This document shows positions 1 to 47,358 of a stretch of 47,358 nt of DNA, one piece after another. The notes below the pieces were generated by a model. The model saw only the letters and a list, made by a program, of their open reading frames with translations. It did not search any database and was not told where the DNA came from. This DNA is from Lachnospiraceae bacterium (GTDB lineage Bacteria > Bacillota > Clostridia > Lachnospirales > Lachnospiraceae), in the NCBI GenBank assembly GCA_017620155.1, contig JAFZQY010000041.1, positions 1 through 47,358 of the forward strand, written 5' to 3'. The translations under genes and the position numbers were made by a program. Positions within the stretch are counted from its first letter, which is position 1. Each line of letters starts with the position of its first letter.

Positions 1-332
1 TTCACCTCAAAGATGATGTGTCTACCACTCCCGCTTGGCGAGACTTCCATATAGGAAGGAATAAGCGAATGAATCTCGTTGATATACTCTTCAGAGGCAT
101 GGTCAAGATCTATTACGCCATAACCATCGGGGATTACAAACCCGACCCCTTGAAAGCGATTAGCTCTCGCCATATCGTATGCCTGTTCAAAAGAAACCAG
201 CTGATCCTTGTATTTTTCATCCACTCCGCAACGACACATGGTTTTTGCACTATACGGAACCTTTGTATTATTGCCTTTGACGATCTCATATTTCCACATG
301 AGCCATACGGGCATTTGCTTTAACTTGTCCAT
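1..332 (-). CDS. Phage-type primase/polymerase N-terminal region (partial)
   Basis: This reading frame starts at an ATG at 332 behind a good ribosome-binding site (AAGGAG near 338-345) and runs off the left edge, so only the first 110 residues are visible. It begins MDKLKQMPVWLMWKYE and contains GVIDLDHA near residue 74 and SPSGSGRHIIFE near residue 99. These match the DxD and sGxGxH signatures of archaeo-eukaryotic-type primase/polymerase domains at the N-terminus of phage and plasmid primase-helicases. The expected role is primer synthesis for replication of the mobile element. It is the third visible gene of a leftward operon behind the small HTH and capsid genes. The helicase half, if present, lies outside the window. 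Confidence 0.75.
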   Translation of the reverse strand, partial: MDKLKQMPVWLMWKYEIVKGNNTKVPYSAKTMCRCGVDEKYKDQLVSFEQAYDMARANRFQGVGFVIPDGYGVIDLDHASEEYINEIHSLIPSYMEVSPSGSGRHIIFEV

Positions 333-387
333 CCGGTTTCTCCTTTCCAAGGCATGCTGCCTTTATTTCTGTTTGCATAGGCACCTC

Positions 388-1377
388 CTATGCTGCGATC
401 TTGAGGGTCTTGATTGCATCGGGTAAGATAAGCTTTCCGTCAACCCTGTGGAAATAGCGATACGCAACAATACCTCTGTCAGCATATCTTTCTCCAAGAC
501 GCTTGATGGATCTCTTGCCTCTCTCCCCGATCCAGTAATACGAGAAATCACCATATGCAATCGGACAATTCCCAGGGAGAACTTTCGGCATTGCTTTGCA
601 TACATACACAGGCTTTCCAAAAATCCTATCGGGAGCACCCTTTGTCATGTCGGGCTGCCATAACGGACGGCCATTAAAATTCTTTATCTTACGAAGCTGT
701 TGCTCGGCTTCTTCGCTCATAACCCATACGGCATTCATTCCAATCTTCCCTCTAACACTGCTCTGAAGTGTAATGAGTGCATCTCCGGAAAGTTCATTTG
801 CCTCTGCTCCAACTTCCGCATCTAAAAGAAATCCACGAGGCATGGTCGTACCATTACCATTTACAAAAGCCTCTTCTTCTTTATCTCCTACACACTCCCC
901 GAGCTCTTCGATGATATACTTCTCGATATCAAACCCGGAATCCTCAAGGAGCTCTTCGGTTACTCCCATCATCGCGCCACATTTATGGGCATCTAATACA
1001 ACCTGGTAAAACTCTGCATCAGAGAATGTAATAGGGCCTCCTTCATCAACCCAATAACCGGTAGGTCCTTTTACATAGGTATCAACCTTGCGAGGCGCAT
1101 TTGTGCTAACTACAGTTGAAAGCTTACGGATTACATTGTTCTGTTCCAGCGCCTCAACAAGTCCTTCTTCCATCTCGTCCGGTACAAGATATCCTCCCTC
1201 AGACTCTTTCCCAACTTTCAGTGAATCAGTAATCTCAGCGTTTCTAAGATATCCTCTGTAGTCCTTGCGATACTGCTTTGCCTTACGGAGCATCTCCGCC
1301 TGCAACTTTTCTCCGTTGATTTCTCTTTCGAGGGCATCAACTCTTTCCTTTAAGGAAATGTTCATTTCATTTTTCAT
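388..1377 (-). CDS. HK97-type phage major capsid protein
   Basis: The 329-residue product has the layout of HK97-fold capsid proteins. A short charged helical N-terminus (about residues 1-50) resembles a reduced scaffolding delta domain. It is followed by GGYLVPDEMEEGLVEAL, by VNGNGTTMPRGFL near the middle, and by a C-terminal part with IAYGDFSYYWI and GIVAYRYFHRVDGKL, all typical of this family. Its role would be forming the icosahedral shell of a phage or phage satellite. The start has a strong ribosome-binding site (AGGAGG). No portal, protease or terminase gene is adjacent in the visible part: upstream is a small HTH gene, downstream a primase. That order is unusual for a complete tailed phage. 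Confidence 0.88.
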   Translation of the reverse strand: MKNEMNISLKERVDALEREINGEKLQAEMLRKAKQYRKDYRGYLRNAEITDSLKVGKESEGGYLVPDEMEEGLVEALEQNNVIRKLSTVVSTNAPRKVDTYVKGPTGYWVDEGGPITFSDAEFYQVVLDAHKCGAMMGVTEELLEDSGFDIEKYIIEELGECVGDKEEEAFVNGNGTTMPRGFLLDAEVGAEANELSGDALITLQSSVRGKIGMNAVWVMSEEAEQQLRKIKNFNGRPLWQPDMTKGAPDRIFGKPVYVCKAMPKVLPGNCPIAYGDFSYYWIGERGKRSIKRLGERYADRGIVAYRYFHRVDGKLILPDAIKTLKIAA

Positions 1378-1395
1378 AATAAAATCCTCCTGTTG

Positions 1396-1581
1396 TTACT
1401 GTGCTGATTGCTTTTCGAATGCAATCTTCTCGACTAGTTTCATAATTCTGCGCTTGGTCTCCGGTTCCAGCTCATGTCGCATCTTACGACTGAGTGCTGA
1501 ATCCGTTATGCCTAACGCTTCAGCTACCTGCCAAAGCTTCACTTTGTGTAGCCTGGCATATGCTTTTATGTCCTCATTCAT
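1396..1581 (-). CDS. Small helix-turn-helix protein of phage origin
   Basis: This 61-residue product begins MNEDIKAYARLHKVKLWQVA and carries a helix-turn-helix of the kind seen in small phage and element-encoded regulators (WQVAEALGITDSALSRKMR). I chose the ATG at 1581 because AAAGGAGG lies just upstream; a longer frame from 1611 has no such site. It is the first gene of the leftward phage-like operon and ends 18 bases before the capsid start. It may regulate the operon, acting against the XRE regulator encoded at 1794, but nothing in the sequence proves that. The HTH call is firm and the role is a guess. Confidence 0.7.
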   Translation of the reverse strand: MNEDIKAYARLHKVKLWQVAEALGITDSALSRKMRHELEPETKRRIMKLVEKIAFEKQSAQ

Positions 1582-1620
1582 AGGCGCCTCCTTTCCCGAT
1601 TTCATCAGCAATTTTGCCTA

Positions 1621-1649
1621 TTGACGGTCTTTTCGTCCGGTGCTATAAT
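1621..1649 (+). promoter_or_regulatory. Consensus promoter reading rightward to the XRE regulator
   Basis: TTGACG (1621-1626), 17-base spacer, TATAAT (1644-1649), with a TG dinucleotide one base before the -10 (extended -10). The predicted start near 1656 leaves a leader of about 138 bases before the XRE gene. It faces the leftward promoter at 1698-1725. Confidence 0.7.
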
Positions 1650-1675
1650 AAACTTGTTGTTGATGTTGTCGTACT

Positions 1676-1692
1676 TATAAACATTGTTTATA
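1676..1692. promoter_or_regulatory. Perfect 17-bp palindrome, candidate repressor operator
   Basis: TATAAACA-T-TGTTTATA is a perfect inverted repeat with 8-base arms. It covers the predicted start site of the leftward promoter and lies about 20 bases inside the rightward transcript. A related element with the same half-sites, TAAAC-N5-GTTTA, lies at 1763-1777 just before the regulator start codon. The XRE protein encoded at 1794 is the likely binder (inference). Confidence 0.55.
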
Positions 1693-1697
1693 TTGTC

Positions 1698-1725
1698 ATT
1701 ATATCAACATATAGTTTAGAGTCAA
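1698..1725 (-). promoter_or_regulatory. Promoter reading leftward into the phage-like operon
   Basis: On the minus strand: TTGACT (1725-1720), 16-base spacer, TATAAT (1703-1698). The predicted start is near 1691. It would drive the HTH, capsid and primase genes and its transcript crosses the opposing promoter at 1621-1649. Confidence 0.65.
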
Positions 1726-1793
1726 GGCTCCTTAAACAAGAAGTTGTGTTTTTGGAGCAATTTAAACTTGATGTTTATAAGAGAGGAAAACTG

Positions 1794-2372
1794 ATGGATA
1801 ATAAACAGACCGATCCTTACTTTGATCCATTCCCTACTTCGTTAAGAAAGCTTATGGAAAAGAGCCCCGCTACAGGAAAACCTGTCACGCCTAACGAACT
1901 GGCAGAGGTCCTCGGAACATCCGCGCAAACCATAAGCTACTATATAAATGGAAAGCGCAAACCGATATTTGATAACATAGTCACCCTATGCAAGTTCTTC
2001 GATGTTTCTGCAGATTTCCTTCTGTTCGGGATTGATACTAAGAATATAGACATGCATAAAGATACTGGTCTATCGAACGAAGCCATTGAGATGCTTGTAA
2101 ACGCTCATAATACAAACAATGAGGCCAACGATATTTATGAGATATTAAACAGCATTTTATCAGACAGGGATTTTTATGAGTTTATAGAAGATGTGGATTT
2201 CCATGCTGCCAGGCTTAAAGAACTCCAAAGCCTTGACACAGAAGAACTGCATAAACGCTATCCCGGTGTCAACATGGTCGGTTACTCCAAATGGACGCTC
2301 ATGAAAGATATCGAGTTTTTCGTATACTCTCAGCTTAAGAAACGAGGCTACCTTGAAGATCTCGAATTATAA
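1794..2372 (+). CDS. XRE-family transcriptional regulator
   Basis: The product is 192 residues from an ATG at 1794 preceded by GAGAGG. An upstream in-frame start at 1614 would place coding sequence through the promoter region and is not credible. Residues of about 25-80 form a classic HTH_3 DNA-binding domain (TPNELAEVLGTSAQTISYYI, then CKFFDVSADFLLFG). The C-terminal 110 residues are acidic and helical and probably oligomerise. It stands opposite the phage-like operon and is preceded by a candidate operator palindrome, so it is most likely the element's repressor. It lacks an obvious catalytic dyad for LexA-like self-cleavage. The gene at 2387 follows after 14 bases. Confidence 0.8.
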   Translation: MDNKQTDPYFDPFPTSLRKLMEKSPATGKPVTPNELAEVLGTSAQTISYYINGKRKPIFDNIVTLCKFFDVSADFLLFGIDTKNIDMHKDTGLSNEAIEMLVNAHNTNNEANDIYEILNSILSDRDFYEFIEDVDFHAARLKELQSLDTEELHKRYPGVNMVGYSKWTLMKDIEFFVYSQLKKRGYLEDLEL

Positions 2373-2386
2373 AAAGGAACATAGAC

Positions 2387-2869
2387 ATGATTTTTTCATT
2401 CGATAAAGAACACAAAGTAACATCCCGTTTTGTCCAGGAAGAATACTTTCCTGCTATCGTTGAGTTTTCGTCTGAGGAACTCAATAATCATTTTATTGAA
2501 TTCTGTTATAAAGATACGGATATGCTAGAGTTCTCTGTTCACCCTGTGACCCACACCCTAAAGCGTTTTATGCTGACTCTCTGTAATCATTATGAAATAA
2601 AAGATTCTTCCCTTGATATACCCAAATGCGATGAGGGGACTGTTTCCATTAGCGGTCCCGATCGACTCGAGTGTGAAATTTTCAAGGCCATAGTATATAG
2701 AAACGGAATGAATATTTTACTTTCCTCCGAACCTGCCGACCACTACTTTAGGTCCGGACATATCATCTTTTCTTTTACTAAAGAAAACATTATCGCCGGA
2801 ATCATTCTTACAGAACTATCCGAAACAGAAATCACTCACATTAAATCCGAACTAGAACAAGCACATTAA
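2387..2869 (+). CDS. Hypothetical protein, co-transcribed with the XRE regulator
   Basis: A 160-residue acidic protein of unknown function, with AAGGA ahead of the ATG. It has no signal peptide or membrane segment. The pattern of alternating strands and helices (FSFDKEHKVTSRFVQEEYF at the start, HIIFSFTKENIIAGIILTEL near the end) suggests a small globular alpha/beta fold. It lies 14 bases downstream of the XRE gene and its stop codon sits inside the left arm of a strong terminator hairpin. The two genes are therefore probably one short transcript. I do not recognise a family. Confidence 0.6.
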   Translation: MIFSFDKEHKVTSRFVQEEYFPAIVEFSSEELNNHFIEFCYKDTDMLEFSVHPVTHTLKRFMLTLCNHYEIKDSSLDIPKCDEGTVSISGPDRLECEIFKAIVYRNGMNILLSSEPADHYFRSGHIIFSFTKENIIAGIILTELSETEITHIKSELEQAH

Positions 2870-2900
2870 AAGGCAGGGGATTAATATTCCTCTGCCTTTT
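2868..2900. terminator. Bidirectional intrinsic terminator
   Basis: AAAAGGCAGGGGA, 7-base loop, TCCTCTGCCTTTT: a 13-bp stem with one G-T pair, with U-runs available on both strands. It ends the rightward XRE operon and the leftward operon that stops at 2903. A near-identical hairpin core occurs at 6039-6062. Confidence 0.8.
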
Positions 2901-2902
2901 AC

Positions 2903-3226
2903 TCACTTTCCAACGCAACAACTCTTGCATCGCTTGGATAAATTATAAAAGTAAGTCTGTAAATAAAAATTCTTATACTCCGCCATTTCTTCGTTTTTCA
3001 AATCAACGTCATCCCGAATAAATACGTTCTTATCTGTAATGCTTCCGAATAGTTTATCCCACTCTTCTTTTTTGTTCATACGAAGCATTTTATCAAAAGA
3101 AATAACCACGTATCCAGTGTCGTTATTATCTAATGATAGCGAAATATCAACCATAGGATTATCTTGCTCGTCTACTGGCATATCTTCAAACAAATAATCC
3201 TGATAAAAGCACTTTTCCTTACTCAT
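2903..3226 (-). CDS. Hypothetical protein, last gene of the DUF4417 operon
   Basis: The product is 107 residues, beginning MSKEKCFYQDYLFEDMPVDE and ending with a small Cys cluster (KRCKSCCVGK). I chose the ATG at 3226 because it overlaps the stop of the preceding gene as TGATG, which indicates translational coupling; the in-frame start further up has no support. Much of it is hydrophilic with a predicted beta hairpin (DTGYVVISFDKML). It has no membrane segment and I recognise no family. Its position at the end of a toxin/immunity-like set is compatible with an immunity or accessory role, but that is a guess. Confidence 0.55.
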   Translation of the reverse strand: MSKEKCFYQDYLFEDMPVDEQDNPMVDISLSLDNNDTGYVVISFDKMLRMNKKEEWDKLFGSITDKNVFIRDDVDLKNEEMAEYKNFYLQTYFYNLSKRCKSCCVGK

Positions 3227-3639
3227 CAGAAGCAAAACCCTACTACTGCTTTCAATTCGATAGCCTTTTCTACAAGAGAACGGAATTCCTTAGCCAGTTT
3301 CAGAACTTCCTCATTGTCGCAATTATTTATTGTTCGATTTGTTATTTCCAAAATCTGAGGGAGAATATCGGGCTCAGCATACTCCTCCTCATACATGTTG
3401 ATGAGTAAACCACATTCTGCATCTATAAAATTGAACAGATACTTTTCCATCAACAAAAATATTCTTTCATCGAACCAAAAACCTTGATACCCGTCCTTAA
3501 TATCACCGTTATCATCGAAAAAGTGACAATCATAAATGTTGTTTTCTAGATCTTTATTCAATGCTATCACAATATAATAGCGGTGCTTAGGATTTAGGTA
3601 TTCGACATAGCCCGGTATTTTATTATTGTTATCAGCCAT
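3226..3639 (-). CDS. Hypothetical protein, possibly immunity-like
   Basis: A 137-residue acidic protein (PGYVEYLNPKHRYYIVIALN at the start; EFRSLVEKAIELKAVVGF at the end). Its ATG lies one base after the stop of the gene before it, and its stop overlaps the next ATG, so it is tightly coupled on both sides. Small acidic cytosolic proteins placed directly after a basic protein are often immunity proteins or antitoxins. The gene before it encodes a basic protein of 144 residues. No family is recognised and the immunity idea rests only on size, charge and position. Confidence 0.55.
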   Translation of the reverse strand: MADNNNKIPGYVEYLNPKHRYYIVIALNKDLENNIYDCHFFDDNGDIKDGYQGFWFDERIFLLMEKYLFNFIDAECGLLINMYEEEYAEPDILPQILEITNRTINNCDNEEVLKLAKEFRSLVEKAIELKAVVGFCF

Positions 3640-3640
3640 A

Positions 3641-4075
3641 TTACACCGTTCCTTTCTTATACGTCATTCGGAAATGAGTTAATCGTAACCATTCGTCTTT
3701 CCGCGCCCTTCCCTGAAAGGTCCCTGGAATACTTGGATCTTTAAGATCAAGATTCACGTATCTTCCGTCAGTTCCATCCGGTCTTTTCTCCTGAATGCGA
3801 AAATACTTTCCTCCAACCGCAGCTACAATAGCATACTCTCTACCATCTTTAAAAAATGATATTTTTCTTTGATTGTGCTCCATGTTGTAGGTATCACTGG
3901 TAATATTGAATTTTGCCACATACTCGTCAAGATTCACCGCTTGCCATCCGCTAGCGAACTTTTTGTACTCATCTCTGTCCTTAAGAACACCCTTGATCGT
4001 ACCTATATCTCTCGACAAAATTAGCTGGTGTATGATCTTTTTGCGTGTATCAGTATAAATTGCTTTTGCTCCCAT
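3641..4075 (-). CDS. Hypothetical basic protein, possibly toxin-domain-like
   Basis: A 144-residue basic protein. Its start codon overlaps the stop of the DUF4417 gene (TAATG), and the next gene starts one base after its stop. The C-terminal half reads KYFRIQEKRPDG, then a G-rich stretch, then DEWLRLTHFRMTYKKG. A compact basic end with a conserved-looking THFR is reminiscent of small nuclease-type toxin domains of polymorphic toxin systems, but I cannot place it in a named family. There is no secretion signal. Alternatively it is a nucleic-acid-binding partner of the DUF4417 protein. Confidence 0.5.
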   Translation of the reverse strand: MGAKAIYTDTRKKIIHQLILSRDIGTIKGVLKDRDEYKKFASGWQAVNLDEYVAKFNITSDTYNMEHNQRKISFFKDGREYAIVAAVGGKYFRIQEKRPDGTDGRYVNLDLKDPSIPGTFQGRARKDEWLRLTHFRMTYKKGTV

Positions 4076-4818
4076 TATGCAGCACCTCCTTTAGCGGCAT
4101 CCGCATACGGAACCTTTGTGACCTTACTTCCTATCATATAATAACGGTAGCTCTTACTATTATTTCTTACGCGGTTTCTACGATCAGGAAATGCAATTAT
4201 TTCAAATCCGTGTCGTTGTATAAGATGTGTTGCCGTCGCCTTAGATATGGATCCATATACAAATAGTACCGGAGGTTTCTTTTTGCTTAGCACTATTTCT
4301 AACTGATACTCTCCGTACCGCTTGAATCCGTTATTTGAGCAGCCAAGATTTCCAACAATAAATGAACAATCATCCGGGAAATAATCAGCAGCACAAATTG
4401 TTCCAAAATCTCCGGCGCGATAATTCGGAAGAACTTTTATCCCTTTTGTGCCTATGTAGCATGCATGAATAGCATTGACCAAAATACTGAGTCTTTGCCT
4501 AATCCGAAGCATTCCGACACACGGGCTAAGATCAAAACCAGATACTCCCCCATATTTCTTCAGCTCTTCAATATCTGCATTAATCTTATTCAATCTCGGC
4601 CACAGCTTATCTTCATACATGTAATACGTAAGAAGCGCTGTTTGTCTTGACTCGATAGGAATATCATTTCGGTATGCATAAGTAGAAACTGCAGAAGGTT
4701 TCTCTTTATAGAGATATTCCTCAGGTAGCTGTGGGATTCCTTTTTTGAATGGAATGCCATTGTCTTTGAGGTACGAAATATGCTCATCGCACCATGTTAA
4801 AAGATTAAATTGTAACAT
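4075..4818 (-). CDS. DUF4417 domain protein
   Basis: The 247-residue product matches what I know of DUF4417, a family found in phages and bacterial mobile elements. It has a ...GGVSGFDLSPC... segment in the place of the family's 'SPDFSLY' block. This is followed by the long helix ending in GTKGIKVLPNYRAGD, then FIVGNLGCSNNGFKRYGEYQ and a final VLFVYGS strand. The biochemical function of the family is unknown to me. It is the first gene of a four-gene coupled operon, has GGAAAGGA before its ATG, and lies behind a 218-base non-coding stretch with inverted repeats. The family call is moderately sure. Confidence 0.65.
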   Translation of the reverse strand: MLQFNLLTWCDEHISYLKDNGIPFKKGIPQLPEEYLYKEKPSAVSTYAYRNDIPIESRQTALLTYYMYEDKLWPRLNKINADIEELKKYGGVSGFDLSPCVGMLRIRQRLSILVNAIHACYIGTKGIKVLPNYRAGDFGTICAADYFPDDCSFIVGNLGCSNNGFKRYGEYQLEIVLSKKKPPVLFVYGSISKATATHLIQRHGFEIIAFPDRRNRVRNNSKSYRYYMIGSKVTKVPYADAAKGGAA

Positions 4819-4896
4819 TTTAATTCCTTTCCGGGATATAGTAATCCCTCAAATGATGTCGCTTTAAATGCTGATTTCATTGGACATTCAAAAGGA

Positions 4897-4940
4897 GATA
4901 TGATACAATTCAATCTACAGAAACGGATATGTATCATATC
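4897..4940. repeat. 11-bp inverted repeat upstream of the DUF4417 operon
   Basis: GATATGATACA (4897-4907) and TGTATCATATC (4930-4940) are exact inverted copies separated by 22 bases, within the 218-base gap 4819-5036. They could be an operator for a dimeric regulator such as the XRE protein encoded at 5934, or the stem of a leader RNA. I see no convincing promoter for the DUF4417 gene in this gap. Confidence 0.45.
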
Positions 4941-4943
4941 CTG

Positions 4944-4989
4944 AAAGCACTCTTCATACTACGCCAATAGTATGTTTAAAGGGTGCTTT
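4944..4989 (+). terminator. Compound hairpin, possible terminator
   Basis: AAAGCAC (4944-4950) pairs with GTGCTTT (4983-4989). Inside it CATACTA (4955-4961) pairs with TAGTATG (4968-4974). On the plus strand it is followed by TCCTTTT. No rightward gene ends here, so it may end a short RNA or, read leftward, limit readthrough from the immA-like gene. Confidence 0.4.
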
Positions 4990-5036
4990 TCCTTTTGAAA
5001 AGATTAATACATTCAATTTTAACCACCTCACTTTCT

Positions 5037-5624
5037 TTAAATTTCATTTCCTTGATCCCTGATAAAAATCTCATATGCATCTTTATCGAGATGCTCCAGT
5101 AAAGGAATCTCATAATCAAAAATCCTATTACCGTGTTTACGCTTACGATTTCGAATGTTGGATGCTGCGTTCCCTGCGGCCTCCATACTGACATGACAAG
5201 CGGAAACTATCTCTTCCTCCATCTCTATTCCCTTTATCAATAAGTACGGGATTGGACACATAAAGTATCTTCCGAAAAAATCCGCCAGGTCATCAAATTC
5301 ATCATCATCGGTATCCTCATTATATACATAATGCTTTACCTCATGAAATATTGTAAGTCTCCTGGCACCCTCGGATTCATATCTATCATTGTAATAAATT
5401 GTAGGCGTCCGGCCTTTTGTACCTTTGACAAAGAATCCGCACTTTGATCTTTTTCTTAGTAAAACCCTTGTATCTCGATCGTATTCCGAATACGGGACAA
5501 GTGATACACCTAGTTTCTTACATACCACTTCCTCGTCTATCGGAAATTCCCGAATGTCATAATCTAAATAAATCTGTATTATGACTTTCTTTATCTCATC
5601 GTAAGTATCTGAGTCCCTATACAT
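5037..5624 (-). CDS. ImmA/IrrE-family metallo-endopeptidase
   Basis: The product is 195 residues starting MYRDSDTYDE. That ATG overlaps the end of the repressor gene by 8 bases, so I prefer it to a start at 5651. The zinc-protease motif HEVKH lies at about residues 93-97 in RRLTIFHEVKHYVYN, with an acidic stretch and DDLADFFGRYFMCP after it. This is the layout of ImmA/IrrE (DUF955) proteases. In ICEBs1 of Bacillus, ImmA cleaves the paired repressor ImmR to switch on a mobile element. Here the partner repressor lies immediately upstream in the same operon. Which genes the pair controls is not clear from the window. Confidence 0.85.
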   Translation of the reverse strand: MYRDSDTYDEIKKVIIQIYLDYDIREFPIDEEVVCKKLGVSLVPYSEYDRDTRVLLRKRSKCGFFVKGTKGRTPTIYYNDRYESEGARRLTIFHEVKHYVYNEDTDDDEFDDLADFFGRYFMCPIPYLLIKGIEMEEEIVSACHVSMEAAGNAASNIRNRKRKHGNRIFDYEIPLLEHLDKDAYEIFIRDQGNEI

Positions 5625-5934
5625 TCTTGCCGCCTCCAAGCAAAAGAGCAATCAGTTTATTCTTCTCCTCAGAAGACAGTTCATCGCCTTTTCGGGCTAT
5701 TGCAGTTGCAATTGCATTATAAGCAGATTGTCCCCGCTCATCCTCATCAAGGAAATAATCCGTTTCCACCTGTAACGCTTTCGCGATATTAACAATTACG
5801 TCCATCCTGGGAACAATATCACCCTTTAAATATCGCGATAAAGAACTCTCAGCTATTCCGCTGAGTTTTGAAAGCTGCTTTTGGTTTACTCCTTTCTTCT
5901 TCATTAATTCGTGAACTTTCTGGCTCCATTCCAT
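5617..5934 (-). CDS. XRE-family repressor paired with ImmA-like protease (ImmR-like)
   Basis: From the ATG at 5934 (AGGAAGG upstream) the product is 105 residues beginning MEWSQKVHELMKKKGVNQKQ. A helix-turn-helix occupies roughly residues 8-62 (QLSKLSGIAESSLSRYLKG) followed by a short acidic linker and helix. A longer frame to 5991 would read through the promoter and is rejected. Overlap with the downstream metalloprotease gene marks the pair as one operon. Its own promoter holds a palindrome in the -35/-10 spacer, which is a natural site for autorepression. Confidence 0.82.
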   Translation of the reverse strand: MEWSQKVHELMKKKGVNQKQLSKLSGIAESSLSRYLKGDIVPRMDVIVNIAKALQVETDYFLDEDERGQSAYNAIATAIARKGDELSSEEKNKLIALLLGGGKNV

Positions 5935-5978
5935 ACGCACACCTTCCTCTCTACAAACATTGACGTAATGTTGATTAT

Positions 5979-6007
5979 ATAATAATTCCATTACTGGAAT
6001 TTGTCAA
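5979..6007 (-). promoter_or_regulatory. Promoter of the ImmR/ImmA-like pair with embedded operator
   Basis: Minus strand: TTGACA (6007-6002), 17-base spacer, TATTAT (5984-5979). The spacer is nearly filled by the perfect palindrome AATTCCA-TTAC-TGGAATT (5984-6001). A partial direct copy, CCATTATTGAAAT, lies just upstream at about 6009-6021. This fits repression by blocking RNA polymerase binding. Confidence 0.7.
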
Positions 6008-6038
6008 CCCATTATTGAAATCACCTGAATAATATATA

Positions 6039-6062
6039 AGGCAGGGGATTACTCCTCTGCCT
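6039..6062. terminator. Hairpin terminator, second copy of the 2868 core
   Basis: AGGCAGGGGA, loop TTAC, TCCTCTGCCT. The core matches the hairpin at 2868-2900 almost exactly. It lies between the promoter of the ImmR/ImmA-like pair and the end of the leftward operon that stops at 6087. It most likely ends that operon, although the U-run is poor on this copy. Confidence 0.55.
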
Positions 6063-6086
6063 AATTAATTGGTGACATCATGTAGT

Positions 6087-6374
6087 TCATTCCTCAAAAA
6101 GAATATCGTCAATTCGGTCATGAAAAGACTTCTCGTTCCAAAACGGTGTTTCAAGAAGCATAAGAAAATTCTTATTGTATCCGATTCTATTCCAGTCTTT
6201 ATCAGCAATAATATAACCGTGATCTTCGCCGGTACAATAATACATTGCCCCGTCTATCCAAAAGGAAAAATCTACTGTCATCGGCGGATTATCCTTTCGC
6301 TCCGGGAATTCATCCCATCTCTGATATTTACAGAACTGCTGCCAAGTCATCTTAGTTACGTTTTTTCCATCCAT
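6087..6374 (-). CDS. Hypothetical protein (95 aa)
   Basis: A small protein, MDGKNVTKMTWQQFCKYQRW to KSFHDRIDDILFEE, with AGAGG ahead of the start. It is rich in aromatic residues (DFSFWIDGAMYYCTGEDHGYII), suggesting a compact beta fold. It is the last gene of a tight five-gene leftward operon, 24 bases after the preceding stop, and ends before a hairpin. I recognise no family; the size and position would fit an immunity or accessory protein. Confidence 0.55.
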   Translation of the reverse strand: MDGKNVTKMTWQQFCKYQRWDEFPERKDNPPMTVDFSFWIDGAMYYCTGEDHGYIIADKDWNRIGYNKNFLMLLETPFWNEKSFHDRIDDILFEE

Positions 6375-6398
6375 AAATACAAAACCTCTTTGTATGGA

Positions 6399-6773
6399 TT
6401 ATTTCATTTGTATATCGAAGAATTGAGACAAGTGCCTAACTGATTTTAAGGACTCTTCCCCAAGGTATCTTCCCAGCTTTCTGAAACCACCATTATCTTC
6501 TGTCATCAAATCTTCAAGGACAGTAACTTCGGCAACATTAGCAATTTCACTATTTTCCGAAGTTACCATTTGTTCAACAAAGTCAAATGCCATCTGTGCT
6601 TTCTTGGGATCTTCCTCGGCCATCTTTATTATAAACGGACAAACCACCATACCGAAAACCACATGCATTCCTATCTCGACTTCTGCTCCTGTTTCTTCCT
6701 CTTTTGCTTTGAAATAATCCGCATATTCCGGAAACAGCTTCTTAAATTCATCATATAACTCTTCGTATTTCAT
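6399..6773 (-). CDS. Hypothetical acidic helical protein (124 aa)
   Basis: The product begins MKYEELYDEFKKLFPEYADY and is almost entirely helical and acidic, with FVEQMVTSENSEIANVAEVTVLEDL near the middle. That pattern resembles small proteins described as immunity or DUF7674-like, but I am not certain of the family. It starts 17 bases after the stop of the zinc-ribbon gene with GAGGATAT upstream. No membrane segment is present. It belongs to the same transcript as the Sel1-repeat and zinc-ribbon genes. Confidence 0.55.
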   Translation of the reverse strand: MKYEELYDEFKKLFPEYADYFKAKEEETGAEVEIGMHVVFGMVVCPFIIKMAEEDPKKAQMAFDFVEQMVTSENSEIANVAEVTVLEDLMTEDNGGFRKLGRYLGEESLKSVRHLSQFFDIQMK

Positions 6774-6790
6774 GGCAGCATATCCTCATA

Positions 6791-7561
6791 CTACAAATAC
6801 TTACAATCCATTAAATCGGGATACTTCTTGGTTATATCAGGGGATATATTGTATTCAACCTCAAGCTCGGTAAGTCTTTTGATTATCTGTACCGCTTCGT
6901 AATGCTTGACTGTAGTCTGGACCATTCCTTTTTCATCTAGTATTTTTAATAAGTCCATGACATTAAGTTCGAATACTTTAGATACCTTGATCTTCTTCAC
7001 TTTTTCAACATTACTCACCGTGATGGTATAATCCAAATCATCATTCATACAAGGCGGGAAAAAACTTGCTCCGATAACATCAAACCCGCAGTTGCTACAC
7101 TTAAGTGCCATACAGGCACCATCTAAGCTACAGAGAAGGGTTTCATTTCCGCATTCAGGGCATTTGCCTATCTTAGGGTTTTCATACTCCTTACGAATAC
7201 AATACCGGCAGATATCGTCAGACATGCAATATCGCATTAACCCTTCGTTTACCAGATCATCCAATGTGGTTTCGTATTGCGCAAGCTCATCAGGATTTGC
7301 CGCGCACAACTTGCTTTGATCTACACAGGAATGATTGTGCCACCATACCGGGACAAGATAACTATAATGGCCGTATGAATGGCAATTACTGCACCATGCC
7401 CACGCACCGCCACGATTGGTATCTTCATATCGGTTAATATAGATATGCGCTCTTTTCGCTCCGCAATCAGGGCATACAACCGGGTATTCAGGCCTTCCTT
7501 CTACAAAAGGCTTAAATATCTGATCTATATTTTCACTGTCGTGCCACGCTATCTTTCCCAT
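6791..7561 (-). CDS. Multi-zinc-ribbon protein of unknown function
   Basis: A 256-residue protein with CxxC knuckles near residues 30 (CPDCG), 57 (CSNCH), 119 (CRYC), 134 (CPECG) and 154 (CSNCG). Taken in pairs they can form two to three zinc ribbons. The last 90 residues (SNVEKVKKIKVSKVFELNVM onward) are a helical domain that resembles part of a ribosomal L7/L12-like or scaffold fold only weakly. Zinc ribbons of this kind usually bind nucleic acid or hold protein complexes together. It sits 16 bases downstream of the Sel1-repeat gene. No known family is claimed. Confidence 0.6.
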   Translation of the reverse strand: MGKIAWHDSENIDQIFKPFVEGRPEYPVVCPDCGAKRAHIYINRYEDTNRGGAWAWCSNCHSYGHYSYLVPVWWHNHSCVDQSKLCAANPDELAQYETTLDDLVNEGLMRYCMSDDICRYCIRKEYENPKIGKCPECGNETLLCSLDGACMALKCSNCGFDVIGASFFPPCMNDDLDYTITVSNVEKVKKIKVSKVFELNVMDLLKILDEKGMVQTTVKHYEAVQIIKRLTELEVEYNISPDITKKYPDLMDCKYL

Positions 7562-7577
7562 ACAACACCTATTGCAT

Positions 7578-9467
7578 TTACAGCTTTTTAATGATCTTCT
7601 TAAATCTTTCTATCGGAAGACCGAGCTGGCTTTCATATTTATCAGTAACAGCGACTACCTTTACTGCCTTTTCTCCATCATATCCTTTAACGATTACCTC
7701 ATCTCCGACTTTTACAGATTTATCATCGCAAAGATAATCGTAGCACCTTCCGCTTTCTTCAAAGCATACACTGACGAAATGATATACCTTACCGGATAAT
7801 TCCTTTTTTACTGCCGGAGCAGTGAAAGAATAACCATCGGTGCAAATTTCCCCCACGCACTTATCATATAAGTAGAATTTTGTAGTACGCTTTCCGTAAT
7901 CAAACTCTACATGATCAAAAATGATTTCCGATGAACCATCAGCAATTTCAAATGTACTGTTCTTGGCTGTTTTGATGGTTATCTTATCCCTCAACTCGCA
8001 ATAGTCTGCCTTTGGAATAGTGATAAGCATCAAAGGCGCTTTATCTTCGTCAAAGCGTTTTATCGGTGAAGCAGAAAGGGAAAGAACTCCATCTTTCAAC
8101 CCTTTAACCTTCAATCTGCATCTTCTGTGTTTTATCAGCGCCCATTTTGTCCATCCCGGATAAAAGAACTGTTCTGTACGGCCCTTTTTCGTATACTCTT
8201 TTCTGACTTCTTCAAGTGCCTTCTGAACGCCGTTAAATACAACGGTGTCCCCGTAGTGATTGGCAACCGCCGTTCTTTTTCTTATCGCAAAATCAGCCTG
8301 AAGATAGTAATAATATGCCGTCTCCAGATCTTTCTGAGCTCCTATTTCATCACGGAAACAGTTACCCATACGGAGCGCAGCATCGGCGAATTTACATTCA
8401 TAGTCTTCTTTTACGAATCTCTTTATATTTTGCTTGTAAACACTCCAATACAGATGGTTTGCCGTTTCACCATCCTTTACTACGCCGTAACCATGAGCAA
8501 ACATATCGGCAAGCTTATAGGTGCTTTCAAAATATGTGTATGCATGACCGATACTAAAGTATTTAAATGCTTCCTCATATTCCGGCACACCGCCGTTACA
8601 TCTACCGTAGTAATATATGTATCCCAATGTATTCGCAGCTGATGCATCACCGGTCAACTGGTAATACTCTAAAAATGCATCTCTTGCCTTGATCCAATCA
8701 TTCGGATAAATCTTCGTTCCGCAATAATAACAGTAACCTCTTCTCTGTATAGCCTTCGGGTCTTTTTTATCACAAAGACTATCAAGACATTTCTTAAAAA
8801 GCTGTTGAGTCTTTTCCGACTGCTTATCTATACTGTCACTGTCAAACTGCTGGGCAATTCGAATTGTAAGACTCTCAGGGTACTCTTTTCCTTTCGACTT
8901 TACCCAGACCTCCAGACATTCCCTTAGGTTTTTAAAGTCCTCGGGCAGCAATTCCACAGGGTTTTCTTCAAGAATATCCCATCTTATTTCTTCGAGTTCA
9001 TTGTATGCAAGACTAAGGATATCTTTCTCTTTTACCTCATCGACTATATCTTCCCAAGGCGACTCCGGGAATGACAGATCTTCCTCAAACTGCATGATTG
9101 TATCAATCCATTTAAGAACATCCTCGGGCGGCATTCCGTCATAAGCGTTCACTCCTGCAAGAAGGTCTGCCGCAGATACTTTATATGCCTTGGAATCGGT
9201 CTTTACATATTCGGAAAGATAATTTATCCCATTACTCACTGCATCCAGGGTCAGTTCACCCCTAACAAAAGGTCCTAACTGCGATGTTTTTATAGCTGGA
9301 GTTTCTGCTGGCTTAAGTTCATGATCTTTAAACGTGATATATTCCGGCTCTATGTATTCTTTATCATAAAAGCAAAGCGTTACCTTTGTTCGTTCTCTAT
9401 CTTCAACTACTCCAATTCTTCCTGTCGCAATAACCTCGGCACAAGCCCCTATCTCTAATCTGGCCAT
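7578..9467 (-). CDS. Sel1/TPR-like repeat protein
   Basis: The product is 629 residues from the ATG at 9467; GGAGG directly upstream overlaps an in-frame GTG at 9473, so the ATG is the better start. The N-terminus (MARLEIGACAEVIATGRIGV) looks like a small beta barrel. The middle (about residues 260-350) holds Sel1-type helical repeats such as AANTLGYIYYYGR and STYKLADMFAHGYGVVKDGE. The last 200 residues are beta-rich and end with VGDEVIVKGYDGEKAVKVVAV. Sel1 repeats bind other proteins. With its neighbours it forms an uncharacterised operon directly downstream of hsdR. Confidence 0.7.
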   Translation of the reverse strand: MARLEIGACAEVIATGRIGVVEDRERTKVTLCFYDKEYIEPEYITFKDHELKPAETPAIKTSQLGPFVRGELTLDAVSNGINYLSEYVKTDSKAYKVSAADLLAGVNAYDGMPPEDVLKWIDTIMQFEEDLSFPESPWEDIVDEVKEKDILSLAYNELEEIRWDILEENPVELLPEDFKNLRECLEVWVKSKGKEYPESLTIRIAQQFDSDSIDKQSEKTQQLFKKCLDSLCDKKDPKAIQRRGYCYYCGTKIYPNDWIKARDAFLEYYQLTGDASAANTLGYIYYYGRCNGGVPEYEEAFKYFSIGHAYTYFESTYKLADMFAHGYGVVKDGETANHLYWSVYKQNIKRFVKEDYECKFADAALRMGNCFRDEIGAQKDLETAYYYYLQADFAIRKRTAVANHYGDTVVFNGVQKALEEVRKEYTKKGRTEQFFYPGWTKWALIKHRRCRLKVKGLKDGVLSLSASPIKRFDEDKAPLMLITIPKADYCELRDKITIKTAKNSTFEIADGSSEIIFDHVEFDYGKRTTKFYLYDKCVGEICTDGYSFTAPAVKKELSGKVYHFVSVCFEESGRCYDYLCDDKSVKVGDEVIVKGYDGEKAVKVVAVTDKYESQLGLPIERFKKIIKKL

Positions 9468-9482
9468 AGACACCTCCGTTTT

Positions 9483-10088
9483 CTATCTGCAAGGGATTGT
9501 CACTTCACAGGCGTAATCCTGCTCATACGCTTCCTTTGTTCCACGCACCTTCCAGTACTCTTTCCAATACTCCCACCATTTCTCACAGGCACTTTTTATT
9601 TCAGCGGGTTCATATTCACCCTTATTTCCGATAACCTGAATCGCATCTCCGCCAAGAATAAATCCGACATATCCGCATCTTCCTGCAAGAATATGTTTTG
9701 CACGTCTTACGACATCCTCATCAACAGTGCAGTCCTTACCATTGACATTTTTGTATTCTTTCAGAATTTTTACTGCGTATTCGGCATCATCGAATACAAG
9801 CTCGTCAGGATCCATTGTGAATGGTTCCAGCTCGTCATTATATAGTCTGTCATACCAGTCTTCCGGCAAATCCTCCGCAGGACCGTTATCGAGGAATGCA
9901 ATAAATGCATTATCCACGAATCTTATAGCGATATGACCGGACCTGGGCTCTTTTCCTTCTTTTGCCTCATCATATAGGAGAACTCCACCGAATTCAGCCT
10001 GAGCACAGTCTTCGGACAAGTCCCACCACATCCAGTAACCACAATCTGAAATTGCTTTACAAAGAATCTCTTTAACTTCCTTTGTCAT
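9483..10088 (-). CDS. Hypothetical protein, first gene of the Sel1 operon
   Basis: A 201-residue acidic cytosolic protein (MTKEVKEILCKAISDCGYWM at the start). It has a Trp-rich C-terminus (EKWWEYWKEYWKVRG) and ends ACEVTIPCR. No catalytic motif or membrane helix is obvious. It starts 44 bases after the hsdR stop with no terminator between, so readthrough from the restriction genes is possible. The Sel1-repeat gene follows after 15 bases. I recognise no family. Confidence 0.55.
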   Translation of the reverse strand: MTKEVKEILCKAISDCGYWMWWDLSEDCAQAEFGGVLLYDEAKEGKEPRSGHIAIRFVDNAFIAFLDNGPAEDLPEDWYDRLYNDELEPFTMDPDELVFDDAEYAVKILKEYKNVNGKDCTVDEDVVRRAKHILAGRCGYVGFILGGDAIQVIGNKGEYEPAEIKSACEKWWEYWKEYWKVRGTKEAYEQDYACEVTIPCR

Positions 10089-10132
10089 AATGAAACCTAA
10101 TCTTTCTTTTCTATAATCCTTCCGCTTTGATA

Positions 10133-13100
10133 CTATTCAGTAACCGCACTAACATACTGTGAAAGCCTGCTGGCATAAGCGCCGACACGCTCTTCCATAT
10201 TGTTGTTATCAGTCCAAAGCTCACACTGAAGCATAACGGTCTGTACTGCATCATCCATACCTTCCGGCGGATATTTATGCTTCTTAAGGAGTTTCTTGAT
10301 CATCATACGCATGCTCGCACGTGCGGACTCTCGCTTCTGCCAGTCGATAGTCCGGTTATTACGGAGTGCATCAGCAAGTTCCTTTGTGATAGCAATCAGT
10401 TCTTCATTTTCATAGAAGTCCTTTATCGCCTGTGGCTTGGTAAGGGCATCATAGAAAGCAAGCTCATCGGCGGTAAGGCCGAGTTCCTCACCTTCTTTTT
10501 GTGCAGCCTGTATCTGCTTAGCCAGATTAAGCAGTTCCTCAATAACCTGCTCATTTGTAAGCATGCCGTTAAGGTAGCGGTTCATCGCCTGCTGGATAAT
10601 CTCACTAAACTTTTCAGACTTAACAACGTTAGTTCTCTTATATATGATTACCTGCTCGGATATCAGCTTCTTTAACAGCTCAACTGCAAGGTTCTTCTCC
10701 TTCATCTTTCCGATCTCTTCGAGAAACTTAGGATCGAAAAGTGAGAAGTCTCCGTTTACATCCGAGAACAGATTTATTACACCGGTGCTCTTTATACTCT
10801 GCTCGAGAAGTGCGTTGATTCGCTCATTCATTTCCGGGAGTGATATTTTCTTGCCTTCTCCCTGATTGATAAGGCGTCCAACAAGAACTCGTACAGATTC
10901 AAAGAATGCTGCCTCCACTCTGAGTTTTTCTTCTACAAGAGACGAACACAATGATAGTGCCTGCCTCATAAGGAGTGCTTCCTTAAGGAAGTCATCTCTT
11001 TCGGTCGCTTTATCAACATCGACAATAAAGTTCACGGCGCCGCTAATGGCTCTTGACCTTTCAAGGTCAGTTCCGGTCATAAACTTAGAATAATCACATC
11101 CGTGGAACAGATCACGGCATACCGATAACTTCTCAAGGAACTTAGGATAAGCAACCTTGGCAACATCGGTATCACCATAGTTCTTCTTATCACGAGATGT
11201 GTAATCGTTCATTGCTTGCTTAAGAGCAGATGCAATACCAACGTAATCTACAACCAATCCACCTTCTTTATCGCCGAATACTCTGTTGACTCTGGCGATG
11301 GCCTGCATAAGGTTATATCCCTGCATAGGCTTATAAACATACATGGTGGCAAGTGAGGGAACATCGAATCCGGTAAGCCACATATCTACAACGATGGCTA
11401 TCTTCAACGGATCATCATTATCCTTAAAGCGCTTTGCGAGTTCTTCTTTATGACGCTTGTTTCCTATAATTGAATGCCATTCTTCCGGGTCCTTATTGCT
11501 TTCTGTCATTACAACAGCAACCTTATCTGTCCATGAAGGTCTGACCTTTAAAATTTGATCATATATCTTCATGGCGATAGCTCTGCTGTACGCAACTATC
11601 ATAGCCTTTCCGGTAAGAAGATCGGCTCTGTAATTCTCATAATGATCGAGAATATCGTTTACAAGAGAGTTGATGGTCTGCTCGTTGCCGAGAATAGCTT
11701 CCATCTGCCCAAGTTCTCTCTTACTCTTAGCAACAACCTCGGGATCGGCGTTATTTGCCATAATGTCGTATTCCTGGTCAATCAGCTTAAGAGTATCCTG
11801 ATCAAGATTAAGCTTGATAACACGGCTTTCATAATAAACAGGGCGTGTTGCTCCGTCCTCAACCGCCTGTGTCATATCATAAACATCGATGTAATCACCG
11901 AATACTTCGCGAGTGCTTCTATCCTTTAATGAAATAGGTGTTCCGGTGAAACCGATATATGTTGCATTCGGTAAGGTATTTCTGATAACACGCGCCGTAC
12001 CTATTTTGATCTTACCGGTTTCGGGATCTACCTTTTCTTTAAGACCATACTGACCACGGTGCGCCTCATCAGCCATCACAACGATATTGCGGCGCTCTGA
12101 AAGAGGCTCATCAGATTCTTCGAACTTCTGCATCGTTGTGAATATGATTCCGTTTGCCTGTCTGCCGTCCAATAACGACTTAAGATGCTCCCTGCTCTCC
12201 GCGTGTAAAGGTTCCTGACGAAGGAAATCTTTACACTTTGCAAATTGAGAGAATAGCTGATCATCAAGGTCATTACGGTCTGTCAGAACAACTATGGTGG
12301 GGCTGTCCAATGCCTCCTGCAATCTATGAGCGTAGAAAACCATCGACAATGACTTACCGGAGCCTTGTGTATGCCAGAACACTCCGCCCTTTCCGTCTGT
12401 CTCTGTCGCATGCTTTGTAGATGCTATGGCTTTATTAACCGCAAAGTACTGATGATACCCGGCAAGGATCTTATATTGCCTTAACCCTTCATTCGAAAAG
12501 CATATGAAGTTCTTTATGATATCAAGCAGTCTTTCTTTTTCAAATATGCCTTCGAAAAATGTATCAAACTGAGCATACTGCGTATTCTCGTAGTTACCGT
12601 CCTTCGTTTTCCACTCCATGTAACGGTCTTCGCCGGAAGTTATTGTTCCGGCTTTCGAAGTAAGGTGGTCACTCATAACACAGATGCAGTTATATATGAA
12701 CATAGACGGAATCTCATGCATGTAATTGCGGATCTGCGTATATGCCTCTGAAGCATCCGTCTCTTCTCTTGAAGGAGATTTCAATTCCACGAGAACAACC
12801 GGGAGCCCATTAAGGAATAACAATACATCCGGGCGTTTATTGCTGTTTTCGATATATGTCCACTGATTCGCTACCACAAAAGAGTTGTTATCTACATTTT
12901 TATAATCAACAAGATATACAAGTCCGGATCGTTCTTCCCCTTTTACAAGGTATCGAACCTCCACACCATGTTGAAGATAATCCATAAAAACAGAATTCTT
13001 CTGAACAAGATCCGCATTCTCAAAGTTCTTTAATTTGAACAATGCGTCTGCGATGGCATCATTCGGCATATCAGGATTGATACGTCTTAATGCATCATCC

Positions 13101-13231
13101 AGTTCCTGCTCATAAAGAGGACTTGTAAAGTCTCGTTCCAAATCCGGTGCATACACGTGTCGGTAGCCCATGTTTTGGAACAATTCTATTATGGAATTTT
13201 CGTAATCTGCTTCAGTGTAAAATCCTGGCAT
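10133..13231 (-). CDS. hsdR: Type I restriction enzyme endonuclease/translocase subunit HsdR
   Basis: The 1032-residue product has the full HsdR layout. A RecB-type nuclease domain lies in the first 170 residues, with the key VVLVELKSP block near residue 150. The helicase motor follows with Walker A HTQGSGKS near residue 290, the DEAH box (VVMADEAHRGQYG) near 390, the GFTGTPI motif, and helicase motif VI near QAIARVNRVFG. A long helical C-terminus contacts the methylase core. It translocates DNA and cuts unmethylated targets in complex with HsdM and HsdS. AAAGGAG precedes the ATG. It is separated from hsdM/hsdS by the cassette and recombinase region, so it probably has its own promoter. Confidence 0.97.
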   Translation of the reverse strand: MPGFYTEADYENSIIELFQNMGYRHVYAPDLERDFTSPLYEQELDDALRRINPDMPNDAIADALFKLKNFENADLVQKNSVFMDYLQHGVEVRYLVKGEERSGLVYLVDYKNVDNNSFVVANQWTYIENSNKRPDVLLFLNGLPVVLVELKSPSREETDASEAYTQIRNYMHEIPSMFIYNCICVMSDHLTSKAGTITSGEDRYMEWKTKDGNYENTQYAQFDTFFEGIFEKERLLDIIKNFICFSNEGLRQYKILAGYHQYFAVNKAIASTKHATETDGKGGVFWHTQGSGKSLSMVFYAHRLQEALDSPTIVVLTDRNDLDDQLFSQFAKCKDFLRQEPLHAESREHLKSLLDGRQANGIIFTTMQKFEESDEPLSERRNIVVMADEAHRGQYGLKEKVDPETGKIKIGTARVIRNTLPNATYIGFTGTPISLKDRSTREVFGDYIDVYDMTQAVEDGATRPVYYESRVIKLNLDQDTLKLIDQEYDIMANNADPEVVAKSKRELGQMEAILGNEQTINSLVNDILDHYENYRADLLTGKAMIVAYSRAIAMKIYDQILKVRPSWTDKVAVVMTESNKDPEEWHSIIGNKRHKEELAKRFKDNDDPLKIAIVVDMWLTGFDVPSLATMYVYKPMQGYNLMQAIARVNRVFGDKEGGLVVDYVGIASALKQAMNDYTSRDKKNYGDTDVAKVAYPKFLEKLSVCRDLFHGCDYSKFMTGTDLERSRAISGAVNFIVDVDKATERDDFLKEALLMRQALSLCSSLVEEKLRVEAAFFESVRVLVGRLINQGEGKKISLPEMNERINALLEQSIKSTGVINLFSDVNGDFSLFDPKFLEEIGKMKEKNLAVELLKKLISEQVIIYKRTNVVKSEKFSEIIQQAMNRYLNGMLTNEQVIEELLNLAKQIQAAQKEGEELGLTADELAFYDALTKPQAIKDFYENEELIAITKELADALRNNRTIDWQKRESARASMRMMIKKLLKKHKYPPEGMDDAVQTVMLQCELWTDNNNMEERVGAYASRLSQYVSAVTE

Positions 13232-13245
13232 AAACTTTTACTCCT

Positions 13246-13995
13246 TTGCATTTAATTCCTTATATTCATATAAACGATAATTTACTTCAGCAAGCTCAGG
13301 CCATATTGACTGCGTTCTTTATCGACTTCAGCCATTTTGGCGGACAAGTCCCAGCCGATTGGGAACAGGGGACCTTACAAGACATTGCCGATTTTTCAAA
13401 TGGCTACGCTTTTAAAAGCAAGGAATTGCTCGATGCACCTGCTCCCGATTGCTTTCATGTATTTAAGCAAGGCCATATAAATCGTGGTGGCGGGTTTAAC
13501 TCTAACGGCACAAAGAGCTGGTATCCCATTAGCAAGTGCGCAAGCCTTTCTAAATACATTCTCCGCAAAGGTGATATTCTGATGGCAATGACTGATATGA
13601 AGGATAACGTTGCTATCCTTGGTAACACAGCCCTTATGACTGTAGATAATCAGTACATTGTTAATCAACGTGTAGGCCTTTTACGGAGCAATGGGTACAA
13701 AAGTACATCCTATGCTTACATTTACCTACTAACAAATAGTTTCGATTTCTTAAAAGATTTAAGAAGTCGAGCTAATAGCGGTGTACAAGTAAATCTATCA
13801 TCAACGGAGATAAAAGCTTCTCCAGTATGGATAGCGACCGATGCAGTAAACAAGGAATTCAATTCACTTACAGAGCCACTACTTACAATGATCATGACTA
13901 ATGATATAGAAAACCAACGGCTTGCGAGCATACGTGACACATTACTTTCGCAATTGATGTCCGGCGAACTCGATGTTTCTGAACTTAGTCTTTAG
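13246..13995 (+). CDS. Silent HsdS tail cassette (second target-recognition domain)
   Basis: This 249-codon frame encodes only the second half of an HsdS protein: the central conserved helix (INDNLLQQAQAILTAFF), one target-recognition domain (DWEQGTLQDIADFSNG onward) and the C-terminal helix ending SQLMSGELDVSELSL. The nominal start at 13246 is a TTG with no ribosome-binding site, so it is probably not translated where it stands. Coding sequence proper begins at the inversion site 13271-13284. An opposite-facing copy of the site (14001-14014) follows its stop. Joining this tail in frame to a head cassette through the sites would give a full HsdS of new specificity. Confidence 0.85.
   Translation: MHLIPYIHINDNLLQQAQAILTAFFIDFSHFGGQVPADWEQGTLQDIADFSNGYAFKSKELLDAPAPDCFHVFKQGHINRGGGFNSNGTKSWYPISKCASLSKYILRKGDILMAMTDMKDNVAILGNTALMTVDNQYIVNQRVGLLRSNGYKSTSYAYIYLLTNSFDFLKDLRSRANSGVQVNLSSTEIKASPVWIATDAVNKEFNSLTEPLLTMIMTNDIENQRLASIRDTLLSQLMSGELDVSELSL
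13271..13284 (+). repeat. hsdS inversion site a
   Basis: TAAACGATAATTTA, forward orientation, encoding the N-D-N-L of the HsdS central helix. It opens the silent tail cassette. It shares 19 bases (TCATATAAACGATAATTTA, 13266-13284) with site b in inverse orientation. Confidence 0.85.
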
Positions 13996-14000
13996 GCCGC

Positions 14001-14014
14001 TAAATTATCGTTTA
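14001..14014 (-). repeat. hsdS inversion site b
   Basis: Inverted copy of the 14-bp site, just after the stop of the silent tail. Read on the minus strand it continues GCGGCCTAA, so a head joined here would end N-D-N-L-A-A-stop. Confidence 0.85.
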
Positions 14015-14104
14015 TATGAGACATACTCTTACCAACGGCGAGAGTAATACCAACGGAACTGCCGTTGATGTCGTTCTCTGGAAATAATACAAAGGAGAAA
14101 CGAC

Positions 14105-15088
14105 ATGAAAAAGAAATTGAAAACAGAGGTAATCCAACAAATGCTACGTTACCTCGATAATGCTCAGATTAAGCAGCTTGAAAAGGTTATGGAGCATGTG
14201 CTTTTTCACTATGAGATAAGTGCTTCGAGATTCACGCAGGAGGATGATAGCAAAGATCTTGTATTGATGTTTATAGCTGCCAAACGCGTAGAGGGTTGTT
14301 CAGAAAAAACACTGAAATATTATCAGGCAACAATAGAAGCTATGATGGTATCGCTCGGAAAGAATGTCCGGCATATTCTAACAGAGGATTTAAGGACATA
14401 TCTTACAGAGTATCAAGATAAGAATAAGTCGAGTCGCGTGACAATAGATAATATCCGCCGTATACTTTCCAGTTTCTTTTCCTGGTTGGAAGATGAGGAC
14501 TACATAATAAAAAGTCCGGTACGCCGTATACATAAGGTTAAAACGATAAGTAGTATCAAGGAAACATATTCTGATGAAGACCTTGAGCAAATGCGCGACA
14601 ACTGTAATGAAATACGCGATTTGGCTATGATCGATATGCTTGCCTCAACAGGTATGCGCGTTGGAGAGCTGGTTCTGCTGAATCGTGATGATATTGATTT
14701 TGTTGAACGTGAGTGTGTGGTATTTGGAAAGGGCGATAAAGAACGAATTGTTTACTTTGATGCAAGAGCGAAACTGCATTTGCAGGAATATCTTGATAGC
14801 AGAACAGATGATAATCCGGCTCTTTTCGTATCATTAAGGGCACCGCATGATCGTATACATATCGGTGGTATTGAGCATAGATTACGCGAAATGGGCATGC
14901 GATTGAATATACAGAAGGTTCATCCACATAAATTTCGTAGGACATTAGCGACGATGGCGATAGATAAAGGAATGCCTATAGAGCAACTGCAACGACTACT
15001 AGGACATCAGCGGATAGATACGACTTTGCAATATGCAATGGTTAAACAGAGTAATGTAAAATCGGCTCATAGGAAATATATTGGATAG
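14105..15088 (+). CDS. Tyrosine recombinase (XerC/D-like), likely hsdS invertase
   Basis: The 327-residue product has a SAM-like N-terminal core-binding domain (about residues 45-135) and a C-terminal catalytic domain. Its conserved residues are visible: Arg in STGMRVGELVLL, Lys in GKGDKERIV, the HxxR box in HPHKFRRTLAT, the LLGH box and the nucleophile Tyr in TTLQYAMV. AAAGGAG lies upstream. It sits between the silent tail and the second head, inside the region flanked by inverted hsdS sites, which is the usual place for the enzyme that shuffles type I specificity genes. A small hairpin (CAACGG-N5-CCGTTG, 14051-14067) lies in its leader. The cassette downstream follows after 12 bases. Confidence 0.9.
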   Translation: MKKKLKTEVIQQMLRYLDNAQIKQLEKVMEHVLFHYEISASRFTQEDDSKDLVLMFIAAKRVEGCSEKTLKYYQATIEAMMVSLGKNVRHILTEDLRTYLTEYQDKNKSSRVTIDNIRRILSSFFSWLEDEDYIIKSPVRRIHKVKTISSIKETYSDEDLEQMRDNCNEIRDLAMIDMLASTGMRVGELVLLNRDDIDFVERECVVFGKGDKERIVYFDARAKLHLQEYLDSRTDDNPALFVSLRAPHDRIHIGGIEHRLREMGMRLNIQKVHPHKFRRTLATMAIDKGMPIEQLQRLLGHQRIDTTLQYAMVKQSNVKSAHRKYIG

Positions 15089-15100
15089 GAAGGGAATACA

Positions 15101-15601
15101 ATGAAACACTTATTAAGTGATATTGCGGATGTGACGATGGGGCAGTCTCCAAAGTCTGAATACTATAACTCGGATGGCCAGGGGATGCCATTCTTGCAGG
15201 GCAATAGAACTTTTGGAAAAAGGTATCCTGTTTTTGATACTTATACTACTATGCCAACTAAGACGGCAAAAGCTGGGGATGTAATCATGAGCGTCAGAGC
15301 GCCTGTTGGTGATTTAAATATCACCCCAGTTGATATGTGCCTTGGAAGGGGTGTTTGTGGGATACGTATGAAAAATGGTAATCAAGAGTTTCTGTTTTAC
15401 TTATTGAAATACTATATGCCACAACTGATAAATAAAGAGAGCGGAACCGTATTTGGCTCAGTTAATCGCAATGATATTAATGGACTGGAAATTGATATTC
15501 CAGAGAGTAAAGAAAGTCAGAGTAAGGTAGCAAGATTTCTTTCAATGATTGACGAGAAGATAGAGGTCAATGATGCAATAAACGATAATTTAGCGGCTTA
15601 G
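15101..15601 (+). CDS. HsdS head cassette (single target-recognition domain)
   Basis: The frame encodes 166 residues: one target-recognition domain (MKHLLSDIADVTMGQSPKSE to LEIDIPESKESQ) and the start of the central conserved helix, ending INDNLAA-stop. Unlike the silent tail it has a strong ribosome-binding site (AGGAAGGG) and follows the recombinase by 12 bases, so a half-size HsdS is probably made. Half-HsdS proteins can work as dimers in some type I systems (established). Inversion of 15593-16284 between sites c and d would replace the AA-stop with the tail EEQALALFRHYF and give a full HsdS on this strand. Confidence 0.88.
   Translation: MKHLLSDIADVTMGQSPKSEYYNSDGQGMPFLQGNRTFGKRYPVFDTYTTMPTKTAKAGDVIMSVRAPVGDLNITPVDMCLGRGVCGIRMKNGNQEFLFYLLKYYMPQLINKESGTVFGSVNRNDINGLEIDIPESKESQSKVARFLSMIDEKIEVNDAINDNLAA
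15579..15592 (+). repeat. hsdS inversion site c
   Basis: TAAACGATAATTTA at the end of the rightward head cassette, followed by GCGGCTTAG (A-A-stop). It shares 19 bases (TAAACGATAATTTAGCGGC) with site b. Confidence 0.85.
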
Positions 15602-16746
15602 ATGTCAATGCTAGAGACATCCAGTTCACCGGACATTAATTTCGGTAATAATGCATCTCTAGTGGATGATAAGCGCTGTATTTCATCGATATTTGACTTG
15701 GTTTGCATCCTAATTGAATGAAGTACAGAACCAATTTTCCTCTGTTCATCCATTGGTGGAAGCATAAAACGGTATTTTTTGAAGTCCTTAAGGACTATTC
15801 TTGGTAATGCCGAACCAGAAACATAGTTATCGCCTACGTCCTTTCGAACGGAAGGTTGTTTAAGGAGGTACAGGAGAATCTCCGGAATTATAATATTTGT
15901 ATCAGGTCTAAAAATAGCGATGGATGAAAGTATTGCTTCATCTTTCTCTTCGGAACAGATGAATATCTCTTTCAGATAACTTCCATCCTTTGCGACCAAG
16001 ATGTCATTAATCAGAGGAACACAGTCGCCTTTTTGCATTTTTCGGAAATCTTCCTCTGAAATGTGCTTGCAGGACGAGGCATTGAAACCATAAGTTTCCA
16101 TATCCTTGACGGAATACATAGGGTATGGCGATTCAGGAGCATCAGCGGGACTATAGTGCGATCCGTCAGTTATCCGGGTACATACATCATCTAGCGATAC
16201 TTCTGTCCAGTCAGAAGGAGCAACACCGCCATATGGTGCAAAATCCATGAAGTAATGGCGAAAAAGCGCTAACGCTTGCTCCTCTAAATTATCGTTTACC
16301 TCCTCATTGAGTTTGATTTTTTCATCAATAGGATCAAGCACAGACAGAACCTGCTTTTGATAATCAAGATCAGGAATGTCAAGCTCCAGCCGATTGAGTG
16401 TTTCTGTCCGCAGGCTCGGAATCGTTGTTCCTTCGTTATAGGAATCCAAATCAAGCAAGGACATTAGATAATAGAGATACTTCGGGATTACCAGTTCCTC
16501 ATTGACCTCTGTATAAAACAGAGTATCCACCGTCCAAAATGGATGATCCACATAGCGAACCTTATTAATGGTTCCTTTTCTTCCTATCAGGACAGAAGGC
16601 TTATCATATAACGCATCCGTAGCATATCCCATAAGTCCGCCAGTACCATATATGGGAAATGCACCGTCTACCGATTCAACCTTCTTTTGATTCTTTCCAT
16701 ATTTGATTTTTACAAGTTCGCCCAGAGTCAATAGATTATATTTCAT
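15598..16746 (-). CDS. hsdS: Type I restriction specificity subunit HsdS (expressed copy)
   Basis: The product is 382 residues from the ATG at 16746, which has AGGAG nine bases upstream; a TTG at 16752 is too close to that site. The first target-recognition domain starts MKYNLLTLGELVKIKYGK. The central helix is EEVNDNLEEQALALFRHYFM, the second domain starts DWTEVSLDDVCTRITDGSHY, and the C-terminal helix ends PKLMSGELDVSSIDI. HsdS sets the DNA sequence recognised by both methylase and nuclease. The gene overlaps the 3' end of hsdM by 11 bases. Its stop shares bases with the stop of the convergent head cassette. The inversion site d lies exactly in the central helix. Confidence 0.95.
   Translation of the reverse strand: MKYNLLTLGELVKIKYGKNQKKVESVDGAFPIYGTGGLMGYATDALYDKPSVLIGRKGTINKVRYVDHPFWTVDTLFYTEVNEELVIPKYLYYLMSLLDLDSYNEGTTIPSLRTETLNRLELDIPDLDYQKQVLSVLDPIDEKIKLNEEVNDNLEEQALALFRHYFMDFAPYGGVAPSDWTEVSLDDVCTRITDGSHYSPADAPESPYPMYSVKDMETYGFNASSCKHISEEDFRKMQKGDCVPLINDILVAKDGSYLKEIFICSEEKDEAILSSIAIFRPDTNIIIPEILLYLLKQPSVRKDVGDNYVSGSALPRIVLKDFKKYRFMLPPMDEQRKIGSVLHSIRMQTKSNIDEIQRLSSTRDALLPKLMSGELDVSSIDI
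16285..16298 (-). repeat. hsdS inversion site d
   Basis: Inverted copy of the 14-bp site within the central conserved helix of the expressed hsdS, read on the minus strand as GTA-AAC-GAT-AAT-TTA-GAG (V-N-D-N-L-E). Confidence 0.85.
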
Positions 16747-18244
16747 ATCCAATCGCTCCTAACTTCTTGCGGATCTCATCTTCCAACTCATGTGACTTTG
16801 CAAACATATTCGAAAGCTCCGATGTTAGTCTTCCCATCTTCTCCTCGAAGGGCTCACCATCATCTTCCTGTTCCTCGATACCCACATATCTTCCGGGAGT
16901 GAGGATATAATCCTGCTTCTCGATATCCTGGAGTGTTGTCACAGAGCAGAATCCCTTTACATCTTCAAGCGTTCCGTTCTGGAAAGCCTCGAAAGTATCT
17001 GCAAGTTTCTGTATATCTTCCTCCGTAAAATCACGATGCTTACGATCAACCATGTGTCCCATCTTGCGAGCATCGATGAAGAGGGTCTTACCTTTCTACT
17101 TCTTACCCTTTGTGATAAACCACAGGGTAACCGGAATGGTAACGCTATAGAAAAGCTGTGTAGGCATAGCTATGATTCCCTCGATAAGGTCATCCTCTAT
17201 GATTTTCTTGCGGATTTCTCCCTCGCCGCTTGACTGAGTGGAAAGGGCACCATTCGCCAATACCAATCCAATCTTTCCGTTCGGAGCAAGATGGTGGATC
17301 ATGTGCTGAATCCACGCATAGTTGGCATTGCCTGCCGGAGGAATACCATATTTCCATCTGACATCATCAAGGAGCTTCTCCTGGTTCCAAGGGTGATAGT
17401 TGAACGGAGGATTCGCCAAGATGAAGTCGGCCTTTAATGTCGGATGGAGATCATTTGTGAATGTATCAGCCTGATAAGGTCCAAAGTCTGCATCGATACC
17501 TCGGATGGCCATATTCATCTTAGCCATCTTCCATGTGTCTGCATTAGCCTCCTGACCGTAAACAGCAATTGCTCCTCTCTTACCGGAATGGGCCTGTATG
17601 AACTTTGCACTCTGGACAAACATACCGCCGGAACCGCAACAGCAGTCATATACACGACAGTTATCAAAAGGCTTTAAAACAGATACGAGCGTCTTAACAA
17701 CACTTGAAGGAGTATAGAATTCTCCACCGCCTACACCTTCTTTTTCGGCAAACTGAGCAATGCAGTACTCGTAAGTTCTGCCGAGCAGATCCTCGCTTGC
17801 CTCGGTGTCGCTCATATCAATATTGTTTGTAAAGATATCAACCACCTCACCAAGGACTCTCTTATCAAGATCCGGGCTGGCATAGTTCTTCGGAAGAACG
17901 TTCTTAAGAGTTTTATTCTCGTTCTCGATTGCTCTCATAGCATTATCGATTACGGTACCGATCTCCGGTGTATGTGCCGCAGAGGCTATAGTACTCCATC
18001 TCGCTTCCTGAGGTACAAAAAACACATTCTCCATGGAGTACGCATCTCTGTCATCCTCAAATCCGTCACCCTCATCTACAAGTTCCTGATATCTTTTATC
18101 AAAAGCCGCAGAAATATAGCGAAGGAATATCAATCCGATTATTACTTTCCTGTACTCTGCTGACGGAATATGTCCCCACAAAACGCAGGCCGCATCCCAG
18201 AGTTGTTTCTCGAATCCGATATTCGCATTAGTCTTATCAGCCAT
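16736..18244 (-). pseudogene. hsdM: Type I restriction methylase subunit HsdM, interrupted by one in-frame stop
   Basis: The first 382 codons encode the N-terminal helical domain and the adenine methylase with motif I (VYDCCCGSGGMF) and motif IV (ADFILANPPF). They end LWFITKGKK, followed by TAG at 17098-17096. The same frame then continues KGKTLFIDARKMGHMVDRKH to KKLGAIGYEI, exactly what is expected after the stop, and overlaps hsdS by 11 bases. With the stop bridged the length is about 502 residues, normal for HsdM. So this is one gene with a nonsense codon, not two genes. The missing C-terminus is the part that contacts HsdS. A readthrough product or a sequencing error remain possible. GGAGGT precedes the ATG. 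Confidence 0.9.
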
Positions 18245-18290
18245 TTCTAAACCTCCGATTTATCTTTTGGGGCAATGATCCGGAGCCCCT

Positions 18291-18319
18291 ATAATCCATT
18301 ATACTCGGTTTGTGTCCAA
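18291..18319 (-). promoter_or_regulatory. Candidate promoter of hsdM-hsdS
   Basis: Minus strand: TTGGAC (18319-18314), 17-base spacer, GATTAT (18296-18291). A better-looking TATAAT overlaps at 18303-18298 but has no matching -35 at the usual distance. Confidence 0.4.
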
Positions 18320-18555
18320 TATTAAGGACTTAACCCTATGTCCGCCAAACTATATTTATACTCATCGGCGGAGTGCAGACTTACCATTCTGCGCACATAT
18401 TTGTTTTATATTTCTCGGCGGACAAATGTACCTGTTCGCCATTATGTATTTATTCTTTACCCCCTCGGCTTATTCTGCCTCAAAAGTACATTTTTTATGC
18501 CATATTTTTTGTCGATATATTTCCTTCAAAAATGCCTGTAAAGCCCGTAAATACG
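18320..18555. other. Non-coding gap with 50-base periodic TCGGC motif
   Basis: No gene is supported between hsdM and rlmD. The stretch holds TCGGCGGA at 18365 and 18415 and TCGGCT at 18465, spaced exactly 50 bases, each preceded by a TTTATA/TTTAC-rich segment. TGTCCGCC (18339-18346) and GGCGGACA (18417-18424) form an 8-bp inverted repeat. The right part is T-rich and could end the leftward rlmD transcript. Confidence 0.4.
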
Positions 18556-20118
18556 CTATTTTCTTTCGAGCAGACAGACGGTCTCAACATGCACTGAATT
18601 TGAGAACATGTCGGTACACGAAACCTTCTTAAGTTCATAGTCTCCGGAGGCGCACAGGTACTTTAAGTCGCGGGCGAGAGTTGCAGGATCGCAGCTGACA
18701 TATACGATGCGGCCTGGCTGCATCTTGAGCATCGTCTGCAAGCACGCTTCGTCGCACCCCTTGCGCGGCGGATCCACTACGATGACATCCGGATGAAGCG
18801 CCGATCCGAAATCTGATACATCGTCGATGACGCCGAGGTGAGATGAGGACTCATCCGACTTCACCCGAACATTATCCGCATAAAAGTTCGGCAGCACTTC
18901 TTCTGCTCGGCCTACCATGAACTCGGCATTGTCGATTCCGTTGAGGCGGGCATTCTCGCGGGCATCCTCGATTGCTTCGGGAACAACTTCCACTCCATAA
19001 ACTTTGCCTGCCGATCTTGCGAGGAAAAGTGATATCGTGCCGATCCCGCAGTAAAGATCCCATACAGTCTCGCCACCGGTAAGGCCGGCATATTCCAGAG
19101 CCTTACCGTACAGTTTCCGGGTCTGCACGGGATTGACCTGATAGAACGACAGCGGGGATATCCTGAAACTCAGATCACCGATCTTATCAGTCACATATTC
19201 CTGACCGTATATTACGGAGAAGTTATCGCCGAGGATCACATTGGTCGCATCGGTATTCGTACTCGTGCATATGCTGACAATATTGAGCCCTGCTGACCTA
19301 AACCGTTCAATCAACGCTTCCGCCCGGGGAAGTTTTTTTCCATTGATCACGATACATACCTGTATCTCACCGGTCGTATATCCTGTGCGGATCAATATGT
19401 GACGGACAAGCCCCTTGCCTGTCGTCTCATCATATGCACTGATACCGAATTCAGACATATACTCCCTGATCACGCGCAGAACCACTGCATCAGACTCAGC
19501 CCCGATCAGACAGTCTGCGCATGGAACGATACGATGCGAGCGGGGTGCATAGAATCCGGTGATCACATGTCCGTCAGTCCCCGCTCCCACAGGATACTGA
19601 GCTTTGTTTCGAAACCGTGACGGCGCAGAGGTCTGTCCTTCCATATCCGTGGCTTCAGGATTCTGCGCCTTTTTTTCGCCCCTGGCTGGATCCGGCATAC
19701 CGGTTCTGTCATCTGATCTGCGCGGAGCATCATCAGCATACCCGATAATCCCCTCGAACACCTCATCCACATATCCGGCCTCAAATCCGCCGACCCTGAC
19801 CAGGAGCTCGCGTACCTTATTCTCTTTATACCGAAGCTGGGCATCGTAACTTAAGGCCGCTATCTGACATCCGCCGCACTTATCTGCGATAGGGCATGCA
19901 GGTACTACGCGGTCGGAAGAAGGTTCGAGGATCTCCACGGGCTTGGCGATTCCGTATTTTTTCTGCGCCTTGATGATATGCGCACGTATGGTATCCCCGG
20001 GAAGCGCCCCCTGTACAAAAAGGGTATAGCCATCTTCCAGATGTCCTATACCCTCGCCTTCCGAACCTATATCAGTGATCTTCAGTTCATATTCTTCGTT
20101 CTTCTTATGTGTGGTCAT
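18556..20118 (-). CDS. rlmD: 23S rRNA (uracil-C5)-methyltransferase, RlmD/TrmA family
   Basis: The 520-residue product has a TRAM domain (about residues 8-62) and iron-sulphur cysteines C75, C81 and C84 (ACPIADKCGGCQ), plus a later CADC. The Rossmann methylase has motif VWDLYCGIGTISLF, VVDPPRKGCD, and the catalytic Cys in YVSCDPATLARDL. It makes 5-methyluridine in 23S rRNA; in Firmicutes the enzyme often modifies two sites (RlmCD). Two low-complexity inserts lie at about residues 128-165 and near 410-425, making it longer than the usual 450 residues. It is the last gene of the HtrA-like/yhaM/rlmD operon, 39 bases after yhaM. Confidence 0.92.
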   Translation of the reverse strand: MTTHKKNEEYELKITDIGSEGEGIGHLEDGYTLFVQGALPGDTIRAHIIKAQKKYGIAKPVEILEPSSDRVVPACPIADKCGGCQIAALSYDAQLRYKENKVRELLVRVGGFEAGYVDEVFEGIIGYADDAPRRSDDRTGMPDPARGEKKAQNPEATDMEGQTSAPSRFRNKAQYPVGAGTDGHVITGFYAPRSHRIVPCADCLIGAESDAVVLRVIREYMSEFGISAYDETTGKGLVRHILIRTGYTTGEIQVCIVINGKKLPRAEALIERFRSAGLNIVSICTSTNTDATNVILGDNFSVIYGQEYVTDKIGDLSFRISPLSFYQVNPVQTRKLYGKALEYAGLTGGETVWDLYCGIGTISLFLARSAGKVYGVEVVPEAIEDARENARLNGIDNAEFMVGRAEEVLPNFYADNVRVKSDESSSHLGVIDDVSDFGSALHPDVIVVDPPRKGCDEACLQTMLKMQPGRIVYVSCDPATLARDLKYLCASGDYELKKVSCTDMFSNSVHVETVCLLERK

Positions 20119-20157
20119 ATATCCAAGTAGCGCCGGTCTACGAAATGACTTGCCGGC

Positions 20158-21090
20158 TTAAGTCGTGCGTATATTGGAATCAAATATCCTGCTGAATCCC
20201 ATCCATCCGCTATCATTGCTTCCTTCAAGCAGTTCCGTGAATGCCTCGAGTTTGGCATCGGTATTATCCGCATAATTGAGTGCCACGGCTTCGATGATCG
20301 CAGGCTTCTTGGGAGAACCGAACTCATACTCACCGTGATGCGCGAGTATGCAATGCTTAAGTTCCTGCTCAAGCGTGCCGGGGAAACCTTCGATTCCTCT
20401 GATCGCTTCACCGATCATCTCGACGCCGATGACTATATGACCGAGGAACTGTCCGGCATCCGTATAGTCATTCTGAGGATACAGACTCAGTTCCCTGATC
20501 TTGCCCATGTCATGACAGATAGCAGCGGTGATCAGCAGATCCCTGTTAAGCTTATAGTATTTCGACGCGAGAAAATCACATATCCTTGCAACTGCAAGCG
20601 TATGCTGCAAAAGGCCTCCCGAGAAACTGTGATGGATCGATTTGGCCGCCGATGACTGTTTGAATGTTTTTGCAAAAGTTTCATCCAAAAAGAAATGCTC
20701 AAGCAGCGCTTTTAAGTGCGGCTCTTCTACAGACTCGATCAGCCCCATCAATTCGTTCCACATATCATCGATATTATAAGGACTGACGGGCATGTAATCG
20801 GCGGGATCAAACTCCCCTTCCCTGCACTTGCGTATGCGCTTTAAGCTAACCTGAAGCGCACCGTTAAAAGTGGTCACATCACCGTTAACTTCGATATAAT
20901 CCAGCGGGTCATAATCTTCGATCCCCGCGGAATTGGGCTCCCATACTTTAGCATCTATCGTTCCGGTCTTATCAAGCAGCACGACATTATCATAAGGCTT
21001 GCCGTTTCTCGTGACTGCGGAATTCCTGCTCTTGCAAAGGTATATATCCGATATGTGATCGCCCTCTTTGAGTTCAGATATATATTTCAT
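20158..21090 (-). CDS. yhaM: 3'-5' exoribonuclease YhaM
   Basis: The 310-residue product has an N-terminal OB-fold nucleic-acid-binding domain (MKYISELKEGDHISDIYLCK to SLKRIRKC) and a C-terminal HD phosphohydrolase domain with LLQHTLAVARICDFL and AAICHDMGKIREL. This is the domain order of YhaM, an RNase that trims RNA 3' ends in Firmicutes. I chose the second of two adjacent ATGs (21090), seven bases after GGAGG; it overlaps the stop of the HtrA-like gene as TGATG, so translation is coupled. The HD metal ligands look intact. Confidence 0.93.
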   Translation of the reverse strand: MKYISELKEGDHISDIYLCKSRNSAVTRNGKPYDNVVLLDKTGTIDAKVWEPNSAGIEDYDPLDYIEVNGDVTTFNGALQVSLKRIRKCREGEFDPADYMPVSPYNIDDMWNELMGLIESVEEPHLKALLEHFFLDETFAKTFKQSSAAKSIHHSFSGGLLQHTLAVARICDFLASKYYKLNRDLLITAAICHDMGKIRELSLYPQNDYTDAGQFLGHIVIGVEMIGEAIRGIEGFPGTLEQELKHCILAHHGEYEFGSPKKPAIIEAVALNYADNTDAKLEAFTELLEGSNDSGWMGFSRIFDSNIRTT

Positions 21091-22511
21091 CATTCATCCT
21101 CCGGAATATATGATATGGATCCGAGTGTGACTTCGGCTTCTATCGGTACGTATCTGTCCACGGACGGCCTCATCAGCGATACCGTAACTGTTGTGTCCGG
21201 CGCTTCTTTTGCCAGCCACAATATGAAGTCATGATAAGTATTGAACTTCTCTCCGTTTACGCTGACCAGTATATCTCCGTTCTGAAGACCGGCGTTCATC
21301 GCAGGGGAATCTATCTCGATATATCGTATATAGAATCCGTCGGGCAGGCCGTATTCGGCTTCCAGCTCATATGTGATGTCCATGGCCTTTATGCCCAGAT
21401 ACGCACGGTCTTCGCCGTTGGACAGATCCTCGATCAGCGGTTTGAGTTCGGTTATCCCGATCGCATTGACCACATTTCCCGCAGCATCGGATTCGTAGCT
21501 GTTATCTATGATCCCGATCACATTGCCCCTGAGGCTTACGAGCACTCCGCTCGAAGATTCGGTTCCGAGGATATCGGTAGTGATCAGTGTATAATCCGCA
21601 TCGGTCATATACAGCTGCTGGGCCCCCGAAGTTACCATCCCGTATGCAAAAGAATCTGCAATGCCTATAGGCGATCCGAGTGCTATGACCGGTGTTCCCT
21701 TCAGGGTAGTCGATCTGGAAGTACCGAGACTTGCCGGCACTGCCAGAGCACGGGTGCTGTCCGACAAAGAGGATTTGCTTACGCCAAGTACCAGCATTTC
21801 TGTTGCATCATCGCGCCCCATCAAGGTGCACCTTGCACCCGTTCCATCTACAAATCTGACCCACATCTCATCGGCATCGGTAAGGCCTGCATCTTTGACC
21901 AGTATGAGCAGCGAAGGCCCGTTATCCGCTATGATCACACCCGAAACCTGGTCGCTGTTCTCATAGGGATTGTTGAGCAGATCGGTCTCTTCGGTCACAC
22001 CTTTTACGGTCACGAGAGAATTGGATACTTCCTCCGCGAGAGAGCGAAGATCACCGTAGAGTTTCTGATAGTCTTCAAGTCCGAATTCGATGCCCGAGAT
22101 CATCTCCTCGATGTCGCGGATGTTCTGATTGACCTCGGATACATTGCCCTGCAAAGCTTCGGATATCATCTCCTTATCCGTGGCATACATATCCTCGGGC
22201 AGCATCTCATCCTCGGTTGACTCGCTGAAGTCAACGACGGATACGGCAGGCTCGGTCTGAACCTCCTTGCCGGAGTTTAGACGTTCGGATATAAAAGGCT
22301 CAAGAAGCAGGAATGTCACGCATGCGACCACGGCAAAAACGACGGCCGCGAGCACCGTGAACAGCGTCCTTCTTAAGAGTTTTCTTCTGTTGATGGGCTT
22401 CTGTTTGATCTTCTCCCTGACAAAAGCGGTATCGGGGGCCGGATCAAAGCTCGCCTGTTCCTGTTTGATTTCTTCTTCCATATGTGCAATTAACAGATTA
22501 ATTAAGCTCAT
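21090..22511 (-). CDS. HtrA/DegP-like membrane-anchored protein, probably protease-dead
   Basis: The 473-residue product has a cytosolic N-terminus, one membrane helix at about residues 49-70, a coiled region (about 110-170), a trypsin-like domain (about 175-360) and a PDZ domain (YGLPDGFYIRYIEIDSPAMN onward). The fold pattern is HtrA, but the triad is degraded. Where HtrA has the TNYHVV histidine this reads GPSLLILVKDAG. The aspartate position reads DDATEMLVLGV. The serine loop reads GTESSSGVLVS instead of GNSGGPL. It may sense or scaffold outside the membrane rather than cut. It leads the operon with yhaM and rlmD. No clear ribosome-binding site precedes either possible ATG (22511, 22481). 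Confidence 0.82.
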   Translation of the reverse strand: MSLINLLIAHMEEEIKQEQASFDPAPDTAFVREKIKQKPINRRKLLRRTLFTVLAAVVFAVVACVTFLLLEPFISERLNSGKEVQTEPAVSVVDFSESTEDEMLPEDMYATDKEMISEALQGNVSEVNQNIRDIEEMISGIEFGLEDYQKLYGDLRSLAEEVSNSLVTVKGVTEETDLLNNPYENSDQVSGVIIADNGPSLLILVKDAGLTDADEMWVRFVDGTGARCTLMGRDDATEMLVLGVSKSSLSDSTRALAVPASLGTSRSTTLKGTPVIALGSPIGIADSFAYGMVTSGAQQLYMTDADYTLITTDILGTESSSGVLVSLRGNVIGIIDNSYESDAAGNVVNAIGITELKPLIEDLSNGEDRAYLGIKAMDITYELEAEYGLPDGFYIRYIEIDSPAMNAGLQNGDILVSVNGEKFNTYHDFILWLAKEAPDTTVTVSLMRPSVDRYVPIEAEVTLGSISYIPEDE

Positions 22512-22515
22512 GTTC

Positions 22516-22537
22516 AGAAATGCATGGACGCATTTCT
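22516..22537. repeat. 8-bp perfect inverted repeat in the HtrA-like leader
   Basis: AGAAATGC-ATGGAC-GCATTTCT. It falls at the predicted transcript start of the leftward gene and ends five bases before its ATG. It may be an operator or a leader hairpin occupying the place of a ribosome-binding site. Confidence 0.45.
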
Positions 22538-22544
22538 ATGAGCA

Positions 22545-22574
22545 ATTATACTCAAAATATGCCGTTATTGTAAA
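22545..22574 (-). promoter_or_regulatory. Promoter of the HtrA-like/yhaM/rlmD operon
   Basis: Minus strand: TTTACA (22574-22569), 18-base spacer, TATAAT (22550-22545). Its -35 box overlaps the -35 box of the rightward mutS2 promoter on the other strand. Confidence 0.6.
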
Positions 22575-22596
22575 GAAATCGCAACTTTGCTATATT
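22568..22596 (+). promoter_or_regulatory. Promoter of mutS2, predicting a leaderless transcript
   Basis: TTGTAA (22568-22573), 17-base spacer, TATATT (22591-22596). The +1 should fall at about 22603-22604, which is the A of the mutS2 ATG. No ribosome-binding site is visible before that ATG. Confidence 0.55.
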
Positions 22597-22603
22597 AATT
22601 CTT

Positions 22604-25036
22604 ATGAACGCCAAAGCATTGAAAATACTTGAATATAACCGCATTACGGACATGCTGGTATCAAGCGCTGAGTCCGAACCTGCGAAGCATATGTGCGAGG
22701 GTTTAAAACCCTCTGCCAAGAAGGACTGGATCGTCCGCAGCCTCGACGAAACGGAGGCTGCCGTAGATCGCATCTTAAAATCGGGTTCGATCTCATTCGG
22801 ATCAAACCGCGACTTTGGCTTCGCCTTAAAAAGCCTGTCGATAGGCCAGTCGCTGTCCATCCCCGAGCTTCTGCATATAGCATCTTTTCTGGAAAATGTG
22901 AGCAGAGTACGCTCTTACGGCGCCTTAGAAGATTCGCGCCGCAAATCTGATGAAGATGAAGAAGAGGATAAGCAGGATGTACTTGCTTCCAGATTCGAGG
23001 AACTGACTCCGCTCCCCAGAATATCAGATGAGATACGCCGGATCATCCTCTCGGAAGATGAGATATCCGACCAGGCTTCACCCGCCCTGGCCTCTATCAG
23101 AAGACAGATAAGACTCACGGGCGACAAGATACATTCGCAGCTAAATTCGATGATAAACGGTTCCGCCAGGACCTATCTTCAGGATCCCGTGATCACGATG
23201 CGCGGTGACCGCTACTGCATCCCTGTCAAAGCAGAATACAAGAGCCAGGTTCCCGGAATGGTTCATGACCAGTCTTCGACCGGTTCCACTTTTTTCATAG
23301 AACCCGCAGCTGTGGTCGAGCTCAACAACAAGCTCAAGACTCTCGCTCTTGAAGAAAAGCAGGAGATCGAGCGCATCATAGCAGAGCTGTCCGCTCAGGT
23401 AGGCGAGCATGCTGAGGACATATCCGTCAACTGTAAGCACATGACTCACCTCGATTTCGTATTTGCAAAAGCCAAGCTCGCACTCGACATGCGAGCTTCC
23501 AGACCTGTATTTAACGATGAGCGAAAGATCAGGATCATGAAAGGCAGACACCCTCTGATCGATCCTGACAGAGTCGTGCCGATAGATATCACGCTCGGAG
23601 ACGAATTCGACATGCTGATCATCACCGGTCCGAACACCGGTGGCAAGACCGTATCGCTTAAGACCGCGGGACTCCTCACATTGATGGGTCAGGCAGGACT
23701 GTTCATCCCCGCCGGCGACAGGTCCGAGCTGTCTGTTTTCAATGAAGTATATGCCGATATCGGAGACGAGCAGAGCATAGAGCAGAGCCTGTCCACCTTC
23801 AGTTCCCACATGACCAACATCGTGGACATATTAAAGAGCGCGAACGAGAGGAGCCTGTGCCTTTTCGATGAGCTCGGAGCAGGTACCGATCCGACGGAGG
23901 GCGCAGCCCTCGCAACAGCCATCCTCGACAGTCTCCATGTGCGCGGGATCAGGACTATGGCTACCACTCACTACAGCGAATTGAAGGTCTATGCACTCAC
24001 AACTCCCGGCGTTGAGAACGCCTGCTGCGAATTTGATGTAGATAAGCTATGTCCCACATACAGGCTTCTGATCGGCGTACCCGGCCGCAGTAATGCTTTT
24101 GCCATATCCAAACGCCTCGGTCTTTCGGACGACATCATATCTTCCGCCAGACTTCACATGAGCGAGGATCAGGAACACTTCGAGGAGCTCATGGCAGACC
24201 TCGACAGAAGGCGCCTGTCCATGGAAAGGCGCGAGCTCGAACTTGCCGAAGACGAGGAGCGCATCCGTACCGACAAGGAGCAGCTCGATGTCACTAAGGA
24301 GAAGCTCGACAGTTCCAGAGACAAGATTCTCATAGAGGCCAGAGAGGAAGCAAGACGCATCCTCCAGGAGGCCAAGGACGAAGCCGACAACACGATCAGG
24401 ATATTCAGAAACGCAGGTCCCGGCGTATCCATGAGCGAACTTGAGAAGGCCAGGAGCGCCATCCGCGAAAAGATAAAAGAAAGCGACGCTACGATATCCG
24501 ACATGAGCGGACTCGCCGGCACCGAAAAAAAGGGAAAAGTCCCCAACGCCGACAAGCTCAGATTAGGCGACAGCGTCCGCGTATTATCAATGGGACTGAA
24601 AGGAACCATATCCTCTCTCCCCGACAAATCGGGCAAACTCTGGGTGCAATGTGGTATCATAAAATCACAGGTCCGTCTCGATGACATTGAGCTTTTAGAC
24701 GAAGCAGATATCACCGGTCCCGGGATCAAATCATCGCCGTCAACCCGCAAGGCTGCTTCCTCAAACCGGTCACGGATCAGCAAGACGCAGACCATATCCA
24801 CGGAGATCAATCTCCTGGGGATGACGGTCGACGAGGCAATATATGCTCTGGATAAGTATCTTGACGATGCTTATCTTGCCCACCTACCCAGTGTGCGCAT
24901 CGTACACGGCAAGGGAACGGGAACGCTCAGGAATGCCGTAGCAAGCCACTTGAAGAAGACCAAGTATATTGCTTCTTTCAGGCTGGGAGAATACGGAGAA
25001 GGCGACGCAGGTGTTACGATCGCCGAATTCAAATGA
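22604..25036 (+). CDS. mutS2: Endonuclease MutS2
   Basis: The 810-residue product has the MutS2 layout: helical clamp and lever region, ATPase with Walker A GPNTGGKTVSLKT (near residue 345) and DELGAGTDPTEGAAL, a coiled coil (about 530-640), a KOW-like segment (LRLGDSVRVLSMGLKGTISS) and a C-terminal Smr nuclease domain (LLGMTVDEAIYALD, HGKGTGTLR). MutS2 acts in limiting recombination and, as shown in Bacillus, in splitting collided ribosomes. The start MNAKALKILEYNRI matches the family, yet no ribosome-binding site precedes it. An acidic insert (SDEDEEEDKQD) lies near residue 115. The response regulator gene follows after 15 bases. Confidence 0.96.
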   Translation: MNAKALKILEYNRITDMLVSSAESEPAKHMCEGLKPSAKKDWIVRSLDETEAAVDRILKSGSISFGSNRDFGFALKSLSIGQSLSIPELLHIASFLENVSRVRSYGALEDSRRKSDEDEEEDKQDVLASRFEELTPLPRISDEIRRIILSEDEISDQASPALASIRRQIRLTGDKIHSQLNSMINGSARTYLQDPVITMRGDRYCIPVKAEYKSQVPGMVHDQSSTGSTFFIEPAAVVELNNKLKTLALEEKQEIERIIAELSAQVGEHAEDISVNCKHMTHLDFVFAKAKLALDMRASRPVFNDERKIRIMKGRHPLIDPDRVVPIDITLGDEFDMLIITGPNTGGKTVSLKTAGLLTLMGQAGLFIPAGDRSELSVFNEVYADIGDEQSIEQSLSTFSSHMTNIVDILKSANERSLCLFDELGAGTDPTEGAALATAILDSLHVRGIRTMATTHYSELKVYALTTPGVENACCEFDVDKLCPTYRLLIGVPGRSNAFAISKRLGLSDDIISSARLHMSEDQEHFEELMADLDRRRLSMERRELELAEDEERIRTDKEQLDVTKEKLDSSRDKILIEAREEARRILQEAKDEADNTIRIFRNAGPGVSMSELEKARSAIREKIKESDATISDMSGLAGTEKKGKVPNADKLRLGDSVRVLSMGLKGTISSLPDKSGKLWVQCGIIKSQVRLDDIELLDEADITGPGIKSSPSTRKAASSNRSRISKTQTISTEINLLGMTVDEAIYALDKYLDDAYLAHLPSVRIVHGKGTGTLRNAVASHLKKTKYIASFRLGEYGEGDAGVTIAEFK

Positions 25037-25051
25037 TACGAGAGGTTTAAC

Positions 25052-25753
25052 ATGGCTACTAAACAAAAGATCCTCATAGTTGACGATGATGAGAACATCG
25101 CAGAGCTCATCTCGCTGTATCTGACCAAGGAATGCTTTGAGACAATGATGGTCCATGACGGAGAAAGCGCCCTGACCGCCATCGATTCCTTCGGCCCCGA
25201 TCTGATGCTTCTCGACATCATGCTCCCGGGCATGGACGGCTATCAGGTATGCCGTGAGGTCAGGAACCGTTCTTCCCTGCCCATCATCATGCTGAGCGCC
25301 AAGGGAGAAGTCTTCGACAAGGTACTCGGTTTGGAATTAGGTGCCGATGACTATATGGAGAAGCCTTTTGACTCCAAGGAACTCGTAGCCAGGGTAAAAG
25401 CCGTCCTCAGACGCTTCAAGACAGCGCCGGCCGAGACTACAACGGACGACTCCGAATGCGTCGAATATACAGATCTCAAAGTCAACCGCACGGATTATTC
25501 CGTTATCTACAAGGGCAAGAACATCGACATGCCTCCTAAGGAACTTGAGCTCCTGTATTTCCTGGCATCATCACCCAACCATGTCTTCACCAGAGAACAG
25601 CTTCTCGATCAGATATGGGGCTATGAGTATGTGGGAGATACGCGTACGGTAGACGTTCACGTCAAGAGACTCCGTGAGAAGCTCGGCGACCACGAAGAGT
25701 GGAAGATCTCCACCACCTGGGGTATCGGTTATAAATTCGAGGTACGCAGATGA
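25052..25753 (+). CDS. OmpR-family response regulator
   Basis: The 233-residue product has a receiver domain with acidic pocket DDDEN, phospho-acceptor Asp in LLDIMLPGMDGY (about residue 53) and the conserved Lys in YMEKPF. It also has a C-terminal winged helix (PPKELELLYFLASSPNHVFT, DTRTVDVHVKRLREKLG). It is transcribed after mutS2 and overlaps the sensor kinase gene by the four bases ATGA, so the two form a coupled two-component pair. GAGAGG precedes the ATG. Regulated targets cannot be read from the window. Confidence 0.93.
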   Translation: MATKQKILIVDDDENIAELISLYLTKECFETMMVHDGESALTAIDSFGPDLMLLDIMLPGMDGYQVCREVRNRSSLPIIMLSAKGEVFDKVLGLELGADDYMEKPFDSKELVARVKAVLRRFKTAPAETTTDDSECVEYTDLKVNRTDYSVIYKGKNIDMPPKELELLYFLASSPNHVFTREQLLDQIWGYEYVGDTRTVDVHVKRLREKLGDHEEWKISTTWGIGYKFEVRR

Positions 25754-27189
25754 GGAAGACCCTCTATCTGAAATTCATTCTTGCATATATCATCTTCGGT
25801 TTCTTCGGATTCATCGTAGTGGGTTCCTTCGTATCGAACATGATCCAGGACCACTTAACCCGCGAAAAATCCGAAGACTTATACCGTGAGGCGAGCATCA
25901 TCGCCAATACATACGCCAACGATCTCTACAATTCACAGACCTCTCTGGACACGGTCAGCACGCAGATAAGCGCCCTGTCCAGATATCTCAATGCGACCAT
26001 ATGGATCATCAACCCTTCGGGGCGCATGATCCTCGATTCATCCAAGATACTCTCACCCGATTCCGAGGTAATCGTCGAGGATTTCGATCCGGCGATCACG
26101 GCGGGATCTTTTTATACGCAGGGAGATTTCTTCGGTTCCTTCCGGACCGACATGCTCTCTGTGCTCGCGCCGATCACCAGTTCGTTTAAGATCAACGGTT
26201 ATGTGGTGATCCACTATCCGGTGAGTGAACTGGAAAAATCTTCGAATGAGCTTCTCAACATCTGCTATATCATGCTGATCATTCTTTTCCTGCTTTCGAT
26301 GATCATCCTGATCTTCTTCACCGAGATGGTATATATCCCGTTAAAGACCATCACCAAGGCGACCGAGCAGTACGCATCCGGTAACATGCACTATGAATTC
26401 AATGTGGACAGTGAGGATGAGATGGGATATCTGGCGGCCACGATCAGTTACATGGCCGGTGAGATCGCCCGATCGGAGGATGACCAGAAAAAGTTTGTAG
26501 CGAACGTCTCTCATGATTTCCGCTCGCCTCTTACATCGATGCACGGATATCTCGAGGCGATGGTGGACGGCACGATCCCTCCGGAGATGCACGAAAAATA
26601 CTTAAAGATCGTGCTCAACGAGACTGACCGTCTGACCAAGCTCACCAACTCTCTGCTTACCCTCAACAACTTAAATACTTCGGGAATGCTCCTGGATATC
26701 CAGGATTTCGATATAAACGACGTTATCAGAAATGTCACCGCTACATTCGGCGGCACCTGCATGGAGAAGGGGATCACTTTTGATCTGATACTCACAGGCG
26801 AGACGCTGTATGTCTCCGCAGACCGCGGCAAGATCGAGCAGGTCCTTTACAACCTGTGCGACAATGCGGTCAAGTTCTCACATCACGATTCATCCATCAC
26901 GATCGAGACCACCGAAAAACACAATAAGGTCTTCGTCAGCGTCAAGGATTCCGGAATAGGTATCCCCAAGGATGATATCAAGAATATCTGGGACCGCTTC
27001 TATAAATCCGATCTGTCCAGGGGTAAAGATAAAAAGGGCACCGGATTAGGTCTTTCTATCACAAAAGAAATAATCCGTGCCCATAATGAACACATAAATG
27101 TCATCTCTACGGAAGGTGTCGGAACGGAATTCATCTTCTCTCTTCCGGTCTCCGAAGCCTATGAAGATGATGACGATGACGAGATCTGA
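25750..27189 (+). CDS. Membrane sensor histidine kinase
   Basis: The 479-residue product has two membrane helices (about residues 8-31 and 168-190) around an extracytoplasmic sensor domain, a HAMP domain, a dimerisation domain with the phospho-His in VSHDFRSPLTSMHGY, and an intact ATPase: N box YNLCDNAVKFS, G1 DSGIGIPKDD, F box IWDRFYKSD, G2 KGTGLGLSI. It ends with an acidic tail. It would phosphorylate the response regulator encoded just upstream. Its stop codon abuts directly the stop codon of the convergent hybrid kinase gene. Confidence 0.93.
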   Translation: MRKTLYLKFILAYIIFGFFGFIVVGSFVSNMIQDHLTREKSEDLYREASIIANTYANDLYNSQTSLDTVSTQISALSRYLNATIWIINPSGRMILDSSKILSPDSEVIVEDFDPAITAGSFYTQGDFFGSFRTDMLSVLAPITSSFKINGYVVIHYPVSELEKSSNELLNICYIMLIILFLLSMIILIFFTEMVYIPLKTITKATEQYASGNMHYEFNVDSEDEMGYLAATISYMAGEIARSEDDQKKFVANVSHDFRSPLTSMHGYLEAMVDGTIPPEMHEKYLKIVLNETDRLTKLTNSLLTLNNLNTSGMLLDIQDFDINDVIRNVTATFGGTCMEKGITFDLILTGETLYVSADRGKIEQVLYNLCDNAVKFSHHDSSITIETTEKHNKVFVSVKDSGIGIPKDDIKNIWDRFYKSDLSRGKDKKGTGLGLSITKEIIRAHNEHINVISTEGVGTEFIFSLPVSEAYEDDDDDEI

Positions 27190-28770
27190 TCACTTAAAGA
27201 TCTCGAGCAGTTTATCTTTTAATTCCGCAACATCTATGGGCTTCGTAAGGAAGCCGTTCATGCCCGCGTCGTAAGCCTCTCTCTTGGTGCTTTCAAATAC
27301 ATTGGCGGTAAGAGCCACTATGGGAAGAGTCTTCGCATCCGGTCTGTGGAGCCCGCGGATCTCACGGGTGGTCTCATGTCCGTCCATCTGAGGCATCTCG
27401 ATATCCATCAGTATAAGATCATAATATCCGACCTCATTGGAGCATATCATGTCAATGGCCGTGCTTCCGTCCATCGCACACTCAACCTCTGCATTGAAAC
27501 TGCTCAGTATCGTGACAGCGATATCATTGCTCACCTGTGAATCATCGACAACCAGGATCCGCTTGCCGGCGATGCGGCGCTCGACATCATCACCGGCCGC
27601 TTCCTCAGCTGCGGGCTGCTCCTGAGCGTTTTCGGCGGCAAGTTTGAATTCCAGATCTATCGTGAAACGGCTGCCCTTGCCTTCTTCGGTATCGATCCTC
27701 ATTATTCCGCCAAGGGCATTTAGGATATTTTTGACTATCGGGATCTTTACGCCCGAATCATTTTCCGTCGATACTCCGATGCCGTTATCCTCAACGCAGA
27801 ATGTATATCTGCGGTATTCGGGATCGAGTGAAGACGAAGGTGTTATGGTCAGTGTTATATTTCCGCCTGCCTCGGTGAATCTGGACGAGTGTCCGATAAG
27901 ATTGACGAGCATCCTGACCATATGAGCATCATCCATGATGAGTGCGGGATTGACAGAATCCATGTTGTGGATGATGAAGTCAAGCTTCTTGTCTCTCACC
28001 TGACTCTGAACGGTCTGCATAACCTGTCTCTCCAGGTCTGCCATGGTGAGAGTATGCTCGGTGATATTGATCACGCCTTCTTCAAGCTCGTTCAGGTCAA
28101 GTATCTCACTGATGATGGAGAGCACCTGATGGCTGGCATCATCGATCCTTCCGAGACACTTCTTCAGCATCTTGGGATCTTCACAGTTGTCGTTGGCTAC
28201 GGTGGTATAACCCATGATCGCATTAAGCGGACTTCTGATATCATGCGACATGTTGTACATAAATCTGTTCTTGGCCTGCGATGCGCGTTCGGCTGCCTTA
28301 TAAGCCTCACTCAGTTCATTCTGTCTGATCTGGTCCAACTGGACTTCACGATCGACATCTCTTACAGCCAGCAGGAACCTCTTATCGGACTTAGGGTCAT
28401 ACCGGCGGATCTCCGCGCGGACATATTTGATCTTATCGCCATCCATCTTGCGGACGATCATCGAGAAGCTCTCTCTCGAAGAAAGTTCGTTGCGGATATT
28501 ATCGAGTTCAAAACAGTTCCTTACGGATTCGCGGTCCTCAACATAAATATGATCTTCAAGATATCTGTCTACTATCTCCTTGAATGACAGATTCGCAAAT
28601 ATATATCGTTCAAGTACCTTGACAGATTCCGGTTCACATCTGATGACATTGTATTCCCCGGACTGCGCATCAACCGCCACGATGATCATATAGTCTCTTG
28701 CCAGAGCCTGTAACACATCATAGTTCAGATTGTTCCCAAGAGAATCGTTTCCTGACTTCCTCTTGAACAT
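27190..28770 (-). CDS. Hybrid histidine kinase/response regulator with degenerate ATP site
   Basis: The start is the ATG at 28770 (AGGAGG eight bases before); a longer frame has no support. The 526-residue soluble product has a PAS-like input region (about residues 20-150), a dimerisation domain with MSHDIRSPLNAIMGY, an ATPase-like domain and a C-terminal receiver (RILVVDDSQVSND, Asp in LMDIEMPQMDG, Lys in LTKPI). In the ATPase-like domain the N box reads NLIGHSSRF with His in place of the metal-binding Asn. The G2 GTGLGL is replaced by SGVKIPIV, though DNGIG remains. Kinase activity is doubtful; it may act as a phospho-relay or phosphatase partner. It follows map by 41 bases. Confidence 0.85.
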   Translation of the reverse strand: MFKRKSGNDSLGNNLNYDVLQALARDYMIIVAVDAQSGEYNVIRCEPESVKVLERYIFANLSFKEIVDRYLEDHIYVEDRESVRNCFELDNIRNELSSRESFSMIVRKMDGDKIKYVRAEIRRYDPKSDKRFLLAVRDVDREVQLDQIRQNELSEAYKAAERASQAKNRFMYNMSHDIRSPLNAIMGYTTVANDNCEDPKMLKKCLGRIDDASHQVLSIISEILDLNELEEGVINITEHTLTMADLERQVMQTVQSQVRDKKLDFIIHNMDSVNPALIMDDAHMVRMLVNLIGHSSRFTEAGGNITLTITPSSSLDPEYRRYTFCVEDNGIGVSTENDSGVKIPIVKNILNALGGIMRIDTEEGKGSRFTIDLEFKLAAENAQEQPAAEEAAGDDVERRIAGKRILVVDDSQVSNDIAVTILSSFNAEVECAMDGSTAIDMICSNEVGYYDLILMDIEMPQMDGHETTREIRGLHRPDAKTLPIVALTANVFESTKREAYDAGMNGFLTKPIDVAELKDKLLEIFK

Positions 28771-28811
28771 GTAACCTCCTAAAAACCCGGTTTTCCTTAC
28801 CCCAAAAACCC

Positions 28812-29681
28812 TTAATATGTCAGTATCTCGTAGCCGTCTTCCGTTACGGCCAGAGTAACTTCCCATTGAGCCGAAGGTTTTCCGTCCTCGGTATAAACGG
28901 TCCATCCGTTTTCTTCATCGGTATAGATATCCGCCTTACCCAGATTGACCATCGGTTCTATCGTAAAGACCATTCCCGGTACCATGAGCATCTCGGTACC
29001 CGGTCTGGTAACATAGCTCACGAAAGGCTCTTCGTGGAACTCGAGTCCCACGGCATGTCCGCCTATCTCGCGCACTATCGTGCAGCCGTTTGCTTTGGCA
29101 TGGGAGTTTACGGCATCGGCCATATCCCCCAGAAAAGCCCACGGCCGAACAGCTTCTATGCCCTTCTGCATGCACTCCTTCGCTATGCGCACGAGACGCG
29201 CTTTCTCTTCGGATACTTCGCCTATGCAGAACATTCTCGACGAATCCGAGAAATACCCGTTGTATATCGTGGAGCAGTCTACATTAATGATATCCCCGTC
29301 TTTTAAGATGATATCTTTGGACGGGATCCCGTGACACACTTCATTGTTCAGCGAAGTGCACACGCTCTTGGGAAAGCCTTCATATCCGAGAGGGGCGGGA
29401 ATACCGCCCATCTCTTTGGTACGCGCAGATACGATATCATCGATATCCTGAGTACTCATTCCGGCCTGTATCTTTTCGGCTATCTCATCCAGGATCGCGA
29501 TGTTTAACTTGCTGCTTTCTCTGATGCCCTGCAGCTGAGCTTCATTTTTGATCTGGGCATGTCCCGGAACGATATGTCCTTCGAGCCTGATCGCTTCTAT
29601 GCGCTCATCCATTCTGGCGTGACATACTTTATATTTTTTGCCGCTGCCGCACCAGCAGGGATCATTGCGCCCGATCTTCAT
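28812..29681 (-). CDS. map: Methionine aminopeptidase with N-terminal SEC-C zinc motif
   Basis: The 289-residue product begins with a SEC-C motif (RNDPCWCGSGKKYKVCH) followed by a type I methionine aminopeptidase. The expected metal ligands are present in VDCSTIYNGYFSDSSRMF (two Asp), GGHAVGLEFHEEP (His), and two Glu in FTIEPMV and AQWEVTLAV. It removes the initiator Met from new proteins; the SEC-C part probably helps contact ribosomes. Its ATG overlaps the rpe stop by ATGA, placing this housekeeping gene at the end of the pentose operon. Confidence 0.95.
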   Translation of the reverse strand: MKIGRNDPCWCGSGKKYKVCHARMDERIEAIRLEGHIVPGHAQIKNEAQLQGIRESSKLNIAILDEIAEKIQAGMSTQDIDDIVSARTKEMGGIPAPLGYEGFPKSVCTSLNNEVCHGIPSKDIILKDGDIINVDCSTIYNGYFSDSSRMFCIGEVSEEKARLVRIAKECMQKGIEAVRPWAFLGDMADAVNSHAKANGCTIVREIGGHAVGLEFHEEPFVSYVTRPGTEMLMVPGMVFTIEPMVNLGKADIYTDEENGWTVYTEDGKPSAQWEVTLAVTEDGYEILTY

Positions 29682-30358
29682 AGTACCTCACCGGGCTTTG
29701 TATTTCTGATCAGCGTCATGAGGCTTCGGGTATTGGTCTCGATATCTCCGTGGAAAACAGCGCTTCCGGCCACGATGACATTTGCTCCGACCTCGATGAC
29801 CATGCGTACGGTCTCCTCGACCATTCCGCCGTCCACTTCTATATCGACATTCAGATTATTGGAATTGATATAGTATCTGGCCTCGGCTATACGGCCCGTC
29901 GACTCGCGGATGTAGCTCTGTCCGCCGAATCCGGGCTCCACGGTCATGATGAGAAGCATGTCGACCTTGTCCAGATAAGGATAAACCTTATCAACCGGAG
30001 TGCCGGGCTTGATCGAGATACCGACCTTTAAGCCCTCGGCGCGTATCGCATCTATCACTGCATTCGGATCGTCTTCGGATTCGAGATGGAATGTGATGCT
30101 GTCGGCGCCTGCCTCTGCAAAGCTCTTTATATACTTAAGCGGATGTATGATCATCAGATGAACATCGAGCTTAAGGTTTGTTGCTTTTCTGACGGAGGCT
30201 ACTACCGGTATCCCGAATGAGAGAGAGGGAACGAAGACGCCGTCCATGACATCGATATGGATGTATTCGGCTCCTTCTTTCTCTACGATAGCAATCTGAT
30301 CACGGAGAGCCGCGCAGTCAGCCGCCAGTATTGATGGTGCAAGTATATTGTGTGCCAT
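29678..30358 (-). CDS. rpe: Ribulose-phosphate 3-epimerase
   Basis: The 226-residue TIM-barrel product has the family signatures LAPSILAADCAAL, HIDVMDGVFVPSLSFG, LDVHLMI, VEPGFGGQSYI and IEVDGGM. It interconverts ribulose-5-phosphate and xylulose-5-phosphate. The start overlaps the stop of the transketolase C-subunit gene as TAATG, and its stop overlaps the map start. It supplies the link between araD product and the non-oxidative pentose phosphate reactions encoded upstream. Confidence 0.96.
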   Translation of the reverse strand: MAHNILAPSILAADCAALRDQIAIVEKEGAEYIHIDVMDGVFVPSLSFGIPVVASVRKATNLKLDVHLMIIHPLKYIKSFAEAGADSITFHLESEDDPNAVIDAIRAEGLKVGISIKPGTPVDKVYPYLDKVDMLLIMTVEPGFGGQSYIRESTGRIAEARYYINSNNLNVDIEVDGGMVEETVRMVIEVGANVIVAGSAVFHGDIETNTRSLMTLIRNTKPGEVL

Positions 30359-31302
30359 TATTTATTCAAAAATCCTTTCACACTCTTTGCTACGCCTGCT
30401 GCATCCAGGCCATACTTTTCTACAAGTGCTCCGGCCGATCCGGACTCGCCGAACTGATCGTTGATACCGATCTTATAAACCGGAACGGGATGCTTTGCAG
30501 ACAGACAATCACATACCGCAGAACCGAGTCCGCCGATAACGGAATGCTCCTCAGCAGTTACGACCTTGCCGGTCTTGGTTGCGGATTTGATGATCAGATC
30601 CTCATCAAGAGGCTTGATGGTATGGATGTTGATGACTTCAGCATCGATGCCTTCTGCTGCAAGCGCTTCTGCCGCATCAAGAGCATTGGCTACCATGATA
30701 CCTGTTGCTACGATGGTGACGTCCTTGCCTTCTCTTAAAACAACGCCCTTGCCCATCTCAAACTTGTATGTAGCGGGATCATTGATAACGGGAACGGCTG
30801 AACGTCCGAATCTTAAGTAAACAGGTCCTACGTAATCAACTGCCGCATGAACGGCTGCGCGTGCCTCGGTATCATCTGCGGGAACGATAACGGTCATTCC
30901 GGGGATGGTACGCATGAGTGCGATATCCTCAAGGCACTGATGTGAAGCTCCGTCCTCACCTACGGTGATACCTGCATGTGTAGCACCGATCTTAACATTT
31001 AAGTGAGGATAACCTATGGAGTTACGAACCTGCTCATAGTTACGTCCTGCCGCGAACATTGCGAATGAACTGATGAAAGGGATCTTGCCGCAGGTTGAAA
31101 GACCTGCTGCGATACCGGTCATGTTACACTCTGCGATTCCGCAGTCGATATGTCTGTCAGGGAATTCCTTCTGGAATACGCCTGTCTTGGTAGCGTTAGC
31201 CAGATCGGCATCAAGTACTACCACGTTGGGGTTTTCTTTTCCTACTTCAACGAGTGCGTTTCCGTAGCTCTCGCGTGTCGCAATCTTTTTTACATCTGCC
31301 AT
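30358..31302 (-). CDS. Transketolase, C-terminal subunit
   Basis: The 314-residue product contains the pyrimidine-binding and C-terminal domains of transketolase: KIATRESYGNALVEVGKENP at the start, the catalytic-Glu segment DCGIAECNMTGIAAGLS, and LRFGRSAVPVI. It works with the N-terminal subunit encoded just upstream to move two-carbon units between sugar phosphates using thiamine diphosphate. The start overlaps the previous stop as TGATG, with GGGAGGTG in front. Split transketolases are common in Clostridia and archaea. Confidence 0.95.
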   Translation of the reverse strand: MADVKKIATRESYGNALVEVGKENPNVVVLDADLANATKTGVFQKEFPDRHIDCGIAECNMTGIAAGLSTCGKIPFISSFAMFAAGRNYEQVRNSIGYPHLNVKIGATHAGITVGEDGASHQCLEDIALMRTIPGMTVIVPADDTEARAAVHAAVDYVGPVYLRFGRSAVPVINDPATYKFEMGKGVVLREGKDVTIVATGIMVANALDAAEALAAEGIDAEVINIHTIKPLDEDLIIKSATKTGKVVTAEEHSVIGGLGSAVCDCLSAKHPVPVYKIGINDQFGESGSAGALVEKYGLDAAGVAKSVKGFLNK

Positions 31303-32141
31303 CAGTTTGCACCTCCCAGTTCCTTGGCGATCTTGTCAAGATCTGCCATAGCCACAGCATACTCCTCATCATTGGGTGCCTTGCCGTGCCAGCCGACATT
31401 GTTCTCCATGAAGGATACGCCCTTGCCCTTGGTCGTCTTGGCGATGATGGCTGTGGGCATTCCCTTGGTCTCGCGGGCCTCTTTGAAAGCTGCCTCTATC
31501 TGATCAAAATCGTTTCCGTTGATGTTGATAACATGGAAATTAAATGCTTCGAACTTCTTGTCGATCGGATAAGGATCGTTAACCTTGTCGATGGGGCCGT
31601 CGATCTGAAGATTGTTGTTATCTACGATGACTACCAGATTGTCAAGTTTCTTGGCGCCTGCAAACATAGCTGCCTCCCATACCTGACCTTCCTGGATCTC
31701 ACCGTCGCCGAGAAGCGTGTATGTACGGTAGGAAGCGCCATCAAGTTTGGCTGCAAGTGCCATGCCTACTGCTGCCGAGATACCCTGTCCGAGTGAACCC
31801 GATGACATGTCAACACCGGGAGTCTCCTGCATGCAGGGATGACCCTGAAGGTATGATCCTAAGTGTCTTAATGTAGGCAGATCCTCAACGGGGAAATATC
31901 CTCTGTTGGCAAGTGCGGAATAAAGACCGGGTGCCGTATGACCTTTCGATAATACGAAACGGTCTCTGTCTTTCTTCTTGGGATCCTTGGGATCGATGTT
32001 CATCTCTACGAAATAGAGATATGTGAAAATATCTGCTGCTGATAAAGATCCGCCGGGATGTCCGGCTCCTGCTCCGTGTACGGCGGTTACGATGCCCTTG
32101 CGGACTTCATTCGCGGTTTTCTGAAACTCCAGCTTATCCAT
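31302..32141 (-). CDS. Transketolase, N-terminal subunit
   Basis: The 279-residue product is the thiamine-diphosphate pyrophosphate-binding half. It has GHPGGSLSAADIFTYLYF, LSKGHTAPGLYSALA, and the cofactor motif LLGDGEIQEGQVWEA to VDNNNLQ. It is coupled to the C-terminal subunit gene. AGGAGG precedes its start, 45 bases after araD. In this operon it probably serves pentose catabolism, turning xylulose- and ribose-phosphates into glycolytic intermediates. Confidence 0.95.
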   Translation of the reverse strand: MDKLEFQKTANEVRKGIVTAVHGAGAGHPGGSLSAADIFTYLYFVEMNIDPKDPKKKDRDRFVLSKGHTAPGLYSALANRGYFPVEDLPTLRHLGSYLQGHPCMQETPGVDMSSGSLGQGISAAVGMALAAKLDGASYRTYTLLGDGEIQEGQVWEAAMFAGAKKLDNLVVIVDNNNLQIDGPIDKVNDPYPIDKKFEAFNFHVININGNDFDQIEAAFKEARETKGMPTAIIAKTTKGKGVSFMENNVGWHGKAPNDEEYAVAMADLDKIAKELGGAN

Positions 32142-32186
32142 ATTGTCCTCCTTAAGTTTAACCAGGGCAGTTCTGACCGGTTACGA

Positions 32187-32882
32187 TCATTTCTGTCCGT
32201 AATACGCGTTTGCCCCGTGCTTACGGGTGTAGTGCTTATCCAGAAGTGACTGGGGCGCGGGCTGGATACGGGGATTGATCTGCTCGGCCATATATGCCAT
32301 CCTGGCAACCTGCTCGAGTACGACAGCGTTGTGTACAGCTTCATTTGCATCCTTGCCCCATGCAAAAGGACCATGGTTCTTGCAAAGTACTGCGGGGATC
32401 GCTTCGGGCTCAAGACAGAGTCTTTCGAATTCGTTAACGATGAGAAGTCCGGTATTCTTTTCGTAATCCTTGGATATCTCTTTTTCGGTCAGAACCCTGA
32501 GACAGGGAACTTCACCGTAAATGTAATCGGCATGCGTGGTGCCGTAGCAGGGGATATTACGTCCCGACTGGGCCCAGCTTGTAGCATAAGGTGAATGTGT
32601 ATGTACGATACCGCTCACGGAAGTAAACGCCTTGTACAGTTCGATATGGGTAGGAGTGTCGGATGAAGGTTTGAGATTGCCCTCAACCACTTTACCGTCC
32701 AGATCTACCAGGACCATATCGTCGGGAGTGAGTTTGTCATACTCCACTCCGCTGGGTTTGATCGCGAAGACCTTACGCTCCGCATCGATCTCGCTGACAT
32801 TTCCCCAGGTAAAAGTAACAAGCCCGTACTTCGGCAGGAGCATATTTGCTTCGTATACCCGTTTTTTCAGTTCTTCTAACAT
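32187..32882 (-). CDS. araD: L-ribulose-5-phosphate 4-epimerase
   Basis: The 231-residue product belongs to the class II aldolase/AraD family. It has [22 protein letters not shown], the SSDTPTH block, the zinc-binding HTHSPYAT and a later catalytic segment [17 protein letters not shown], and ends [13 protein letters not shown]-like as AraD proteins do ([10 protein letters not shown]). It turns L-ribulose-5-phosphate into D-xylulose-5-phosphate. AGGAGG precedes the ATG, and the gene lies 18 bases after the FGGY kinase gene. The arabinose isomerase gene (araA) is not in the window. Confidence 0.95.
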
Positions 32883-32900
32883 AAAACCCGCCTCCTTATC

Positions 32901-34496
32901 TTACTTGAGAGAATCCACGGCGGCTCTCTGAGCCGGAAGACCGGCCTGATAGCCTTTCATGAATCTCTCGAATCCGCTCACATCAGATGCAACCGGTGAT
33001 ACGGTCTCTCCGCTCTCTCCCTTGAATACTTCGTTCTCAAGGAAGTCGCCGAGAGTACCGGTGCTGTCTTTTTTCATCATATATGCGGCAAGCAGAGCCA
33101 TGCCCCAGGGGCCGCCCTCGCCTGCGGTTTCCATGCAGGTAACGGGTGCGTTCAGGGCTGCTGCCATTATGCGCTGTCCTACGACGGGAGTCTTGAAGAA
33201 TCCGCCGTGTCCGGTTATGCGGTCGACGCCGACTTTCTCCTCATTGAAGAGGATATCGTTGCCGATCTTAAGTGCTGCAAGTGCACTGAAAAGATGCGTT
33301 CTCATGAAATTGCCGAGGCTGAAACTGGCATCAGGCATACGGATGAACATCGGACGGCCTTCCTCGAAGCCTGTGATGTTCTCGCCGGAGATGTAGTTAT
33401 AGGACAGAAGTCCGCCGCAATCCGCATCGCCGTCAAGTGCCTTCTGGAAAAGTGTGGTATAGAGTCTGTTCGTGTCTATCGACATGCCCATGCTCTCTGC
33501 AAACTCCTTGAACAGGCCTGCCCATGCGTTTATATCCGAGGTACAGTTGTTGCAGTGTACCATCGCAACAGGATCTCCCGTGGGAGTTGTGACTATATCT
33601 ATTTCTTCATAAGGTTTGGAAAGATCTTTTTCGAGAACGACCATGGAGAATACGCTTGTTCCGGCGGATACGTTACCCGTACGCTGCTTAACGGCGTTCG
33701 TAGCCGTCATGCCTGTTCCCGCATCTCCCTCAGGAGGGCAGAAAGGAATACCTGCCTTAAGCACGCCTTTTTCATCAAGCATGCGAGCGCCTTCTTCAGT
33801 CAGTGTACCGGCCTCTTCACCGGCGCTTGCCACTGCCGGAAGGATGTCGGTCAGTTTCCAGGGATAACCCTTGTCCGCGATAAGCTTATCGAACTTCTCT
33901 ATCATGCCGGTATTGAACTGTCCGGTTGCCTGATCGATCGGGAACATGCCCGATGCTTCTCCGACGCCGAGAACCTTCTTACCGGTCAGCTGCCAGTGCA
34001 GATAACCTGCAAGAGTGGTCAGAAAACTTATATCCTTAACATGGTCTTCGCCGTTTAAGATGGCCTGATAGAGATGTGCGATGCTCCAGCGCTGGGGAAT
34101 ATGGAAATCAAATACTTCGGTGAGTTTGGTCGATGCGGCTTCCTGCATGGAATTGCGCCATGTCCTGAACGGAACGAGCAGTTTGCCCTCGGAGTTAAAC
34201 GCCATGTAACCGTGCATCATGGCCGATATGCCCATGCTGCCTATGGTGGTCAGCTCCACTCCGTACTCGGAAGAAACATTGGCTGCCAGATCGGAATAGC
34301 ATGCCTGAAGGCCGCCCCATATATCTTTCAGGGAATATGTCCAGACACCGTTCTCAAGACGGTTCTCCCAGCCATGGGATCCCTGTGCTATCGGTGCATA
34401 TGTATCATCGATAAGCACTGCTTTGATCCTGGTGGAACCGAGTTCGATACCCAGATAAGTCCTGCCGTTTACGATAGCATCTTTTGCATTACCCAT
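32901..34496 (-). CDS. FGGY-family carbohydrate kinase, probably L-ribulokinase
   Basis: The 531-residue product is an FGGY sugar kinase. The ATP-binding N-terminus reads [18 protein letters not shown], the substrate region [13 protein letters not shown], the middle [14 protein letters not shown] and the C-terminal part [20 protein letters not shown] with [17 protein letters not shown]. Sequence alone could be read as xylulokinase-like. Its place directly before araD argues for phosphorylating L-ribulose. The start overlaps the marR stop by 8 bases, with GGAGGG upstream, so regulator and kinase are translationally linked. Confidence 0.85.
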
Positions 34497-34935
34497 TGTA
34501 ACCCTCCGTCATAAAGAAATCATTTAACTTGCCGAGCATTTCCGTAAGAACCCCGACTTCCTCTTCACTGAGACCCTCTATGATCTCATCTATCATTCTA
34601 CGGTGAAAATCGACATGCCTGTGATTGAGTTCACGCCCCTGATCGGTCAGGCTGATCAGCACGACCCTGCGGTCCTCTTCCGATCTTATCCGCTTGACCA
34701 GTCCCTTGCGGACCAGAGAATTGACGGATATCGTCAGCGTACCGGTAGTGACATCCAGCGCCTTGGCAACGGCGGTCATGTTCTTATCGCCGTCCTCACC
34801 GATCGCTTCGATCACGTGGACCTCATTCAGTGTGATATTTTTGTATTTATCCTGACAGATCGCCCGCTCTTCCAGATAGTTTATCCTTCGAAACAGCCGC
34901 ACCAGGACCTGATTGATCGTGCCTTTTGCATCCAT
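34489..34935 (-). CDS. MarR-family transcriptional regulator
   Basis: The 148-residue product has the MarR winged helix ([54 protein letters not shown]) between N- and C-terminal dimerisation helices. It is the first gene of the pentose operon and overlaps the kinase gene. An inverted repeat about 20 bases upstream of its ATG is a likely site for its own dimer. The more usual regulator of arabinose genes in Firmicutes is the GntR/LacI-type AraR, so a MarR here is less expected. Confidence 0.92.
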
Positions 34936-34953
34936 AGTTTTGCTCTACCATTT

Positions 34954-34971
34954 AGATTGAAGTACCAATCT
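34954..34971. promoter_or_regulatory. Candidate MarR operator
   Basis: AGATTG-AAGTAC-CAATCT, a perfect 6-bp inverted repeat upstream of marR. A weak leftward -35 (TTGATA, 34983-34978) lies just before it. The promoter itself is not clear. Confidence 0.5.
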
Positions 34972-35004
34972 TTAGTGTATCAAAATATCCTATGGATGTC
35001 ACTA

Positions 35005-36345
35005 TCATAGAGTCTCATCCGGCAAAAAGATCATGGTCTTTCTGTCGGGCATTTCGGCATATGTTCCGCTTATGATCCTGCCCGTGGATTCCGTCTCATC
35101 TTTCACCGGAATAAGAACGTTTATATACTCCGGAGTATGGCCTGTCAGGTAAAGCTTATCTCCGACCTTCCTGTATTCCTCGGTGAGCACCGATGAGTGC
35201 TTGCCGAGATGACGCTCCATGAACTCCGCTGCCAGGTCGTCTCCTATGTCTATCAGGATGTCAGAGCGCTGCGCCTTGACACGTTCTATGATCTGTCCGG
35301 TCATCTCTGCCGCTTTGGTTCCCGAGCGCCTGGAATATTTGAAAACATGCAGTTCGAAGAATCGGACTTTCTTGATGAATTCACAGGTCTCCACGAATTC
35401 TTCGGGAGTTTCACCGGGAAATCCGACTATAACATCGGTCGTGATAGCGGGATCGTCATACACTTCGCGCAGCATCTCCACTTTTTCATAGTATTCGTCA
35501 GGCGTATAATGCCGGTTCATGCGCTTAAGAACTCCGGCGCTTCCGCTCTGCATTGAAAGGTGAAAATGCGGGCAGACTTTCGAAAGTTCAGAGATGCCCT
35601 CCGCGAAATCAGGTGTTATGATCCCGGGTTCTAACGAGCTTAATCTGATACGCTCAAGCCCCTCTATCTCCTGCAGTTTCCGTAGAAGAGAGAGCAGTTC
35701 GCTTTCTCCCCTGTCGGTTCCGAACGAACTGATATGGATCCCCGTAAGGACTACCTCGAGGCAGCCGTCTGCTACCATGCCGCTCACTTCGCGGATGATA
35801 TCGTCCATCAGTCTGCTGCGGACCCTGCCTCTGGCATAAGGGATCACGCAATAAGTACAGAAACGGTTGCAGCCGTCCTGTATCTTCACGAAACCTCTGG
35901 TCCTGTCGGAATATGAACCGACCTGCATCTCCTCGTATTCGAGCTTATCCGACATGTCTTTTACGCATACATACGGCTTCCCGAAACATCCCTCGGCACG
36001 CTCTTTTTCGACCGTCGTGAGGATATCAAGGATATTGCTCTTAACGTTATTTCCGATTATGACATCTATCGCGGGATCGGCCCGAAGAGTTTCAAGACCG
36101 GTCTGGACATAGCATCCGCAGGCAACAACTATAGCATCCGGATTGGTATTTCTCGCCTTATGCAGCATCTGCCTGCTCTTATGATCGGCTATGTTGGTAA
36201 CTGAACAGGTATTTACGATATATATGTCCGCAGGCGAGTCAAATGGCACAATAACGTAGCCGTTTTTCTGCAAAATTTGTTGGATTCCTTCAGTCTCATA
36301 GGCGTTTACCTTACATCCGAGACTGCGTAATGCTACAGTTTTCAT
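35005..36345 (-). CDS. mtaB: tRNA t6A37 methylthiotransferase MtaB
   Basis: The 446-residue product has the three MTTase parts. The N-terminal UPF0004 domain carries cluster cysteines in RSLGCKVNAYETE, IVNTCSVTN and ACGCYVQTG. The radical-SAM barrel has CNRFCTYCVIPYARGRVRS, and a C-terminal TRAM domain follows. The opening and motif spacing match MtaB (YqeV), which makes ms2t6A at tRNA position 37. There is no clear ribosome-binding site before the ATG. It is transcribed away from the HPr-like gene, sharing a 100-base gap with it. Confidence 0.94.
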   Translation of the reverse strand: MKTVALRSLGCKVNAYETEGIQQILQKNGYVIVPFDSPADIYIVNTCSVTNIADHKSRQMLHKARNTNPDAIVVACGCYVQTGLETLRADPAIDVIIGNNVKSNILDILTTVEKERAEGCFGKPYVCVKDMSDKLEYEEMQVGSYSDRTRGFVKIQDGCNRFCTYCVIPYARGRVRSRLMDDIIREVSGMVADGCLEVVLTGIHISSFGTDRGESELLSLLRKLQEIEGLERIRLSSLEPGIITPDFAEGISELSKVCPHFHLSMQSGSAGVLKRMNRHYTPDEYYEKVEMLREVYDDPAITTDVIVGFPGETPEEFVETCEFIKKVRFFELHVFKYSRRSGTKAAEMTGQIIERVKAQRSDILIDIGDDLAAEFMERHLGKHSSVLTEEYRKVGDKLYLTGHTPEYINVLIPVKDETESTGRIISGTYAEMPDRKTMIFLPDETL

Positions 36346-36377
36346 CTTTGGAATGCTTATTTTTGTAGGGTTTTACA

Positions 36378-36406
36378 TTGACTTTTAGATTTTGAGCCTT
36401 TAGTAT
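36378..36406 (+). promoter_or_regulatory. Promoter of the HPr-like gene
   Basis: TTGACT (36378-36383), 17-base spacer, TAGTAT (36401-36406). A strong ribosome-binding site (AAGGAGG) follows before the ATG at 36446. Confidence 0.6.
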
Positions 36407-36445
36407 TATAGCATAGGCTTTACTATATGAAGGAGGTAATTTCTA

Positions 36446-36676
36446 ATGAAAACAGTACAGATTTCTTTGAATTCGATTGATAAGGTAAAATCATTCGTTA
36501 ATGACATTACCAAGTTTGATTATGATTTTGATTTAGTATCAGGCAGATATGTAATAGATGCAAAGTCGATCATGGGTATCTTCTCTCTGGATCTTTCAAA
36601 GCCTATAGATCTTAACATCCATGCAGAAGATAATGTCGACGCTGTTCTTGAGACATTAAAGCCGTATATGATCTGA
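36446..36676 (+). CDS. HPr-like protein lacking the phosphotransfer histidine
   Basis: The 76-residue product has the HPr fold pattern and keeps the regulatory-serine segment AKSIMGIFSLDLSKP, equivalent to the Ser-46 region of HPr. At the place of the active-site GIHARPA it reads LNSIDKVKS, so the phosphoryl-accepting His-15 and its Arg are gone. It therefore cannot pass phosphate to sugar transporters. By analogy with Bacillus Crh, where His-15 is also missing, it may serve catabolite regulation through the serine. It is a single-gene transcript with its own promoter and terminator. Confidence 0.82.
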   Translation: MKTVQISLNSIDKVKSFVNDITKFDYDFDLVSGRYVIDAKSIMGIFSLDLSKPIDLNIHAEDNVDAVLETLKPYMI

Positions 36677-36700
36677 GATGATATAAGATCGAATGCAAAG

Positions 36701-36738
36701 AATCTGCCGCCAAGTTAACTTGGTCGGCAGATTTTTTA
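36701..36738 (+). terminator. Intrinsic terminator of the HPr-like gene
   Basis: A 14-bp stem with one bulged T (AATCTGCCG-CCAAG / CTTGG-T-CGGCAGATT), loop TTAA, followed by a run of T. Confidence 0.88.
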
Positions 36739-36765
36739 TATGAGATCGTAGCAACCCGTATTAGA

Positions 36766-37947
36766 TCATCTCACCACTATCACCTCATCCGTCTCAAGCG
36801 CTTCCTGCACAAGTCTGTCTATATCCTCAACCAGATTTTCTTCATGTCTCTGTATGACATCCAGCCTCGGCTTGGTCACGGGATGCTTGGCCACGAATAT
36901 CGTACAGCAATCCTCATAAGGCAGTATCGATGTTTCAAATGTTCCTATGCGCTTGGATACTTCCACTATGTCGTTCTTATCAAATCCGATCAGCGGCCTG
37001 TAGACGGGCATATGACATACCTCATCCGTACATGCCAGGCTGTGCATCGTCTGCGATGCGACCTGGCCTATCGACTCGCCGGTTATCAGTCCTAAGCTTT
37101 CCGTTTCTTCCGCTATCGTCTGCGCTATCTTCATCATGTATCTGCGCATGATTATCGTAAGCTCGTCATGCGGACATTTCTCGTAGATGTACATCTGTAT
37201 AGCCGTGAAGTTGATCACGTGAAGATATATCGGTCCCGTGTATGCGCTAACGATCTTCGCAAGGTCCACGACCTTCTGCTTGGCCCTCTCGGAAGTATAC
37301 GGAGGCGCATGGAAATATACCGCATCGATCTTCACACCGCGCTTTGCGATCATATATCCCGCAACAGGCGAATCTATTCCGCCGGACAGAAGGAGCATCG
37401 CTTTTCCGCTGGTTCCCACAGGCATTCCGCCCGGGCCTGGGATCACGCGTGAATAAATGCTCACGGTCTCCCTGACTTCGATATAGAGATTGATATCGGG
37501 ATTATGCACATCGACTTTAAGCTCTGGATAAGCGTCCAGGATGGCCTCTCCGACATCCGCATTTATCTCCATCGAATCCTTGAAATAATCCTTGCGTGCA
37601 CGCCTTGCCATGACCTTGAAGGTAAGACCTTTGCGCTCGGGATATTCAGCGCCCATATGCTCTACTGCAGCTTTGCATATACCGTCAAAATCGTCATCCT
37701 CAAGATTGATCACGGGACAGATCCCGACTATGCCGAACACATGCTTTAAGGCTTCGACGATCTCATCGCCGTCGACATTTCCCTCCATATCGACATAGAT
37801 ACGTCCCTGCATCCTTCTGATCAGGTATTCTCCGTCAAGCTTCTTTAAAGCGTATTTGATCTGCTGGACCAGTGCCTCCTCGAAGAGGTGTCTGTTCTTG
37901 CCTTTGAGTGCGATCTCCGCATATTTGATCAGGTATGTGTATTTCAT
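36766..37947 (-). CDS. thiI: tRNA 4-thiouridine synthase ThiI
   Basis: The product is 393 residues from the ATG at 37947 (MKYTYLIKYAEIALKGKNRH); an in-frame TTG at 37953 is less likely. It has a ferredoxin-like plus THUMP region (residues 1-165) and a PP-loop ATPase with LLSGGIDSPVAGYMIAKRG, and ends without the rhodanese domain found in E. coli ThiI, as is usual in Firmicutes. It makes s4U in tRNA and can serve thiamine synthesis. Sulphur would come from the cysteine desulfurase whose gene ends two bases upstream. Confidence 0.95.
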   Translation of the reverse strand: MKYTYLIKYAEIALKGKNRHLFEEALVQQIKYALKKLDGEYLIRRMQGRIYVDMEGNVDGDEIVEALKHVFGIVGICPVINLEDDDFDGICKAAVEHMGAEYPERKGLTFKVMARRARKDYFKDSMEINADVGEAILDAYPELKVDVHNPDINLYIEVRETVSIYSRVIPGPGGMPVGTSGKAMLLLSGGIDSPVAGYMIAKRGVKIDAVYFHAPPYTSERAKQKVVDLAKIVSAYTGPIYLHVINFTAIQMYIYEKCPHDELTIIMRRYMMKIAQTIAEETESLGLITGESIGQVASQTMHSLACTDEVCHMPVYRPLIGFDKNDIVEVSKRIGTFETSILPYEDCCTIFVAKHPVTKPRLDVIQRHEENLVEDIDRLVQEALETDEVIVVR

Positions 37948-37949
37948 GT

Positions 37950-39122
37950 TCAATGCCTCTTAAACCTTCGTAATACCGGAAGCAGTTCGGAAAGTGCCTC
38001 CAGTGTATAGTCTATCTCTTCCCTTTTTGTCATGACCGACATGCTGAACCTTATCGTCGAATCCAGGAGTTCTTTTTTCAGACCTATCGAAGTAAGCGTC
38101 GCCGATACATGCGGCCTGTTGGATGCACATGCGCTTCCAGCTGATACATATACGCCTTTATCCTCGAGCGCATGGAGCAGCACTTCGCTCCTTACCCCTG
38201 CAAAAGATGCACTGATGATATGCGGCGCATCGGTCCTTACTTCCATGGACTGCCCGGGCCTTATGCCGTTTACGGACACATCCGGAAGAGCCAGGAGTTC
38301 ATGGGCAAAATGATCTTTTAATCCATAGAGCGATGTGATCTCGTTATCTATATCAGCGTACAGGATGCGTGCCGCCAATGCCATTCCGTAGATTCCGGCG
38401 ACATTTTCGGTACCGGAGCGCATGCCTTTCTGCTGCCCTCCGCCGTATATCAGCGGTTCGATCCTGGTCTTATCTTTCACATAGAGAAATCCGGTTCCGC
38501 GCGGACCGTGAAGCTTATGTGCACTCACAGACATCAGATCGATGTTCATCTTCGAAGGATATATCCTCGCCTTGCCGTATCCCTGCACGGCATCCACATG
38601 GAAAATGCAATCCGGGTTCGCCTTCTTAATGAGCGCTCCAGCTTCGGCGACAGGCTGGATCGCACCGATCTCGTTATTGGTATGCATGATCGATACCAGT
38701 ATCGTATCCGGACGCATCAGGCTTTGCAGCTCGTCAGGGCTGATCTGTCCGTACTCGTCTGTAGACAGATAGGATATCTCATATCCTTCTTTCTGCAGAA
38801 AAGCGCATGTCTCGAGGATTGCAGGATGCTCGATATTAGTCGTTATAATGTGTTTTCCCGCGCGCCTTTTTGCCAGAGCCACGCCCATAAGAGCCGTGTT
38901 ATCCGATTCCGTTCCGCCCGAAGTATAGAGTATCTCGGCGGGCTTGCATTTCAGGGTACCCGAAAGGATCGCGGAACTCTCGGTCAGATACTTCTCCGCA
39001 TTTACGCCCAGCATATGCATGGACGAGGGGTTTCCGTATGTTTCGTACATTACTTTCGCAACGGTGTCGGCCACTTCCTTAAACGGCTGAGTCGTTGCTG
39101 AATTATCAAGATAAGCTTCCAT
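37950..39122 (-). CDS. Cysteine desulfurase (NifS/IscS family), partner of ThiI
   Basis: The product is 390 residues from the ATG at 39122 (MEAYLDNSATTQPFKEVADT). The PLP-binding Lys is in SVSAHKLHGPRG, the nitrogen-fixation-type substrate loop in TSGGTESDN, and the active-site Cys in YVSAGSACASNRP. It takes sulphur from cysteine and, given the adjoining thiI, most likely feeds tRNA thiolation, as Bacillus NifZ does. The ribosome-binding site is weak. A longer GTG start at 39140 is possible but unsupported. Confidence 0.93.
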   Translation of the reverse strand: MEAYLDNSATTQPFKEVADTVAKVMYETYGNPSSMHMLGVNAEKYLTESSAILSGTLKCKPAEILYTSGGTESDNTALMGVALAKRRAGKHIITTNIEHPAILETCAFLQKEGYEISYLSTDEYGQISPDELQSLMRPDTILVSIMHTNNEIGAIQPVAEAGALIKKANPDCIFHVDAVQGYGKARIYPSKMNIDLMSVSAHKLHGPRGTGFLYVKDKTRIEPLIYGGGQQKGMRSGTENVAGIYGMALAARILYADIDNEITSLYGLKDHFAHELLALPDVSVNGIRPGQSMEVRTDAPHIISASFAGVRSEVLLHALEDKGVYVSAGSACASNRPHVSATLTSIGLKKELLDSTIRFSMSVMTKREEIDYTLEALSELLPVLRRFKRH

Positions 39123-39149
39123 CAATTTATAACCAATCACTCATAGGAA

Positions 39150-39896
39150 TCATTTTTCGAACAGATATGTGAGCCACGCAAGTATCGCGATAGGTGCTGT
39201 TTCCGTTCTTAAGATACGGTTTCCCAGGGTTATGATCCTTCCTCCGGCATCCGTGATCTCCTTTACTTCGGACTCATCAAATCCGCCCTCGGGTCCGATG
39301 AAGACTGCTATGGAATCCGTGCCGGAGTCTCTGATCTCAGTAAGTATCTTTCTCGTTTCATCGATGCCTTCCGCAAGTTCGTACGGCAGAAGGATCGCGT
39401 CGCATGACTCCGCATCTTTTATCGCCTCTTTGAGCGACATGGGCTCAGTCACCTCGGGGATCACACCTCTTTTGCTCTGGGATGCGGCCGACTCTGCAAT
39501 CGAGTTCCAGCGGGCGCACTTTTTTGCAGTCTTGGACTGATCAAGTTTAACTACGCTTCGTTTCATAGCTACGGGAACGATACGCGCAGCGCCCATCTCT
39601 ACGGATTTTTGTATCACGAATTCGAGCTTGTCGGATTTGGGCATGCCCTGATATATCGTGACCTTGACGGGGAGCTCCCGGGACTCGGACTGAACGTCCT
39701 GAATCACGCACACCACGCCGTCCTGATCCATCGATTCAATGTCCGCAAAATATGTCAGTCCGCTCACCGATTCGACCAGCGATAAGCTCTCACCTTTTCT
39801 CATCCTGAGAACGTTCACTATGTGATTAACATCCTCACCGGTTATGGTTATTTTCCCTTCCGCTACCGCAGAGGGTTCTATAAAAAACTGATTCAT
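39150..39896 (-). CDS. rsmE: 16S rRNA (uracil1498-N3)-methyltransferase
   Basis: The product is 248 residues starting MNQFFIEPSAVAEGKITITG, at an ATG overlapping the previous stop (ATGA) with AAAGGAAG upstream. It has a PUA-like N-terminus (HIVNVLRMRKGE) and a SPOUT-fold C-terminus with VFIGPEGGFDESEV and TLGNRILRTETAPIAIL, which form the knotted S-adenosylmethionine site. It follows prmA, another ribosome-modifying gene, in the operon. Confidence 0.95.
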   Translation of the reverse strand: MNQFFIEPSAVAEGKITITGEDVNHIVNVLRMRKGESLSLVESVSGLTYFADIESMDQDGVVCVIQDVQSESRELPVKVTIYQGMPKSDKLEFVIQKSVEMGAARIVPVAMKRSVVKLDQSKTAKKCARWNSIAESAASQSKRGVIPEVTEPMSLKEAIKDAESCDAILLPYELAEGIDETRKILTEIRDSGTDSIAVFIGPEGGFDESEVKEITDAGGRIITLGNRILRTETAPIAILAWLTYLFEK

Positions 39897-40477
39897 GCTT
39901 CCTTTTCCTGCCCGGATTTCGCTATGTGGGATGATATGCGGCGGATGATAAACCATATCAGTATGATCGCGATAAGAGCTCCGAGCGCATCCACCAGAAC
40001 ATCGCGGACCTCACCGCTCCTGCCGTCCACAAAGGTCTGATGAAATTCGTCCGTGGCACCGTATATCAGGCAGATAACAAACGCGATCGATGCCCGTATA
40101 TAGTCCGTCCACGGCCGGCGGGATTCCCCGCCTTCTCCGTTACAGCTGCGCCACGATCTTCGGGCCTCGCCGTCTGATCGATCACTGTAGCGCCACGCAT
40201 CGCAGGCACATCCGACGAGTGCTCCGAGCACTGCGAACTCACACATATGTGCAAGCTTCCGAACGGTCTTTTCTATGCTGCGCGACAAACCCAGGACCCT
40301 GTCGTCATCCATGCCCAGATCAAACATTTCATTTACGGCGCTCACTATATCATAGCTTACCGATCTGCTGGTCTGCATGGATACCGACGCCGGCGCGTCC
40401 GAAAACGAAAAGATCCGGAACATCCATATGACCGCCAGTATTCCGGCCGCTATTCTGACATATCCGTTTATCTTCAT
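39893..40477 (-). CDS. VanZ-family membrane protein
   Basis: The 194-residue product carries the VanZ signatures RKLAHMCEFAVLGALVG, YGATDEFHQTFVDGRSGEV and DVLVDALGALIAII. It has about four membrane helices (near residues 8-24, 78-98, 128-145 and 165-182). A charged insert (RSDGEARRSWRSCNGEGGES) sits in the loop between the second and third. VanZ itself gives low-level teicoplanin resistance; most family members have unknown function. It lies between prmA and rsmE and overlaps rsmE by four bases. Confidence 0.85.
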   Translation of the reverse strand: MKINGYVRIAAGILAVIWMFRIFSFSDAPASVSMQTSRSVSYDIVSAVNEMFDLGMDDDRVLGLSRSIEKTVRKLAHMCEFAVLGALVGCACDAWRYSDRSDGEARRSWRSCNGEGGESRRPWTDYIRASIAFVICLIYGATDEFHQTFVDGRSGEVRDVLVDALGALIAIILIWFIIRRISSHIAKSGQEKEA

Positions 40478-40522
40478 GATTGTGATCTAAATGGTTATGC
40501 TCTAAATGATTACGATCCGGGA

Positions 40523-41515
40523 TCAGGCCGGTTTACGTCCGGTCACGCTTCTCCATTCGCCCTGAGCGGATATATCGATGACCTCAAGTCCGGCGTTCTC
40601 CATTGCTTCTTTTACGATCGTCTCTCTGCCCTCTATGATGCCCGATGTGATCACTACGCCGCCGGGACGTACCGCTGCAGCGGCAGAGGGCATGAGCGGC
40701 ACGAGGACATCCGCAAGGATGTTGGCGGTCACGATATCATACTTATCATATCCGGCCCAATCCCTTACTTCGGGATCGTCGATCATATTTCCGATCCTCA
40801 TATCAAAAAGCGAAGTATCGATGTGATTGTTATTCAGATTATCTTCCACTGCAGGTACGGCACAGGGATCAAGGTCGGTCGCTCTGACAGATCCGGCACC
40901 GTACATAAGAGCAATGATACCCAGGATACCGCTTCCCGTGCCGATATCAAGGATCGCATCTCCACCTGACAGATGTGCTTTGATCTGTCTGATGCACAGC
41001 TGCGTGGTCTCATGCATTCCGGTTCCGAATGCGGTCCCGGGATCTATGTGAAGTATCTTCTTATCTGCGTCTTCGGGCTTTACTTCCTCCCATGAAGGAA
41101 TGACCAGAAGGTCGTCAATAGTGAACTGATGAAAATACTTCTTCCAGTTGTTTATCCAGTCGATATCCTCGGTCTCATCCACTTTGATAGAGAGTTCACC
41201 GAGGTCCATATCGAAGCAGGCAAGTTCATCCAGTTCTTCCCTTACCATGGCCTCAACTTCGTCGGGCGTAAATCTTTCGTCGTTTAATACGACGCGTCCG
41301 TCATCTTCTTTTTCCACATAAAAAGTCAGATATGCGGTCCCGTCGTCTTCTGCGATCTCAGGAAGGATGTCGACGAACATCTGCTCTTTCTCAAGCGGCG
41401 TAAGAGGAATGTGATCTTCGATGCGCGCCCCTTCAAGCCCCCTTAAGTAAAGCGATCCGATGATCAGATCCTCCGCCTGCGTAGTCGTCTTAATCCTTAT
41501 GCTCAACCATTTCAT
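40523..41515 (-). CDS. prmA: Ribosomal protein L11 methyltransferase
   Basis: The product is 330 residues from the ATG at 41515 (MKWLSIRIKTTTQAEDLIIG), with CGGAGA upstream. A longer frame to 41578 would reach into the terminator hairpin. The N-terminal substrate domain is followed by a Rossmann methylase with IDPGTAFGTGMHETT, ILDIGTGSGILGI, ATDLDPCAV and NILADVLVPL, all PrmA hallmarks. It trimethylates ribosomal protein L11. It is commonly found right after dnaJ in Firmicutes, as here. Confidence 0.95.
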   Translation of the reverse strand: MKWLSIRIKTTTQAEDLIIGSLYLRGLEGARIEDHIPLTPLEKEQMFVDILPEIAEDDGTAYLTFYVEKEDDGRVVLNDERFTPDEVEAMVREELDELACFDMDLGELSIKVDETEDIDWINNWKKYFHQFTIDDLLVIPSWEEVKPEDADKKILHIDPGTAFGTGMHETTQLCIRQIKAHLSGGDAILDIGTGSGILGIIALMYGAGSVRATDLDPCAVPAVEDNLNNNHIDTSLFDMRIGNMIDDPEVRDWAGYDKYDIVTANILADVLVPLMPSAAAAVRPGGVVITSGIIEGRETIVKEAMENAGLEVIDISAQGEWRSVTGRKPA

Positions 41516-41552
41516 ATGCCCGTCTCCGAAACTGTAAATCCTGTTGGAACAC

Positions 41553-41696
41553 AAAAACCCCGGCTGAAACATATACATTCACCGCAGGCACGCTTTCGCT
41601 AGTCTCGCTTCGTCACGTTACTAGGCTCGTGAGGAACCTCGCCAAGTAACGACGAGCTCAAACTACCTGCTTGTGAACATATATGTTCCAGCCGGG
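41553..41696 (-). terminator. Very large structured terminator after dnaJ
   Basis: On the minus strand CCCGGCTG (41696-41689) pairs with CAGCCGGG (41566-41559), followed by TTTTT (41557-41553). The outer arms remain largely complementary for about 30 bases inward (with G-T pairs). They enclose a second strong stem, CGTTACT/AGTAACG (41616-41622 and 41645-41651) extended by GGC/GCC and GAGG/CCTC. The total length, near 140 bases, far exceeds an ordinary terminator. Confidence 0.65.
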
Positions 41697-41712
41697 TTAT
41701 TATATCATATTA

Positions 41713-42861
41713 TTACTTGCGCGTCTTTTTACGCTTACCGTCTCCTGCGGATTCAGCACTTGCGCGTGCTGCCGCATTCAGGGAATCGCCCGTCAGCTCA
41801 TCGAATTTCTTGAGCAGATCTTTTGCTTCGCGGCTCAACTTTTCAGGCGTCTGAATAACCAGAGTCACATAATGGTCTCCTCTGACATCCTTGTTGCGAA
41901 GCGTGGGTACGCCCTTTCCTTTGAGTCTTACGCGGGTATCCGTCTGGGTACCGGGTTTAACATCATAGGCAACCCTGCCGTCTATGGTGTCGATGATGAC
42001 CTCCCCGCCGAGAGCGGCTACCGCATAGGATATCGGTACCGTCGAGAAGAGATTGGTATCCTGTCTCTGCAGGAACGGATGTCTGGATACTACTACTTCT
42101 ACGAGCAGGTCTCCTCTGGGGCCGCCGTTTATTCCGGGCTCACCCTTGTCCCTGATACGTACGCACTGTCCGTCATCGATTCCCGCGGGAATGCTTACCG
42201 ATATCTTCTTGCGTGAAGAGATATATCCGGTTCCGCGGCAGTCGGGACACTTCTCTTTGATCACCTTTCCGGAGCCTCCGCAATCGGGACACGTCTGTAC
42301 GTTTCTGACCGTTCCGAAGAAAGACTGCGTGGTAAATACAACCTGTCCCTTGCCGCCGCACTTGGTACATGTATCGGGGGTTGTCCCGGGTTTTGCACCG
42401 TTTCCGTGACAGGTATTACAGGTATCCTTGAGCGTCAGATCCAGTTCTTTCTCGCATCCGAATACAGCTTCCTCAAAAGTGATGCGGACACTGGTACGGA
42501 CATTGGCGCCCTTCATCGGAGCATTGCCTCTGGCTTGAGACCTGCGACCTCCTCCGAAGAAATCTCCGAATATATCGCCGAATATATCAGCGAAATCCAT
42601 GCCGTTGAAATCGAATCCGGGACCGCCCGTCCCATCGAATGCAGAATGCCCAAACTGATCGTACTGTCTGCGCTTCTCGGGATCACTAAGGACAGCATAT
42701 GCCTCTGATATTTCCTTGAACTTTGCCTCTGCATCAGCGTCGCCCGGATGTGTATCCGGGTGACACTGTTTGGCTAAAGTCCTGTATGCTTTTTTGAGTT
42801 CCGCATCATCTGCGGTCTTACTTACTCCGAGTACCTCGTAGTAATCTTTCTTGTCAGCCAT
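41713..42861 (-). CDS. dnaJ: Chaperone DnaJ
   Basis: The 382-residue product has a J domain ([20 protein letters not shown] with the HPD in [10 protein letters not shown]), a Gly/Phe-rich linker and four zinc-binding repeats ([32 protein letters not shown]), followed by the substrate-binding C-terminal domains. It stimulates the DnaK ATPase and hands over unfolded proteins. It starts 10 bases after the dnaK stop; the ribosome-binding site is weak. It ends the heat-shock operon before the large hairpin. Confidence 0.97.
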
Positions 42862-42871
42862 TATTCTTTAC

Positions 42872-45530
<2,659 letters not shown>

Positions 45531-45568
45531 GTACTTGTATCTCCTGTCTGTATTATTCTGACCTGATC

Positions 45569-46606
45569 CTAATTGCGTCTGTGGTATACGTCATCAAGCT
45601 GATGAAGCATTGCCTTGACGGTTCCGATCACTTTGTCATAATCCATACGCTTGGGACCGATGATGCCTATGGTTCCCTTCATGCCTTCTTCGAGTTCGTA
45701 GGTCGCTGCTACGACGCTGCAGTCTTCCATGCCCTCGACCGGAGTTTCTTCTCCGATGTATACCTGAATCCCGTTTGAAGCATTGTCATCCGACAAGGTC
45801 TCGGTAACCAGGTCCCTTAGTACCGTCTTTTCTTCAAGAGAGGTGATGATCTCGCTCGCTTTCGAGTGATCGCTCAGCTCGGGATACTTGAAGATGTTGT
45901 GCGTACCGCTCGTGTAGATCTTAAGCTCCTCATCGGTCTTGATCGCCGCCGCAACTGCATCGATAACCTCACCTATGATATCCGAATGTATGCCTGCCTG
46001 CTGTTTCATCGCGGTGATCATGGCAAGGTTGATCTCTTCCATGGCCAGTCCGTTCAGATGAGTGTTGAGCAGGATGTTCAGCTTCAGGATGTTCTCATCG
46101 GAGAGTTCCTCGGTTACTTCCAGGATCGTATTCTTGATCATGTTGCCTTCGGATACGATGACCAGAAGCATGTGCTCCGAATCGACTCTCGACAGCTGAA
46201 GGAATTTAAGTCTGTTGCCGCCCTTGGGCGCGGATACCATCGCCGTATACTCGGTAGTGGTCGCAAGCGCTTTGGCGGTCTGCTCGAGAAGTCTGTCCAT
46301 CTGGTCCGATTTCTCAAGAAGCATCTCCTTGAGTTCGTCTACCTCTTTCTCCTTCTCGGCAAGCATCTGATCGACATAGAGCCTGTATCCCTTATCGGAA
46401 GGAATACGTCCGGCGGAAGTGTGGGGCTGAATGATATAACCCAGCTCCTCGAGATCCGCCATCTCATTTCGTATTGTCGCCGAGCTTAAGTTTAAGTCGG
46501 TATACTTGGAGATGGTCCTGGACCCCACCGGTTCTCCGGTCTCCAGATAGTTGCGTATGATCGCTTCAAGGATCTTATATTTTCTTTCGCTTAAATCGTG
46601 CATCAT
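45569..46606 (-). CDS. hrcA: Heat-inducible transcription repressor HrcA
   Basis: The product is 345 residues from the ATG at 46606 (MMHDLSERKYKILEAIIRNY). A longer frame would start with TTG inside the CIRCE element and is rejected. It has the winged helix (SSATIRNEMADLEELGYIIQ, PHTSAGRIPSDKGYRLYVD), a GAF-like core and a C-terminal stretch ending GPKRMDYDKVIGTVKAML. HrcA binds CIRCE and is kept active by GroEL (established). It is the first gene of the hrcA-grpE-dnaK-dnaJ operon; the ribosome-binding site is poor. Confidence 0.95.
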   Translation of the reverse strand: MMHDLSERKYKILEAIIRNYLETGEPVGSRTISKYTDLNLSSATIRNEMADLEELGYIIQPHTSAGRIPSDKGYRLYVDQMLAEKEKEVDELKEMLLEKSDQMDRLLEQTAKALATTTEYTAMVSAPKGGNRLKFLQLSRVDSEHMLLVIVSEGNMIKNTILEVTEELSDENILKLNILLNTHLNGLAMEEINLAMITAMKQQAGIHSDIIGEVIDAVAAAIKTDEELKIYTSGTHNIFKYPELSDHSKASEIITSLEEKTVLRDLVTETLSDDNASNGIQVYIGEETPVEGMEDCSVVAATYELEEGMKGTIGIIGPKRMDYDKVIGTVKAMLHQLDDVYHRRN

Positions 46607-46634
46607 ACTCTGTCGGAATCCGTTTTTACGCCTG

Positions 46635-46661
46635 TTAGCACTCAACCTATCCGAGTGCTAA
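46635..46661. promoter_or_regulatory. CIRCE element (HrcA operator)
   Basis: TTAGCACTC, 9 bases, GAGTGCTAA: a perfect match to the CIRCE consensus. It covers the predicted transcript start of the hrcA operon. Confidence 0.97.
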
Positions 46662-46665
46662 CATT

Positions 46666-46694
46666 AAATTATCACTTAGCCACATGCATGTCAA
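46666..46694 (-). promoter_or_regulatory. Promoter of the hrcA operon
   Basis: Minus strand: TTGACA (46694-46689), 17-base spacer, TAATTT (46671-46666), directly upstream of CIRCE. Confidence 0.75.
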
Positions 46695-46729
46695 CCGACT
46701 ATTTCTAAAAAAACCTCTGTATTTCTTAA

Positions 46730-46766
46730 AAAAAAATAAAACCCCGAAGCAAATGCTCCGGGGTTT
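46730..46766 (-). terminator. Intrinsic terminator of the Lys/Ala-rich gene
   Basis: Minus strand: AAACCCCGGAGC, loop ATTT, GCTTCGGGGTTT, followed by a long run of T. The stem is 12 positions with one mismatch. Confidence 0.9.
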
Positions 46767-46788
46767 AAAAGTCATTCTCAATGATCAA

Positions 46789-47337
46789 TTACATCGGGAA
46801 CTGATCGTTAACGGTCTCGCCGTTAGTCTTGGTTATAACGCTGTATACAACCTTGTCGTTGATATTTACATAGATATCAATTGCCTTAAGCTCAGCAGCC
46901 TTGATTCCAAGATCATATTTTGAACGATCCTTAGCTGACTTGAGATACTTCTTAAGAAGTGCATCAGCAGTTAAGTTCTGACCTTCATCAAGTGAGAACA
47001 GAGCTGTCTCTTTAACTGCAACCTTCTTTGTTGCTGCCTTCTTAGCAGTTGCCTTCTTAGCGGTTGCCTTCTTTGCTGCGGGCTTAGCTGCTGCCTTTGC
47101 TGCAGGCTTAGCTGCTGCTTTAGCTGCGGGCTTAGCTGCTGCCTTCTTAGCGGTTGCTTTCTTAGCAGTTGCCTTCTTTGCAGGTGCCTTCTTTGCTGCG
47201 GGCTTCTTAGCTGCAGGTGCTGCTTTCTTCTCCTCAGCTGCGGCAGGTGCTGCTGCAGGTGCTGCTGCCTTTGCGTCTGCTACGGCTACTTTAACATCTG
47301 ACTTTAATGTTGCTACAGGTTTCTTAATGTCTGCCAT
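46789..47337 (-). CDS. Lys/Ala-rich histone-like protein with DUF6465-like C-terminus
   Basis: The product is 182 residues from the ATG at 47337 (MADIKKPVATLKSD), with AAAGGAG eight bases upstream. Residues of about 25-110 are almost only Ala, Lys and Pro, with repeats of the PAAKKATAKKA type, like the tail of histone H1 and bacterial H1-like proteins. The last 70 residues (LDEGQNLTADALLKKYLK, IKAAELKAIDIYVNINDKVV) resemble the small DUF6465 domain common in Lachnospiraceae. A basic tail plus a small folded domain suggests a nucleic-acid-associated protein. The gene is read on its own, with a strong terminator. Confidence 0.78.
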   Translation of the reverse strand: MADIKKPVATLKSDVKVAVADAKAAAPAAAPAAAEEKKAAPAAKKPAAKKAPAKKATAKKATAKKAAAKPAAKAAAKPAAKAAAKPAAKKATAKKATAKKAATKKVAVKETALFSLDEGQNLTADALLKKYLKSAKDRSKYDLGIKAAELKAIDIYVNINDKVVYSVITKTNGETVNDQFPM

Positions 47338-47358
47338 CGGTATGGCTCCTTTCATAAA

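Follow-up and report, generated by a model that had tools for sequence, protein, structure and literature searches.

A four-site hsdS shuffling locus of the SsuCC20p kind, with ssrA-like endings on its dead-end halves and a pseudoknotted recombinase leader RNA

SsuCC20p of Streptococcus suis is a type I restriction-modification locus whose four sites, each 14 bp long, read TAAATCATCATTTA or its complement. Deletion of its xerD locks the locus, and switching is lost (PMC10790761). In the pneumococcal cod/SpnIII locus, hsdS inversions are also made by an in-locus tyrosine recombinase, PsrA; there, according to the sections cited, three different repeat pairs (15, 298 and 85 bp) serve three hsdS genes, and strict PsrA dependence holds only for the 15-bp pair (PMC4948785, PMC7096588). 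The locus described here is, as judged from its sequence, a type I hsdS shuffler of the kind already known from S. suis, where switching is recombinase-dependent. The first-pass annotation could match its site and cassette order to nothing described; this was wrong, because in SsuCC20p the 14-bp sites also number four and experiments show that the recombinase is needed (PMC10790761).

The window, the whole stretch of 47,358 nucleotides that we analysed, holds a locus in which the type I genes hsdM, hsdR and hsdS lie together, with hsdM interrupted by a stop. An exact match search finds exactly four copies of the 14-bp sequence TAAACGATAATTTA in the strand order + - + -: site a at 13271-13284 (+), site b at 14001-14014 (-), site c at 15579-15592 (+) and site d at 16285-16298 (-). 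All four positions had been claimed at first pass, and they stand far above chance. With up to two mismatches there are five matches in the window, against a mean of 0.58 and a largest value of 2 in 100 shuffles. The rest of the 2.84-Mb draft genome has one copy with a single mismatch and no further exact copy, and chance repeats as the origin of the four sites are excluded by the shuffle control and this genome count. The sites have the form TAAA-N6-TTTA with central bases CGATAA, and between a and b the identity spans 19 bp. Site a, about 40 bp upstream of hsdR, opens silent tail 2, site c terminates head 2, and site d lies within the complete hsdS. These three lie in HsdS codons for N-D-N-L, as had been said of every site. 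Site b is different: it lies outside any hsdS gene, directly past the stop of the silent tail and between that tail and the recombinase leader, and in the common phase it reads NDNL-A-A-stop.

The genes are arranged around these sites. The downstream end of the operon is hsdR (10133..13231, minus strand; TIGR00348, E 5e-183; Pfam HSDR_N and SWI2_SNF2). Silent tail 2, with the C-terminal target recognition domain (TRD) and the HsdS end, occupies 13271..13995 on the plus strand (Methylase_S, E 3e-8) and terminates in GELDVSELSL. Past site b, the minus-strand flank 13992..14000 encodes A-A-stop, so that translation gives NDNLAA-stop, and overlaps the tail 2 stop on the opposite strand. A tyrosine recombinase of 327 aa does lie inside the site set, as the first-pass annotation had it (14105..15088, plus strand; Phage_integrase, E 3.5e-31). 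Head 2, an N-terminal TRD, follows at 15101..15601 (plus strand; Methylase_S, E 1.9e-17). It is presently dead-ended in NDNLAA-stop, and its flank past site c (15593..15601, plus strand), translated as A-A-stop, overlaps the tail 1 stop on the opposite strand. The window has exactly one complete hsdS, head 1 plus tail 1 (15598..16752, minus strand; Methylase_S in two stretches, E 6e-37), of which tail 1 is the reading frame portion 15598..16298 (minus strand). Each of the two tail cassettes is flanked by the same 14-bp site in inverted orientation.

We propose that, in a type I operon of order hsdM - hsdS - hsdR, hsdS is shuffled at the four identical sites, and that the recombinase encoded among them is the shuffling enzyme, as in SsuCC20p. 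A tail cassette between its two inverted sites would give a complete HsdS when its start faces a head and a dead end when its end does. The inversions a/d and c/d act as the first-pass annotation stated, which left out those between a and b and between b and c. Enumeration of all four gives 16 arrangements, of which 12 have just one complete hsdS. Every head and outer flank could join with each tail at each of its ends, and the predicted number of complete HsdS proteins is four. A head fused to the end of a tail would stop early, in most relatives with -LAA or -LVA. This ending would mark the half subunit for destruction by a ClpXP-type protease, and the half would then neither compete for HsdM nor pair with another half. 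Translation of the recombinase would be gated by its leader RNA. We consider this account of four-site shuffling by the in-locus recombinase, in which the degron mark and the gated translation are inferred parts, highly probable.

A recombinase was located in 149 loci. Of these, 37 were dropped for want of a recognised site set, and 12 near-duplicates among the remaining 112 were dropped as well; the site set is thus recognised in 100 non-redundant loci, 59 of which have all four sites in the + - + - order. L173 and L178 are without recombinase, and two low-scoring pseudo-sites in L175 were left uncounted. Residues R185, K209, H275, R278, H301 and Y310 of the recombinase are invariant (99 of 99). 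Recognised copies within a locus have one six-base centre in common (identity was required for recognition), and there are 13 such cores among the loci. The centre tracks the recombinase tree, with 29 changes against a shuffled mean of 64. Where a recombinase relative lacks a recognised site set, its identity is mostly 52-66%, and 26 of 29 scanned loci of this kind have no convincing hsdS motif nearby; the exceptions are L198 and L133, and the annotation calls L119 an hsdS locus, though its motif scan is negative. The epigenetic invertons reported by Huang et al. in 2020 may include some of these loci.

The recombinase leader is a covariation-supported pseudoknot RNA, the last helix of which covers the Shine-Dalgarno sequence. 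In the window it spans 14015..14104 on the plus strand (fold z -4.0; model match 90.5 bits, with the window itself included in the model). It consists of a P1 hairpin (14023-14030/14040-14047), the pseudoknot strands (14032-14039/14061-14068) and the Shine-Dalgarno-pairing hairpin (14069-14078/14095-14104). From 65 leaders, 10 without the motif and two duplicates were removed by eye, leaving 53. Pseudoknot pairs among these 53 sequences are CG 33/GC 17, AU 38/GC 11, AU 33/GC 19 and CG 33/UA 11. Changes on both sides of a pair occur in 114 cells, and none of 500 shuffles is equally high; two further controls do not stand out, with 47 of 500 shuffles equally high for the number of pairs changed on both sides and 423 of 500 for further pair types. 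A local hairpin, CAACGG/CCGTTG, was rejected as the conserved fold, with 71% of cells paired versus 85% for the pseudoknot. Rfam gives no gathering-score match in the window and none at the leader in six relatives; matches below threshold at the leader are freshwater-2 (20 bits, 49.9 needed) and SpR10_sRNA (13.4, 50 needed). The leader model has no match in 30 of 62 scanned loci, many of them distant relatives, and the leader is absent from the Lactococcus and E. faecium relatives. Pairing of the last helix with the Shine-Dalgarno sequence suggests a regulatory role, and what would operate such a switch could fall either way. Control by a protein or the ribosome, rather than by a metabolite, is favored by gene context: the recombinase gene begins within four bases after each of 33 model matches (including a second match in L039), and three further matches without an intact recombinase adjoin fragments or no gene. 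However, a GGRACU conserved between the pseudoknot strands would fit a ligand pocket.

The copy in the window may be inactive, because an in-frame stop interrupts hsdM and the recombinase points in the opposite direction to the operon. On the minus strand, hsdM reads as far as the stop (17096-17098) in the frame 17096..18244, and its C-terminal part follows at 16736..17062 (N6_Mtase, E 1.6e-11). All 79 compared relatives read through without this stop. Both hsdM and hsdR are oriented opposite to the recombinase, a state of hsdM found in only five of 80 loci with placed hsdM, the window included. The copy could therefore be a frozen relic of a family that otherwise shuffles, neither switching nor methylating any more, which we find possible but somewhat doubtful: nothing is broken in the four sites, in the recombinase frame with its catalytic residues, or in either head or either tail. 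The hsdM stop could also be a sequencing or population variant, since it comes from a draft genome with 88.6% completeness and 6.6% contamination. A copy that still switches would be our tentative preference.

The dead-end halves have conserved endings. An ssrA-type degron is a C-terminal Leu-Ala-Ala or similar. Of 173 dead-end hsdS halves (among them one 'SMC' end of L183 from a disrupted tail), 147 end in -AA or -VA (101 AA and 46 VA), mostly as -LAA or -LVA, while the background rate is 2.6% of 1129 six-frame open stretches. Loci added later give 16 of 17. Both window dead ends, reading NDNLAA-stop, have a C-terminus of ssrA type. Of the 173, 26 lack AA or VA, and one dead end of L200 stays open past 100 codons. 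In relatives below 69% identity the ending is present in 14 of 20, and in L. salivarius in only two of five. The endings resemble the ssrA degradation tag at the sequence level. A clpX gene is found in the source genome; its tmRNA was not found, the weak matches being tRNAs, and tmRNA tags of the same genus read ANDDYALAAA in four of four loci scanned. A bare ALAA without linker is a poor substrate of E. coli ClpXP in vitro, in the part of the report cited (PMC8512704). An archaeal Methanosphaera relative, which could have served to examine the tag in the absence of ClpX, was dropped as uninformative because neither neighbor annotation nor the motif scan gives an hsdS.

The base usage also speaks for a constraint on the DNA: in tags adjacent to the site, the first codon has G as its third base in 109 of 130. 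The endings could be a by-product of the recombinase half-site and of overlapping head and tail stops, and no protein signal. In 126 of 151 short dead ends the head stop does lie over the tail stop at a single fixed offset, and G is preferred at the equivalent place beside tail starts too (61%). For the Ruminococcus group, the VA, antisense to conserved tail codons, may be such a by-product. However, tail starts adjoining the same site otherwise have different bases, and longer or shifted dead ends keep AA or VA in 17 of 22, with third base A in 8, T in 4, G in 3 and C in 2. Without eight Ruminococcus-group rows the ending remains in 9 of 14 (T in 4, A in 3, G in 2). Examples are NKNLDYQLVA, NKNLYDVAA and one ending in SSLLAA, and in L169 the codons are GTC GCG TGA. 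A DNA-only origin is weakened by these cases and we regard it as rather unlikely. We infer that the ending serves in proteolysis of the half HsdS.

Rearrangement is observed among near-identical relatives. Lactococcus plasmids share five segments at 100% identity with tails exchanged and inverted, and an 878-bp tail segment, 99.8% identical between L034 and L038, is inverted between two sites. The locus moves, because such segments stand rearranged at the sites. The arrangement state does not track the recombinase tree (18 changes against a shuffled mean of 17.3). Sites, domains and rearranged relatives together support the first proposal, that hsdS is shuffled here by a system that encodes a tyrosine recombinase of its own. 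Homologous recombination or gene conversion between hsdS copies, with no part for the recombinase, is very improbable, as segment switches fall at 14-bp identities and SsuCC20p is locked by the xerD deletion (PMC10790761), with only plasmid L130, whose identical tail in both slots is not a product of simple inversion, in its favor. Three of the 59 four-site loci could not be resolved (an N run, a disrupted tail, an open dead end). Exactly one complete hsdS is present in 52 of the 56 others, in any direction. In 45 four-site loci hsdM points the usual way; 42 of these remain after removal of the three, and 41 of the 42 have exactly one. Where hsdM is unplaced the count is 9 of 12, and three of these 12, L051, L111 and L134, look inverted to judge by their head positions.

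Other described systems share parts of this design. The multi-repeat type of PsrA/SpnIII is excluded for the window, which has one site sequence in four copies. The hsd locus of Listeria monocytogenes ST8 has hsdR, hsdM, two opposed hsdS flanking an integrase, and four variants, but by the cited section its repeats form two unlike pairs, of 16 and 29 bp, and one pair lies at the hsdS 5' end (PMC4783014). A lactococcal type I shufflon is described on pMPJM1 and pMPJM2 (PMC6458302, in part); the JM1 and JM2 plasmid records analysed here, presumably these megaplasmids to judge by strain names and sizes, carry a member of the four-site family. A REBASE survey of invertible hsdS likewise relied on inverted repeats common to hsdS genes; by its cited part it demanded repeats of at least 20 bp and would therefore miss 14-bp sites (PMC7394358).

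The likeness to SsuCC20p is closest. Its inverted 14-bp sites likewise form two identical pairs, and it has four TRDs, an in-locus recombinase, a single complete hsdS at any time, a usable hsdS behind the recombinase and, as far as its text implies, the same cassette order (PMC10790761). By analogy, recombinase-dependent switching and allele-specific methylation would carry over. The central bases differ, CGATAA being those of the window. The window recombinase is inverted, a state unseen in S. suis assemblies or reads (PMC10790761); the operon direction, seen in S. suis but not shown to be required, is not that of the window. A word search of the SsuCC20p main text gives no mention of degradation, degron, ClpX, pseudoknot, untranslated or alanine (PMC10790761). 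Beyond that published text are the -AA/-VA endings, the leader pseudoknot RNA and the bias to one complete hsdS across loci. Whether these amount to a widespread phase-variable class, in which the junction writes an ssrA-like -LAA/-LVA degron on the half HsdS made in most arrangements and a new class of pseudoknot RNA gates the recombinase by hiding its Shine-Dalgarno sequence, we judge evenly balanced. Such systems would dispose of their own waste and time their own shuffling. Broken halves are unavoidable when a modular protein is shuffled site-specifically. They are not harmless in principle, because other type I systems in which hsdS is fragmented yield palindromic recognition motifs, in the part of the report cited (PMC10030836). 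A degron at the junction itself would solve this simply and generally, and the leader RNA would be a conserved control point of epigenetic switching in gut Firmicutes, through which switching could be regulated and be more than random. The bias to one complete hsdS turns a remark on S. suis into a family-wide rule, which demands coupled double recombination or selection.

The locus holds four exact copies of a 14-bp inverted site, at 13271 (+, site a), 14001 (-, site b), 15579 (+, site c) and 16285 (-, site d), as the first-pass annotation had read them. It had also placed every copy in the N-D-N-L codons of HsdS; read in frame with the cassette next to it, each of the four does give N-D-N-L, but site b lies outside any hsdS gene. 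At up to two mismatches the window contains five matches, the four exact ones included, against at most two in 100 shuffles, and the 2.84-Mb draft genome has no further exact copy. Along the + strand the order is hsdR (-), site a, silent tail 2 (+), site b, leader RNA (14015–14104), recombinase (+), head 2 (+), site c, tail 1 (-), site d, head 1 (-) and hsdM (-), where heads and tails are the N- and C-terminal TRD parts of hsdS. HsdR, HsdM, HsdS and tyrosine recombinase domains are recognised. The recombinase and head 2 face the opposite way to the operon, and hsdM has an in-frame stop at 17096–17098, absent there in all 79 relatives compared; because of this stop and the inverted recombinase, the window copy may be idle. 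A prophage-like stretch lies at 388–9473 (major head protein 388–1377, phage-type repressor 1614–2372), with several further genes without assignment up to hsdR.

A protein-level scan of genome contigs gave at least 584 matching stretches, at least 551 of them encoding relatives. Others occur on viral contigs (22 loci), plasmids (17 records) and phage records (7). Strong matches, the own genome included each time, are found in 19 of 391 genomes of the class and 6 of 398 of the phylum. Catalytic residues R185, K209, H275, R278, H301 and Y310 are invariant in 99/99 aligned recombinases. An archaeal relative of the recombinase with 57% identity (L123, Methanosphaera plasmid pNP174) sits near DUF2207 genes, not hsdS. 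The site core in relatives is TAAA-N6-TTTA. In the first set, the window plus the best 80 of the at least 551 relatives (identity 70–86%), 78 of 81 loci have at least two identical cores and 48 exactly four. The final set comprises 149 loci, of which 112 have a site set (100 once near-duplicates are removed); 59 show four sites in + - + - order, and 13 cores occur. One locus (L039) has five sites and two complete recombinase copies, with leader RNA before each.

Relatives give direct evidence that the segments move. Lactococcus plasmid pJM2A shares five segments with pUCCL627F at 100% identity, but there both tails are exchanged and inverted; pUC073A keeps the pJM2A order. L034 and L038, with flanks 93.5% and 99.4% identical and recombinase segments 99.9%, carry a tail segment of 878 bp (99.8%) in opposite orientations between two sites, and their remaining tail differs altogether. 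A tail segment is likewise inverted between L007 and L097 (891 bp, 99.6%). Plasmid pJM1A (L130) has the same 635-bp tail in both slots and therefore has lost or converted the other, which is absent. On the recombinase tree the site centre needs 29 changes against a shuffled mean of 64, and thus tracks the tree. Tail arrangement, scored in 51 loci, needs 18 against a shuffled mean of 17.3 and does not track it, so tails flip fast relative to divergence.

By computation, inverting between oppositely oriented sites yields 16 arrangements, of which 12 have exactly one complete hsdS: 4/8 when the recombinase runs with the operon and 8/8 when it is inverted. Among usual-direction loci with four sites, a placed hsdM and a resolved state, 41 of 42 have exactly one complete hsdS (head 1 in 21, head 2 in 20) and one has two. 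Against one half, the binomial p is 2e-11; the test treats loci as independent, in line with the tree result. Where no hsdM could be placed (n=12), nine loci have one complete gene, two have two and one has none, and three look inverted. Of the 80 loci where hsdM could be placed, 5 have it opposite to the recombinase: the window, L012, L030, L097 and plasmid pRV500 (L124).

The 90 nt upstream of the recombinase fold with a z of -4.0. The loop of helix P1 pairs with a downstream strand as a pseudoknot (53 distinct sequences), and RNAalifold recovers its strands unaided. Six inner pairs are kept in 52–53 of 53 sequences, four of them with both partners changed in 11–19; the outermost pair as drawn is kept in 7/53 and the innermost in 39/52. 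Summed across the full structure, there are 114 cells in which both partners changed, a count reached by 0/500 shuffles and by no slid version. The number of pairs with both-side change and the further pair types are unremarkable (47/500 and 423/500 shuffles as high). A third helix covers the Shine-Dalgarno. A model built on these sequences gives 33 matches; they lie in 32 of 62 loci, the window being one, all ending within 4 bases of the recombinase start, even with extra DNA between site and leader; 20 of 85 loci (L009, L010, L016, L025, L064 and L066 among them) have some 200–1100 extra bases there. Later loci add 13 matches in 27, three without an intact recombinase (L173 5837–5939, L175 4144–4230, L178 629–713), the RNA being left behind beside fragments or no gene. 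It occurs in 11 of 200 genomes of the family, own included, and is absent from Lactococcus and E. faecium relatives. Against Rfam, neither the window nor the leaders of six relatives give a match at gathering score; two weak matches at the leader stay below threshold. A known Rfam family, DUF2800 RNA, lies near one relative (L006 168–327).

Where a head joins a tail's end, a stop soon follows. The 98 loci concerned hold 173 such dead ends, 101 with the ending AA and 46 with VA; these endings make up 2.6% of 1129 six-frame open stretches in the same loci (at least 200 codons, not called genes). Six-residue dead ends are of NxNL-AA or NxNL-VA type in 130/151. A constraint on the DNA could give the same pattern: the third base of the penultimate codon beside the site is G in 109/130, the stop overlaps the opposite-strand tail stop at one fixed offset in 126/151 short dead ends, and the VA of the Ruminococcus group is antisense to conserved tail codons. 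There are also 26 exceptions among the 173; relatives below 69% identity have only 14/20 AA/VA, and L. salivarius 2/5 (others AS, IA, VV). Two sequence arguments speak for a protein signal: tail starts beside an identical site carry other bases, and 17 of 22 longer or shifted dead ends still end AA or VA, with third bases A 8, T 4, G 3 and C 2 (9/14 without eight Ruminococcus-group rows; T 4, A 3, G 2). Among loci added once the pattern had been seen, the count is 16/17, the remaining one CA, counting non-duplicate loci and leaving out the L183 disrupted tail, L200 open end and L175 pseudo-sites. In L066, L075, L085 and L050, DNA behind the site extends the peptide to 50–53 residues, with the AA ending kept. 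ClpXP readily accepts LAA and LVA as C-terminal ends. The genome has clpX; its own tmRNA was looked for in the draft and not found, and the tag in the same genus is ANDDYALAAA (4/4 loci scanned). ALAA works in context and alone needs a linker (PMC8512704).

The site string TAAATCATCATTTA turns up in one paper, on SsuCC20p, the Streptococcus suis hsdS shuffler; for six site strings the top literature matches were off subject, judged by title. We could find no description of the dead-end endings or the leader RNA, both family features, among the best matches inspected, where no title concerned hsdS dead ends (degron, ClpXP) or a recombinase leader (pseudoknot, riboswitch). For SsuCC20p the same one-complete bias is described in assemblies and reads, for which the authors propose coordinated double recombination; they did not observe the inverted-recombinase state of the window (PMC10790761). 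Mechanistically the locus is of the SsuCC20p kind, and its dead-end endings and leader RNA make it a variant worth testing.
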